DNA of 47,271 bases from a virus. A program made the translations under genes and the position numbers. The stretch spans positions 1-47,271 of the IMG/VR virus record IMGVR_UViG_3300007609_001592. The stretch is one strand, 5' to 3'. This document shows positions 1 to 47,271 of this stretch, one piece after another. Each line of letters starts with the position of its first letter. Within the stretch, counting starts at the first letter, position 1. Under the pieces are notes generated by a model. That model was given only the letters and a program-made list of their open reading frames with translations, was not told where the DNA came from and did no database searches.

Positions 1-124
1 ACAACAACAACAACAGTCAGAGCCTGAAATGCAAAAAAGGCCCCCAGTAACTAAGGACCTTGATCAAATGGATTATGAAGATCAGCCAGTTCAAGAAAAG
101 AAGGTTAGAAGCCTATTTAAGTAG
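1..124 (+). CDS. 3' end of a plus-strand gene, function unknown
   Basis: An open frame enters from the left edge with its first full codon at base 2 and runs to a TAG stop at 122-124. It gives about 40 residues that begin with a run of five glutamines and continue with a charged, proline-containing tail ending KKVRSLFK. The CAA/CAG run at the edge suggests a low-complexity Q-rich linker. The frame is followed at once by two hairpins and a convergent gene, which is what one expects at a true 3' end. The product cannot be identified from this fragment. It is the only plus-strand gene in the first 10.5 kb. Confidence 0.6.
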   Translation, partial: QQQQQSEPEMQKRPPVTKDLDQMDYEDQPVQEKKVRSLFK

Positions 125-125
125 T

Positions 126-182
126 TGCCACATTAAAACGTGGCATAACAGCCGATAAAATTGCATTGAAACGCATTTTATC
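126..182. terminator. Two hairpins between convergent genes
   Basis: TGCCAC/GTGGCA pairs at 126-131 and 140-145 with an 8-base loop. A second hairpin at 154-182 pairs GATAAAAT(t)GC with GCATTTTATC, a 10-bp stem with one bulged base. They lie between the stop at 124 and the minus-strand gene ending at 189, so they could end transcription from both sides. Neither has a long T tract, so strength is uncertain. Confidence 0.5.
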
Positions 183-188
183 TTGGTG

Positions 189-407
189 TTAGGCGTAATT
201 TATAGCCTTCTTCAACTGTCTTAATACCCTTTTGCAATGTTTTTTATCTTCACCTTCGTTATTCCACACAAGAAACTCATAAGTGCTTATCATCCCCTCA
301 ATATCTTCATCTCTTAGGATAACTTTTGTGTGAGAAAAACTACGCCTAACAACAGGTATAGTTAATTCCTGTTCTGTGCTTGTTTCTAAGTTCTGTTCTT
401 TTTTCAT
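189..407 (-). CDS. Hypothetical protein, 72 aa
   Basis: A small charged protein starting MKKEQNLETS and ending in a basic helix (KRVLRQLKKAINYA). No family is recognised. It is the last gene of the leftmost minus-strand block, 59 bases downstream of the 219-residue gene, and is followed by hairpins at 126-182. The bases just before the ATG at 407 are A-rich (GATATAACG) with no Shine-Dalgarno sequence, as for most genes here. Being real is supported by its position, by a start in the usual context and by the lack of any better competing frame. Confidence 0.6.
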   Translation of the reverse strand: MKKEQNLETSTEQELTIPVVRRSFSHTKVILRDEDIEGMISTYEFLVWNNEGEDKKHCKRVLRQLKKAINYA

Positions 408-466
408 CGTTATATCTATTTTGAAAGTTTTGTAATTCTATTCAGGCACTAACCATACCCAAAACG

Positions 467-1126
467 TTATACATCATTTTTTGGAGCATAATACTTCCCA
501 CGAATTTTAACACCCTCTTTTATGAAGCCATCTTTGGATTTATAGTTTTGTTTTGATAGGAGAACCATGCCTTTGGTTTTTATCTCTATTTCTTCTAGCT
601 TTTTATTTGACTCCTTAAGTATTTTATCCGCCTTTTCCTTGAGGCTATGTAAACTAATAGATGTGTGAGATTTTCTTTTCCATTCTTCAACTAATATTTC
701 ATCACCTAGTATAAAAAGATGGAATAGATTAATTCCTCTACTTATTCTAAACACCGTCTTATCATTGTAGATGCCCTCATGTCTTATCCCCTTCTCATCT
801 GGATTTTCCCAGTCTACCATGAATCTTGATTCGATAGCTTCTTTAATATCTTCTTTTCTTTCCTCTTTTTTCTGATCAGACTCAAGCCTTCTGAGTTTGG
901 ACTTAATTCTATTCTGTGCCTCCTGCTTAAGTTTTTCTTGCTTAAGCTTAGCCTCTCTTTCGCCTTGCCTCTCATTCTTTTGCTTAGACTCCTTGATGGC
1001 TTTCATGGCCTCTCTAGCCAGTTCATCAATAGACTTTTCTGGCTGCTCTGAATCCCTGATCTCTCTAGCTAGATCATCAATGGTCTTTTGAGACTCTGAA
1101 TCTTTTTTATTTCCTTCCTCTGCCAT
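467..1126 (-). CDS. Hypothetical charged coiled-coil protein, 219 aa
   Basis: The first half (about residues 1-100) is very rich in K, E, Q and R with heptad-like spacing and includes two related segments, SQKTIDDLAREIRDSEQ and PEKSIDELAREAMKA. The second half (about 105-219) is a compact mixed domain of unknown type (MVDWENPDEKGIRHEG onward). The ATG overlaps the stop of the Mre11-Rad50 fusion gene by one base (TAATG), so it is translationally coupled to recombination functions. A structural or accessory role in recombination or replication is possible from context only. No family is recognised. Confidence 0.65.
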   Translation of the reverse strand: MAEEGNKKDSESQKTIDDLAREIRDSEQPEKSIDELAREAMKAIKESKQKNERQGEREAKLKQEKLKQEAQNRIKSKLRRLESDQKKEERKEDIKEAIESRFMVDWENPDEKGIRHEGIYNDKTVFRISRGINLFHLFILGDEILVEEWKRKSHTSISLHSLKEKADKILKESNKKLEEIEIKTKGMVLLSKQNYKSKDGFIKEGVKIRGKYYAPKNDV

Positions 1127-4100
1127 TATGTTATTGTAATCTTAGAAATACCCGCTTTAGGGTTGTTTTCAACGACTTCTGGCTCTAATCCATCTGTTAC
1201 CTTGGTAACCTCTATGATGTTGTCCGAGAAGTCCTTTATTTCGTTCCTGTGCGTAATTATAAGCACGTTCTTATACTTATTTCTTAAATAGTTCAAAATA
1301 TTGACTACACCCATGGTAAGTTCATCATCAAGTGTCCCGAAACCTTCGTCTATAATTCTAACAGTAGGCTTTGTAAGTCGGCTCATATACCTCAGCGCCT
1401 CTGTAATTACGATTGAAGCTATAAACTTTTGTGAGCCAGATGCAGATGTCAATGGAAGCGTGTCTCCTTTGTCATCGCTAAAATAGAATGTCTCAACAAT
1501 ATCTCCGTTCTGCTGTATGTCAAGATCAATTTTAAAGTCAACTACCTCTTGAAGTATTGAGTTAATTTTTGAATTAATAATAGGAAGCTTTCTTCTTATA
1601 ATAGAAGCTGGTATTCCATCTCTATGTACAGCTTGTAAATAAATAGAGTATTTCTTATACAGCCTTTCAGAATTGTTTATCTGACTAAGTTTGTCATCAT
1701 AGTTTTCTCTATTATTCTCAAGAACTTTAAGCTCACCATAGCACTTGTTTATGTTCTTATCCAGGTTAAACACTGTAAGCTTGTAAGACTTGTACACCCT
1801 AGTCTTTTCATCTACCTGTTCTTGAATCTCTTTGTTTCTCTTTATCTTCCCGATGTTCTCATCAAACTTGCTTATCTTAGCCTCAAGGTCAGATATTAAC
1901 TTCTCATTAGCACTAACCTCTTTGTTCTTGGTAGAGAGTTTTTTGCTATTGATGTCAACCTCATTGTTATGATCAATAATGTCTTGAGAGTTTTCTATGA
2001 GGTTGATCTTATCTTTAAGAATCTTAAGTGACTCACGCTTCACTGATATAGATTCTTCAGCTATATCAAGCTGGTTTTTCTCGTTGTCTACAGTAGTGTT
2101 GTGCGCTATAATAGCATCATTCTCCTTAATTCTTCTTTCCTTGTAATCAACAAGTCCTTGCTTCATTTCAATCTCTTCTAAGCATTCCACCTCCTTTTCT
2201 GGGTCTGGCTTATGTTCTACATGTCCGCATGTTGGGCAGCACTTGCCTTGATATGTTGGTAGCTTGGCGTTTAAGTTGGTTATTTCTCCTTTAAGCTCTT
2301 TTATCTGATCTTCGAAATTAGATACTTCAAGCTCTGAATTCTTAGGGTTGGTGTTAAGCCAGTCTTTCTTTGTTCTAATTTTATTCTCAAGACCATTAAC
2401 TGTTTTTTGCTGTTCTGATAATTGAGATTTAAGCGAACTTATACTAACGCCCTTATCAAAAGGAAGTTCCTTCTTAAAGTTTTTGTCAAGCCATTTTTCA
2501 AGATTTCCAATAACTACCTTGTCACTTTCAATAGATTCTTTGATGGACTCTATTTTCTTAACTGCGGCATCTCTGTCTGTAATTCCAGGGTCTTCAACTT
2601 TGTCAATTTTCTTATTAAGCTCAATGATCTCATCGTTTGTATCATTCTGCTTTATGAGCATCATGTCTTTCTCTTCCTCAAAAGACTTTAGCTCCTCTTT
2701 CTTTTCTTTGATTTCAGAGTCGATTTCTTTGATCTTATTCTCAATCTCTATAGCATTACCAAGGTCTTTCTGCTTACGCTTAACATCATTAAAAAAAGTC
2801 TTTCCATACTCATGCCTATCCTTGTATGGCTCAAGACCAAGAAATCTACTTATAAGAGCATTTTTTGGCTGCTGCTGTTGATTAATGTAATCACCTTTTC
2901 CACCCTGAGCCTGGAGCGATGTCTTAGTGAAGTCATCAAACGTACCGATTGCATCAAGCACAATTGACTTAACTTCTTTTTTCTCCATTGTCTTTTTATC
3001 AGAAATCTCTGGAGACCACTTCTCTCCGACAACGTTTCCGTCATCATCATACTCCTTAGCAAGTTTGTCATACTTTATTCCAAAGCTATTTTTACCTTTC
3101 TTAGTAGTTATCTTCCTGTATATTCTATACTTTTCACCATTAATAGTTAGAAAAATTTTCACATAACCCGTATCCGAATCTGTATAAATATTTACAAGGT
3201 ATTTTGAAGTGCTTCGATTTCCACCAAGCATTTCTTCATATAACCCCCATACAATAGCTTTGATCACATTTGACTTACCATTAAAGTTCTTTCCAAATAT
3301 TCCAGTAAGTCCCCCAACCTTATCAAAATCTATTTTTAAAGGCTTTTTGTCAAATGAAAGTATGTTACTTATTTCTATTGAGTTAAGGTCCCAGTCACTC
3401 ATATGTCTTGATGAGGATTCATTGATTTCAAGAGTTTCGTCTACATGTCTTGCAAACTCCATAAGCTCCTTCATGAGATCATCATCAACCTCAAAATCTC
3501 CATCTTCTATCCACTCCTTGAAAAGGTCTTCAAAAACTTGTTCCTGCTCTTCATCTTCTTGGAGTTCTGCAACATCCCTTATTATTTCGACAAACTCAAC
3601 ACGAACACTTTCGCATCCATATTTATCACGCACAAGTCTCTTAATCTGATTTTCCTTCTCAATAGAGTAGTTCTCTTCATAATCTTCCCAAGTGATATAT
3701 ACCTTTGTTTTTCTCTTGTTATTACTAAACTTAACGTATTCAATCCTTTCGTCAACATCCTCGCCTTTTGCGATGTCTATTTTAGCAAACCCATAATCAT
3801 TTAGAACAAACTTTCTCTCGTGAGTACAGTTATCTAAATCCCACAGAAGGTATCCTTTATCAATAGATTCTCCAAAGTTCTGCTGAATTAAAGAGCCTGC
3901 ATAAGCTACTGTATCATCATCTCTGAATGTCTGGTATTCATGAATATCTCCAAGCATAACAACATCAAAATTGTTAAAGGTGCTTAGTCTCATTAGGTTA
4001 TCACCCTGCATTTGGTATCCATTATCTCCTCTAGCTCCGTAAACAGTGCCATGATACATTGCTACATACTTTTTTCCTGGCTCCTTTTTTTCTAAAGTTA

Positions 4101-4569
4101 GAATTTCATTATCCTTGCAAGAATAAACTCCGTAAACGAGATTGTCACTGATTTCATAGAATCCTGAATCTGGATAATAATATACAGCTTTCTTACTAAA
4201 GTCTATACTATCCTTGTTTTCGTTTGTAACAACCACAGCCTTTCTGTTACCTGAATCTTCCAGTAAGTTTGCTAGATTGAATATTGGGGATATTGCGTCA
4301 CCCTGCTCAAGCTGTTGAAGATTGAGATCATGATTGCCTAAAATAACATCTGTTGGGGCTATGTCAGAAAGTTTAATGAATAGCTCTGCTAATAAGCTAA
4401 AAGAATTTGGTGACATATTAATCTTGTGGTGAACAAGGTCTCCTGCTAAATAGATTCTATCTGGCTTTTGTTTTTTAAGGTCTTCATAAAGTCTTTCAAA
4501 TACTTGTCTGTATTCATCATGCCTTGTTCCAAACCTAATCTGTATATCTGCTAAGTGGGCTATTTTCAT
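1126..4569 (-). CDS. Fused Mre11-Rad50 (gp47-gp46, SbcD-SbcC) recombination nuclease/ATPase
   Basis: One 1147-residue reading frame holds both subunits of the phage recombination nuclease. Residues 1-260 are a metallophosphoesterase: D8, GD at 43-44, GNHD at 78-81, YHGT with H173 and GDIH at 207-210. From about 394 an ABC ATPase of the Rad50/SMC type begins: Walker A at 426-433 (GKNFNGKS), a long coiled coil with the zinc hook CPTC at 778-781, the signature near 1042-1049 (SASGSQKF) and Walker B at 1070-1075 (RIIDEG). In T4 these are two proteins, gp47 and gp46, which resect DNA ends for recombination-dependent replication. Two metal ligands differ from the usual set (Q10 for His, D208 for His). 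The gene overlaps the primase stop by ATGA and is in the replication operon. Confidence 0.93.
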   Translation of the reverse strand: MKIAHLADIQIRFGTRHDEYRQVFERLYEDLKKQKPDRIYLAGDLVHHKINMSPNSFSLLAELFIKLSDIAPTDVILGNHDLNLQQLEQGDAISPIFNLANLLEDSGNRKAVVVTNENKDSIDFSKKAVYYYPDSGFYEISDNLVYGVYSCKDNEILTLEKKEPGKKYVAMYHGTVYGARGDNGYQMQGDNLMRLSTFNNFDVVMLGDIHEYQTFRDDDTVAYAGSLIQQNFGESIDKGYLLWDLDNCTHERKFVLNDYGFAKIDIAKGEDVDERIEYVKFSNNKRKTKVYITWEDYEENYSIEKENQIKRLVRDKYGCESVRVEFVEIIRDVAELQEDEEQEQVFEDLFKEWIEDGDFEVDDDLMKELMEFARHVDETLEINESSSRHMSDWDLNSIEISNILSFDKKPLKIDFDKVGGLTGIFGKNFNGKSNVIKAIVWGLYEEMLGGNRSTSKYLVNIYTDSDTGYVKIFLTINGEKYRIYRKITTKKGKNSFGIKYDKLAKEYDDDGNVVGEKWSPEISDKKTMEKKEVKSIVLDAIGTFDDFTKTSLQAQGGKGDYINQQQQPKNALISRFLGLEPYKDRHEYGKTFFNDVKRKQKDLGNAIEIENKIKEIDSEIKEKKEELKSFEEEKDMMLIKQNDTNDEIIELNKKIDKVEDPGITDRDAAVKKIESIKESIESDKVVIGNLEKWLDKNFKKELPFDKGVSISSLKSQLSEQQKTVNGLENKIRTKKDWLNTNPKNSELEVSNFEDQIKELKGEITNLNAKLPTYQGKCCPTCGHVEHKPDPEKEVECLEEIEMKQGLVDYKERRIKENDAIIAHNTTVDNEKNQLDIAEESISVKRESLKILKDKINLIENSQDIIDHNNEVDINSKKLSTKNKEVSANEKLISDLEAKISKFDENIGKIKRNKEIQEQVDEKTRVYKSYKLTVFNLDKNINKCYGELKVLENNRENYDDKLSQINNSERLYKKYSIYLQAVHRDGIPASIIRRKLPIINSKINSILQEVVDFKIDLDIQQNGDIVETFYFSDDKGDTLPLTSASGSQKFIASIVITEALRYMSRLTKPTVRIIDEGFGTLDDELTMGVVNILNYLRNKYKNVLIITHRNEIKDFSDNIIEVTKVTDGLEPEVVENNPKAGISKITIT

Positions 4570-5579
4570 CCTTTAAGTTTATTTTTAATTTGAGAGGATA
4601 GGTTCATCTTTCTGACGCAACGCAGAGCTTTTGCTACTTCCTCTTTGCCGTGGTCTTCATAAATCTTTGCAATATCCTTTTGGTGGCCTGATAAATCTAC
4701 AAAAAAAACGTTCAAACCTAAAGAAGAAAGTTCTTGATAGGTTTCGATAGTTTTTTTCATCGCATCTGGGTCAAAACAAAGAATTACAATTGGGTTGTGC
4801 TTAAGTAGTTGAGCTATTAAAAGTGGAGATGCTTGCTTTCCAAGTACAGGGATAGAGTTGGGTACTTGAAACATGTCAAACACCCCTTCTACAAGATAAA
4901 CAGGTAGGTCCCAGTTAATGTTGTATTCATTAAATATGATGTCATTTTTATGAACTTCCTCACCGCTTGGCTTCATGTAAGGAATCTTAGGGTCTTTCAT
5001 ATAAGATCGAGCATCATAATAATTAAACCTACCAAGAGAATTCTTGGAGGGGATTATTATTCTAAACTTTCTATCTCCAGATTCAGTGTAGCCTATTTGA
5101 TATTCATCTATCACATCAAGACTTAGTTTACGCTGCTTTTTTCCGTGACCAGTAAAATACTCCCAAGCAAGATTATATAAATTTGTATTTCTCTTTTTGC
5201 CAAGAGGCATATATCCCTCTGGGAGTTTACATGTAACAAGGTGGTGATCTGTTCTGGGCTTAGCTGCCTGCTTGCTAAATTTCTTGAGCTTATCTGGAGG
5301 GAGTATTAGTTTTAACTTATCATAATCAGCTTGGGTACCGTAATCTTTTGTAAGCTTGTACACGAAACCGTAGTATTCACACTTCCAGCACTTAAATACT
5401 TTCTTTTTAGAATTAAATTCTAGATTGAATTTATCAACATCATGCCTACAGGTAGGAGTAGGGCAATTGAACTGCCACTGATCTTTACTCAGCGCATCAA
5501 CTTCACTCTTAGGTTTTCCAAGAAAGTTCTTTAGAACTTCGACTACCATGTAGCCCTTGTTCACTCCATCTCCATCCAT
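4566..5579 (-). CDS. DNA primase (DnaG/gp61-type, zinc ribbon plus TOPRIM)
   Basis: This makes RNA primers for lagging-strand synthesis. The N-terminal zinc-binding module shows C39, C44 and H46 followed by C64 and C67 (FKCWKCEYYG), spaced by a short beta hairpin as in DnaG-type primases. The TOPRIM fold follows: YLVEGVFD with E231 at about 228-235 and FDPDA with D270 and D272. At 337 residues it is near the length of T4 gp61 and much shorter than bacterial DnaG. It has no helicase domain, so a separate gp41-type helicase should lie elsewhere. Its TGA overlaps the start of the Mre11-Rad50 gene (ATGA). A TACATTTG sequence lies 5 bases before the ATG but without a clear partner box. Confidence 0.88.
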   Translation of the reverse strand: MDGDGVNKGYMVVEVLKNFLGKPKSEVDALSKDQWQFNCPTPTCRHDVDKFNLEFNSKKKVFKCWKCEYYGFVYKLTKDYGTQADYDKLKLILPPDKLKKFSKQAAKPRTDHHLVTCKLPEGYMPLGKKRNTNLYNLAWEYFTGHGKKQRKLSLDVIDEYQIGYTESGDRKFRIIIPSKNSLGRFNYYDARSYMKDPKIPYMKPSGEEVHKNDIIFNEYNINWDLPVYLVEGVFDMFQVPNSIPVLGKQASPLLIAQLLKHNPIVILCFDPDAMKKTIETYQELSSLGLNVFFVDLSGHQKDIAKIYEDHGKEEVAKALRCVRKMNLSSQIKNKLKG

Positions 5580-5607
5580 ACTTACAAATGTACAGATTTT
5601 TTTGGAA

Positions 5608-6147
5608 TTATCCTTCTTTTTGTTCGTTCACTACGTTGATATGACATTTTCCCACAGTGTATGCATCACACATGTCATAATTTTCTGTAGTTAACTTATG
5701 GCTTCTAGGTCCATATTTCCAAACAATATGAGGCTCTCTGTCACGAACTATAGTCCATATCTGATGCTTGTTCTCTGCGCTTTTTCTCTTTGCCTTATAC
5801 TCTGGGAAAGCTGTCTTTCTAGCTGTATTAACATTGTAATAAATAGGCTCTATTCCGAACATTTCATAAACACATGCACTGATCATCCCGTTAAAGAAGT
5901 TTAGGATAGCTATTGTACTTGCGCTTGAATATTTTCCAGCAAACTTTTTGAGTGGTTCCTCAATTGCTATTTGCTGTACATCAACCTCTTCAAGAAACTT
6001 CATCTTTTTCTTAAATTCAGCTAATTTTTCAAAAATACTAATTTTGTTTTTGAATTTTATATAGTTAAGTTCCAATAGCTTTTCACCTGCCTCATCAAAG
6101 AGGGCATAGCCTATACAGCTTGTAGATACATCTAGTGCTAGAATCAT
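5608..6147 (-). CDS. RuvC-like Holliday-junction resolvase / RNase H-fold nuclease
   Basis: A 179-residue protein with the RuvC layout. The first strand carries D6 (ILALDVSTSCIGYALFD), the second acidic motif is AIEEP with E63/E64, and the C-terminal motif NYDMCDAYTVG carries D158 and D161. This is the D-E-D-D metal cluster of RuvC-type resolvases. In a T4-type phage it would resolve recombination branches before packaging, a job done by the unrelated endonuclease VII (gp49) in T4. It is first in the replication operon, 28 bases ahead of the primase. It could instead be a poxvirus-A22-like or other RNase H-like nuclease; the fold call is firm, the exact substrate less so. Confidence 0.82.
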   Translation of the reverse strand: MILALDVSTSCIGYALFDEAGEKLLELNYIKFKNKISIFEKLAEFKKKMKFLEEVDVQQIAIEEPLKKFAGKYSSASTIAILNFFNGMISACVYEMFGIEPIYYNVNTARKTAFPEYKAKRKSAENKHQIWTIVRDREPHIVWKYGPRSHKLTTENYDMCDAYTVGKCHINVVNEQKEG

Positions 6148-6161
6148 AATTTAGATTTTAT

Positions 6162-6192
6162 AAAACATAAAAAAAGCGCTCGAAAATATCAA
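6162..6192 (-). promoter_or_regulatory. Candidate Bacteroidota-type promoter for the replication operon
   Basis: Read on the minus strand there is TTG (6192-6190), a 20-base spacer, then TATGTTTT (6169-6162). The known Bacteroidota housekeeping pattern is TTG about 19-21 bases before TAnnTTTG; the last G is T here. It lies 14 bases before the ATG at 6147 and partly inside the terminator of the previous operon. Suggestive only. Confidence 0.3.
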
Positions 6193-6200
6193 GCGCTTTT
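6172..6200 (-). terminator. Rho-independent terminator after the 8364-6223 operon
   Basis: AAAAGCGCT (6172-6180) pairs perfectly with AGCGCTTTT (6192-6200) around an 11-base loop. On the minus strand the stem is followed by a T run, as expected for an intrinsic terminator just past the gene ending at 6223. The other strand also ends in TTTT, so it may work both ways. Confidence 0.8.
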
Positions 6201-6222
6201 CATTAATAATGCTGGGGTTGCA

Positions 6223-7320
6223 TTAAACGTCTATGTCAAGATTAAACGTGATTAAGTTAGTGTAAGTTTTTTCTACTGGTCGATCAAGCTTCGCAACTGC
6301 AATCAACTCACTATTTTTGTTATACATACCAATTTCGGTTACATAAATAGAGTCAAACCCATTAGTACCATTTTGAAGTTCTTGCAAGTTAAAGGCAAGG
6401 TCCCAAGACGGGTTGGTTGAGAATGAAAACTCACCTGGCAACGCCAAACAAACGACAGATGTTCTGAAGTTAATGTTTATATCGGTATAAGTTAACTGAG
6501 AATTTGCTGAGCCGCCTGTGAAATAGACATTTGTAGTTCCAGAGTTAGAAGCGTTGGTATATTGATCAAACCCTTCGTTCCAAGGAATGTTGTTAACAAT
6601 GTCTGGGTGCGTTAATACCATAAATCCTTTATCAAGAACTGCAAACCCAACTGGAATATCATAATTGTATCCCTGATTTGTAGTTGTAGGATAGTTTTCT
6701 GTAATTGATGTCACCGCTAAATTAACTCCTGACCATGGTCTATTATCTGTGTTGATGTCGGCAGAATCAACATCTGAATATGAATGTGCAGCTGGTCTAT
6801 CAACAAAAGGTGAAACATTCCAGGTATTTCTTGGTGTAAATGTAGTTACACTAGGAGTTCCTGCATTTGTTGTTCCTGTTCTTGGTAAATTTACATCATC
6901 AGAAAAAAGAAAAGATATATTATCACCGAGTAATGTGGAGTTTTGAGATTTAGTTAGTTGTCCATAAGTAGATGAAACAACCGTCTTAGTTGAACTAGAG
7001 CCTTGAGGCACTGTAAAAGTAATACTTCTACCATCAATTATTTCACTATACTCCTCTCTAGGTATTGGGCAGATTACTATATTATCAACATTTAATTGCT
7101 GAAGTTCTGGGTTCTGCAAAGAAAGAGTTGACCCTGTAGCAAATTGAGCTGCTTCATGTGGTAGCCTAAAAGAAAGAAAGTAATTAGCTTCTTTGCTAGT
7201 AAGGTTAGTTCTATCACAAAGCGTGTAGGTAAGACCGCTTTCGCTTATCGCTCTAAAAGTGGAATTCTCTTGCTTTGTTGATATTAAACTTGTTATTGGT
7301 TTATATGGTACGTTTGCCAT
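6223..7320 (-). CDS. Virion/tail protein with C-terminal 'TEIGMYN' module, 365 aa
   Basis: A Ser/Thr/Asn-rich protein typical of tail or fibre-associated virion components. Its last 45 residues (YVTEIGMYNKNSELIAVAKL ... FNLDIDV) match in order the end of the 678-residue protein at 8405-10441 (TYITEVGVLNNNNVLVAVGK ... FQLEIDF). This shared C-terminal module resembles the 'itEiGlyd..ne.iAvgk' segment common in phage tail proteins. No enzymatic motif is visible. It is the last gene of a three-gene operon (8364 to 6223) with a strong terminator behind it. A structural role is inferred from composition, the shared module and context. Confidence 0.72.
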   Translation of the reverse strand: MANVPYKPITSLISTKQENSTFRAISESGLTYTLCDRTNLTSKEANYFLSFRLPHEAAQFATGSTLSLQNPELQQLNVDNIVICPIPREEYSEIIDGRSITFTVPQGSSSTKTVVSSTYGQLTKSQNSTLLGDNISFLFSDDVNLPRTGTTNAGTPSVTTFTPRNTWNVSPFVDRPAAHSYSDVDSADINTDNRPWSGVNLAVTSITENYPTTTNQGYNYDIPVGFAVLDKGFMVLTHPDIVNNIPWNEGFDQYTNASNSGTTNVYFTGGSANSQLTYTDININFRTSVVCLALPGEFSFSTNPSWDLAFNLQELQNGTNGFDSIYVTEIGMYNKNSELIAVAKLDRPVEKTYTNLITFNLDIDV

Positions 7321-7339
7321 CTTTTTTTAGTTTTATAGT

Positions 7340-7876
7340 TTATGCTGTTGCAAATTGCTGACTTCCACCACCGCTAGTAGCGCCAAACACACCTGTAAAC
7401 CTAACTGTATATTGAATTGCTGCAGATGTTTGGTTGGTATCTAATCCATACACAGTAAATGTAAGGGTTTTTGGAATGCTTGTTGGTTGAGACGGAAGTC
7501 CTAATGGATTATCTGCAATCCAGTTTCTTAAATCAGTTCTATATTGAGAAGGTATCCCTGTTTGATAGTCATAGTATCCATCTGAGTAGGAATTGTTTTT
7601 CTCGCAAAAAGTTACATAAAACTCACTTGAGTTTGGTTGAGGTAAGTGAAATTTTAAATAACTTGCCCCCTGCGAGCTATCAGATGTTAGTGGAACTACT
7701 ATTTTGTTTCCTCCTATACTTATCGCATTAAGAGGGATATTAAATGAGCCCGTAGGTCCAGAAACTGTGTGTGGTTCTGAAAAAACAGTTCCATTACTCA
7801 GGTTAGTGGTAGTGAAATTTACTACCTGTGCCATTGGAAATCCTATATTTTGTGGGTCTTGATTTGCTGTTGCCAT
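7340..7876 (-). CDS. Hypothetical virion protein, 178 aa
   Basis: A beta-rich, Ser/Thr/Asn-rich protein with a Gly/Ser-rich tail (GATSGGGSQQFATA). About residues 130-165 (TLTFTVYGLDTNQTSAAIQY) look like the last strands of an immunoglobulin-like or jelly-roll domain, but I cannot place it in a family. It sits between two likely tail-associated proteins in the same minus-strand operon, 19 bases before the next start and 17 bases after the previous stop. The start at 7876 is preceded by an A-rich stretch with no Shine-Dalgarno sequence. A structural role is an inference from context. Confidence 0.65.
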   Translation of the reverse strand: MATANQDPQNIGFPMAQVVNFTTTNLSNGTVFSEPHTVSGPTGSFNIPLNAISIGGNKIVVPLTSDSSQGASYLKFHLPQPNSSEFYVTFCEKNNSYSDGYYDYQTGIPSQYRTDLRNWIADNPLGLPSQPTSIPKTLTFTVYGLDTNQTSAAIQYTVRFTGVFGATSGGGSQQFATA

Positions 7877-7893
7877 TTTGTTTTATTTTTTAA

Positions 7894-8364
7894 TTATAAA
7901 CCACCCAATCCTGCTACTGGTCCTATAAGTCCTGGAAGTGCTGGAAGGGTTCCGCCCCCTCCTGATGGAGGTATGATGTTTCCGCTTTCTGAAGAAGAAA
8001 TATCTGGTAAATCACTTTCTCTAATAAGAAGCTGATCTCCATCAACATCTGTTGAATACTCGACATTAGTGGGAGTATCATCAAACACATAAGCAAGCAA
8101 GCTAGTTTGGGTATAGTTAGCTGTAGCCTTAAGGCATCCTTCAGCCTTACCTGTTACATCTGGAACATCTCCAGACTCTAATAAATAGGCATCAGAAAGT
8201 TGATAATTTGTGTCAGAATCAGAAAGTGCAAACTTTGTGATTTGAAACAAATCATCGCCTGCTCCATCAAACCTATTGTTATTTTCATTAAATAAGTACC
8301 TCCTACCTGTCTCTGTTAGGTAGGCTGTTGCGTAAACTGTATCTGCCGAAGGTATATATCCCAT
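7894..8364 (-). CDS. Virion protein sharing the 'LTETGR' N-terminal module, 156 aa
   Basis: Residues 12-50 (TAYLTETGRRYLFNENNNRF followed by FALSDSDTNY) resemble the start of the 678-residue neighbour (NIKLTDAGRQLLSLGQLTF, then DREIDYG). The rest is acidic and ends in a Gly/Pro/Leu-rich low-complexity tail (PPSGGGGTLPALPGLIGPVA). The shared module suggests that both dock to the same virion site. It is the first gene of the operon 8364-6223 and has an exact TATTTATA element 15 bases upstream of its ATG. The function is unknown beyond probable virion assembly. Confidence 0.68.
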   Translation of the reverse strand: MGYIPSADTVYATAYLTETGRRYLFNENNNRFDGAGDDLFQITKFALSDSDTNYQLSDAYLLESGDVPDVTGKAEGCLKATANYTQTSLLAYVFDDTPTNVEYSTDVDGDQLLIRESDLPDISSSESGNIIPPSGGGGTLPALPGLIGPVAGLGGL

Positions 8365-8379
8365 GTTCTATCTTTTTAA

Positions 8380-8387
8380 TATAAATA
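8380..8387 (-). promoter_or_regulatory. TATTTATA late-promoter-like element
   Basis: The minus strand reads GATATTTATATTAAAAAG ahead of the gene starting at 8364, with 15 bases between the 8-mer and the ATG. It is one of eight exact copies upstream of genes in this window. Confidence 0.6.
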
Positions 8388-8404
8388 TCTCAATTTAAAA
8401 AAAC

Positions 8405-10441
8405 TTAGAAATCTATTTCTAATTGGAAAGCTAAGTATCTTGATGAATTCTTTTTAATTGGAAATGTTGGCTTACCAACTGCAACCAATACGTTATTATT
8501 ATTTAGAACCCCAACTTCTGTTATGTAAGTGTCTGTATCAAGCAATCCATCAAAGCTTGAGTTTTGCGAATTATTGTATTGAGGGTCTGGAAGCTGTACT
8601 GTCATTATAGACTTAAACACAGTCGCTCTTATAGATGCTTTTATGTTACCGAAGAAAAATGATTCATTCCCAAAGGTAAGTCCATAACTATCGTCATCGT
8701 TATTATCGTGAAATGTGTTGTCAAGAACATAAGTGCTTCCGCTTACATAGTCTTCTCTTGAGGTTATAAACTGAAAACCTGCTAAGTTATTAGGGTCAAT
8801 CGTTAAACTTCCTGTAGAGCCTGTATATAAGCCGTTACCAGTTCCTCCCGAAGACATTAATCTCCATCCATCTGTTGGTATTGTATCTAAATCGACAGAA
8901 GGGCTAGTTGTCAAATCAACTTCATTTACGAGTAGCTGTACTTTATTTGCATTCCAACCAGTTCCAGAAAGGGCGCTCATATTACTAGAGTTTCTCATGT
9001 AAGGAAATGACGAAGAATTAAAGTATGCCCTAAGGTATTGAGGATTCCCAGAAGAGTCTTCAACTCCATCTATCCTCTGAATATATTGACACGGCAAAGA
9101 TTGAGGGTATCCATAAGAACTACCTGAGGCGTATTCTGAATCACTTTCTGTTATATAAGTCACAAAGTATGTGTACCCGCTTCTAAGCACTCCTGTTGAA
9201 TTATTTGTATTAAGAGGTGTCTTAGGAACAGTTGTTGATTCCACGGTTAATGGGGGGAGGGTGTATGATCTGTTAGACTTATATGTCAACGCTGTTAGTA
9301 ATTCAGCATCTGTTATCACAATAAGTTTTAGTTTATGATAAACTCTACCTACAACAAAATTTTGAGCCGAATTTCCATCTCTAAGTTCTCTATATGTTGT
9401 CTGAGCTGCTGCATCAAATATTGTCGAGCCTGCAGAATCACTTAACTGTATTCCATAAGAAGTTTCTGTTCCTATATTTCCAGGGTATCTGTGCCACTTT
9501 ACATTTGGAATATCTATTACAACACTTTTTTCAACAAGCTGTTCTGCATACGTATTTCCAGTGTACTCATTTGTGTAATGAATAACTCCAAGCTGTCTAG
9601 TCTCATCTTCAAATCCAAGATATTGCTTAGTTCCGTTGTATTCTATAGAGCCATATGTGGTATAACCACTTATTGAGGCGTCCGTACCTTCAACAGAGCT
9701 TGTTCTTACTATGTTCATATTCCACACTCTAGTGTTAACTGTTGCAGCAGAACCGTAAAAATCTTCAACTCCATTAAATGGATAGAAATAAGTATTTAAA
9801 ACTTGAGATGATGTTGTGCCTGTTCCTCCAAAATTAGGAACCTCCCTATCAAGAGTTACTACTGAAGTTCCAGTGTCAGCCGTCATTACTCTGTACCAAA
9901 GGTCGTTAATTGACTTTCCTGAGTTAATTAGCTCAGATGAATCATACACAAACCCACTTGCCTGAACTGGCTCCCAAGGTATGTAAATTAGATCACCAGC
10001 AACAGGAATATATCCAGTTCCCCCTCCAGCAAGAGTTATTTCATTTGTCCCATCTGGAGTATATGTGGAGTAGTCTATTGTGTTAGAACCAATATATTCA
10101 TCTGAATCAATCGCCCAAGAATTTGTTGAGCCTGTGAAAAATCCAGTAGAATCAGTGCTTGCTGTTATTATCTGTGTTGCAGAACCAACTGTAATAGGAA
10201 ATGCATTGGAGCCATCAAAACTCGTTGGCGTTGCAAATCCAGGAGCTGAGTCCTTAGGGCTTAGTACTCTGTTGCAGCAGTCAATATCATACGCCCCAGT
10301 TCTATCAATGCCATAATCTATCTCTCTATCAGATACAATTGCATTATTAAACGTAAGCTGTCCGAGGGACAGAAGTTGTCTCCCAGCATCGGTAAGTTTT
10401 ATGTTGATGAACGTTGTCGGCTCTTTTGGTAAATAACTCAT
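8405..10441 (-). CDS. Large virion protein (tail/baseplate periphery), 678 aa
   Basis: A long beta-rich protein with high Ser, Thr, Gly, Asn and Tyr content and no enzymatic motif. Its N-terminus (LTDAGRQLLSLGQLTF) is shared with the 156-residue neighbour and its C-terminus (TYITEVGVLNNNNVLVAVGK) with the 365-residue protein, so it looks like the full-length version of two shortened paralogues. Such end modules are typical of proteins attached to the baseplate or fibres. It starts 133 bases from a divergent plus-strand gene, and an exact TATTTATA lies 13 bases before its ATG. A second related element lies further upstream at 10495-10502. Confidence 0.75.
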   Translation of the reverse strand: MSYLPKEPTTFINIKLTDAGRQLLSLGQLTFNNAIVSDREIDYGIDRTGAYDIDCCNRVLSPKDSAPGFATPTSFDGSNAFPITVGSATQIITASTDSTGFFTGSTNSWAIDSDEYIGSNTIDYSTYTPDGTNEITLAGGGTGYIPVAGDLIYIPWEPVQASGFVYDSSELINSGKSINDLWYRVMTADTGTSVVTLDREVPNFGGTGTTSSQVLNTYFYPFNGVEDFYGSAATVNTRVWNMNIVRTSSVEGTDASISGYTTYGSIEYNGTKQYLGFEDETRQLGVIHYTNEYTGNTYAEQLVEKSVVIDIPNVKWHRYPGNIGTETSYGIQLSDSAGSTIFDAAAQTTYRELRDGNSAQNFVVGRVYHKLKLIVITDAELLTALTYKSNRSYTLPPLTVESTTVPKTPLNTNNSTGVLRSGYTYFVTYITESDSEYASGSSYGYPQSLPCQYIQRIDGVEDSSGNPQYLRAYFNSSSFPYMRNSSNMSALSGTGWNANKVQLLVNEVDLTTSPSVDLDTIPTDGWRLMSSGGTGNGLYTGSTGSLTIDPNNLAGFQFITSREDYVSGSTYVLDNTFHDNNDDDSYGLTFGNESFFFGNIKASIRATVFKSIMTVQLPDPQYNNSQNSSFDGLLDTDTYITEVGVLNNNNVLVAVGKPTFPIKKNSSRYLAFQLEIDF

Positions 10442-10454
10442 CTGAATATTTTCA

Positions 10455-10462
10455 TATAAATA
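10455..10462 (-). promoter_or_regulatory. TATTTATA late-promoter-like element
   Basis: The minus strand reads CTATTTATATGAAAAT with 13 bases before the ATG at 10441. The spacing equals that of the divergent plus-strand copy at 10554 and of the copy at 26442. Confidence 0.65.
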
Positions 10463-10494
10463 GACTGATAAAATTTATTTAATTCACATCGAAA

Positions 10495-10502
10495 AATAAA
10501 TA
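10495..10502 (-). promoter_or_regulatory. Distal TATTTATT element in the divergent region
   Basis: The minus strand reads AAAACTATTTATTTTT, 53 bases upstream of the gene at 10441. Nearly the same string, AAAACTATTTATTTTG, occurs at 35887-35901 upstream of the glycosyltransferase gene. It may be a second promoter or an activator site. Confidence 0.35.
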
Positions 10503-10553
10503 GTTTTGATCAAAAAGAATTTTCACATTTACATTCGAAAACTTTTTCACTAA

Positions 10554-10561
10554 TATTTATT
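10554..10561 (+). promoter_or_regulatory. TATTTATT late-promoter-like element
   Basis: The plus strand reads AATATTTATTTAAAAAGCG with 13 bases before the ATG at 10575. It differs from the consensus in its last base and is divergent from the copy at 10455-10462. Confidence 0.5.
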
Positions 10562-10574
10562 TAAAAAGCGCTTT

Positions 10575-13058
10575 ATGGCAACACCAGCAGAAACAGCAAC
10601 CACTATATCTTTAGCATTCAGTCCAGGGGAACAAATATTGTTTGCACCAACTGGGTCTGAGTCTATTTTTACATTTGGTGATTATAGAGTAGAAAGAGAT
10701 GGTGGGCCAGATATATTAACTGGCACTTCTCAGAATTTGCAGTTTACGCCATTCTCTACGCTTAACAACTTAGGTGCATCTGGATTCAGCCCAAATTTTT
10801 CAGTATCAGTTCAGAACAACGAGCTTAAACCAGTACATAAAGACCCATACAGCTACACCTATTTTGGCTCATTCTACACTGAAGTTGCAAACGCAATAAA
10901 CAACGTAATTAATGATTTTCCTTATGCAGCTCTTGCATACGACAGTTTTGAGGGGGATACGATTATAGATTACAGCCAGACATTCAATAACATAACTGGA
11001 CAGAAACTTTCTACTTTTAAAGTTCCGCTAGATGTAGTAACAAATCAAGGGTTTATACTATTCGGCTCTGGCTCTCCAATTAACAATGCAGTAAGCTTAA
11101 TGACAAACACAAATATGTTTGAAATTCAACTTAGTGGAGCTACAACTGCAAAGACGGATTCTTATGAAATAAAGTCATATTCTTTTACAGCTGGTACTAC
11201 AAATATATTAGAGTTTGAAATATACGGGCACTTGTTTGAGGATGCTACAGAAGCATATACTGGACAGACTAATAGCAAATTACCTCTTTATATAAGACCC
11301 TCAAGAAAGAGGATGACAGAGTATAATAGAAGTATATCAAGAATAGAGAAGCAATTACTTGGCTCTGGTCTTCTTGATATTCCAGATGTAGATGACGAAA
11401 AAAGAGAATGGACATATAGGGTTCCGTGGCCTAGAACAATTGACGGATTTAACCCAGACACAAGAGGTGCAAACTTTGAGACTTTTAAAGATAATGTATT
11501 ACTTCTTGCTGGCAATGTAGATATGGATAAGACTGACATCATGTTAAAGACTATGTTGCCAGACAACTATCTTCAGTTTGATTCAGATCAGCAGATATAC
11601 AAAAAATTAACTTCATCATATGCTAAACAATTCGATGAGATCAAGAATTTCATTGATAACATGGCGTATGCTCACACTATCACATATAATGAGGAAGAAA
11701 ATATACCTGACAAATTCTTGGTTAAACTAAGTAATTTGTTAGGATGGAAGCTTTCTAGTACTTTTAACGAGATAGACTTGTTTGATTACTTAGCAAATGA
11801 TCAAGACTTACAAGGAAATCAATATGCTTATTACAACATAGAGCTGTGGAAGAGAATTTTAATTAATATAAATTGGCTATACAAGAGAAAAGGTACTAGA
11901 GATGCGCTTCAGTTTTTATTTAAACTAATGGGTGCTCCAGACTGTCTTATAGTATTTAATGAATTTATATATGAAATTGATTCTACTTTATCATCTGGCA
12001 CAACAGTTCCAATAGGAACTCCTCCAAGTAGTCTTAAGACAAATCCTAGAGGCTACCCAAACTATGAGTGGAGTAATTTAGAGTTTCAAGAAGGAGGTTT
12101 AGGAAGAGGTACTGGTCAGGCGTACATAAATCAGTGGGAACCAGAATTTAATCCATTAAAAAAGGTAGATAACATCAAAGTTCAGGTTGGAGATACTGGA
12201 TTTACTGGGAGTGAAAACATAATGAACACCAAGGAGCTTTGTGCAACTTTGGACCCTGCTAACGCAATTGAGTGTGACGTTTTTGATTGGTATAAGCTAA
12301 GTGGTACTTGCTGGGTTTGGGGAAGTTCTGCCCCACCATTTAGTGCAAATACAGTTCCGTTCGAATATGCTATTGATGATTGTGAATTTGTTAATCCAGA
12401 TAGAATTACTGGAATGACGTTCAATGATTACATGGAGTTTATTTACACATCAAACATTGACCCTACGAATAGAAAAACTAATGACCAGGGACATACGATG
12501 TTTACATATCCTGAGCTGAAGAAGATTTATATGAACTATTATTTGTTAGCCGAACCTCAATCAAATAGGCTAACAATAAAGAAGCTTGAGGCATTTCTTG
12601 ATCTTATGGAGGTTAATTTCCAGGATTATCTACTTCAACTTATACCTGCTACAACTATTCTTGAATGTCAAGGGACTACATACAGAAACACTGTATTTCA
12701 TAGACAAAAATTTGTTTACAAGGACGGTATAAACAAAGGTTCAGAATTTCAAAATTCTTTACCTCCAGATATTAGGCCAGGTGTAACACCTATAAAGGTA
12801 ACCTCTAAAGTTAATGATTTCCAAAAAGCAACTATTAATCCGATAGTCATAAATTCAGACGTTAGTCAAGGAATAAGATCATCAGTTAACGCAATAGAGA
12901 TAAAAGGTTATATTAACGTAAATAATATAGGTACAGGTATTGAAGGTTTCGATGTATCTGGAGATATTAATCTGCCGAGCGGAAGTTCTAGTCTATCTCT
13001 GTCAAACGCCCCAGTTAGAATATCTCAACCAGCAAATCTAGCAGGGCTAAGCTCATAA
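10575..13058 (+). CDS. Baseplate wedge protein with P2 gpI (Tail_P2_I)-like domain, 827 aa
   Basis: About residues 325-475 carry the signature of the P2 gpI tail family: a helical stretch (YAKQFDEIKNFIDNMAYAHT), LSNLLGWKLSS, then a KR-containing helix leading to WLYKRKGTRDALQFLFKLMG, which matches the family's conserved 'KR..I...i.lyr.KGT..al...l'. In contractile systems this protein belongs to the baseplate wedge, equivalent to gpI of P2 and part of T4 gp7. The N-terminal 300 residues and the C-terminal 300 residues are beta-rich additions, the last 60 being Ser/Asn-rich. It leads a three-gene plus-strand island with a TATTTATT element 13 bases upstream. Confidence 0.75.
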   Translation: MATPAETATTISLAFSPGEQILFAPTGSESIFTFGDYRVERDGGPDILTGTSQNLQFTPFSTLNNLGASGFSPNFSVSVQNNELKPVHKDPYSYTYFGSFYTEVANAINNVINDFPYAALAYDSFEGDTIIDYSQTFNNITGQKLSTFKVPLDVVTNQGFILFGSGSPINNAVSLMTNTNMFEIQLSGATTAKTDSYEIKSYSFTAGTTNILEFEIYGHLFEDATEAYTGQTNSKLPLYIRPSRKRMTEYNRSISRIEKQLLGSGLLDIPDVDDEKREWTYRVPWPRTIDGFNPDTRGANFETFKDNVLLLAGNVDMDKTDIMLKTMLPDNYLQFDSDQQIYKKLTSSYAKQFDEIKNFIDNMAYAHTITYNEEENIPDKFLVKLSNLLGWKLSSTFNEIDLFDYLANDQDLQGNQYAYYNIELWKRILININWLYKRKGTRDALQFLFKLMGAPDCLIVFNEFIYEIDSTLSSGTTVPIGTPPSSLKTNPRGYPNYEWSNLEFQEGGLGRGTGQAYINQWEPEFNPLKKVDNIKVQVGDTGFTGSENIMNTKELCATLDPANAIECDVFDWYKLSGTCWVWGSSAPPFSANTVPFEYAIDDCEFVNPDRITGMTFNDYMEFIYTSNIDPTNRKTNDQGHTMFTYPELKKIYMNYYLLAEPQSNRLTIKKLEAFLDLMEVNFQDYLLQLIPATTILECQGTTYRNTVFHRQKFVYKDGINKGSEFQNSLPPDIRPGVTPIKVTSKVNDFQKATINPIVINSDVSQGIRSSVNAIEIKGYINVNNIGTGIEGFDVSGDINLPSGSSSLSLSNAPVRISQPANLAGLSS

Positions 13059-13073
13059 TGTAATAATATATAA

Positions 13074-14789
13074 ATGATAATAAGACAGTCCATACAACAA
13101 ACAACAGGAACAAGCAATGATGTAGTGCAAGCTTTTTACCAAAACATCTTTGTAAGATACACAGAAGTATCTATTACACCTGCTATATTTGATGTGCCTG
13201 AGTACACCACTCTTGGTGGCACAACAGATTACTATGGACAGGACCCTAAGGCTATATTTACAAATCTAGTAAAGCCTTTTATTAGGTTTAATTTTTCTGA
13301 AAACACATCCAGTTTCGGTAATAATGTAAAAATAATACATGACATATATAGGGTAGATTGGGAGAATTTCAAAATGGCTACTGGAAGGTTCAAGGTTGAG
13401 GGCGAGGAGAATGTTCAGAATCAAAATACTATTACCGAGACTATAGAGGAAACTGATGACAGCGGTAATGTTAGCAGGAAAACGATTACAAGAAATATTA
13501 CTGAGACAAAAAACACAGTTAGATCAAAAGATTCTTCTATTGGAGGTGATTCGTGTGATGTTAATAGTGAAGGCCAGACCATAGATACTTCAGCTCCAAT
13601 GGTTGATGATGCTAATATATTTGATTCCATGAAGGACTCTTATAGAGCGACAATTCAAGATCAGTTATCAGAACCAATATACACAATTACAGCAGATACA
13701 ACAGGTATTACTACAAGTGTATATGATTTTCAGCCAGATCAGTATATAAAAAATCTTGGTGACTTTAAGACAGAGCTATTTCAAGATCGTGCACAATACT
13801 TTGTTGATACAAGATTTGAGTTCAAATTTGCAACTCCTGAACTTAGTAATTTCATAACTATAAATGACAATGGAGATGTTGTTGATGGTACATATAGTGC
13901 TATAAAAACTGGAACTACAGAGACTACTGGAGGAACAATTGATAGAGGTGAGTTTGAAGGCATTTCGTTTAAAGGAGATGATTACTTTACATATTTTACT
14001 GTTCCAGATAAGCCAACATTTGAATATCCAACTCCAGAAGGACAAATAGATACATTCACTCCAGAAATATACTGGACAAACGGAGAGAATGATATTGATG
14101 AATATTTAGTTCAAGTTACATATAACACTGGAGATACTGCATTTACTGGAAGTGTGTTTTCTTATGTAGTTCCTAGATGTGACGAATTAAAAGAAGAGGC
14201 TACAAACATAAGCAAAAACTCAACTAACGATTTTGAAACCACAAAAACAATAAGAAAATATCAACTTTCTCTTAAGTCAAATAGCTGCGCACTTTATAGG
14301 GTTGGTAATGTTAAGACTATTACGAATATATTTGGCGTCAAACAGAATGTTGTCACCTTCTCTGATCACAAGCAGATATGTACTCAAATAGAACCTATTA
14401 GGTCATATGTGTTTGTTGAAAACGATAGCCCTTACGTAGAAGGTATAGCTGGCCTCACCAGCCCTCCTTCTCTAATCGCAGAAAACCCTCTTGGGGAGTA
14501 TGTACTTAGTGGAACAGTTTCTGGCTCTACTATAGAAGGAGCTACAATGCAGCTTATATATCCTAACGGAAGCTTTGTGACAACTCTGACTGATAGTGGT
14601 GGCACATTCTCATTCGACAGTCTTGAAGATGGTGAGTATACTCTTAATACAACATACAGAGGTTATGCATCAGATAGCAGAACTATCAATATTACTGAAG
14701 ACACTGGAGTATTCATAGAAATAGAAATAAGATGGGATAATGAATTTGATATTTGGGCTGTTAAAGAAAATGACATAATTAAATATTAA
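13074..14789 (+). CDS. Virion protein with C-terminal carboxypeptidase-regulatory-like beta domain, 571 aa
   Basis: The first 110 residues (MIIRQSIQQTTGTSNDVV onward) are of unknown type. A polar Thr-rich linker follows. A probable fibronectin-like segment lies around 305-350 (TPEIYWTNGENDIDEYLVQV). Residues about 475-555 form a CarboxypepD_reg/Cna-B-like beta sandwich: GTVSGSTIEGATMQLIYPNG, then GTFSFDSLEDGEYTLNTTYR. Such domains are common in tail fibres and surface-binding proteins and usually mediate binding or spacing. It starts 15 bases after the gpI-like gene without its own promoter-like element, so it is probably co-transcribed. A role at the tail tip or in host contact is inferred. 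Confidence 0.7.
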   Translation: MIIRQSIQQTTGTSNDVVQAFYQNIFVRYTEVSITPAIFDVPEYTTLGGTTDYYGQDPKAIFTNLVKPFIRFNFSENTSSFGNNVKIIHDIYRVDWENFKMATGRFKVEGEENVQNQNTITETIEETDDSGNVSRKTITRNITETKNTVRSKDSSIGGDSCDVNSEGQTIDTSAPMVDDANIFDSMKDSYRATIQDQLSEPIYTITADTTGITTSVYDFQPDQYIKNLGDFKTELFQDRAQYFVDTRFEFKFATPELSNFITINDNGDVVDGTYSAIKTGTTETTGGTIDRGEFEGISFKGDDYFTYFTVPDKPTFEYPTPEGQIDTFTPEIYWTNGENDIDEYLVQVTYNTGDTAFTGSVFSYVVPRCDELKEEATNISKNSTNDFETTKTIRKYQLSLKSNSCALYRVGNVKTITNIFGVKQNVVTFSDHKQICTQIEPIRSYVFVENDSPYVEGIAGLTSPPSLIAENPLGEYVLSGTVSGSTIEGATMQLIYPNGSFVTTLTDSGGTFSFDSLEDGEYTLNTTYRGYASDSRTINITEDTGVFIEIEIRWDNEFDIWAVKENDIIKY

Positions 14790-14795
14790 GAAGAC

Positions 14796-14803
14796 TATTT
14801 ATA
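14796..14803 (+). promoter_or_regulatory. TATTTATA late-promoter-like element
   Basis: The plus strand reads GACTATTTATAAGAAACTAA with 16 bases before the ATG at 14820. It lies just after the stop of the previous gene, so this gene may have its own late transcript. Confidence 0.6.
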
Positions 14804-14819
14804 AGAAACTAATTAAAAG

Positions 14820-15764
14820 ATGACTGGCGAATTAATACCTACTGGCATAACCTTCGGAACAGGGAGGAAATCTATAAACACTTCTTTTAGTGGAACTGCT
14901 GAATTGAATAATATTCAACTTGACCCAGGGGGTGATTTTTCTGGTGGTACTGGAGGTGGTGTCATCTACTCAGGTGGAACTGATCTTTATGACATATTTG
15001 GCTCAGGAGGTGGTTCTGGAGATATTACCAGAGTTCAGCCAGGAACTAACATCACAACTGGAGGTACTGCGAATTTACCGATCATAAGCTTGTCTGACGA
15101 TATTATAATAAATTCAATATCAGCAACAACAGTATCAGGAGGAACTATTTATTCTGGAGATACAAATCTTGAAAATATATTTTTAACTATTTCTAACACA
15201 AATTTTATACCACTTAGCGGTACAGATGGTGTTAATATTGTAACAGGGGATGTTGAATTTGATGATGACTTTGGGTTAACTTGGCACACTGGCTTAGATT
15301 CTATTGTATACGGAAGCGCAACAGGCTTAATAGAGGTGAACTCAAGTTTGGGGTTTGACTTCTCAACTGGAGCTATATTATCTGCAGGAACTGATTTATA
15401 TAGTATATTCTGCACTGATTGCAGTACAGGAACTACAGCTTCTGAAACAACATTTGACTTTAAAGCAGTTGGTGGGGCACTAGACTGGGATGTTGATGGA
15501 AGTTCTTTGAATGCTAAATTTGTAATTACCGCAAATACTACTTTAAATGTTGTTAATGTAAATTCTGGTGATTTTGGTACTCTTAAAATAACTCAAGATG
15601 TAGCTGGGGGTCATGAATTAACATTTGGTGTTGGTACACATAAAGTTGTGAATGGAGGTAGTGGTTCAGTATCACTTACATCAGCAGGAGGAGCAATAGA
15701 TGTTATATCATTCTTTTATGATGGAACCGAATTTTTATGGAGCCCAGGATATAATTATACTTAA
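14820..15764 (+). CDS. Tail-fibre-like virion protein with repeated '(Y/L)S.GT(D/N)L..IF' motif, 314 aa
   Basis: A Gly/Ser/Thr-rich protein with three copies of a short motif: IYSGGTDLYDIF (about 50-61), IYSGDTNLENIF (about 109-120) and ILSAGTDLYSIF (about 185-196). The spacing is irregular and polar beta-rich linkers separate the copies. The C-terminal 100 residues (FDFKAVGGALDWDVDGSS onward) form a beta-rich globular part ending in FLWSPGYNYT. The pattern fits an elongated trimeric fibre or fibre-tip protein. Direct receptor binding is an inference. It ends the plus-strand island and faces the convergent minus-strand gene ending at 16018. Confidence 0.7.
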   Translation: MTGELIPTGITFGTGRKSINTSFSGTAELNNIQLDPGGDFSGGTGGGVIYSGGTDLYDIFGSGGGSGDITRVQPGTNITTGGTANLPIISLSDDIIINSISATTVSGGTIYSGDTNLENIFLTISNTNFIPLSGTDGVNIVTGDVEFDDDFGLTWHTGLDSIVYGSATGLIEVNSSLGFDFSTGAILSAGTDLYSIFCTDCSTGTTASETTFDFKAVGGALDWDVDGSSLNAKFVITANTTLNVVNVNSGDFGTLKITQDVAGGHELTFGVGTHKVVNGGSGSVSLTSAGGAIDVISFFYDGTEFLWSPGYNYT

Positions 15765-16017
15765 TAGCAGTTGATGTGGGGTGAAAATTCACATTTTTAT
15801 ATAAACAACAAAAATAGGTGAAAGCTTTATCTTTTCAACTAATTCCGATAGAAGTGCCACACCTTACCCCATAGCAAGCATGTTATCAGGTAAAAGTTTT
15901 AGGCGGGACTTTGGAGGTGGGACTAGATCAATCGCTTCTGGCCCAACAAAAATTTACTCAGATTCAGGTGGTACAAAAATGTTCTACTTTCTTTTGATAG
16001 AGCTAAAAAAACAACCC
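15765..16017. other. 253-base convergent intergenic region, weak hairpin and doubtful short frame
   Basis: This is the largest non-coding gap in the window. Near its start ATGTG/CACAT with a following TTTTTAT could be a weak terminator for the fibre gene. A plus-strand frame from the ATG at 15880 runs to 16149 and would give 89 residues (starting MLSGKSFRRDFGGG), but its last third is antisense to the gene ending at 16018. The part before 16018 has some coding-like character. No RNA gene is evident. Confidence 0.3.
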
Positions 16018-16899
16018 TTAAAGAGTTCCTCCGTTGGCTATCTCAAAGAATGTTTGAGCATTATTAATACTTGTCCTCTGTTCTTTAATATCAACCTCTC
16101 CGCTACTGAACTGCTTCTTTCTAGTAAGAAGATTATATTGCCTAAATAAGTTTCCGTTTTCATCGAATATAGAATACACACCAGTCTCAAGGTCTCTTGT
16201 AGAATTACCATAAAGAGCATATGATAACGTCTTGATAGACTGGTCCACCATTTCAACCTCAACCATAACTGGGTCAAAAAAAGTGTTAGATAATAGTATT
16301 TCTTGACCAGATTTTCCGAGATCAGGACTTATCTCACTTGTAATAAGACTTACTTCATCTGGCGTAAGTGTTAGGAATAGTTGATTTCCGTTTGGGTCAA
16401 GCACATAATTTGTTGAACTTGCGTTAGATGTGTTGTTACTTGGGTTTACGCTAACTAAGTCTGAACTTGTAACAATTCTATGAAAATTTTTAATCTTATT
16501 ACCGTTGTCATCAAAATACTCAATTTGATAGCCTACAAGACTACCTGAACTCTGAAACTGGAGCTTTGGTATGATTATACCTTTTTTAGATAGCTGTATC
16601 TCCTGATCATTATTGGTAATAACAAATGAACAATCGACTATTTGCGTCTGAAATGTTTTTGGTCTAATTAGTATAGAATAAAAACCAAGTCTATTAAATA
16701 TTGATGCTGGAAGTCTTAACTTATAGGCTCCGTCCGCTCCAATCATTTTTCTAAGCTCATTGTTGGTAACCGTGTTGTACATCGGTTGAAACTGAGTGTC
16801 ACCGAGCGTTTCTCTGTCTGGAGCATATGAATATAGGATGTCAACATCATTAAAGTCAACATCAGCTAATTTAACCATTCCGTAAGTTCCTACTGCCAT
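16018..16899 (-). CDS. Hypothetical virion protein, 293 aa
   Basis: A soluble mixed protein without a recognisable family. It begins MAVGTYGMVKLADVDFND and contains repeated 'DDNGNKI', 'DPNGNQLF' and 'DENGNLFRQ' turns typical of beta-rich virion proteins. The start at 16899 follows an exact TATTTATA by 16 bases; an ATG seven bases upstream is out of frame and stops quickly. It stands alone: the next upstream gene ends at 16945 and the convergent fibre gene ends at 15764. Virion membership is inferred from the surrounding genes and the late-type promoter element. Confidence 0.65.
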   Translation of the reverse strand: MAVGTYGMVKLADVDFNDVDILYSYAPDRETLGDTQFQPMYNTVTNNELRKMIGADGAYKLRLPASIFNRLGFYSILIRPKTFQTQIVDCSFVITNNDQEIQLSKKGIIIPKLQFQSSGSLVGYQIEYFDDNGNKIKNFHRIVTSSDLVSVNPSNNTSNASSTNYVLDPNGNQLFLTLTPDEVSLITSEISPDLGKSGQEILLSNTFFDPVMVEVEMVDQSIKTLSYALYGNSTRDLETGVYSIFDENGNLFRQYNLLTRKKQFSSGEVDIKEQRTSINNAQTFFEIANGGTL

Positions 16900-16915
16900 A
16901 ACATCTTTTGTTTAA

Positions 16916-16923
16916 TATAAATA
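16916..16923 (-). promoter_or_regulatory. TATTTATA late-promoter-like element
   Basis: The minus strand reads GAATATTTATATTAAACAAAAG ahead of the ATG at 16899 (16-base gap). The downstream flank ATTAAACAAAAG is identical to the one in the copy at 26381, so the similarity extends past the 8-mer. Confidence 0.65.
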
Positions 16924-16944
16924 TTCTTAGAAAAAAAATAAAGA

Positions 16945-17262
16945 TTAACGATCTACTCCAAGTATAGTATCTATTAGTGTAAATCCAGAATCGTCATCTG
17001 AATCGTCATCCGAATCATTATTGAAGTTAGTTCCTAGCAAGTCAATATTAAATGATGGTAGTAAATTGACGTCTGGGGTATCATCATCTTCATTAGACTG
17101 GCCTCCACCTCCTAGTCCGCCTAAGTCAATAGGAGCTTGTAGATCAACATCAGGAATTAAAGCTCCAGGCTGATTTTCTGTATCTATTGTTGTATTTACA
17201 TTTTCATCTAACTCTAAGTTTAGATCAACAAACCCTTGTAATATTGTGTGTATTCTTGCCAT
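16945..17262 (-). CDS. Small acidic virion-associated protein, 105 aa
   Basis: I place the start at MARIHTILQG (17262), directly behind the TAA of the previous gene; an ATG 30 bases further upstream would overlap that gene. The second half is strongly acidic and low-complexity (NNDSDDDSDDDSGF), and the middle has GGLGGGGQSNEDDD. Its N-terminus (ARIHTIL) resembles that of the preceding protein (IQRHTIL), and both carry acidic Gly/Asp tracts, so they may be paralogues that dock at the same place. The function is unknown. The operon is 18708-16945. Confidence 0.62.
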   Translation of the reverse strand: MARIHTILQGFVDLNLELDENVNTTIDTENQPGALIPDVDLQAPIDLGGLGGGGQSNEDDDTPDVNLLPSFNIDLLGTNFNNDSDDDSDDDSGFTLIDTILGVDR

Positions 17263-17263
17263 A

Positions 17264-18193
17264 TTAATTTCTTGTTTGAGCACCTGGGTCAACTCCTCCT
17301 ATTACTGAGCCTGTTCCTGTTCCTGAGCCTCCTCCAGAGCTTATTGGTCCTGATGGCTGGCTTGGCTCAGGTTCTCCAGCACCTGGCTCAGGCTCACTAC
17401 CGCCAGAGTCATCTCCTGAATCATCATTTATACCTGGTGGTATTATAATTTCTACATCAATAACTTCAAAATCACCGCCATCATCTCCATCATCGTTATC
17501 ACCACCCAAATCAAGCTCTGTTATTGGGTCTAAAGGAGCTATTATTTCTGGTAGGTCTCCAAAATCATTACCACCCCCATCTGGCTGAAACTCTTCGATT
17601 ATAGCCTGTATGTTATCGAAAAAAAACTTTTGCCTATCCATCATTCCAGAGCTTCTCTTTATGTGAACTGGTACATAATAGCTTTCGTCTGTACTATATG
17701 TTGTTAAGGCAGAATAAACTCTAAAATTCCTAGTACCCTGATCAATACTTTGCGGCAAATAGTTAAGGTACTTTCCAAAAGAAACTCCATCATAATTATA
17801 AACCATATTTTCTACAACTGTTATACCAGTTGTTCCAGTTAGCGCCCCAACTATAGCTGTACCAGATGGAACTTGATTGTTTATAACGCTTGATTCGTAG
17901 TATTCATTAAACACAGTAGCTATCTTCAAATCACTATTCCATATTTCAGCAAATTCAATAGTCGTTGTACTGGCAGTTAAATAAGAAAAGAAATCATTAA
18001 TTATTCTCTCGTTGTTTTCATCATTTAAAAAACCTCTAATATTATCTTCATTAACAACTCCGCCACCTAATCCTTGGATATTATTTACCTGATACTGGTT
18101 AATATCCTGAAGAGCTGAGTCAGTTGCTATTTCTGGAGCTGTTGTACCAGAAGAAAACCTTGGATTAAGTAATATAGTGTGCCTTTGAATCAT
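17264..18193 (-). CDS. Virion-associated protein with acidic Pro/Gly-rich tail, 309 aa
   Basis: About the first 200 residues form a globular part of unknown type (starting MIQRHTILLNPRFSSG and including YYVPVHIKRSSGMMDRQKFF). The last 100 residues are low-complexity: acidic runs (GGDNDDGDDGGDF) followed by Pro/Glu/Gly/Ser repeats (SEPEPGAGEPEPSQPS). The stop and the start of the next gene are one base apart, and its own ATG overlaps the previous stop (TAATG), so the three genes are translated together. A structural role is inferred from context. No homologous family is recognised by eye. Confidence 0.65.
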   Translation of the reverse strand: MIQRHTILLNPRFSSGTTAPEIATDSALQDINQYQVNNIQGLGGGVVNEDNIRGFLNDENNERIINDFFSYLTASTTTIEFAEIWNSDLKIATVFNEYYESSVINNQVPSGTAIVGALTGTTGITVVENMVYNYDGVSFGKYLNYLPQSIDQGTRNFRVYSALTTYSTDESYYVPVHIKRSSGMMDRQKFFFDNIQAIIEEFQPDGGGNDFGDLPEIIAPLDPITELDLGGDNDDGDDGGDFEVIDVEIIIPPGINDDSGDDSGGSEPEPGAGEPEPSQPSGPISSGGGSGTGTGSVIGGVDPGAQTRN

Positions 18194-18708
18194 TATTTGT
18201 TAATATCTATATTGAAATAATCTGCTTTAGAGATAATGTGATCAGCCTGAAGCGTTAGTACATCAAGATCATCAAGAGTGGTTTCAGAAGAAGTTCCTCT
18301 ATTCCAAGGGAATTCGTTGATTCCTATGGCATCAAACCATTCTCTAACCTCAGTGTTAGTAAACTCTGCAGTCTCTGGTCTAACATCTCTGATTTTATTT
18401 ATCATAGGAGAAGTTAAATCACTACCAAACAAGACTTTGTTTTGATTAATTGAGTCAAAGAAAGATAGCTCAAAAAAATATGGGTTGATTTCTTGCCTAA
18501 CAATAGGTTGTATTTCATCATCCTTATCTATTTGAATGTATTCATACACCTCGTTTGTTCTCTTGATAAAGATTGGAATATGGAAGTCGTGTTCTGGAAA
18601 TCTTTTTTTAACATTTCTGTCATCCCATACAAAATCCCAACACCCTGGGGCTACTAGCTCAGCCTCAACGTATATCTTAAGTTGTTGTATGTTATCAATC
18701 GGTTCCAT
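18193..18708 (-). CDS. Hypothetical virion-operon protein, 171 aa
   Basis: A soluble protein of mixed composition (MEPIDNIQQLKIYVEAEL onward) with several Trp/Phe-rich patches (CWDFVWDD and EFPWNRG). No family is recognised. It is the first gene of the operon 18708-16945. An exact TATTTATA element ends only four bases before its ATG, much closer than at the other genes. If that element is a real promoter the transcript would be nearly leaderless. No alternative in-frame ATG lies near the start. Confidence 0.65.
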   Translation of the reverse strand: MEPIDNIQQLKIYVEAELVAPGCWDFVWDDRNVKKRFPEHDFHIPIFIKRTNEVYEYIQIDKDDEIQPIVRQEINPYFFELSFFDSINQNKVLFGSDLTSPMINKIRDVRPETAEFTNTEVREWFDAIGINEFPWNRGTSSETTLDDLDVLTLQADHIISKADYFNIDINK

Positions 18709-18712
18709 TTGT

Positions 18713-18720
18713 TATAAATA
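18713..18720 (-). promoter_or_regulatory. TATTTATA element abutting a start codon
   Basis: The minus strand reads GCTACTATTTATAACAAATGG. Only four bases separate the 8-mer from the ATG at 18708, against 13-22 for the other exact copies. Confidence 0.5.
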
Positions 18721-18734
18721 GTAGCTATTAAAAT

Positions 18735-20807
18735 TTAGGAAAGCACCTTAGACATCTCTATAATATCATAGCAATTTATTATTTGAGAAGTAAGAGGGTT
18801 TGGTCTAAATTGAGGCGTAAATGCTGGGATTCTTTCATTCTTAGCTTGAGCATCTGTATAACCTTGAACATTTGCTGCTATAAAGGCAAGGCCATTTAAG
18901 TAATATCCATTAGAATCAAAATCATATGTACTAACGTTACAAACAGATGAGTCATTACTAGGAAGCGATGGAGCATCAACGTCTCTAATAGGCGTAACTA
19001 GGTAATAGTCATTTCCAGAAGTAGATGCAGCTAACGACTGAGCTGGAACGGTTACGCTTTTATAACCCCTCTTATTAATTCTAAATAAATAATTAGCTAC
19101 TGTATTGTTATTATCATTAGCATATAACCTAATTTCAAAAGGAATTTGATCTGTTATTTCAAAAACTCTTCCATTTGGATAATCTGGGGTATTATCATTT
19201 CCTTGCAAGGCCGTTTCAGGATTTAGAAGGCTAGACCCTGGAGCACTAGGTATCCAACCATTTACACTATTGGCTGGATGCTTGGCCGTAAGGGTAACTT
19301 CTGGACCACTCCTACTTATGTTAAATATCCTATCAACACCTATGTCATCAAAAGCGCTTTGAAGTTCATTTTCAAATTCCTCTGCAGCAAGTCTTATAGG
19401 ACCTATTTCAACTCCATTAATAAAGAACGTGCTATTATAAACATTAGTTACAAAAAAATTACCAGCACTAACCTCTTTAAAGTTAAATACCGCTTGTTCT
19501 CTTGGTAAAGTGTCATGATCTACGTATTTAGTCTCAATATCTAGCGTTATAGTTTGTCCTGCACCAAAAAATTGTTCACCAAGAGTAACGCCTGGTATAA
19601 TGGGGAGGGTTGTTGTATCACCACTGTTTATAATTTCTAACTCAAAGGTATCGTTTGGATAAAATCTGTAATTTTGCTGAAATTGACCTATTCCTCCAGC
19701 ACCAGGTCTTCCTCCAAATGCATTAAGTTCTACTCCAGGTATTCTTGGAGCAAGGCTTTCTTCTTGACTTGATGGGTTGGTAACAGGAGTTATGTTTTGA
19801 ATAATCTTTTGAAAATTGAAGTTTACGTATTTCTTTGGCGTCTGGTCAATTATACTTACAGTTGTTGATGGTATGTTAACCACTCCGTTATTTAAAGTTA
19901 CGTTAACTGGGTTGGTAAGATCAAACTTAGCAATTTCTATACTTTTCTCAACAATAAAATCCTCAAGAGAATCAAATGGTATAGTTTTATACTGCTCTCC
20001 AACAGACCAGTTAAGAGTAACAGGGAATGTTGTTCCAGGAGTATTAAAATCAACGCCAGGAGCTGCATCTGTATAGGTCTCTACGAAAGATGAAGCTAAA
20101 TCAATTGTTACGCTTTCATTACCAAATACACTTGGCTCATTGAGGTAAACTCGTATATCTGTACCATTCCCTTCAATCAACGTATATGCAGACCTCTCAA
20201 AAGAAACATTTCTTGTTTTAATTTCCTCTATCTGAAGGGGTTTTTTAATCCAATGCTTATTGTAGAAAAATGGAAAGTCATTCTCTATTGTTGCAAATTG
20301 TCCATTAAATCCTATATCAACTGTTTCTGTTCCATAATCAATAAAATCACCATCAGCTCCATAAAACACAAGTTGTTGTTCAAAAACTTGATCTGCTGTA
20401 TTAACTCCGTTCCCTTCAATTTTAATCCAAATAGAGTCTGATAACTGATAGTTGTCAAGCTCGATAATATATTTACCATCTTGTTTTCCGTATACGTTAA
20501 AATCACCGTACCCAAGAGAGTTTGTTGTTGTTGCGTAAACTTGACTTGTTAGGCCAGAGTCTGAGTACACTCTAATAGGGAGATTGTCGCAATCAATTAC
20601 TGTAGAATCTACTATACCATATATCCTAAAGCTTCTAGATTCATTTCTCTCTTTTCTAAACTGTTCAGCAAGATCAAAGTTGTTATCATATTTTTCTTTC
20701 TTAATCTGCTTAAACGTCTTTTGTAGATTAACATTAAGAAATATGTCATCTAGACCTTTAGCTAAAAAATCTTCACTACCTAATACTATTTTCTTTTTAT
20801 CATCCAT
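18735..20807 (-). CDS. Virion protein with Calx-beta-like domain, 690 aa
   Basis: The N-terminus is a short charged helical region (KTFKQIKKEKYDNNFDLAEQ). Then a beta domain (about 57-125) includes RIYGIVDSTVIDCDNLPIRV. Residues about 205-315 look like a Calx-beta repeat: VYLNEPSVFGNESVTIDLAS, then DFNTPGTTFPVTLNWSVGEQ and a TIPF.SLEDF strand. Calx-beta domains bind calcium and often occur in adhesive proteins. The remaining part is beta-rich and ends in a Pro/Asn-rich segment. It starts two bases after the stop of the 1048-residue gene and is presumably co-transcribed with it. Likely a tail or baseplate-associated adhesin-like protein; the host-binding role is inferred. Confidence 0.7.
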   Translation of the reverse strand: MDDKKKIVLGSEDFLAKGLDDIFLNVNLQKTFKQIKKEKYDNNFDLAEQFRKERNESRSFRIYGIVDSTVIDCDNLPIRVYSDSGLTSQVYATTTNSLGYGDFNVYGKQDGKYIIELDNYQLSDSIWIKIEGNGVNTADQVFEQQLVFYGADGDFIDYGTETVDIGFNGQFATIENDFPFFYNKHWIKKPLQIEEIKTRNVSFERSAYTLIEGNGTDIRVYLNEPSVFGNESVTIDLASSFVETYTDAAPGVDFNTPGTTFPVTLNWSVGEQYKTIPFDSLEDFIVEKSIEIAKFDLTNPVNVTLNNGVVNIPSTTVSIIDQTPKKYVNFNFQKIIQNITPVTNPSSQEESLAPRIPGVELNAFGGRPGAGGIGQFQQNYRFYPNDTFELEIINSGDTTTLPIIPGVTLGEQFFGAGQTITLDIETKYVDHDTLPREQAVFNFKEVSAGNFFVTNVYNSTFFINGVEIGPIRLAAEEFENELQSAFDDIGVDRIFNISRSGPEVTLTAKHPANSVNGWIPSAPGSSLLNPETALQGNDNTPDYPNGRVFEITDQIPFEIRLYANDNNNTVANYLFRINKRGYKSVTVPAQSLAASTSGNDYYLVTPIRDVDAPSLPSNDSSVCNVSTYDFDSNGYYLNGLAFIAANVQGYTDAQAKNERIPAFTPQFRPNPLTSQIINCYDIIEMSKVLS

Positions 20808-20809
20808 AA

Positions 20810-23800
20810 TTAGATAATTTCAATGGGCAATCCTTGTAGTCCATCATTAAACGATTCTCCACCACATATTGAGGAAATGGGTGAGCCTTGAAATCTGATC
20901 GCAAACAACCCACCGTTATTATTTGTGTTTGGTGTTTTAAATAAAGCTCCATCCATTTTTACAGAACTTTCCCACTTACTTCCACTTCCCCCAAATGTAC
21001 CACTCGTATCACAACTTTGGTTGTTCTCATTGTATTGAGTTCTTAGGTTCGTATATATAGAAACCAGATAATAATTAGGAGGAGTAGTATCTGCAGCAAC
21101 TGCTGTAGAACCTATTGTATAGTCATAAAAAACAGAATGAGATGAAGGAGTCCAAGCAGAGCCATCATCTTTTCTGTGAGTAATGTTTATAAATCTCATT
21201 GTATAATTTGCAGTATTATATTTACTGGTTCCAAAATCAAAGTTAGAATTACCTGGTAATTCAATAACAAGATTATCCAACGCTATGTTTGTTGCATCGA
21301 ATACAAAAGATTCTCCAGGGGCTAATTCAACAGCCGTCCCTGGTATTAACACATCTATATTACCATTGTTAGTTATTTCAATTTGTAAAAACTGATAGTT
21401 TTGTGAGCCATGTATTCCTCCTACAGCTCTAGAAAAACATTCTTCTCTATCGTTAGGACCTGAGTTTTTAACTGCAGATTTAATCCTTCTAGTGTTGCCA
21501 CCTCTTTGGTAGTATATTGACTGAAATCTATAAACAGCAGATGTAGGAATAACTTCTGGTTCAATGTCATTTCTTTCCTTCGGATTAACCAGTCTATACA
21601 AATCAAGCGAGCCTTCTGAAAAAGTTGCATCATCATCTAGTGCAAGAGCTAAATCACGATCTTCGATATTGTAAACATCAATAAATTGATTTTGAGCACC
21701 GACAATTATACCCTGACCTTCCTCTCCCAAAGAAAGAACACCTGGACCAAAAGCAGAGCTAAGCGTTGTATTTGGAGCTACTGAAGGTGGAAATATTGCA
21801 TCTCCCCAAGGGTTTATAGAAATTGGCGGCCAACCTTCGGGCTTTAACCAGTATCCATACCCGCACTCTACTCTTTGATACTTCTCTCCATTTAATACAC
21901 TTGACGCCCCTGGGTCAATCGGGAAGGCTGGATTAGATGGTTCATAACCATTGGAATACTTTTCATTCCAAGCAACTCCTCTTTCGTATTTGTATATATA
22001 ACTCCTTGTTACTTCTTTTGAAAATCTATTTCTAATCCAGGCTGAATTTGTACTACTAAACTGAACTCCATAGCCTCCTGTATTGGCAGCACTATTTAAA
22101 AACAGAGGAAAACCTATTTCGTCACCATCTTTATACAAAGGCTGCTCTAAGAATGCGTTGTTGCTAGAGTTTGTAAGCCTTGTGTTAATATCTCCTCTGT
22201 CAAAATTTGGGTCAGATGGTCTTTCAGGAATTCTATATGGCTCTGGATAATTGTGGTCCCAAGGTCTGTCGTATGGCGGAGACACTAAAGGAGATACGGT
22301 AGTGTTTTTTCTATCTGAAAGCTCCCCTCTATTTAAGTGATAATGATCTCTACCCACCCATCCTGGTGACGAAAAACCCCAATCTCTTTGAAAGCCAGTT
22401 GTCCTAAATGTAGTAGAAGGCTGGTCGTAGTACATCTTCATCTGATAACCCGCAAGCCACACGCCTTTTTGCGAAGGGAAATTTATTGGAGCACCGTTTG
22501 CATTAGTTCTGTAACCATTAGGGTCATACATATTTGCACGAAGCTTAAATGCTTTAAATCCATGGTTGAAAAAACTTGCTCGTCTCTTAAGTTGTATAAA
22601 CTCACTCCCCCACTGAAGCGTTTGATCTTCGTCTTTATCATAAATGTCTTGTATTTCTACAATTGGAATATTGGTTGTGGGGAACCCTTCCTTAGACATA
22701 TCTCTCACATCAACATTAAGAGACGGAGCAAAATTTAAGAGTTCAGCAGAGCCTAACAAATTACCTTTATAAGCCATTGGTGCTACATAATAAGTAGCCC
22801 ACTTTCTAAGATCATAATTAACAGTAACATTCAACTCCGTGTATCCAGTCTGAGTATTCCCCCACGCAGGCACAACATCAATTGGAAATTGTTTAAATGA
22901 AAAACTAGGAACTGAATCCACTACAACATCATCACCAGTTCCTGGAGGAAATGGATAAAAATTAAGCGCTATTTCATCTTTAGTAAGCCCTTGCTTAAAC
23001 ATATCTACTTCAAACACAACAATCTGAGTTCCTATTGGAGCATCATAAATAATAAACTCTCCATTCTCATTTGTTGTAGTTACGTACTTATACTGATCTG
23101 GAACTGTTGTAAACTGAGATGCTGATCTTAAGTACTGAGTATCAGCGCTAAATGATTCTATGTTAAAATACTCGGAAGGGTTTGTGTTTTCTCTAAGATT
23201 AAGAAAAAGTCTGTCTCCATTTTCAGAAATAGACGAAGACGTTGGGTATTCTTCAGAGGGGTTGAATATGCCTATAGGAACATTCCTAAGAGGAATCTTT
23301 ATAGGGTTCCCTTCAATATCTTTTATTGTTTGAAGTGCTGTGAGTCTACCAAACACAACTCCTGTATCAGCTTCTTGAGTTGGTATACTATTAACTAAAT
23401 TGTTATAAATGTCTAGTGTATCAAGCGTTCCATAACTTCTGTTTAGCTTTACATTCACAAAGAAATCATCAATCTCTTGGTAATTAGAAAACACGAACTC
23501 ACAATGCCAAGGCGTAGTTGTTGACACAGAATTTGGCTGTATCGCCAGAGTTCCACTACCATTAGGGTCAAGCGCACTTACTCCTCCATTGGGAGAGAGA
23601 ACTGTCTGAATAGCTTTAGTTAAGCCTGACTCAATCTGCCTAATCCTTTCTTCTTCAATAATTGTAGAATAATCCTCAGTATAAGAATATCCAGTTAAAT
23701 AATTATTAGTATATGAGGTGACAGGCACATAGTTGTTGTCGTCATTAAGAGTCCATATGTTTTCGCCATCAAAAGTGGAAGCTCTAACTGGTTGATTAAG

Positions 23801-23956
23801 AGAATTAAGCTCTACTATGGTTGGAGATATATTGGTAGAGTTTTCATCAATACTGTTAGTATTTTGGACGTATACATCTAAGTGTGTACTAAAGTACATT
23901 AGAGTGGTGCCGCTAGTAAACTGCTTTAACTGTATCTCTTCCCTTTCAAAACTCAT
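20810..23956 (-). CDS. Giant virion structural protein, 1048 aa
   Basis: The largest virion gene in the window. The N-terminal 110 residues include a charged helix (TIIEEERIRQIESGLTKAIQ). A central beta-domain motif reads TTTNENGEFIIYDAPIGTQI, and then comes a region unusually rich in Pro, Trp and Tyr (SPPYDRPWDHNYPEPYRIPE, 20 residues of a longer run). The C-terminal 250 residues contain a possible beta sandwich (ITNNGNIDVLIPGTAVELAP). It follows the gp6-like gene after a terminator. Its position behind gp25/gp6-like genes suggests a baseplate or tail-tip component, but I recognise no family. Confidence 0.7.
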   Translation of the reverse strand: MSFEREEIQLKQFTSGTTLMYFSTHLDVYVQNTNSIDENSTNISPTIVELNSLNQPVRASTFDGENIWTLNDDNNYVPVTSYTNNYLTGYSYTEDYSTIIEEERIRQIESGLTKAIQTVLSPNGGVSALDPNGSGTLAIQPNSVSTTTPWHCEFVFSNYQEIDDFFVNVKLNRSYGTLDTLDIYNNLVNSIPTQEADTGVVFGRLTALQTIKDIEGNPIKIPLRNVPIGIFNPSEEYPTSSSISENGDRLFLNLRENTNPSEYFNIESFSADTQYLRSASQFTTVPDQYKYVTTTNENGEFIIYDAPIGTQIVVFEVDMFKQGLTKDEIALNFYPFPPGTGDDVVVDSVPSFSFKQFPIDVVPAWGNTQTGYTELNVTVNYDLRKWATYYVAPMAYKGNLLGSAELLNFAPSLNVDVRDMSKEGFPTTNIPIVEIQDIYDKDEDQTLQWGSEFIQLKRRASFFNHGFKAFKLRANMYDPNGYRTNANGAPINFPSQKGVWLAGYQMKMYYDQPSTTFRTTGFQRDWGFSSPGWVGRDHYHLNRGELSDRKNTTVSPLVSPPYDRPWDHNYPEPYRIPERPSDPNFDRGDINTRLTNSSNNAFLEQPLYKDGDEIGFPLFLNSAANTGGYGVQFSSTNSAWIRNRFSKEVTRSYIYKYERGVAWNEKYSNGYEPSNPAFPIDPGASSVLNGEKYQRVECGYGYWLKPEGWPPISINPWGDAIFPPSVAPNTTLSSAFGPGVLSLGEEGQGIIVGAQNQFIDVYNIEDRDLALALDDDATFSEGSLDLYRLVNPKERNDIEPEVIPTSAVYRFQSIYYQRGGNTRRIKSAVKNSGPNDREECFSRAVGGIHGSQNYQFLQIEITNNGNIDVLIPGTAVELAPGESFVFDATNIALDNLVIELPGNSNFDFGTSKYNTANYTMRFINITHRKDDGSAWTPSSHSVFYDYTIGSTAVAADTTPPNYYLVSIYTNLRTQYNENNQSCDTSGTFGGSGSKWESSVKMDGALFKTPNTNNNGGLFAIRFQGSPISSICGGESFNDGLQGLPIEII

Positions 23957-23986
23957 GAAAACCCTTTATTCTAAATATAGAAAAAG

Positions 23987-24021
23987 AAAAATCTGAGATA
24001 AATAGTTAATCCCAGATTTTT
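23987..24021 (-). terminator. Terminator after the gp6-like gene, with promoter-like motif in its loop
   Basis: AAAAATCTG (23987-23995) pairs with CAGATTTTT (24013-24021), and GAT/ATC extends the stem past one mismatch. On the minus strand it ends in TTTTT, 23 bases after the stop at 24044. The loop contains AACTATTTATC (23997-24004 core), a relative of the TATTTATA element, ahead of the gene at 23956. Confidence 0.75.
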
Positions 24022-24043
24022 CCAAACTAATTATGTATTGTAA

Positions 24044-25939
24044 TTATATTGCAGAGGATGTGTTAGGAGTTCCTGCTGCTGTTCTTATCAAAATATCCTG
24101 TTCTGGAAATCTAACTTCAAACATAGAAGTTGGTGTTCCTTGTATTGCATTGTCTATATATGCAAAACGAGTTCTAAAAGACCCAGTGTTTGGATTTTGA
24201 GTTCTCTCAAAAGTTGCCTGAGAGTGTCTAGTGTTTGAATAGCTTCCGCCTTCCATGTTGTATATCCTAATATCTACAACATTTATAATGCCTGGAATAT
24301 CTCTGAGCATATCAGTTATATGAGAAACGTAAATATTTTGATTCATTTGCCATTTTTCAACATCAAAGAAATCTCTAATTTCACTTATAGCTCTTGACTT
24401 AACTTCGCTAACATTAAAAGTCTTATCAACAAAAAGATCGACTTCAAGCTGAAGGTTTACAACTTTCCCATCATTTATTTCAACATAGTCATTTATCATT
24501 CTAAATGGAACCATATATCTCTGAATGTTCTGCTTTATTATACTTGTAGATACATCAAGAAGTTTTCCTCCACCATCTCTAGTCAAAACGTACATCTTGA
24601 CTTTGTTATCCTCTACTTTGCCAAATATCCTAAATGGTGCTCCAAATTTTCCTGGCATCTGAAATGCCCTAGCAACATAATCATCTAGCGTAACAGCTCT
24701 TTGTTGAGATGCGAAATTAGCTGCTATATAACTCTTAATTTCTTCAACACTTGGAAGCCCGACCCCACCAATAGCAGGTATTGGGTTATTTGCTCTAGTT
24801 GAGGAAAGCACAGACTGAACAAGATCGGCATTAGACCCTAACGATAAACTTCTAATATTAGAAACTTCATTAAGGGTGTTTGCACCCACATTACTAAGAG
24901 GTCCTCCACCCGCTCTATATCGTATAAAGATAGTTGAATTAGATGGCACTTGTACACCCAAGGCTGTATTGTTGAGTATCTCTGAAACATCAAGATTATT
25001 TGAGTCGGGGCACTTAGTGGTATTTGTAAGACTGCTAATGTACGCTTCATAAGCATCATAATCCTTAGTTCCTCCACCAAAAGTGAGTCTGCATGTGCCG
25101 TCAGATAAGAACTCCTTTTCAAATCTTTGTTCAACTTCTACATATCTTCCAGTTTTAACTCCGTTAACATCGTTTACAGTATCATCATCAAGAAATATTT
25201 TATCAGTAGGAAGTGAGTCTACTTCATAATACTTGTTGTCAAAATCATTGAATTCTGCAAAACTTGGAGTCCTTTGTATTCCAAGGCCATTTAATATAAT
25301 TACATCAGTAACTTCAAGAACATTTTTATCTGGAAGCTCTACTTGATAAAATGGCTTAGCTTGATTTGCTGGAATTTCGACTTTAAAAAGTTTGGTTACC
25401 CCAGCTTTAATCTTTTCTCTCTTAATTATTCTGTACCTAACAAGGTCTTGATTACCGTTAAGTATTGGCTCGATAGTTCTATTAGCAATCCCATCAGCAC
25501 TAAAGTCGCTTGCAAAATTTACTTCTTCAGTAGTTTCAAAGGTTTGTCCAGCGCCTCTAATCCTCATGCCTGGTCTATACAAGGGTAGGTAAGAAGAATC
25601 TGGGCCATCTGCTGTAGGTGGCACTTCTATAACAATATCAGCAACTGTTACTGCTGGCCTAACGCCAGGTGGGTTGTATCCAAATGTCTTAGCAAGTCTA
25701 TAAACTGACTTTCTTTCTTTAACACCGTCAAGAAACAGCTCGTTGTACTTCTTATCTGTGGCATATGATAATAGATCACCCACATAAGCATTAAGTTCAA
25801 GCAATGCCATCCCAGGAGACGCTACGTTGAAGTCTTGCCATTGCTCTGGAAAGAATGTCTTCAAATAATTGATTAGATCGCCTCTAATAGAGGTAAAGTC
25901 TCTGCTTAAGTAGTTTACTGTAACTGTTTTTTGCGCCAT
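24044..25939 (-). CDS. Baseplate wedge subunit, T4 gp6 / baseplate J family
   Basis: Strong gp6-like features. The N-terminus has YLSRDFTSIRGDLINYLKTF, FNVASPGMALLELNAYVGDL and YATDKKYNELFLDGVKERKS, the helices that open T4 gp6 and the baseplate-J family. The C-terminal half includes AVTLDDYVARAFQMPGKFGA and ISEIRDFFDVEKWQMNQNIY, the core 'gp6/J' fold. It is 631 residues against about 660 for T4 gp6. It forms the iris of the baseplate inner ring together with gp25 and gp7/gpI, both of which are encoded nearby. It lies 10 bases after the gp25-like gene in the same operon. Confidence 0.92.
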   Translation of the reverse strand: MAQKTVTVNYLSRDFTSIRGDLINYLKTFFPEQWQDFNVASPGMALLELNAYVGDLLSYATDKKYNELFLDGVKERKSVYRLAKTFGYNPPGVRPAVTVADIVIEVPPTADGPDSSYLPLYRPGMRIRGAGQTFETTEEVNFASDFSADGIANRTIEPILNGNQDLVRYRIIKREKIKAGVTKLFKVEIPANQAKPFYQVELPDKNVLEVTDVIILNGLGIQRTPSFAEFNDFDNKYYEVDSLPTDKIFLDDDTVNDVNGVKTGRYVEVEQRFEKEFLSDGTCRLTFGGGTKDYDAYEAYISSLTNTTKCPDSNNLDVSEILNNTALGVQVPSNSTIFIRYRAGGGPLSNVGANTLNEVSNIRSLSLGSNADLVQSVLSSTRANNPIPAIGGVGLPSVEEIKSYIAANFASQQRAVTLDDYVARAFQMPGKFGAPFRIFGKVEDNKVKMYVLTRDGGGKLLDVSTSIIKQNIQRYMVPFRMINDYVEINDGKVVNLQLEVDLFVDKTFNVSEVKSRAISEIRDFFDVEKWQMNQNIYVSHITDMLRDIPGIINVVDIRIYNMEGGSYSNTRHSQATFERTQNPNTGSFRTRFAYIDNAIQGTPTSMFEVRFPEQDILIRTAAGTPNTSSAI

Positions 25940-25949
25940 CTTTTAAATA

Positions 25950-26363
25950 TTAAAAATAAGTATGATCGTCTCCGCCTACTTCTCCAGGCTCGACAGGAAC
26001 AACTACGCTAACAGTGTCTTGGAGTCCTCCTAGTTCAAGTATTCTGTAGGCTATTTTAACTTCTAATAAGTTTTGTTGCTCGGTAAATGTGAATATAATC
26101 TCATCAATATCAACCTGAGGTATGTATTCGCCAATCTTTTCTATGAGTTCTTCTCTAAGCCTAGTCTCAGAAATATCATCCCAAGGTTCAAATATATAGT
26201 CCCATAGCGGAGAATATAGATTATTACGCATAACTCTATTTCTTCTCTTTGTAGTTAAAAGAGAGATTAAGTCTGTTTGTATCGCCTCTACTGTTGTATT
26301 GTTAGAGAAAAACACACCACCCTCTGTGGTCTCCTTAAATGGGAATTTAATACTAATCGGCAT
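25950..26363 (-). CDS. Baseplate wedge subunit, gp25 family
   Basis: A 137-residue protein, close to the 132 residues of T4 gp25. The typical order is visible: SIKFPFKETTEGGVF, VEAIQTDLISLLTTKRRNRV, MRNNLYSPLWDYIFEPWDD and a C-terminal strand pair (LLEVKIAYRILELGG). gp25 joins gp6 and gp53/gp7 in the inner baseplate and nucleates the sheath. It leads the gp25-gp6 operon, and an exact TATTTATA lies 17 bases upstream of its ATG, pointing away from the divergent plus-strand gene at 26463. Confidence 0.92.
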   Translation of the reverse strand: MPISIKFPFKETTEGGVFFSNNTTVEAIQTDLISLLTTKRRNRVMRNNLYSPLWDYIFEPWDDISETRLREELIEKIGEYIPQVDIDEIIFTFTEQQNLLEVKIAYRILELGGLQDTVSVVVPVEPGEVGGDDHTYF

Positions 26364-26380
26364 ATCACACTTTTGTTTAA

Positions 26381-26388
26381 TATAAATA
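26381..26388 (-). promoter_or_regulatory. TATTTATA late-promoter-like element
   Basis: The minus strand reads CATATTTATATTAAACAAAAG, 17 bases before the gp25-like start at 26363. It shares the flank ATTAAACAAAAG with the copy at 16916 and is paired back-to-back with the plus-strand copy at 26442. Confidence 0.65.
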
Positions 26389-26441
26389 TGATGACAAAAA
26401 AAATAAAGGCCCCAAGAGCCCTTAAAAAAGAAATATAAGAG

Positions 26442-26449
26442 TATTTATA
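26442..26449 (+). promoter_or_regulatory. TATTTATA late-promoter-like element
   Basis: The plus strand reads GAGTATTTATAAGAAAACAG with 13 bases before the ATG at 26463. The flank TATTTATAAGAAA is shared with the copy at 14796. Confidence 0.65.
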
Positions 26450-26462
26450 AGAAAACAGTCTT

Positions 26463-28220
26463 ATGGGAGTTTTTAGAGTATATCCAAGGAAGAGCAATAC
26501 AATAGCAAGCGGAGTTTATCAAATATACAACTCTGGACAAAATGCTGTTACCGATCTTTGGTACGGTGGTGGCGGAACTGATACTGCACTTGCAAGGAGA
26601 AATTCTGTCAGTAGATTTATTGTTGACTTTGATCTTACAGAACTTATTCAAAAACTTTCTGAGAAAGAAATAAATGGTGATCTTGTAAGCTCATACAGAC
26701 TTAAGATGACAAATGCAATACCAGGAGATAAAATATTAGAACCTGAATACGAATTTGATAAACTTGACAAAAGAGTTGCTGCATCATTTGATCTCATAAC
26801 ATTCCCTGTAAACAAGGAATGGGACGAAGGTAGAGGGTACGACATGTTCCAAGAAAATTACCTTGTAAAACAGAGAGGCAATCCAATAATCACTGGATAT
26901 TCTAATTGGAACTTTGCAAAGCAAACAGTAGCTTGGGATGTTCCAGGTGTCTATTTCGACCCAACTGGCTCAACGTTTTCTGGCTCTGTAGTGCAAAGTG
27001 GAATTACTTTTGAGACTGCATCTATAAATACTGGACTTAACTCTGCTACTAATTTTGGATTTATAACTTCAGCAGCCACAACAGCAGCTACAACAGCTAT
27101 TTCCGCAACTACAATAGGAAATGATGTATTTGTTTCATACAACCCTCTAAGCGGTGTTGTATCTACAGAAGACTGGTATAATTCAATAATAGCAACTTCT
27201 TTCAGCGGATTTGGTATTACTGCTTCTGGTTTTAGTGCAACAACATTTATAGGTACAGGTACTGATGCATTCTATTTATCTGCAAACACAGCTGTAGATA
27301 ATATAAACTTCTATTCAACACAGCATTTTGATATTGGTAATGAAAATATAGATATGGATATTACTGATATTGTAAATGACTGGCTAAGTGGTGGTAGTGA
27401 AAATTATGGATTAGGAGTTGCCTATAGAAGGGATTATGAGCTTATGAGTACTGATACAAGGTATGTAGCTTCGTTCTATACAGAAAAGACAAACTCTTCA
27501 TTCAAACCTTATATTGAAGTTGTTTACGATCAATCTTTTCAAGATGATAGGCTTCAGGTTTCAAACAATAGGGTGTCTAGATTATTTCTATACACATTTA
27601 GCGGAAACGATGCTGTTAATTACTCCTCAGCAAGTACGGTTGATATTAGAACAATGAATGGAGTAAATGTTTACACTGGGCTTACTCCTACTCAACTTGA
27701 GAAAGGAGTTTACTACGTGGATGTTAATATGAGTGGCGCAACTCGTGGAGAGCAATATAAAGATGTATGGAAGGGTGTTACGTTTGTACCTGGAGTAGAT
27801 CAACAAGACATAGAGCAGGTGTTTACAATAAGAGATAATTACTACACAAGTAACGTCCCTGAAGTAAATGATTATTCAATTACTACATACGGAATTGGTA
27901 ATAACTCTATACTTTCTCTTAACGAGACTCATAAAGTGTTTGTGGACCTCAGGGTTAACTATAGCAGTAGAAATCAACCTAAGACGGCTTACGATCTAAA
28001 ATACAGGATAGTAATGAACTCTCAAGAAGAAGTGGTTCCATGGACATCGGTAAACCAAGCTGTGATCAATAGGTGTAAAACAAATTACATGACACTTGAG
28101 ACTGGGTGGTTATTACACAACCAAAGTTATCAAATACAGTTTAGGGTAGATGAGTTCGGAACCAAGAGAGTGCTTCCAGAAACAGTTAACTTTAAAGTGC
28201 TAAGGTCTAATGACTTTTAA
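26463..28220 (+). CDS. Virion protein with DNRLRE/CBM96-like module, 585 aa
   Basis: A single-gene plus-strand island. The N-terminal part (MGVFRVYPRKSNTIASGVYQ) and about residues 290-360 resemble the DNRLRE beta module. The clearest stretch is MDITDIVNDWLSGG, then NYGLGVAYRRD, SFYTEKTNSSFKPYIEVVYD, matching that family's 'vT..v..Wl.g..nyGl......f.s......P.L.v.Y'. Such modules occur on secreted and surface proteins and are linked to carbohydrate binding. A Ser/Thr/Ala-rich insert lies at about 165-235. The last 14 bases overlap the 3' end of the convergent pncC-like gene. Late expression is suggested by the TATTTATA 13 bases upstream. Confidence 0.68.
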   Translation: MGVFRVYPRKSNTIASGVYQIYNSGQNAVTDLWYGGGGTDTALARRNSVSRFIVDFDLTELIQKLSEKEINGDLVSSYRLKMTNAIPGDKILEPEYEFDKLDKRVAASFDLITFPVNKEWDEGRGYDMFQENYLVKQRGNPIITGYSNWNFAKQTVAWDVPGVYFDPTGSTFSGSVVQSGITFETASINTGLNSATNFGFITSAATTAATTAISATTIGNDVFVSYNPLSGVVSTEDWYNSIIATSFSGFGITASGFSATTFIGTGTDAFYLSANTAVDNINFYSTQHFDIGNENIDMDITDIVNDWLSGGSENYGLGVAYRRDYELMSTDTRYVASFYTEKTNSSFKPYIEVVYDQSFQDDRLQVSNNRVSRLFLYTFSGNDAVNYSSASTVDIRTMNGVNVYTGLTPTQLEKGVYYVDVNMSGATRGEQYKDVWKGVTFVPGVDQQDIEQVFTIRDNYYTSNVPEVNDYSITTYGIGNNSILSLNETHKVFVDLRVNYSSRNQPKTAYDLKYRIVMNSQEEVVPWTSVNQAVINRCKTNYMTLETGWLLHNQSYQIQFRVDEFGTKRVLPETVNFKVLRSNDF

Positions 28221-28683
28221 AATGCTCTTCTAGCATTTCAAGACCTCTCATTGTTGCTAAGTATATATTTCTACCTCTTCCTTCTTCAAGGTCAAGTCTT
28301 TCTACAAAAGTTCCTTCTGGAGTTGATATTGCGACATAAACTGTTCCTGGAGGATTAGCTTCTGTACCATAACCAGTAGTATCTGCATATCCAGTTGTTG
28401 CTATCGAGTAATCGGTTCCCATGAGAACTTTAACTTTTTCTGCCATATCACATGCAACTTGATCACTTACCTCTGTGTAAGTATCAATAAGATTCTTATC
28501 AACTCCAAGTATGTTTATCTTAGCCTTATTACTATAGACCACCGCAGAGCCTTCGAAATAATTTGAACTTCCTGGTATTGACGTTAGCAGTCCGCTAATG
28601 TATCCTGCTGTGCAGCTTTCTGCTGTAGAAATCTTTCCACCTCTTTCTTCTAGTGCAAATTTAATTGAGTTAATTATGCTCAT
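28207..28683 (-). CDS. pncC: PncC/CinA C-terminal-type NMN amidohydrolase
   Basis: A 158-residue stand-alone CinA-C domain. The family converts nicotinamide mononucleotide to nicotinic acid mononucleotide, feeding NAD salvage. Visible motifs are TAESCTAG (20-27), SIPGSSNYFEGSAVVYSNKAK (20 of these residues at 35-54) and PPGTVYVAIS (111-120). The central loop, usually close to 'G(I/N)AGP.GG', reads TTGYADTTGYGTEAN here, so it is divergent. The length matches bacterial PncC. It lies 8 bases after the zinc-ribbon gene. Its last codons overlap the convergent virion gene by 14 bases. It is an auxiliary metabolic gene among virion genes; activity is not proven. Confidence 0.88.
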   Translation of the reverse strand: MSIINSIKFALEERGGKISTAESCTAGYISGLLTSIPGSSNYFEGSAVVYSNKAKINILGVDKNLIDTYTEVSDQVACDMAEKVKVLMGTDYSIATTGYADTTGYGTEANPPGTVYVAISTPEGTFVERLDLEEGRGRNIYLATMRGLEMLEEHFKSH

Positions 28684-28691
28684 ATTGTCTT

Positions 28692-28928
28692 TTAATTATA
28701 ACCATTATCTTTAAGGTCTTTGCCAGTTGGAAAACCCATTATGTGTCCACAAAAAACGCAGATTTTTCTTAATTTAGAAGCTCCAATTCCATTAATATCC
28801 TTGACTTTATAATCGCTGTGTGAACAAGTATCTCTCAATTCCATTAATTTGTTTTCTTTTTCTTCGATCTCCTTTTTTAATTCTTCTGCTTCTTTTTTAA
28901 TTTCTTCATTTCTGTCGAAATTACTCAT
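28692..28928 (-). CDS. Small coiled-coil plus zinc-ribbon-like protein, 78 aa
   Basis: The first 30 residues form an E/K-rich helix (KKEAEELKKEIEEKENKLME). A likely zinc-binding part follows with C35 and H37 (DTCSHSDYKV) and CVFCGH at about 57-62, giving a CxH...CxxCxH set. No family name can be given. It leads a two-gene unit with the pncC-like gene and has its own promoter-like sequence. A DNA-, RNA- or protein-binding role is only a guess from the metal site. The start at 28928 overlaps the end of a 14-codon upstream frame. Confidence 0.65.
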   Translation of the reverse strand: MSNFDRNEEIKKEAEELKKEIEEKENKLMELRDTCSHSDYKVKDINGIGASKLRKICVFCGHIMGFPTGKDLKDNGYN

Positions 28929-28980
28929 CGGTAGTTGTTTGGTTAGACTTAATAAGACATGACATCTTCTTTGTCTATTA

Positions 28981-29010
28981 CAAATATATTCAAAAATTGC
29001 TATACAGCAA
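28981..29010 (-). promoter_or_regulatory. Bacteroidota-type promoter candidate for the zinc-ribbon/pncC unit
   Basis: Read on the minus strand there is TTG (29010-29008), a 19-base spacer, then TATATTTG (28988-28981), an exact TAnnTTTG. This matches the known Bacteroidota -33/-7 pattern. The TTG lies inside the terminator stem of the previous gene. The ATG is 52 bases downstream. Confidence 0.45.
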
Positions 29011-29011
29011 T
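28992..29011 (-). terminator. Terminator after the gp5-like operon
   Basis: A perfect 6-bp stem ATTGCT/AGCAAT with a 4-base loop (28996-29011) is followed on the minus strand by TTTTT. It lies just past the stop at 29015 and closes the operon 32360-29015. Confidence 0.7.
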
Positions 29012-29014
29012 GTT

Positions 29015-30001
29015 TTAATTAATTCTTATGTGATTAGATATAAGTCTTTGCAGCTCACCGTCTATTGTATAAGCTGATAATTCTTCAGATTCTGGTATTG
29101 TAACCAGCGGTTTATGAGGTGTGTGTATGTGATTTAGCATAACTTTAACAATTAAATCAAGGAGTTTGATTAATTCATCGCCAAATACCGCTGGGTGAAG
29201 TGCACTAGCTACGCCCTCAAATGATTCTAGGTCATCATTAATTTCGAATTGAGCGATTCCTTCATCACGGAAAGTTCCTCTTGGTGAAAACAGGTTGATG
29301 TTTGTTGATGTCAAATTTGCTTGAGAGTAGTTTGGTATTAGATCAGCATTTTCTTCGTTATCATTTTCTTGTTGTATTAACTGAAATTGAGATGGGTATT
29401 CTGTGTTTATATTTGTTGTGCCTTTTATAAGTTTTCCAGCAGTAAGAAAAACCTCTCTGTTTTTTAGCATAACATCAGAATCATTTCTACCCTGAATCGC
29501 TATGTCTCCAATCTTGGGATACACATCCTCTGTACTAAGTTTAGCATCCTTCTGGGCATTAAGGTTAAACTCAGTATCTTTAAAAACTCTATGAGCCTCA
29601 TCAAATGATTGAAATTTTAATTTAAAAGGCGTGTTAATTTGAGAGCCCATATAATATCTGGGCGCTGAGTTATCAGATGGGTTTTCAAGAAATAAGTAAA
29701 CCATTTCATCAACAAAAGGAACTATGTGAAAATGATTAGGAAACATAGGCACGCAAAGAGGTAAGTCTTCATCTGGAGTATCTCTATCTCTACCTCCACC
29801 TTTGTTTATAACTCCTTCTTCCCCAAGATTATTAGGGTCAATTATACGAGCTACAACTCTTTTCATACCAAGAGGGTCTTCGTTGCTTATCACAATTGCA
29901 GGATATATATTTCTTGAGGTTTGGTTTCCTTCAGAAGCTATTCCCCCACCCTGACCTTGGCCTTGCAGTGTCGCTTTTGCTAATCTATCTATTCCAGGCA
30001 T
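29015..30001 (-). CDS. Baseplate spike/hub protein, gp5/gpV-like OB-fold, no lysozyme domain
   Basis: After a Gln/Gly-rich start, about residues 32-125 look like the OB fold of phage spikes: IYPAIVISNEDPLGMKRVVA, then VPMFPNHFHIVPFVDEMVYL and RYYMGSQINTP. The C-terminal part (VFGDELIKLLDLIVKVMLNH followed by IHTPHKP) matches the 'gd.lv.ll..l...i..H.H' segment that precedes or caps many spike proteins. At 328 residues it is much shorter than T4 gp5 (575) and lacks its lysozyme domain, so cell-wall lysis would need another protein. It ends the 32360-29015 operon, which may supply the baseplate hub. Confidence 0.7.
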   Translation of the reverse strand: MPGIDRLAKATLQGQGQGGGIASEGNQTSRNIYPAIVISNEDPLGMKRVVARIIDPNNLGEEGVINKGGGRDRDTPDEDLPLCVPMFPNHFHIVPFVDEMVYLFLENPSDNSAPRYYMGSQINTPFKLKFQSFDEAHRVFKDTEFNLNAQKDAKLSTEDVYPKIGDIAIQGRNDSDVMLKNREVFLTAGKLIKGTTNINTEYPSQFQLIQQENDNEENADLIPNYSQANLTSTNINLFSPRGTFRDEGIAQFEINDDLESFEGVASALHPAVFGDELIKLLDLIVKVMLNHIHTPHKPLVTIPESEELSAYTIDGELQRLISNHIRIN

Positions 30002-30002
30002 A

Positions 30003-30236
30003 TTATTTCTTTATCTTTTCAATTATCTTAAGCTGCTCAAGCTCTATGGCTTCATACTCTGAGAATAAAGTCTCAACAAGAGCAATTCCCTCTGCATGCT
30101 CCTGACTTACTTTAGTCTTTGCTTTTTCATCAAGATCATCAAGCACAGAGTATATTAAAGCCTTCTTTTCACTGAGCTTATCAGCAAGTTCTTGAGCTTC
30201 TTTTATTAATTCGTTTTTTGACTTCTTTTTTTCCAT
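30003..30236 (-). CDS. Small helical protein, 77 aa
   Basis: Almost entirely helical and charged, with heptad-like spacing (MEKKKSKNELIKEAQELADK, then EYEAIELEQLKIIEKIKK), so it should form a coiled coil. No family is recognised. Its ATG overlaps the stop of the preceding gene and its stop is one base from the start of the gp5-like gene, so it is tightly coupled to hub or spike synthesis. An assembly chaperone or tape-associated role is possible, from context only. Confidence 0.62.
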   Translation of the reverse strand: MEKKKSKNELIKEAQELADKLSEKKALIYSVLDDLDEKAKTKVSQEHAEGIALVETLFSEYEAIELEQLKIIEKIKK

Positions 30237-30652
30237 TAGCTTGCTATTCCAGTTGCTGTGTGAGGAGCTGTTGTTGCGCCAACTACTGCAACAGGACCAC
30301 CTGCGTTTGCACCAGCTGCGTTAACTACTGCTCCTGGGTCTGTGGCAATATCAATTCTCATATCAGCTTGAATTGCTGAAACAATTTCTTCACACACAAT
30401 TTTAACAAAATTTTCCATTACATTAGGCGCACCACCTGCTAGGGGTCCAGTAGGTATCCCAGCTTCCTCAAACCTTGATGTGATTGATGAGGCTAGTATT
30501 TGAGCGCTTAGCCCAGGCCTTGTCTTAGCAAGAAGTATTTGTCTAATGCTTGGTCTAGGAACTGGAATCCTATCCTCTTCAAGCATAAATAAAAGAAAAT
30601 CTGCGACTTCTTCTGATTTTTGCAACTCTGGGTCTATTCCTATAACTGCCAT
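30236..30652 (-). CDS. Hypothetical virion-operon protein, 138 aa
   Basis: The first 60 residues are helical (PELQKSEEVADFLLFMLEED, then SIRQILLAKTRPGLSAQILA). The tail is Ala/Gly/Val/Thr-rich (VVNAAGANAGGPVAVVGATT) and low in charge. No family is recognised. It lies two bases after the 425-residue gene and overlaps the coiled-coil gene by one base. Small proteins in this position of myovirus operons are often hub or assembly components, but nothing in the sequence proves this. Confidence 0.62.
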   Translation of the reverse strand: MAVIGIDPELQKSEEVADFLLFMLEEDRIPVPRPSIRQILLAKTRPGLSAQILASSITSRFEEAGIPTGPLAGGAPNVMENFVKIVCEEIVSAIQADMRIDIATDPGAVVNAAGANAGGPVAVVGATTAPHTATGIAS

Positions 30653-30654
30653 AA

Positions 30655-31932
30655 TTATTCTGGTATTTGACCAAGTATACTAGCGAGAGCTGCAGCAGCT
30701 GCAGCATACTTAACAGCCTTTTGAGCTGTATCGCTAACTCCTTGGAATAATTGAAACTTCTGTCTTAATTTTTCAACCCTTCTCTTTTGTTTTTCAATTG
30801 CTGTCCTAGCAAAATAGTTAGCAACAAGTCTTTTAAATTCCTTAATTGCCAACACAAGCAACAACCTAAGGAGCTCTTTAAGAAGGGCGTTTGCTAGACT
30901 CTTAAAAAAAGCCTGCTTCTGCTCTGGGTCTTGACTTGGGTTGTCAGCGCTATTCATAATAGCACAAGTTCCATAAGCAATGCTAGACGCATCAATTCCA
31001 GCACCTGCAGTGGTTCCTTGAGTTAAATTGAATATCGGTCCTAGAAAGGGAAATATTAAAGAAGAGATGTAATTTAATAATTTAACCAACATTATTTCAT
31101 AAAAACTCTTTCCAACTGAATTTGCATTCTCTTCATTGTTTATGTTCTGAGTTTGATTCCTTACATATTGCACAGCAATCTGAAGACTTTGAGAAGGTGT
31201 TGGAACCTGTGTTGATTGAGTAAATTGACCGCCTCCATCAAAGAAATATCCAGGCTCTTCTGGAAGGGTTATTTTAACATCCTGACAACTGATTTCGAAA
31301 ACTACCTCACCCGCCTCTAATTGTTGTCTAAGAGCAATTCTATTGTACTCGACATTCTCTTCCTTAACAATAGGGTCGCTTGATATGCTGAATATATTCT
31401 CTCCACAAATAGCTTCTTCAATAAGCCTATCTCTTTCTGATGGGTCTGGATTAAGAGACTCAGCAGCTGGGCCCTCCTTAGGGCCGAATATCATTAAGAC
31501 TAAATTTTTAGCTAATTGCTGCTTTACTGTCTGTAAGAAAGTTGCAGGCACAAGACCTCTTAGATAAAGTCTGTTTGATTCTTTGTAATCTTCTATTTGT
31601 TGAGGTGTTGGGTTTGGTGTTACCGTGCTAGGAAGTTGCCTGCCTTGTTCTGCAAAAGAGTCTGCAACAGCGTCTAACACTTTTTCCTCTAAGAATGTTC
31701 CAGTTTCATCAAAAATCTTATCCAAAAAAAGATTGAATACAATCTCTGGGTCAACTCCTATTGCCTTAAGCACTTTGATCAAATAATCATAAGTTGATAT
31801 TTGATCACCCTTAGGTATGTTAAGGTTTGTGTCAATAGGTATTGACAACAAGCTCTTCATTGACCCTATTTTAGAGGTCAACTCTGCTTGTGCCTCAGTT
31901 AAAGGCGATGTTACTGGAATCTGTAATGCCAT
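30655..31932 (-). CDS. Putative baseplate-hub or tail-assembly protein with hydrophobic helices, 425 aa
   Basis: A largely helical protein. It has two hydrophobic stretches, about 288-310 (YEIMLVKLLNYISSLIFPFL) and about 352-372 (LLKELLRLLLVLAIKEFKRL), followed by a basic helix (FARTAIEKQKRRVEKLRQKF) and an alanine-rich end (AVKYAAAAAALASILGQ). The hydrophobic segments could be membrane-interacting or buried helices. No family is recognised. Its place between the late-type promoter at 32383 and the gp5-like spike gene suggests a hub protein or a factor for tail assembly or membrane contact. Cys residues occur at about 177, 219 and 330. Confidence 0.6.
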   Translation of the reverse strand: MALQIPVTSPLTEAQAELTSKIGSMKSLLSIPIDTNLNIPKGDQISTYDYLIKVLKAIGVDPEIVFNLFLDKIFDETGTFLEEKVLDAVADSFAEQGRQLPSTVTPNPTPQQIEDYKESNRLYLRGLVPATFLQTVKQQLAKNLVLMIFGPKEGPAAESLNPDPSERDRLIEEAICGENIFSISSDPIVKEENVEYNRIALRQQLEAGEVVFEISCQDVKITLPEEPGYFFDGGGQFTQSTQVPTPSQSLQIAVQYVRNQTQNINNEENANSVGKSFYEIMLVKLLNYISSLIFPFLGPIFNLTQGTTAGAGIDASSIAYGTCAIMNSADNPSQDPEQKQAFFKSLANALLKELLRLLLVLAIKEFKRLVANYFARTAIEKQKRRVEKLRQKFQLFQGVSDTAQKAVKYAAAAAALASILGQIPE

Positions 31933-32360
31933 TATTCTTCGTAGTTATCTTTTTCGTCTGTTACGTCTAAGTCTACATCGTCAATGTTGTCATCCTCATT
32001 CTCTCCAGTTTCATCCTTGATGGCGTCAATTATAGCTCTCTTATCGAGGTCATTAAAGTTTACATCAATAGATGAGTCTGCCCCATCCTTGTAGACAATA
32101 GTTTTGATTTCTTTAGCAAGAGCTGCAATAGAATCAGATGAATCTGATGCTTGCTTTAGAAAGGAAATAGCATTCTTACCCATAAGTATAAAACTCTCGG
32201 ATGTATCCATTTGCTCATCAGCCCTTCTATATCTATCGAGAGCCATATCTCTTTCTTCAAGCTTATACTTATAAACCTGCTTGATCAACTCTTGATAAAG
32301 GTCTTGAGTTGGGTCCATTCTTTCGTCCCCGCTATTATTTTGATTTTGATTATCGTCCAT
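31932..32360 (-). CDS. Hypothetical acidic helical protein, 142 aa
   Basis: The N-terminus is polar (MDDNQNQNNSGDERMDPTQD). The central part is helical (LYQELIKQVYKYKLEERDMA, then AISFLKQASDSSDSIAALAK) and the C-terminus is a strongly acidic tail (ENEDDNIDDVDLDVTDEKDN). No family is recognised. It is the first gene of the operon that ends with the gp5-like protein and overlaps the 425-residue gene by one base. An upstream ATG 11 bases before the start is out of frame and ends after six codons. An exact TATTTATA lies 22 bases upstream. Confidence 0.62.
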   Translation of the reverse strand: MDDNQNQNNSGDERMDPTQDLYQELIKQVYKYKLEERDMALDRYRRADEQMDTSESFILMGKNAISFLKQASDSSDSIAALAKEIKTIVYKDGADSSIDVNFNDLDKRAIIDAIKDETGENEDDNIDDVDLDVTDEKDNYEE

Positions 32361-32378
32361 TGTTAACCATTTTTATTG

Positions 32379-32394
32379 TTTCTATAAATAGAAA
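32379..32394 (-). promoter_or_regulatory. TATTTATA element inside a perfect inverted repeat
   Basis: TTTCTAT-AA-ATAGAAA is a 7-bp inverted repeat with a two-base centre and contains TATTTATA on the minus strand (32390-32383). It lies 22 bases before the ATG at 32360. Its symmetry leaves open that it is an operator as well as a promoter. Confidence 0.5.
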
Positions 32395-32405
32395 TTAGAA
32401 AAAAA

Positions 32406-32774
32406 CTATGGCAAACCGAGGATAAAGTCGTTTTTTATGAAAGAGTATATTTTTCTAAATTTGTAAAGTGAAAATTGAAAGTCCTCCTCTTCAAGGCCAG
32501 AGTAATCTAATAAATATTCTTTTATTTGCTTTGAGTTCCAAAAAGAAATATCGACATTAAGGGTGTCTAGATTTGATACTAATTCTAAAATTGACTCCAA
32601 AACAACCCTATCAGCTTCCTCTTCTTCTGGTATTGCCTCTAATTCAAGGTCAAGTGTATCAATAAGAAAATTACAAAAGGAGACACAATTACCTTTATCT
32701 ATCTCCTTTGTATCATCTGCAAATAATTCTTCAATTATACGCAAAAATATTTCTTTCTTAACTTTAAGTTCCAT
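32406..32774 (-). CDS. Small protein resembling the C-terminal domain of the late sigma factor, 122 aa
   Basis: Residues 32-118 align by eye with the last 80 residues of the sigma-like protein encoded just upstream. The clearest block is IKEYLLDYSGLEEEDFQFSL then YKFRKIYSFIKNDF here, against IKEHTNLETKDITYSL then HRFKILYKIKKKEF there; ESILELVSN also matches DAIVEIFRN. Apart from this it is acidic and helical. Only five bases separate the two genes. The T4 late co-activator gp33 is of similar size (112 aa), so this could play that role, or act as an anti-sigma or competitor. The assignment is an inference from paralogy and position, not from a recognised gp33 motif. Confidence 0.6.
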   Translation of the reverse strand: MELKVKKEIFLRIIEELFADDTKEIDKGNCVSFCNFLIDTLDLELEAIPEEEEADRVVLESILELVSNLDTLNVDISFWNSKQIKEYLLDYSGLEEEDFQFSLYKFRKIYSFIKNDFILGLP

Positions 32775-32779
32775 GTCAT

Positions 32780-33700
32780 CTAGTATGTAAACATATCATC
32801 GTCATGACCGTAGTATTTATCCTGGTGCCTTTCAACAAACTCCTTCTTCTTGATCTTATATAATATCTTGAATCTGTGAAGGGAGTAAGTAATGTCTTTA
32901 GTCTCAAGGTTTGTATGCTCCTTAATTAACTTATATACAGTACTCTTAGTATATGCACCAATGATCTCATGATTTCGAAAAATCTCTACTATCGCATCAG
33001 CAACCTTAGCATCATTCTTAGAAATATCTGGTCTATCTATTTCGTCTTCGAATATATCTGTAATGTATTCGAATAATGCGTAAGAGCTATCAAGGTCGGA
33101 CTCTTCATCAATTTCGTATTGAGTCATTTCCTCAGCCTCGGAGCTATGATCTTCGTAGTTAAGAGAAGACTTGGTTTTTTTATCCACAGCCTTCTTCTCA
33201 TTTTGAAGATAATGCTTTGCTACAGTGCCATAAAAAGAAAAAGATTTTGTATTCTGATCTGGGTCAAAGTTACAGAATTTCTCTAAAACAAAAGACATGC
33301 AGTCGTTGTGGAGTGTCTTTACGTCAACTCCAGGTCTGAACAGTCTAAAGCTAAAGATAATATTCTCGACTAACCTAGTAAGTGGCTTGTAAATTTTGTT
33401 TCTGAATACCTCTTCTTTTTTAGCTATGATCTCTGGTCTCTTGGTGTGGTCCACCATGGACTGATTGATCGCTACAAAATCCTCATCAACCTCAAGAAAT
33501 TTTTTATATCTCTTGGGATTTTTCCTATTTCGTTCAACGCTTTTTTCTACTTCTTCAAGATGTTTATCAATCTTATACTGATAAAAATTGAAGTCGTTTT
33601 TAAGATATTCTCTTACCGCCTCTTCTGTCTCTTCGGTCCAATATTCTCTCTTCTTTTTTGCTGGCTTTTCCTTATTATGCTTTTTGTGGCTCTTGCTCAT
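32780..33700 (-). CDS. Late-transcription sigma factor, T4 gp55-like
   Basis: Residues about 100-175 show sigma-70 region 2: IYKPLTRLVENIIFSFRLFR, then LHNDCMSFVLEKFCNFDPDQ and TKSFSFYGTVAKHYLQNEKK, the 'fDp....f.SYf...a.n' pattern of gp55-type factors. The end (about 230-300) is helical and could bind DNA or the polymerase flap. I start at MSKSHKKHNK (33700); a longer frame reaches 33805 but would lie far inside the previous gene. At 306 residues it is longer than T4 gp55 (185), with a basic N-terminus rich in Lys. It should direct host RNA polymerase to late promoters, for which TATTTATA is the obvious candidate. Confidence 0.8.
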   Translation of the reverse strand: MSKSHKKHNKEKPAKKKREYWTEETEEAVREYLKNDFNFYQYKIDKHLEEVEKSVERNRKNPKRYKKFLEVDEDFVAINQSMVDHTKRPEIIAKKEEVFRNKIYKPLTRLVENIIFSFRLFRPGVDVKTLHNDCMSFVLEKFCNFDPDQNTKSFSFYGTVAKHYLQNEKKAVDKKTKSSLNYEDHSSEAEEMTQYEIDEESDLDSSYALFEYITDIFEDEIDRPDISKNDAKVADAIVEIFRNHEIIGAYTKSTVYKLIKEHTNLETKDITYSLHRFKILYKIKKKEFVERHQDKYYGHDDDMFTY

Positions 33701-34637
33701 AAATCTTTTCTCTATCTTGGTCAAAGAAATATTCCTTTTTAGCGAGCTCCATCCAGAAGTGAATTTCGTCATTAGACAACCCACCTTTATCTGGTTCAAT
33801 AGCACCTAAGTTATTAGGAATTTTAGAAGATGAGTGGCTAAACTCCTCTACATCTTTTACTCTAAAATCGTAACCAACTCTTGGAACAGTCATAACTTTA
33901 ATATCGTTATAGATCATTCTCAAGAAAAATTCGTAGTAATTGCTAACTTTGAAGCTTTCCTTCATAGGGTAATATCTCCCATCCTTCTCCTCACTATATT
34001 CTTCAAGTTCTTCAACTCTGTAAACACCAGCTAGAGGGTTAGCACAGTTGTACTTTAGAAGCAAGTTCATATCAAACTTACCAGCTTCTTCAGAGAAGCC
34101 TTCAGCCCAACAAGCATCGTTCATAAGTCCCATAACAGCACCGTTCTTCCAGTTTCTAACAAGCGGAAGGAAAAATCCTACTTCTTCATTCTCTTGCATG
34201 TACTCATTGGCAATGTTATACCAATTAGCTCCAAGAGCATCATCAACTTCAACAACAGACATTCCTTCATACTCTCTTTCAAGAGCAATGTTAAATAGGT
34301 CGTTGAATACTTTTGAGAAGTTACTTGTCCCAGTCTTCACAATGTTAAGTTTAACACTTCCATTAGCTTCAATCTTATTCTCCTTAGGATTGCCATCTTC
34401 ATCTGTTTCAATTGTAGTGACAACAGGTTTTTTTGCAATCTCTGTTAGCTTTTCTAATTCATCATTAGAAAGACCTCCATCAAGAACAACAATATCTACT
34501 GCGTGTATCTGATTTGCAAGACCGAAAAGACATCCATTAAGATCGTCTTCGTTCTTGATCTTGTCTAGGTAAAACCCTACAAGTATATTATTTTTTGAGT
34601 CCTTCAAGTTCTTTGATTCTTTCATCTCTGTATTCAT
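33675..34637 (-). CDS. Glycosyltransferase-like protein, GT-A fold, 320 aa
   Basis: The layout fits a GT2-like fold: an N-terminal strand and helix (NILVGFYLDKIKNEDDLNGC), a second strand IVVLDGG, a long insert, then MSVVEVDDALGANWYNIANE, where VDD would be the metal/nucleotide-sugar DxD-like site, followed by GFFLPLVRNWKNGAVMGLMN. Substrate and acceptor are unknown. The start overlaps the end of the GT-B glycosyltransferase gene by about 50 bases (ATG at 34637, or 34625 as an alternative), and its end overlaps the sigma gene by 26 bases. The two transferases are probably made together and may act one after the other. Confidence 0.6.
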   Translation of the reverse strand: MNTEMKESKNLKDSKNNILVGFYLDKIKNEDDLNGCLFGLANQIHAVDIVVLDGGLSNDELEKLTEIAKKPVVTTIETDEDGNPKENKIEANGSVKLNIVKTGTSNFSKVFNDLFNIALEREYEGMSVVEVDDALGANWYNIANEYMQENEEVGFFLPLVRNWKNGAVMGLMNDACWAEGFSEEAGKFDMNLLLKYNCANPLAGVYRVEELEEYSEEKDGRYYPMKESFKVSNYYEFFLRMIYNDIKVMTVPRVGYDFRVKDVEEFSHSSSKIPNNLGAIEPDKGGLSNDEIHFWMELAKKEYFFDQDREKIYEQEPQKA

Positions 34638-35817
34638 TTAAAAGTGCAATAATTGTTTCTTTCTCACCCTCAACCGTGTAGTTTGAAAGTGTATTTTCAT
34701 ATTTCTCTTGTATCTCTGGATTGTCCATTTCTCCATTAAGCCATTTGTCAATAGCAAGTCCAAGAACTTCTGCTGTCTGGAAGATGTCTCCATTGTTACA
34801 CCAGAAACCATTCTCCTGGTTCATGTACTCCTTACCTCCAAATGAAGCCCATCCAATTGTATGAGTTCCACAAGCCATTGCTTCTAGTGGTGCTGTACCA
34901 AATCCTGCAATGTCATCTGTATAAAGATAGAATGCACATGACGAAAGTCTTTCTGCAAATTGATCTCTATCCATTCCCTCAAGCTCTTGGAATCTAATCC
35001 ACTTAAGATGTGGGTAGAATGCATAAAATGTCTTGATTATGTTATAAGTCTTAAGCTTATTCTCTGGTCCTCTTGAGGCTGAGAATGCTACCATAGGCAA
35101 CTTATCAGACTTCTTCTCAGGAACTTTGAAATACTCTCTGTTTATTCCTTGCTTAAATTGCTTAACGTTTAGCCCAGGCATAACAGAACTTAAATATTCT
35201 GTAATAGCATCTGAAACAGAGATCACATCTCTAATTCCAAAGTGTTGCCACTTTTCTCCTGGCTGCATAGCGTTAAGTACGTAGAACCAACTCTGAGCAA
35301 ACACAATTCTCTTACAAGATACTTGCATTGTCTTCTTCATTAGGTCAGGGAATCCTTCTGGGATTAGTAAGAAGTCTTCTGGCTTAACGCTAAGTGGAGT
35401 ACATTGTACTCTGTTAGCTTTTATTTCATTACCCTTCTTATCAACTACCTCCTTATCGTTGAAGTATATCTCCTTATCTCCTAGAGGAACAATATCAATG
35501 TCAGAAACATCAAAGTCTGTCCACGTTGGGTCAAACTTGTCAAATACATTGACTTCTTTCTTTAACTTCATTGAAGCTTCGTATGAAGCTCTTTGATCTT
35601 GTCTTGGCTCATAGACAACAACAACTTTTTTCCCGTTGTCTTTTAGGTTTCTTGCAGCTCTTAGCAATACACCAATACCACCACTAGGTGAGTTCATTGG
35701 TGGGCAATAGATATACGTTGTATACTCATCGCCTCTCAGTTTACTAATAGCGTCATCAACTATTTCATTGTGAGTTGGCTGTTTAACCTCCTCTTGTACT
35801 TCAGCATTTTTTTCCAT
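34588..35817 (-). CDS. Glycosyltransferase, GT-B fold (GT4-like), 409 aa
   Basis: The N-terminal Rossmann half has a Gly-rich loop after a strand (PPMNSPSGGIGVLLRAARNL) and VVVVYEPR. The C-terminal half shows MVAFSASRGPENKLKTYNII, the sugar-nucleotide-binding FGTAPLEAMACGTHTIGW at about 318-335 and a terminal helix. The E-x7-E region typical of GT4 appears here as a variant (E..ACG). It should transfer a sugar from a nucleotide donor to a lipid, protein or DNA acceptor; the sequence does not tell which. It precedes the GT-A-like gene and is followed by the late sigma gene. Two TATTTATT-type elements lie upstream at 35863 and 35890. Confidence 0.8.
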   Translation of the reverse strand: MEKNAEVQEEVKQPTHNEIVDDAISKLRGDEYTTYIYCPPMNSPSGGIGVLLRAARNLKDNGKKVVVVYEPRQDQRASYEASMKLKKEVNVFDKFDPTWTDFDVSDIDIVPLGDKEIYFNDKEVVDKKGNEIKANRVQCTPLSVKPEDFLLIPEGFPDLMKKTMQVSCKRIVFAQSWFYVLNAMQPGEKWQHFGIRDVISVSDAITEYLSSVMPGLNVKQFKQGINREYFKVPEKKSDKLPMVAFSASRGPENKLKTYNIIKTFYAFYPHLKWIRFQELEGMDRDQFAERLSSCAFYLYTDDIAGFGTAPLEAMACGTHTIGWASFGGKEYMNQENGFWCNNGDIFQTAEVLGLAIDKWLNGEMDNPEIQEKYENTLSNYTVEGEKETIIALLNEYRDERIKELEGLKK

Positions 35818-35862
35818 GAAACTATATTTATTTCTATTAATTTAAAGTGTTAAGCGTATCGA

Positions 35863-35897
35863 AATAAATATATGAAGGCATCTGAGCAAAATAAATA
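35863..35897 (-). promoter_or_regulatory. Two TATTTATT-type elements upstream of the glycosyltransferase gene
   Basis: On the minus strand TATTTATT occurs at 35870-35863 and 35897-35890, 45 and 72 bases before the ATG at 35817. The second sits in AAAACTATTTATTTTG, almost the same as the distal element at 10495. It begins right after the terminator at 35911-35941. Confidence 0.4.
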
Positions 35898-35903
35898 GTT
35901 TTC

Positions 35904-35941
35904 AAAAAAAAAAGGGCCAAGACAAAAAGTCTTGACCCCTT
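35904..35941 (-). terminator. Strong intrinsic terminator after the VWA gene
   Basis: In the minus-strand RNA a 13-bp stem (two G-U pairs) forms between 35941-35929 and 35923-35911 around a TTTTT loop. It is followed by a long T tract. It lies 20 bases past the stop at 35962. Confidence 0.9.
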
Positions 35942-35961
35942 ATAGTTTAAGAATCTGTGAA

Positions 35962-36840
35962 TTAAGCGTTGTCCTCAGAGTTATCTTCAGACGTTTCTGT
36001 TTTCACATTTGATATATCTTCTGTAATAGTATTACCATCAACTACACTTGACATAAATGATGTATTATCAAGATTCATAGAATCAAAAGTAACATCTGAA
36101 CCAGATGCGGCTGCAGTAGCCTTAGCTTTCTTATATATTCTACTATTAGAATTTGCCCTTGTAGTCACTGCCAAAGACAATGTGTTATAAGCAGCTGTTG
36201 TACCTCTGTTAGTAGAAGAGTAGTTTACAACGTTTCCAGCACCGATACCAAAGTTCCTCGCTGTAAGAACAGAATCTTGATTGGCTCCCATGAAACTAAA
36301 TGTCCATGAACCATCTTCTTCAAGCTCTTCAACCATGTTCTTGATAGATTTAGATGTATGCTCCTTAGAAGCATTTTCTCCACCATCTGTCATAACAACT
36401 ACAAGTGCAGTCGAGATGTTGTCTTCTTTCTTATTCTTTTTAGCAATAGTTGCTTTAAGATTAGAAATACCAACACCCATTGCATCATGAAGTGCAGTTG
36501 AACCTCTTGGCGGAAACTCTGTTCCATCAAAATCATCAATTTTCTTGATTGCTCTGTCCTCGAACACTGTTGTGATCTCGTAGTCAAATACTACAAGAGT
36601 AACATAGTACCTTTGTTCTGGATACTCTTCTTCGAGTGATCTAATTGTTGCGAGTTGCTCGTTGAGCCCCTCAATTGTAGAATCCCAGCATGAACTCATT
36701 GAACCACTCCTGTCGAGTACCAATAAGTAATGCGTGTCTAAGTTTTTGTCTACTGTTGTGGTCGTAGTAACCGTGGTAGTTGTTACTGTTTTTTTAGTAA
36801 CATTCTTACCACCTTTCTTTGCTTTGTTTTTCTTAGCCAT
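35962..36840 (-). CDS. VWA (von Willebrand factor A) domain protein, 292 aa
   Basis: A VWA/MIDAS protein. The strand-loop LVLDRSGSMSS gives D43, S45 and S47, STALHDAM supplies T115 and MTDGGEN supplies D152, completing the metal-ion-dependent adhesion site. The first 35 residues are a basic segment (KKNKAKKGGKNVTKKT) and a Thr/Val repeat (TTTTVTTTTTV), probably disordered. The C-terminus is Ser/Thr/Asp-rich. VWA proteins mediate metal-dependent protein contacts or assist AAA ATPase and tellurite-type stress systems. No AAA partner is visible here. It has its own TATTTATT element 20 bases upstream and a strong terminator downstream, so it forms a single-gene unit. Confidence 0.88.
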   Translation of the reverse strand: MAKKNKAKKGGKNVTKKTVTTTTVTTTTTVDKNLDTHYLLVLDRSGSMSSCWDSTIEGLNEQLATIRSLEEEYPEQRYYVTLVVFDYEITTVFEDRAIKKIDDFDGTEFPPRGSTALHDAMGVGISNLKATIAKKNKKEDNISTALVVVMTDGGENASKEHTSKSIKNMVEELEEDGSWTFSFMGANQDSVLTARNFGIGAGNVVNYSSTNRGTTAAYNTLSLAVTTRANSNSRIYKKAKATAAASGSDVTFDSMNLDNTSFMSSVVDGNTITEDISNVKTETSEDNSEDNA

Positions 36841-36860
36841 CTTGGTAAGTTTTTAAAATT

Positions 36861-36868
36861 AATAAATA
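36861..36868 (-). promoter_or_regulatory. TATTTATT element upstream of the VWA gene
   Basis: The minus strand reads CTTTATTTATTAATTTT with 20 bases before the ATG at 36840. It differs from the exact element in the last base. Confidence 0.4.
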
Positions 36869-36876
36869 AAGAACGT

Positions 36877-36893
36877 GTGGGGCGTTTCCCCAC
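36877..36893. terminator. GC-rich hairpin between the HAD-like and VWA genes
   Basis: GTGGGG/CCCCAC pairs perfectly around a 5-base loop, in otherwise AT-rich DNA. It is 48 bases past the stop at 36942 and directly before the TATTTATT element of the VWA gene. The T tract behind it is interrupted, so it may be a weak terminator or an RNA-stabilising stem. Confidence 0.5.
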
Positions 36894-36941
36894 TGTAAAT
36901 ATATGTAAAAAAATTTTACCAGAAAAGCAAGAGATAATAAA

Positions 36942-37664
36942 TTATCCCTTAACTTCTTTCTTTCCAGTAAAGACTTCTTCCAAAAATTCTGGAGTAACAT
37001 CTGTAATAGAACTAAACGAATGCTCAACCTTATCCCACTGATTGAAGTCGTGTTCTATTTTAATTACAGTCTTACCCTTTGGGACATCTTGAATTACCTC
37101 TGGTACGCAATCAATAATTACGTCACAGTGCTCCCATTTTTCATAATCCTCATCTACAACCTGGAAGTCCCTGACTCTACAGGCGTTTTTAGATAAGAAA
37201 TGAAACGTAGCTGGAATAGCTGGGCTCTTAACGCTTGTTATAACTTTTGTCTTAAACAATTTGTTTCTAAGCCCATATGATTGAATCTTATTGATAGTAT
37301 CACAAGCTCTCTCATATTCTTCAGCCTGACCAAATACTTGAAATGGGTACTTCTTGTACAAGAATTCATCAAGCGCATCTTTTGGCATAAGAACAGTTTC
37401 TCCATCAAGAGCAATTGATTCTTCAAACTTATAGTGGTTTGTTAAATCGTATGAATCTATAGGAAGAGAGATTGACTCCTTTTCTTTTAAAGCGATCTTT
37501 TTCTCAAGCTCTTCCCAATCTTCTTCTGTTCTCTCTTTAACAGTCATGTCCTGGTTCATCTCAACGTGATTTGGGTTGTTGATGTAAACCTTTCTGTAAT
37601 GCTTGTCAAATTGTGAGTGCATGTCCCTTAGCACTCCGTCTATACTTATACCTAGTGTTTTCAT
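36942..37664 (-). CDS. HAD-like protein with altered catalytic loop, 240 aa
   Basis: The N-terminus (MKTLGISIDGVLRDMHSQFD) follows the HAD motif I pattern 'DxDGVL', but the nucleophile position is S7 rather than Asp; D9 is kept. Near the C-terminus CDVIIDCVPEVIQD and KTVIKIEHDFNQW resemble the late strands of HAD nucleotidases. A long charged insert at about 40-95 would be the cap. The missing Asp suggests loss of phosphatase activity or a different chemistry. T4-type phages often carry HAD-like 5'-nucleotidases. The assignment to HAD is moderate. It lies 44 bases after the 79-residue gene. Confidence 0.5.
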   Translation of the reverse strand: MKTLGISIDGVLRDMHSQFDKHYRKVYINNPNHVEMNQDMTVKERTEEDWEELEKKIALKEKESISLPIDSYDLTNHYKFEESIALDGETVLMPKDALDEFLYKKYPFQVFGQAEEYERACDTINKIQSYGLRNKLFKTKVITSVKSPAIPATFHFLSKNACRVRDFQVVDEDYEKWEHCDVIIDCVPEVIQDVPKGKTVIKIEHDFNQWDKVEHSFSSITDVTPEFLEEVFTGKKEVKG

Positions 37665-37708
37665 TATTCTATTTTTTTCCTTCTTATCTTGAGTTAAATG
37701 AGTGTAAA

Positions 37709-37948
37709 TTATATATCTAAATAATATTTCCCATCAACTAAAACTCCGCTTACCATTTGTGTATCCGAGTATTCTCCGTCATGACCCTCTTCAAGTGCTT
37801 CCTCCACCTCTTCTTTATCATCAAAACAAAGTTTTACATCATTTGTGTAATCCCACAACTTTCTTATCGAAATCTCATGAAATGCAGCATAATCTCCTGA
37901 CATTCTAACTGCTACTTCTACTTTTTGTACTTCTTTTTTCTCTGACAT
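37709..37948 (-). CDS. Hypothetical protein, 79 aa
   Basis: A small acidic protein (MSEKKEVQKVEVAVRMSGDY onward, with EEVEEALEEGHDGEYSD in the middle and VSGVLVDGKYYLDI at the end). No family is recognised. It lies between the HAD-like gene and the terminator of the metallophosphoesterase gene, so it must start a new transcript, although no clear promoter is visible in the AT-rich 65 bases upstream. The codon pattern and the clean ATG with a short A-rich leader support it as a real gene. Confidence 0.6.
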   Translation of the reverse strand: MSEKKEVQKVEVAVRMSGDYAAFHEISIRKLWDYTNDVKLCFDDKEEVEEALEEGHDGEYSDTQMVSGVLVDGKYYLDI

Positions 37949-38013
37949 ATATTATAAATTACTTTTATGATTAAATATAAGAAGGATGATTTTTAAAATA
38001 AATGTTTTTATAA

Positions 38014-38042
38014 AAAAGGCTAGAGATGTACCCTAGCCTTTT
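38014..38042 (-). terminator. Terminator after the T5-A1-like gene
   Basis: AAAAGGCTAG (38014-38023) pairs perfectly with CTAGCCTTTT (38033-38042) around a 9-base loop. On the minus strand it ends in TTTTTT. It lies 40 bases past the stop at 38082. A TATATTTG sequence occurs between that stop and the hairpin. Confidence 0.85.
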
Positions 38043-38081
38043 GTAGACAAACAAATATATTATGAACTACTATTTGTTATC

Positions 38082-39713
38082 TTAAATGAATGTGGTAAAC
38101 TCTCCCTCATGGAAACTAATCAACTGAGCCTTACCGTTAGGGTGTATAATCGAATGCGCCTGCATCCACCTACTTGGTCCTATGTTGTATCCAACTCTTA
38201 AGAATGTTGATGTTCCTACTTGTACTACTCCGTCCTTACGACAAGGAGAGTGAGAGTGACCGATAACCATTTTCGTATTTAGTTTTCTAAACTGATTAAT
38301 AGAACCTCTACTTCCGCTTGCTCCAATATCTCCATGTTGACCAAGCTCCCAGTCATGAACTCTATAACTGTCGCTTCTTCCAAGTGTCTTCATATTAGGA
38401 TACCTCTCGTTAATAACGTGGGGAATTATTCCGTTTGGAGCTTTTCTCTCAAGAAGCAGTGAAGCGAATTTCATGTAAGCAAGAGAGTTTTTCATAGTAG
38501 ACGCTTTCCTCCAATCAATTCTCTTAAGCCATCTATCTAGGAAATCATCATGATTACTTCTTACGATAATCGTGTTATACTTTTCAAACGGCTTCAAGCC
38601 ATTTAGCATATACTCTATTTCTTTGTTTAGATCATTTCGACCTTCAAGCTCCTTATGGTACTGAGCAAATGGGTCCTTCTCATCGTGGTGACTTATCGAG
38701 TGTCCATCAAAGACATCATGTAGCACAACTGTTTCTGGCTTTAATTTCTTAAATAGATGATTGAGGGTTGCGTCCATAACATTAGGGTCTTCTTCACCGA
38801 AGTGAATATCTCCAAGTATTGCTGCGTCAATTTTATTGATCTTCTTTACAGAGCTCTTTCCTTTCCAGTCCTCATCTCCTCCGTAGAATGTTAACCCTGG
38901 AACTACGTCAACCTTATTATTCCCACTAAAAGATACCTTATACCAAAGGTCATAAAAGTTTCCATTATCTTCTGCGGTTACTACTCTTGAAAACGCTTTT
39001 TCATCATCTTTTATCTCGACTACCACAAAGCCAAGAGTGTGGTGAAACTCACCCTTTTTACCAGCCTTGGAATCTGTATAATTAGGAACTGTACATGCTC
39101 CAGTTGTCATCATTTTCTTTTCTGGCCTACCCTCAAGAACTGGAACTACTTCCTCTTGGCACTTAGGGTGTCCAAATACACATGATTCAGAGCCACTGAA
39201 ACCTTCCATAGATGTCATTGGCATAACTGCTGTAGGAGAAACTTTAACATCACCAACAACTAAGTAGGTGTCGTGGATTCTCTCTCTGTTTGCATAAAGG
39301 TAGGGAAGTGTTCTTTTATGCCAGAACTCATCCTCTTCTTGCTGTTCTGTAAAAACTGATGTTGGATTTTTGTATCGACCTGCGATGATAATTATCTTTG
39401 CGCTTATCTCTTCTGCGTAGGCTTCTAGGTTTCTTAGAAATGGCTCATGTACTGGAGTGTTGTTCTGAGCCCAAGTGATTATGAACTTTTTGTATCTTTT
39501 ATCTGCCTTTTTCTTTTTAGCTTGAACGTACTGCTCAGGCTCCTTGTCTGGTTTCTTTTTGATTCCTAGCTTAACAAGCCATTTTCTTACCGTTCGCTCG
39601 CTTTTGCCAAGATATTCAGTAAGCTCTAACATTCTTTCATCCCAAGATGCATCGGAACTATACACCTTTTTGATATGAAGAATGTTCTCTTCATTCAAAT
39701 CTTTAAATTTCAT
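38082..39713 (-). CDS. Metallophosphoesterase with N-terminal HTH, resembling the T5 A1 DNase
   Basis: Residues 1-55 look like a helix-turn-helix (LTEYLGKSERTVRKWLVKLG). A middle domain (about 75-280) includes IITWAQNNTPVHEPFLRNLE and a cluster of Cys/His (CVFGHPKCQEE). The phosphoesterase core starts at about 295: ILGDIHFGEEDP (D302, H304), LHDVFDGHSISHHDE (D333, D336), RSNHDDFLDRW (N387, H388), a later HGDIGASGSRG and the final GHSHSPCRKDG. The length (543) and order of parts recall T5 A1, a manganese-dependent nuclease that degrades host DNA early. This similarity is from memory of the family, not from a search. It could destroy host DNA; the HTH may give DNA binding. Confidence 0.7.
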   Translation of the reverse strand: MKFKDLNEENILHIKKVYSSDASWDERMLELTEYLGKSERTVRKWLVKLGIKKKPDKEPEQYVQAKKKKADKRYKKFIITWAQNNTPVHEPFLRNLEAYAEEISAKIIIIAGRYKNPTSVFTEQQEEDEFWHKRTLPYLYANRERIHDTYLVVGDVKVSPTAVMPMTSMEGFSGSESCVFGHPKCQEEVVPVLEGRPEKKMMTTGACTVPNYTDSKAGKKGEFHHTLGFVVVEIKDDEKAFSRVVTAEDNGNFYDLWYKVSFSGNNKVDVVPGLTFYGGDEDWKGKSSVKKINKIDAAILGDIHFGEEDPNVMDATLNHLFKKLKPETVVLHDVFDGHSISHHDEKDPFAQYHKELEGRNDLNKEIEYMLNGLKPFEKYNTIIVRSNHDDFLDRWLKRIDWRKASTMKNSLAYMKFASLLLERKAPNGIIPHVINERYPNMKTLGRSDSYRVHDWELGQHGDIGASGSRGSINQFRKLNTKMVIGHSHSPCRKDGVVQVGTSTFLRVGYNIGPSRWMQAHSIIHPNGKAQLISFHEGEFTTFI

Positions 39714-39781
39714 CTAAAATATATTTCGTTGTCTCTGGCTACAAAATAAGGAAAATTTTGCATAACAACCAAATATTAAGG

Positions 39782-40306
39782 TTATTTTATATTAGAAACC
39801 CAGTCTTTAAGAGATTTTTCTCTATTAACAGAATAAAATATTTCATACTGAAGTTCGAACCAACTGTGGTAGTTCTTGATCATTTCTACCATCTTAGCCT
39901 TGGTCCAAGAATATGGATTCAGGTTTTCATCTTCACTATTATTTCTAAATTTAGAATTAACAGAATATATAAGCTTAGCGTTGTTTTTTAGACAATATCT
40001 GACAACCTCAGAAGTTCCAAGTAAATTTGATTTCATCACATAATCTCTATCATCAAAACTATCATTATCTTTTGAATATTCTCCAAAGTGAAAAACTATA
40101 TCTGGATTAAAATCTCTTGTTGTTATAATTCTATTTACATCCCAGGTATTCATCTCTAAAAGAACCATTCCATCTGCTTTATTTTCTTTTTTTCCTGTAG
40201 AATAATTATCAATTCCTAAAATTTCCCAACCAGGATGAGTTTCTTGAATATGGTGAATTAATTTACTTCCAATAGAGCCTGCTGCTCCAGTTACTAATAC
40301 TTTCAT
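39782..40306 (-). CDS. Shortened NAD-dependent epimerase/dehydratase (extended SDR), 174 aa
   Basis: A typical extended-SDR N-terminus: VLVTGAAGSIGSKLI with the GxxGxxG NAD loop at 7-13, GIDNYSTGKKEN after the second strand (D33), and DIVFHFGEYSKD. The catalytic YxxxK is present as YSWTK at about 132-136. The protein stops about 35 residues later, so most of the C-terminal substrate domain of a 310-340 residue UDP-glucose 4-epimerase-type enzyme is missing. It may bind NAD without complete activity, or be a decayed gene. Its ATG overlaps the stop of gmd (TAATG), and it is the last gene of the glycan operon. Confidence 0.75.
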   Translation of the reverse strand: MKVLVTGAAGSIGSKLIHHIQETHPGWEILGIDNYSTGKKENKADGMVLLEMNTWDVNRIITTRDFNPDIVFHFGEYSKDNDSFDDRDYVMKSNLLGTSEVVRYCLKNNAKLIYSVNSKFRNNSEDENLNPYSWTKAKMVEMIKNYHSWFELQYEIFYSVNREKSLKDWVSNIK

Positions 40307-41397
40307 TATTCGTTTTCTAAATCGTGTTTAACCATTCTCTCAACAAGCTCGTCAAGATCAATTTTCGCCTCCCAGCCAAGCTTACTCTTAGCTTTACTTG
40401 GGTCTCCGATTAGTCGATCTACTTCTGCTGGTCTAAAATAATTAGGGTCAACCTCAACTATAAGCTTACCAGTCTTCTTGTCGTATCCTTTTTCTTCTTC
40501 TCCTTCACCTTTCCACTCAATTTCCCATCCAAGGTGTTTAGCAGCCATCTCGATGAATGTACGAACCTTATAAGTCTTTCCAGTTGCTAGAACAAAATCT
40601 TCTGGCTTATCTTGCTGAAGCATTCTCCACATCCCCTCAACATATTCCTGAGCATGTCCCCAGTCTCTCTCTGCCTCCATGTTACCAATTTTTAAGACAT
40701 CACGCTTACCCTTCTTTACCTGAGCAAGATTAGTTGTGATCTTTCTGGTAACAAAAGTCTTTCCTCTTCTCTCGCTCTCATGATTAAAGAGTATGCCGTT
40801 GCATGCAAACAGGTTATATGACTCACGGTAGTTCTTGATAATCCAAAATCCATATAACTTTGCAACTCCATATGGAGAGCGTGGGTGGAATGGCGTATTC
40901 TCATCATACATTCCCTCGTTATTCTTATTGTACTGCATTCCTCCGTATAGCTCAGAGGTTGATGCCTGGTAAAACTTAGCTTTGGGGCAGTGAGCTCTCA
41001 TAGCCTCTAAGATTGTAAGAGTACCAAGTGCATCTACACTAGCTGTGTAGTGAGGAACCTCAAAAGATACTGCAACATGTGATTGTGCAGCAAGGTTATA
41101 AATTTCATCTGGCTGAACTTCAGCTATAAGCCTCATAATATTTGAAGGGTCTGTAACATCCCCATGATGAAGATGAAGACGCTCATGGTCCATAATGTGC
41201 TCAATTCTATCGGTATTGAAGGTTGACGCTCTTCTCATTGTAGCGTGTACAGTATAACCCTTGTCTAACAGGAGCTCTGCCAAATAAGAGCCATCCTGCC
41301 CTGTGATTCCTGTTATAAATGCTGTTCTTTTCATCTTAGAAGAAAGTGGTGTGAAGGGGAAATTTCTCGTCTCCGTGTTATTTAAAAGCTCACTCAT
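40306..41397 (-). CDS. gmd: GDP-mannose 4,6-dehydratase
   Basis: It converts GDP-D-mannose to GDP-4-keto-6-deoxy-D-mannose. All hallmarks are present: [87 protein letters not shown] with the YxxxK pair, [11 protein letters not shown] and [10 protein letters not shown]. At 363 residues it matches the family except for about 21 extra N-terminal residues before MKRTAFITG; the longer start is kept because its ATG overlaps the preceding stop (TAATG). It stands directly behind the ColD-like gene and two genes from the fucose-synthase-like gene, so its product can feed both. It needs host-made GDP-mannose. Confidence 0.96.
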
Positions 41398-42584
41398 TAC
41401 TTAATTGCGTCAATTACTGTTTTACAAATAAACTCGATCTCTTCTGCTCCCATCTTTGGGTGATTAGGAACATAGATGCCGCATTCATCTACTGTTGCAG
41501 CATTAAGAGTTTCGTGTCTTCCATATCTCTTTACGAAGAATGGCTGAGTTCCCATTGAGCCGCAAATAAGCGGTCTACACTCAACATCGTTTTCAATAAG
41601 CGCCTTAACAGCTTTTTCCTTTTGCTTCTTTGTCTGGAATATCATTGGGTAGCAGAATGATGCTGTAAATGAATCCTCATGCTCTGTGGGTCTCCATATT
41701 TTTTTCTTCTTATCCATCTTCTTCATTGTATCAAAGAAGTGATAAAGATTTTCATTTCTCTTGTCAATCCACTCATCAATCTTATCAAGCTGACGGATTC
41801 CTATAACAGCCTGAAGGTCTGTTGATCTTAAATTAAAACCTGGCTCATAGAATGTGTATAGAGCGGAAAAGTCATCAGTCCCCCACTGATCTCTAAGTTT
41901 ATCCTGAACACCCTCATCAAGGTCTCTATCCCATCCGTGGCTTCTAAGCATAACAAGAAGATCATATACTTCCTTGTCATTTGTACATACCATACCACCT
42001 TCAATGGTGCTCATGGTGTGTCCGAAATAAGTTGAGAACGAAGACATAAGCCCAAAGTTACCAAGCTTCTTTCCTTGGAACTCGGTTCCCTGTGATTCAC
42101 AGTTATCTTCAAGTAGAGTGACTCCATGCTTCTTGCAAAGCTCTACGATCTTATCCATATCTGGAGAAAGCCCCAGAACAGAAACTAAAATCATTGCAGA
42201 AGGCTTATGGTATTTGAATATACTTTCAAGTTGGTCTACGTCAACAGCGAGATTATTGAGGTTACAGTCAACAATTAGCGGCTCAAATCCTAGCTGAAGC
42301 ACTGGTGCCATATCTGTTGCCCAAGCTAGAGCTGGCACAACAACTTTATCATTCTTTAGGTTGCCCATTACTTTGAGTGCATAAAGCATAAGTAAGTTGG
42401 CTGATGAACCAGAATTTACAAATACAGAGTATTCGCTTCCAATCCATTTAGACCACTTTTCTTCGAATTCAAGAGTCTTAGGCCCTTTAGTAAGTCTTGG
42501 GTAGGTTTTAAGCCATTCGATGAGGTTGTCTACATCATCCTTATCAATGGTATCTTTTACAAGTGTAATTTTTTCTTTGGACAT
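41397..42584 (-). CDS. PLP-dependent GDP-4-keto-6-deoxymannose 3-dehydratase-like enzyme (ColD-type)
   Basis: A fold-type I sugar-modifying protein of the DegT/DnrJ/EryC1 family: [14 protein letters not shown] (57-70) at the PLP phosphate site, [13 protein letters not shown] with D160 under the pyridine ring, and [19 protein letters not shown] at 181-199. Where aminotransferases have the PLP lysine this protein has H189. The same Lys-to-His change defines ColD and the E1 dehydratase, which remove the C3 hydroxyl instead of transaminating. Next to gmd, whose product is the ColD substrate, ColD is the better fit; no ferredoxin-type E3 reductase or E1 [2Fe-2S] context is seen. Predicted product: GDP-4-keto-3,6-dideoxy-D-mannose. 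A palindrome sits just before its ATG. Confidence 0.82.
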
Positions 42585-42586
42585 AT

Positions 42587-42609
42587 CATATCATTTGACA
42601 AATGATATG
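42587..42609. repeat. 23-base palindrome at the start of the ColD-like gene
   Basis: CATATCATTTG and CAAATGATATG are perfect inverted copies around one central base. It ends two bases before the ATG at 42584, in the only gap (42 bases) within this operon. It could be an RNA hairpin over the ribosome-binding region, an operator or a processing site. Confidence 0.75.
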
Positions 42610-42626
42610 AAAACAAGAGGTAATTA

Positions 42627-43550
42627 TCAAGCCTTTTTTTTCCAGTGTTGACTTAAAATTGAATATGTTGATGCAATGCCGTGATAAAGCCTGGTAGGCT
42701 TGAAGCCTTTTACTAAACTTTTCATCTTTTCACACGATACATCTTTTCTAAATTGACCGTCTGGCTTGGAGCTATCGTATTCTATTTTAAGGTGGTTAGC
42801 ATCGCACGCTCTAAGTGCAACTCTAGCTATATCATCAATTGATAGGTTCTGATCTGTAGCAACGTTAAAGCTATCGTAAATATCTTCATCTAAGCACTCC
42901 TTAATAACTGCTGCTAGGTCTCCAGAGTACATAAACTGTCTTAATGGCCTGCCTGTTCCAAATAGAGTAATTTTGTCATCTCCGTAAAGTTTTGCAGCAT
43001 GTATCTTTTTGATCAGAGCCGCAACGAAGTGGCTATTCTCTCCAAACTTGTCAAACTCTCCATATAGATTGCATGGAGTTAGGTATTGATATTTAGTGTT
43101 GTATTGCTTGTTATATGCGTCAATTTGAACGGCTAAAGATCGCTTTGCATATCCGTATGAGAAGTTAGTAGGTGTTGGTGGCCCCTGGTGGAGCATATCC
43201 TCTGTCATAGGATATTCGCTAACTTTATCTGGATATATGCATGTACTAAGAACTCCTATAAACCTTTGAACGTTGTGGTATCTTGCATACTCTACAAGAA
43301 GAGTGTTCATTAAAACATTGTCTGTAAAATATTCTCCAGGCTTATTGATATTATCAATGATGCCTCCAACTTTAGCAGCCAAGTGAATAACTACATCTGG
43401 CTTAAGTTCTTGATACATTTGTGCAACACCTCTTTCAGATGTTAGGTCATAATCCTTAGAAGAAAGATATATTGCCTCTGGCATAATCTTCTGAAGTGAT
43501 CTTCCGACCATTCCAGAACCTCCTGTTACTACTATTTTATTATAATTCAT
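42627..43550 (-). CDS. GDP-L-fucose synthase / GDP-L-colitose synthase-like epimerase-reductase
   Basis: An extended SDR of the WcaG/Fcl family, 307 residues: VVTGGSGMVGRSLQ (NADPH loop), HLAAKVGGI at 56-64, LSTCIYPDKV with S102 and C104, and YGYAK at 132-136 (YxxxK). In Fcl the Ser, Tyr and Lys plus Cys109/His179-type residues carry out 3,5-epimerisation and 4-reduction of GDP-4-keto-6-deoxymannose. The close relative ColC acts the same way on the 3-deoxy product of ColD to give GDP-L-colitose. As ColD- and Gmd-like genes follow directly, ColC is the preferred role, but fucose synthase cannot be excluded by eye. Its start overlaps the end of neuA-HAD. Confidence 0.85.
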   Translation of the reverse strand: MNYNKIVVTGGSGMVGRSLQKIMPEAIYLSSKDYDLTSERGVAQMYQELKPDVVIHLAAKVGGIIDNINKPGEYFTDNVLMNTLLVEYARYHNVQRFIGVLSTCIYPDKVSEYPMTEDMLHQGPPTPTNFSYGYAKRSLAVQIDAYNKQYNTKYQYLTPCNLYGEFDKFGENSHFVAALIKKIHAAKLYGDDKITLFGTGRPLRQFMYSGDLAAVIKECLDEDIYDSFNVATDQNLSIDDIARVALRACDANHLKIEYDSSKPDGQFRKDVSCEKMKSLVKGFKPTRLYHGIASTYSILSQHWKKKA

Positions 43551-44548
43551 TCTATATCTTTTAAAAAGTCATCTATATTATTCCACCAATCTTTTGAATT
43601 CATATTCTTATCGTCTATAAAAAGATCGTATGCAGGCTTCCCCATTTTTAGCTCATGATACTTAGCTCCCCACCTTTCAAGTTGAAACTTTGTGACATCC
43701 GTCCAATCAATACCAGTAACAGTACCTCTTGCGGTCCAATACACTATTGTATAGCCACTATCGTATAACTCATTCGCCTTTGCTATAGCTTCTCTAATGG
43801 GTGTTGCATCTGAATAATGCTTTGATTTGCTGTTACAAATAGTTTCATCAATATCAATATATATAGTACGACCCTTTGCTTTGCTTTTTATTTTAGACTC
43901 TACTAACTCCCAGTCACTAGGCTCATCAATTTCTACATAAGTATCTTCGCTCATAACATAACTTCCATAGCTAGGTCCACTAAGCCTACATTTGTCTTTT
44001 TTGATGTTACCTATTGAATTAATATATATAGCTCCGTTCTCAATATATTCTGGAAAAAACTCTTGTCTTCTAGGCCTGCTTTGAGGGTTATAGTTTTGTG
44101 GCTCAAATTCGCCACTATCATTCTGAGCCCATGTAAACCTTTTACTTTCAACAACACTAAGAAGAGAGGAGAATTCTTTCTTTCTATATTTAGAAAGCGC
44201 CCCTTTAATATCTTCCGATATTGTTAGTGGAGATGTTGCTTGTAGTAGTATAAAAACATCATCATCTGATAGCCCAGAAAATTCAATATACTCAAGCATA
44301 ACTGACTCTGTTGTTGCTTCATCTGTAGATACTTCTTCTGATCTGCTGTGTATTTCTATATCTGGGAAAAACTTTATAGCTAGGTCCGCATATTCGTGCG
44401 AATCAGTTGATAAGACTACTTTATCTACCCCAGAGCTATAAGCAGCCTTTGTAACCCAGTAAAACAAAGGCTTTCCACACAAGTCTTTAATATTCTTGTC
44501 TGGTATTGATTTAGAACCCTTTCTTATTGGTATAAACGCTACAGTCAT
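43547..44548 (-). CDS. CMP-nonulosonate synthetase (NeuA-like) fused to a HAD phosphatase-like domain
   Basis: Residues 1-222 are a CMP-acylneuraminate synthetase: AFIPIRKGSKSIPDKNIKDL, the diagnostic nucleotide-binding motif, then STDSHEYAD, LLQATSPLT and VMSEDTYVEIDEPSDWELVE. It would activate a nine-carbon sugar with CTP. Residues about 228-333 are a HAD domain: TIYIDIDETIC with the two Asp of motif I, VYWTARGT and GKPAYDLFIDDKNM. This resembles BcbF-type capsule phosphatases rather than the KDO8P-phosphatase-like domain fused to animal CMAS. One polypeptide could thus dephosphorylate a 9-phosphate and activate the sugar. The start overlaps the NeuB stop by one base; GAGGAG in the end of neuB may serve as its Shine-Dalgarno sequence. 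Confidence 0.85.
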   Translation of the reverse strand: MTVAFIPIRKGSKSIPDKNIKDLCGKPLFYWVTKAAYSSGVDKVVLSTDSHEYADLAIKFFPDIEIHSRSEEVSTDEATTESVMLEYIEFSGLSDDDVFILLQATSPLTISEDIKGALSKYRKKEFSSLLSVVESKRFTWAQNDSGEFEPQNYNPQSRPRRQEFFPEYIENGAIYINSIGNIKKDKCRLSGPSYGSYVMSEDTYVEIDEPSDWELVESKIKSKAKGRTIYIDIDETICNSKSKHYSDATPIREAIAKANELYDSGYTIVYWTARGTVTGIDWTDVTKFQLERWGAKYHELKMGKPAYDLFIDDKNMNSKDWWNNIDDFLKDIE

Positions 44549-45387
44549 TACTCTCCTCTTAAACTTTTTCTTTTAGATAACTCACCTCCCATACACTTTC
44601 TTTCTCCGTAGCCTCCAAGAGAGTTTTCAATACCTCTAACGCCTTTTACTAGCTTAATAAGCCCAGAAGGCTCAACAGATGACTTCTGATCTGAACCCCA
44701 CATTTCTCTATTAAGAGTAACGTGACGCTCAATCCATTCAGCTCCAAGAGGTATTGTTGCAAAAGTGGTCACAAGACCATACTCATGACCTGAATATCCT
44801 ATTTGCTTGTTTGGGTACTTTTCCTTAAGCCAGGTTATGTATCCTAAGTTGAGTTCTTCTACTGGAGTTGGGTATGTTGAATTTGTGTGAAATACAATGT
44901 CTGGGTCACAAAGTTTAATGGCCTTCTCAATCTCTCCTTCATTACTCATACCAGTTGAAATCATAAGCACATCTGATTTATCTCTAGCATAAGAAATTAA
45001 TTCATCTTCCGTAATAAGAGCAGAAGGAATTTTCATAACAGACTTTCCTTCTGAATTCTTATATTTACTCATAAAGTCCACAGAGTCTTTGTCCCATACA
45101 GACGCAAACCACTCAATACCAATATCTTTACAAAATCTGTCGATCTCGTCATATTCTTCCTTACCAAATTCTATCTTGTACTTATATTCAAGATAAGTCA
45201 TATCTCCCCATGGAGTAGATTTAGGCTTAGACTTTTGCTCCTCTGGAACGCAAACGTCTGGATTTCTCTTTTGAAACTTCACATGAGTACAGCCTGCTAC
45301 ATTAGCCAGCTGTATTAATCTCTTAGCAGTATCAACATTTCCATTATGATTTATTCCTATCTCAGCTATTATCTTTGTCTTCTTCAT
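44548..45387 (-). CDS. neuB: Nonulosonate synthase (NeuB family) without the SAF domain
   Basis: It condenses phosphoenolpyruvate with an N-acyl mannosamine-type sugar to a sialic-, legionaminic- or pseudaminic-like acid. Motifs in order are KIIAEIGINHNGNVDTAKRL, THVKFQKR, WFASVWDKDS, KIPSALITEDEL, ISTGMSNEGEIEKA, HTNSTYPTP, IGYSGHEYG and WIERHVTLNREMWGSDQ. I use the ATG at 45387 (MKKTKIIAE); the frame is open 16 codons further but lies within the previous gene. The 279 residues cover only the TIM barrel. The usual C-terminal antifreeze-like (SAF) domain, about 70 residues, is absent. In known NeuB that domain covers the partner's active site, so activity must differ or be helped by another protein. 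Confidence 0.9.
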   Translation of the reverse strand: MKKTKIIAEIGINHNGNVDTAKRLIQLANVAGCTHVKFQKRNPDVCVPEEQKSKPKSTPWGDMTYLEYKYKIEFGKEEYDEIDRFCKDIGIEWFASVWDKDSVDFMSKYKNSEGKSVMKIPSALITEDELISYARDKSDVLMISTGMSNEGEIEKAIKLCDPDIVFHTNSTYPTPVEELNLGYITWLKEKYPNKQIGYSGHEYGLVTTFATIPLGAEWIERHVTLNREMWGSDQKSSVEPSGLIKLVKGVRGIENSLGGYGERKCMGGELSKRKSLRGE

Positions 45388-46117
45388 ATCTATTAAATTT
45401 ACCTTTTTTAAGACCCTCGTACCTAGCTTTATCATTGAGGTTTATTATCTCAATTCCAAGTTTTTCTGCAGAATCACTTATGATCTTAGCCTGCTTCCCA
45501 AACAGGGTTCTATACTTTGAAATGTCATCATGAATTTCAAGCTTAGAGTTATCAACATAACCAGTTCCATAATCCATATCAATCCCGCTAATATAAACTG
45601 GATTACATCCAAGTATTACGGCAAGAGCAAGCATATGAATACCTACGGTTCCAGCTCCAGAGTATCTTTCTTCATTTCCGCTGATATGCTTTAAATACTC
45701 CTGTATAGTCTTTCTACCTGGGTCCGCATGCTTACAGCAAGGGTTGTTTCTAAGGCATTTGTTGCCACCTTGATGTCTCTCATCAAAAGGAAGATAATCA
45801 ATTTTTAAATTATTATCAACAAATTCCTTATCTGTAAGATCAACAGAATCAGCATATATCAAAATCTTATTCTTGTTATTGAATGCATTATAATTCTTTT
45901 CAACAGTAAAAGTATTGTTAGCCATGACCCAATAATCAGCGTCAATCTTAGTTTTACTAAACCATCTATTGCAAGAAATAAAGCAGTATTTATCTTTTTG
46001 TGTTTTGCTTAAATTTTCAAACTCATCAGCATAGTCCTTGAGGGAACCTCCAAGACCACAGACAATTCCTATCTTGCCTTTTTCTTTTTCTAATATGTCA
46101 TCAAAATCAAGTTTCAC
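45362..46117 (-). CDS. GT42/DUF115-like protein, candidate nonulosonate transferase, 251 aa
   Basis: The N-terminal strand-loop IGIVCGLGGSLKDYADEF and SCNRWFSKTKIDADYWVM resemble the nucleotide-binding start of DUF115 and GT42 proteins ('g.GPSL...', then 'CN..f'). The motif YSGAGTVGIHMLALAVILGC and NPVYISGIDMDYGTGY match the 'SGv....A..lGyk.IyLsGiD' stretch of Campylobacter sialyltransferase CST and of Maf-type proteins that attach nonulosonic acids. A Cys/His cluster (C121, C127, C128, H130) is unusual. The GT42 catalytic 'GHS' is not seen. It begins with GTG overlapping the previous stop and ends within the NeuB gene, so it is co-translated with the sugar synthase. Confidence 0.6.
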   Translation of the reverse strand: MKLDFDDILEKEKGKIGIVCGLGGSLKDYADEFENLSKTQKDKYCFISCNRWFSKTKIDADYWVMANNTFTVEKNYNAFNNKNKILIYADSVDLTDKEFVDNNLKIDYLPFDERHQGGNKCLRNNPCCKHADPGRKTIQEYLKHISGNEERYSGAGTVGIHMLALAVILGCNPVYISGIDMDYGTGYVDNSKLEIHDDISKYRTLFGKQAKIISDSAEKLGIEIINLNDKARYEGLKKGKFNRYEEDKDNS

Positions 46118-46779
46118 TATTTTATAATATAAGATGGTGTATGATAATAATTCAGCTTCTTAATTTCAATGTTTTTGTTCTTAAAAAATTCATCAACAGC
46201 TCTAGTTTCTCCTTCAACGGTCCCATAATCATCAAGGACTAAAATTCCACCTGGAACCAGCCTATCCCAAAATGTTTCTAATATAACTTTTGTAGGCTCA
46301 TACACATCTACATCAATATGAATCATTGAAAGTTTGAGTTCAGGTCTATTTTTTAAGTACTCCATTGAAGTTTTGCAAATATCCCCTTTAACAAGGTCAA
46401 AGTTATTTGTTCCTTTGGCTTTAAGAAGTTTTGTTAACTCTTCTTTACCTACTCCATAACCTCCATTATGTTCAAAATCTTCTACAAATTCTTTATCACT
46501 TTCCATGGATAGGTCTTTCGGAAATTCCCCAAATGCATCAAATCCAATAATTCTTCTTGATGAGCTATTTTCAAAAAGGTCTCTGAATGATATAAATCTT
46601 ATTAGGGAAGTAGCTTTATATACACCAAATTCAGCAACATCCCCAGGTAATTCGCTTATCATTTTATATAGCTCAAGATGAGATATAAACTTACCAATCC
46701 TACCTGTCTCACAAGTTAAATAAAAGCCGTTTTCATATTCCCACTTTTTATCAATATCTACTTTATAATTATCTGACAT
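46117..46779 (-). CDS. SAM-dependent O-methyltransferase, TylF/MycF type
   Basis: The first motif VAEFGVYKATSLIRFISF is the family's SAM-binding loop. Next are IIGFDAFGEFPKD, FDLVKGDI, then the metal-binding MIHIDVDVYEPTKVILETFW and GGILVLDDYGTVEGETRAV. These are the hallmarks of TylF/MycF-type class I methyltransferases, which O-methylate sugars in antibiotics and surface glycans, and the 220-residue length fits. The place in a glycan operon suggests it caps a hydroxyl on one of the deoxysugars or the nonulosonate. It lies three bases after the GT11-like gene and overlaps the next gene (TAGTG). The acceptor is unknown. Confidence 0.85.
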   Translation of the reverse strand: MSDNYKVDIDKKWEYENGFYLTCETGRIGKFISHLELYKMISELPGDVAEFGVYKATSLIRFISFRDLFENSSSRRIIGFDAFGEFPKDLSMESDKEFVEDFEHNGGYGVGKEELTKLLKAKGTNNFDLVKGDICKTSMEYLKNRPELKLSMIHIDVDVYEPTKVILETFWDRLVPGGILVLDDYGTVEGETRAVDEFFKNKNIEIKKLNYYHTPSYIIK

Positions 46780-46782
46780 AAC

Positions 46783-47271
46783 TTATATTTTTATCCAACC
46801 ATCACAGTATAGGTCTTTAAGATCATTGTTGGCATAGGCAGGTCCAAACCACTTCTCTGGAGCTACTACTATCTTGTTTTCATTATCATTAAGCCATGCG
46901 GCCCACCAAGAAAAACTTGAATTTGCTATCACATTATGATCACACAATGTCATCATAGCAAAATCTTCAACATCACTTTGCCCTTCTATAATGAAGAACT
47001 TTTCTCCTATCGCTGGAAAATTTGCATTGCACCATTCTGTATCATCAGAAAACACCAAGAATATAGCATTCTTTGGAAACTTCTTTGTTGCCTTCATAAA
47101 ATAGTTCATATCAAGAACTGGATGATGCTGAGGGTGATTGAGATAATCCCCTCTTCTTAGGTGTACAGCAACAACTGGAACGTCCCTGCTAAGTAGATCA
47201 TCATTTTTTTTATTAATGATACCGCGACCACCTAGACCTACACCAGGCCGTACACTCTTTCCCACCACGAC
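46783..47271 (-). CDS. GT11 fucosyltransferase-like protein, 5' end outside the window
   Basis: The frame is open to the right edge (a GTC codon precedes the first possible GTG start at 47268), so the 5' end is missing; GT11 enzymes are normally about 280-300 residues. Motifs of alpha-1,2-fucosyltransferases are clear: VVAVHLRRGDYLNHPQHH (the H.RRGDY GDP-binding motif), FLVFSDDTEWCNANFP, DFAMMTLCDHNVIANSSFSW followed by WAAWLN, and VVAPEKWFGPAY. The enzyme would transfer L-fucose or a related GDP-6-deoxyhexose. As the operon encodes a GDP-colitose-type route, colitose is a plausible donor sugar. Confidence 0.85.
   Translation of the reverse strand, partial: VVVGKSVRPGVGLGGRGIINKKNDDLLSRDVPVVAVHLRRGDYLNHPQHHPVLDMNYFMKATKKFPKNAIFLVFSDDTEWCNANFPAIGEKFFIIEGQSDVEDFAMMTLCDHNVIANSSFSWWAAWLNDNENKIVVAPEKWFGPAYANNDLKDLYCDGWIKI

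Follow-up and report, generated by a model that had tools for sequence, protein, structure and literature searches.

The window analysed here is the whole 47,271-nucleotide stretch (positions 1-47,271) of IMG/VR virus record IMGVR_UViG_3300007609_001592, and the unit under study lies at 43547-46117, within a run of sugar genes that are all read from the minus strand. In the direction of reading, the run begins with a GT11 fucosyltransferase cut by the window end (46783..47271; PF01531 1.8e-32, profile positions 156-296 of 298) and a TylF-like sugar O-methyltransferase (46117..46779; PF05711 5.8e-15). These are followed by a 251-aa protein of the GT42/Maf/DUF115(MptE) fold, a probable nonulosonate transferase as judged from predicted structure and profiles (45362..46117), a NeuB-family synthase of 279 aa that consists of the barrel without a SAF domain (44548..45387; PF03102 9.4e-60), and a fused protein in which residues 1-222 form a NeuA (CMP-nonulosonate cytidylyltransferase) domain (43883..44548; CTP_transf_3 1.7e-23) and residues from about 227 to 331 a small HAD phosphatase domain (43556..43870; phrog_1238 9.9e-27). 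Further downstream lie a GDP-L-fucose-synthase-like epimerase/reductase (42627..43550; PF01370 2e-45; NF047922 204 bits, below the cut-off of 500), a DegT-type sugar aminotransferase (41397..42584; PF01041 1.7e-69) and a GDP-mannose 4,6-dehydratase (40306..41397; TIGR01472 511 bits, above the cut-off of 415).

The genes of the unit are tightly packed. The GT42/Maf-fold gene runs from a GTG at 46117, which has one base in common with the stop of the upstream methyltransferase gene, to a stop at 45362, and the NeuB ATG at 45387 (picked by alignment to relatives, in an open frame that extends back to 45435) lies 26 bases inside it. The NeuB stop and the NeuA start share one base in the sequence TAATG, and the stop of the NeuA-HAD gene shares four bases with the epimerase/reductase gene. 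The coordinates given in a first-pass annotation of this DNA, which had read the three genes as a possible make-activate-transfer unit for a sialic-like sugar, were correct, as was its statement that the genes overlap.

NeuB was said in that annotation to end after the barrel, and this is what we found: the protein scored 202.5 bits against PF03102 (cut-off 22.1), and its predicted structure is a confident, full barrel (mean pLDDT 94.8) whose last helix spans residues 267-276. Structure comparison gave as best match the Leptospira sialic acid synthase 6ncs (Z 34.1, 30% identity), the closest solved structure, a 290-residue chain that is possibly a trimmed construct; the NeuB structure 2wqp followed at Z 32.8. 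Model residues 1-279 align to residues 17-292 of the 348 in N. meningitidis NeuB, in which the part beyond the barrel is the SAF domain, as is generally known and is also stated in an excerpt of PMC6795526. The phage protein stops at the linker helix and lacks the C-terminal SAF/AFP-like domain with its active-site Arg; according to the same source, Arg314 alone among the SAF residues enters the NeuB active site directly, and Kdo8P synthase is without a SAF domain (PMC6795526). Scores against the curated NeuB equivalogs were below their cut-offs (TIGR03569 189.3 vs 399.65; TIGR03586 142.8 vs 340.25).

A separate SAF gene was not found nearby: PF08666 gave no match at E<=1 in the window and none at E<=0.001 in 45 related viral records, many of which are fragments. 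We assembled 83 phage loci from the best 80 of 373 viral relatives together with L002-L004; leaving out L060, in which the NeuB frame is split in two, gave 82 loci (83 with the window), and 61 loci are distinct at under 90% identity. A SAF match was lacking in all 82 phage loci, in all 61 distinct phage sequences obtained from this sample of 373 viral relatives, and in the 80 top-ranking genome relatives. In a barrel-column tree built by a quick method (36/61 phage, 48/84 other SAF-less and 24/24 SAF rows, among the last of which a long-branch warning was raised), SAF-less and SAF sequences, the latter including the Moritella record L005, were separated by a branch with SH-aLRT 99. For the genome and residue counts given below, a NeuB was assigned to the SAF-less class by its length (at most 360 aa) and short tail (at most 15 residues). 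A missing SAF domain is usual throughout a large NeuB clade and not a local truncation in this phage, contrary to the loss peculiar to it that the first-pass annotation implied.

The catalytic residues of the barrel are intact. Residues E9, K37, K119, Y172, S199, H201 and H222 are invariant in the 61 distinct phage NeuB rows, as are L276 and R277 (61/61); R277 is also present in all of the 84 other SAF-less rows, yet in 13/24 SAF rows as well. The pair K40-R41 occurs in 61/61 phage rows, 84/84 bacterial and archaeal SAF-less rows and 4/24 SAF rows, and two of those four are the sole HAD-adjacent SAF rows of the 24. The phage NeuB thus bears the signature of the SAF-less clade: barrel-only length, K40-R41, GHE and a C-terminal LR. 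At residue 27, placed opposite the human residue that is reported to control the use of Kdn, phages mostly have V/A/I/L, which was too weak an indicator to be used.

The NeuA domain scored 84 bits against CTP_transf_3 (cut-off 22.6) over residues 4-134; its best curated model was TIGR03584 PseF at 99.9 bits, below the equivalog cut-off of 205.7. The HAD domain was indeed C-terminal on NeuA as first annotated, with phrog_1238 as its best family and intact HAD motifs, D232, D234 and T236 being present in 72/72 HAD rows, K304 in 71/72 and D313 in 70/72. Its nearest PDB chain was 9iqw, a 'capsule biosynthesis protein' (4.7e-10); it lies under the cut-off for the EcbF/BcbF capsule phosphatases (TIGR01689 22.9 vs 162) and outside the KdsC/CMAS type, no ORF being matched by both the KdsC-like and the phage HAD profiles. 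Across NeuB, NeuA and HAD, the curated NCBIfam models that would name a sugar type all scored below cut-off. Fusions of NeuA to a HAD of this type were absent from 60 other distinct phage NeuB loci and from a set of 44 loci.

In cellular genomes, SAF-less NeuBs mostly adjoin a KdsC-type HAD phosphatase or are linked to one through a NeuA fusion; the phage HAD belongs to a separate and smaller family. In a genome draw that excluded ten loci of six genomes reached through our own matches, a HAD lay within 300 bp of 22/26 SAF-less vs 2/19 SAF-bearing NeuBs (Fisher 7e-7, a value that, like the one given below, overstates independence because cases share ancestry); four multi-domain or odd ORFs formed a class of their own, 'other', and two of these had a HAD no more than 5 kb away. 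Restoring the six genomes changed the counts to 25/32 vs 2/23, with five 'other'. Among the best 80 genome relatives, a HAD occurred within 6 kb in 63, in 26 of these as a NeuA-HAD fusion, and was absent in 17. The HAD beside the bacterial SAF-less NeuB of L106 has as its best PDB match chain 3e81 (1.1e-33), which we take to be the B. thetaiotaomicron Kdn-9-phosphate phosphatase. In a test fixed beforehand, 6/9 NeuBs with K40-R41 vs 0/22 others had a HAD within 300 bp (Fisher 1.1e-4), five of the six positives coming from a single phylum draw. K-R enzymes with no HAD within 5 kb were the SAF-bearing L206, L208, L235 and one in L240, and the SAF-less L226.

Six further NeuB-like ORFs (L229-L231, L248-L250) lacked a HAD as well as a SAF match and the K-R pair, so that lack of SAF is by itself no predictor of a HAD. 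The small phage HAD is also found beside other NeuB paralogues of phages that match the SAF profile weakly (L255, L257).

Within 6 kb of NeuB, the distinct phage loci contained a HAD in 51/61 (absent in 10), NeuA in 48/61 and a GT42-like gene in 27/61, and NeuB, NeuA and HAD occurred together in 39/61. In a search led by the HAD, 27 of 43 HAD-positive loci lacked a NeuB in the surrounding 4 kb or so; the phage HAD is not specific to nonulosonates, and this weakens the step in which it would act on a 9-phosphate. The earlier suggestion that the HAD could remove a 9-phosphate gains indirect support from the linkage of SAF-less NeuBs to HADs in cellular genomes, and with so many phage HADs found apart from NeuB this role is putative.

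For the protein encoded at 45362..46117, Pfam scores fell just below cut-off for MptE-like/DUF115 (33.2 vs 34.6 bits) and well below it for the GT42 sialyltransferase family CST-I (16.7 vs 25). Its AlphaFold model (pLDDT 87.2) matches the GT42/Maf/DUF115 fold over the whole domain: re-alignment with VIA-align gave Maf 5mu5 at Z 15.6 over 204 residues, MptE 8sd5 at Z 13.1 over 177 and the GT42 enzyme CstII 1ro8 at Z 12.3 over 186, and GT29 was listed as well. Foldseek ranked MptE first, with no GT42 chain among the 50 matches listed. A profile of 24 phage sequences, the window's included, matched nine GT42 sequences (CstI, CstII, Pasteurella) at 5e-9 to 1.4e-6. The relatives came from NeuB neighbourhoods; tblastn in named phages gave no match at E<=0.01, and scanning viral contigs with this protein alone confirmed no relatives. 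The fold is that of Campylobacter CstI/CstII and Magnetospirillum Maf, and the positions of the GxGxS, Asn and GxD motifs align; unlike CstI/CstII, the phage protein scores below the Pfam CST-I cut-off, and its transferase role is a prediction. The likeness to sialyl- and Maf-type transferases noted at first pass was borne out, the folds matched being those of transferases alongside the pterin kinase MptE; of the two outcomes that the first-pass annotation had named as counter-evidence, a SAF gene nearby and a confident non-transferase match for this protein, neither was observed. It is probably a nonulosonate transferase, its use of a CMP-nonulosonate donor being suggested by the neighbouring NeuA.

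Taken together, these results support reading the three genes as one compact unit that makes, activates and transfers a nonulosonic (sialic-like) sugar by way of a 9-phosphate, a reading to which we assign a probability of about 0.6. The SAF-less NeuB would condense PEP with a 6-phosphorylated host sugar to a nonulosonate-9-phosphate; mannose-6-phosphate, which would yield Kdn-9-phosphate, is the simplest candidate, and ManNAc-6-phosphate is the other. The HAD domain would then take off the phosphate; NeuA, as part of the same polypeptide, would convert the free sugar and CTP to a CMP-sugar; and the GT42/Maf-fold protein may transfer this onto a glycan or protein, conceivably on the virion or the host surface. 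The neighbouring genes may add fucose (Gmd, Fcl, GT11) and a methyl group. A NeuC-like UDP-GlcNAc 2-epimerase was found in only 6/45 related viral records and not in the window, and the aldose may therefore come from the host in most cases.

The logic of synthase, phosphatase and cytidylyltransferase resembles that of animal NANS, NANP and CMAS (ManNAc-6-P to Neu5Ac-9-P to Neu5Ac to CMP-Neu5Ac); the phage differs in that its HAD is of another, smaller family with an intact DxDxT, its NeuB lacks the antifreeze-type domain and its substrate is putative. Bacteroides thetaiotaomicron reportedly has a Kdn pathway (said to be the work of Wang et al. in 2008) of Kdn-9-P synthase, phosphatase and CMP-Kdn synthetase, from which the phage differs by another HAD family that is fused to NeuA. 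In L. interrogans, according to PMC3438082, a synthase with a C-terminal phosphatase domain and an animal-like route have been proposed; there the synthase is the fusion partner and the domain is described as endonuclease-like, whereas here a HAD is joined to NeuA. An algal Kdn-9-P synthase converts mannose-6-P to Kdn-9-P (excerpt of PMC6200933). Animal NANS, with its antifreeze-type domain, uses ManNAc-6-P (passages of PMC13214540), and hence the presence of a SAF domain is no bar to a phosphate route. A C-terminal phosphatase module of vertebrate CMAS is named in a reference title within PMC13214540. More tentatively, and at rather less than even odds, many phages may own an animal-type 9-phosphate route of their own, from mannose-6-phosphate and PEP to CMP-Kdn by SAF-less NeuB, HAD and NeuA, with the sugar placed on the virion or infected cell by GT42-like or even GT29 (animal-family) transferases; the fusion seen here would then be an invention parallel to vertebrate CMAS with a different HAD class.

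An unlikely alternative is that NeuB is an ordinary phosphate-free synthase, in which the conserved C-terminal helix and Arg277 replace the SAF arginine, while the HAD serves another cassette sugar (GDP-fucose, perosamine-like or heptose). The invariance of L276 and R277 in phages and of R277 in the other SAF-less rows, the many HADs without NeuB, and the presence of Gmd, Fcl and the DegT aminotransferase in the cassette are all consistent with this. R277 also occurs in 13/24 SAF rows, however, and is not a special mark of SAF loss; moreover, cellular SAF-less NeuBs pair with a different HAD family, often fused to NeuA, and the clade-wide Lys-Arg pair is left unexplained.

The DegT aminotransferase, two genes downstream and with similarity to PseC (202.9 bits) and LegC (136.4 bits), could instead belong to the pathway, as would be expected if the unit made a pseudaminic- or legionaminic-type sugar from a nucleotide-linked 4-amino sugar, and PseF is the best curated model for NeuA. 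We consider this improbable, as the PseC, LegC and PseF scores are far under curated cut-offs, the best model for the aminotransferase is RfbH, its position beside Gmd fits a GDP-perosamine-like branch, and 0/10 scanned cassette proteins were named as an acetyltransferase or UDP-sugar hydrolase. That these are LPS-island genes, decayed or mosaic, that lack a functional pathway seems very improbable: the window, in a record that may be a fragment, yielded no NeuC-like aldose-forming gene, but catalytic residues are intact, frames are open and overlapping, the NeuB and GT42/Maf-type folds were both modelled with confidence, and the NeuB, NeuA and HAD combination recurs in 39/61 distinct phage loci.

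Among the literature matches listed, no title named a phage nonulosonate pathway or a SAF-less NeuB-HAD linkage. Counts of neuB and neuA in viromes are tabulated in PMC3877843, and, according to an excerpt of PMC11360552, a global survey of viral metabolic genes excluded contigs with LPS islands, so that such pathways may be undercounted. In phages as in cellular genomes, our data connect the lack of a SAF domain across one large clade of NeuBs with a phosphatase partner; this linkage predicts which NeuBs act on phosphorylated sugars, and which pair of residues might recognise the phosphate. A further suggestion is that phages, drawing on nothing but host metabolites, could present sialic-like sugars, with implications for virion glycosylation, superinfection exclusion and the masking of receptors.

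The right end of the window is a sugar cassette in which every gene lies on the minus strand; the viral record (G000), 47,271 bases long, also carries tail and DNA genes recognized by PHROG, including a baseplate wedge protein, an SbcC-like nuclease, a primase and a DNA transfer protein. Three large window proteins (678-1048 aa; 10575-13058, 20810-23956 and 8405-10441) had no Pfam match at E<=0.001 and no PHROG match at E<=1e-5. The cassette comprises a GT11 fucosyltransferase, incomplete because it is cut by the window end, a TylF methyltransferase, the adjoining third protein (45362..46117), NeuB (44548..45387), a NeuA-HAD fusion, a GDP-fucose-synthase-like protein (Fcl), and a DegT aminotransferase, Gmd and a short SDR. 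Successive overlaps of 1, 26, 1 and 4 bases run in series from the methyltransferase to Fcl, which argues for co-translation of these genes. The first-pass annotation had described three overlapping genes encoding a SAF-less NeuB, a NeuA-HAD fusion and a GT42/DUF115-like protein; gene content and overlaps (26 and 1 bases between the three) confirm that module as a whole.

The window NeuB is a PF03102 barrel that ends at the linker helix, ahead of where the SAF domain would start, in agreement with the original description. A viral-contig scan with an alignment of four sequences gave 373 relatives, the best 80 of which were retrieved. No SAF match was found in the window or in the 82 phage loci on which the counts rest (61 distinct loci with the window); as many records are fragments, an absence may reflect missing sequence. 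E269, L276 and R277, close to the NeuB C-terminus, are invariant across this phage set. In one row of the set, a SAF-less NeuB of 507 aa in total (L078:6004-7527), the barrel runs on into a further domain of ~230 residues, methyltransferase-like by eye. Some phages have a second, shorter NeuB paralogue of ~245 residues close to the main one (L061:4577-5323, L016:8406-9140, L034:3994-4722), of which the L061 copy was checked against Pfam.

Barrel-only enzymes extend to cellular genomes. A named-genome scan returned at least 536 relatives, and the 80 best, spanning Bacteroidota, Chloroflexota, Ignavibacteriota, Actinomycetota, archaea and others, had no SAF match; as these are the most similar relatives, SAF absence is not claimed for every one. 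In a tree of barrel columns, a branch supported at 99 separated 24 SAF-bearing from 84 SAF-less rows; 34 of 36 phage rows clustered together with three bacterial or archaeal rows. Those active-site residues named in PMC6795526 that could be located by eye on the window NeuB (E9, K119, Y172, S199, H201 and E220) are conserved in every SAF-less row and, each of them, in no fewer than 23 of 24 SAF rows. At the position of active-site Asn184 from the same paper, 60 of 61 phage rows and all other SAF-less rows have Ser.

The window HAD domain sits on the NeuA chain (43556-43870), which bears out the fusion originally noted. The counts given here rest on our own six-frame ORFs and on profiles built for this analysis. 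Of the 60 other distinct phage loci, 50 have a phage-type HAD no more than 6 kb from NeuB, mostly as a separate gene of ~100 residues; this HAD falls within a far longer frame in 4 of 70 phage HAD rows (L046, L051, L067, L076), and the D-x-D-x-T motif is complete in all 72 HAD rows (70 phage, the window and a Flavobacteriales bin, L086). The small HAD is joined to a cupin domain in L076:6826-7539 and, in another phage, lies between methyltransferase and glycosyltransferase domains (L046:7533-9449). The family, phrog_1238, carries the PHROGs label 'phosphoheptose isomerase', at odds with its DxDxT motif. Since 27 of 43 HAD-positive loci from a HAD-led search lacked NeuB within about 4 kb (16 had one), this HAD appears to be a phosphatase of sugar cassettes in general. 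Other phage NeuB paralogues with weak SAF-profile matches (L255, L257) adjoin the same small HAD.

Among the 80 best cellular relatives, a KdsC-like HAD was fused to NeuA in 26 and was a neighbour in 36, L086 alone had the phage-type HAD, and 17 had no HAD within 6 kb of NeuB; profiles of the two HAD types shared no hits. The KdsC-like HAD beside one such NeuB (L106) best matched PDB chain 3e81, which is labelled acylneuraminate cytidylyltransferase and which we take to be the Kdn-9-phosphate phosphatase of B. thetaiotaomicron.

Among genomes drawn from the phylum to which G001 belongs, a HAD lay within 300 bp of 22 of 26 SAF-less NeuBs versus 2 of 19 SAF-bearing ones. A Lys-Arg pair (K40-R41 in the window NeuB) was present in 61/61 phage, 84/84 other SAF-less and 4/24 SAF rows; two of the latter four (L212, L213) are the only ones of the 24 SAF rows that have an adjacent HAD. 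In these loci, bacterial NeuB-like domains fused to a part that is sugar-nucleotidyltransferase-like by eye (L212:4932-6608, L213:5807-7486) adjoin the SAF-bearing Lys-Arg NeuB and a KdsC-like HAD. The prediction that Lys-Arg NeuBs should have a HAD was fixed before examining two further draws (31 NeuB ORFs in 29 loci, seed genomes left out), where a HAD accompanied 6 of 9 Lys-Arg NeuBs versus 0 of 22 others; each of the six is a NeuA-HAD fusion, and since a single phylum draw supplied five of them they do not count as independent events. Counter-cases are Lys-Arg enzymes with SAF and without a HAD within 5 kb (L206, L208, L235 and one in L240) and one lacking both SAF and, on its short contig, a HAD (L226). 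Because 6 of the 22 others, bacterial NeuB-like ORFs (L229-L231, L248-L250), have neither Lys-Arg nor a SAF match, HAD partnership goes with the SAF-less clade and not with SAF absence as such. We propose K40-R41 as a candidate phosphate reader of the SAF-less enzyme.

The third protein was likened at first reading to sialyl/Maf-type transferases, and structure search agrees at the level of the fold. Its predicted structure (pLDDT 87.2) matched Maf 5mu5 (Z 15.6, 204 residues), MptE 8sd5 (Z 13.1, 177 residues), CstII 1ro8 (Z 12.3, 186 residues), CstI 2p2v (Z 11.5, 201 residues) and animal GT29 enzymes (Z about 9), and a profile of 24 phage sequences ranked GT42 chains first (5e-9 to 1.4e-6), with Maf at 0.03 and MptE at 0.17; these matches place the modelled fold in the GT42/Maf/DUF115 group. 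A nonulosonate donor is suggested by the neighbouring genes. The transferase reading gains weight from two loci. One bacterial ORF (L214:4968-6488, minus strand) has a barrel-only NeuB preceded by an N-terminal domain that is the best hit of the phage third-protein profile in the set searched (4.3e-6) and has no Pfam match at E<=0.01; it appears to be a fusion of a GT42/DUF115-type domain to NeuB. In the 484-kb phage LR756508.1 (L003), a GT29 sialyltransferase-like protein of the animal family (PF00777, 1.6e-26) adjoins a SAF-less NeuB. L003:11247-11879 and 13978-16068 hold the GT29-like protein and three more tandem ORFs that by eye share a VGNSG-type motif.

Every part of the module has known kin; among the open-access literature matches listed, no title concerned the SAF-less/HAD linkage, its phage spread or the joining of NeuA to another class of HAD. 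In the simplest pathway, NeuB would condense a sugar-6-phosphate with PEP into a nonulosonate-9-phosphate, the HAD would strip the phosphate, NeuA would activate the freed nonulosonate with CMP and the third protein would transfer it. Mannose-6-phosphate would fit best as substrate, because a NeuC-like epimerase is rare (6 of 45 related viral records, none in the window) and hosts commonly contain mannose-6-phosphate; ManNAc-6-phosphate is possible. With mannose-6-phosphate the product would be Kdn, which an algal synthase makes from that substrate according to PMC6200933. The SAF arginine may help position the N-acetyl group, and Kdo8P synthase has no SAF-type domain, as described in PMC6795526; a SAF-less enzyme that holds on to a phosphate instead would be compatible with both.
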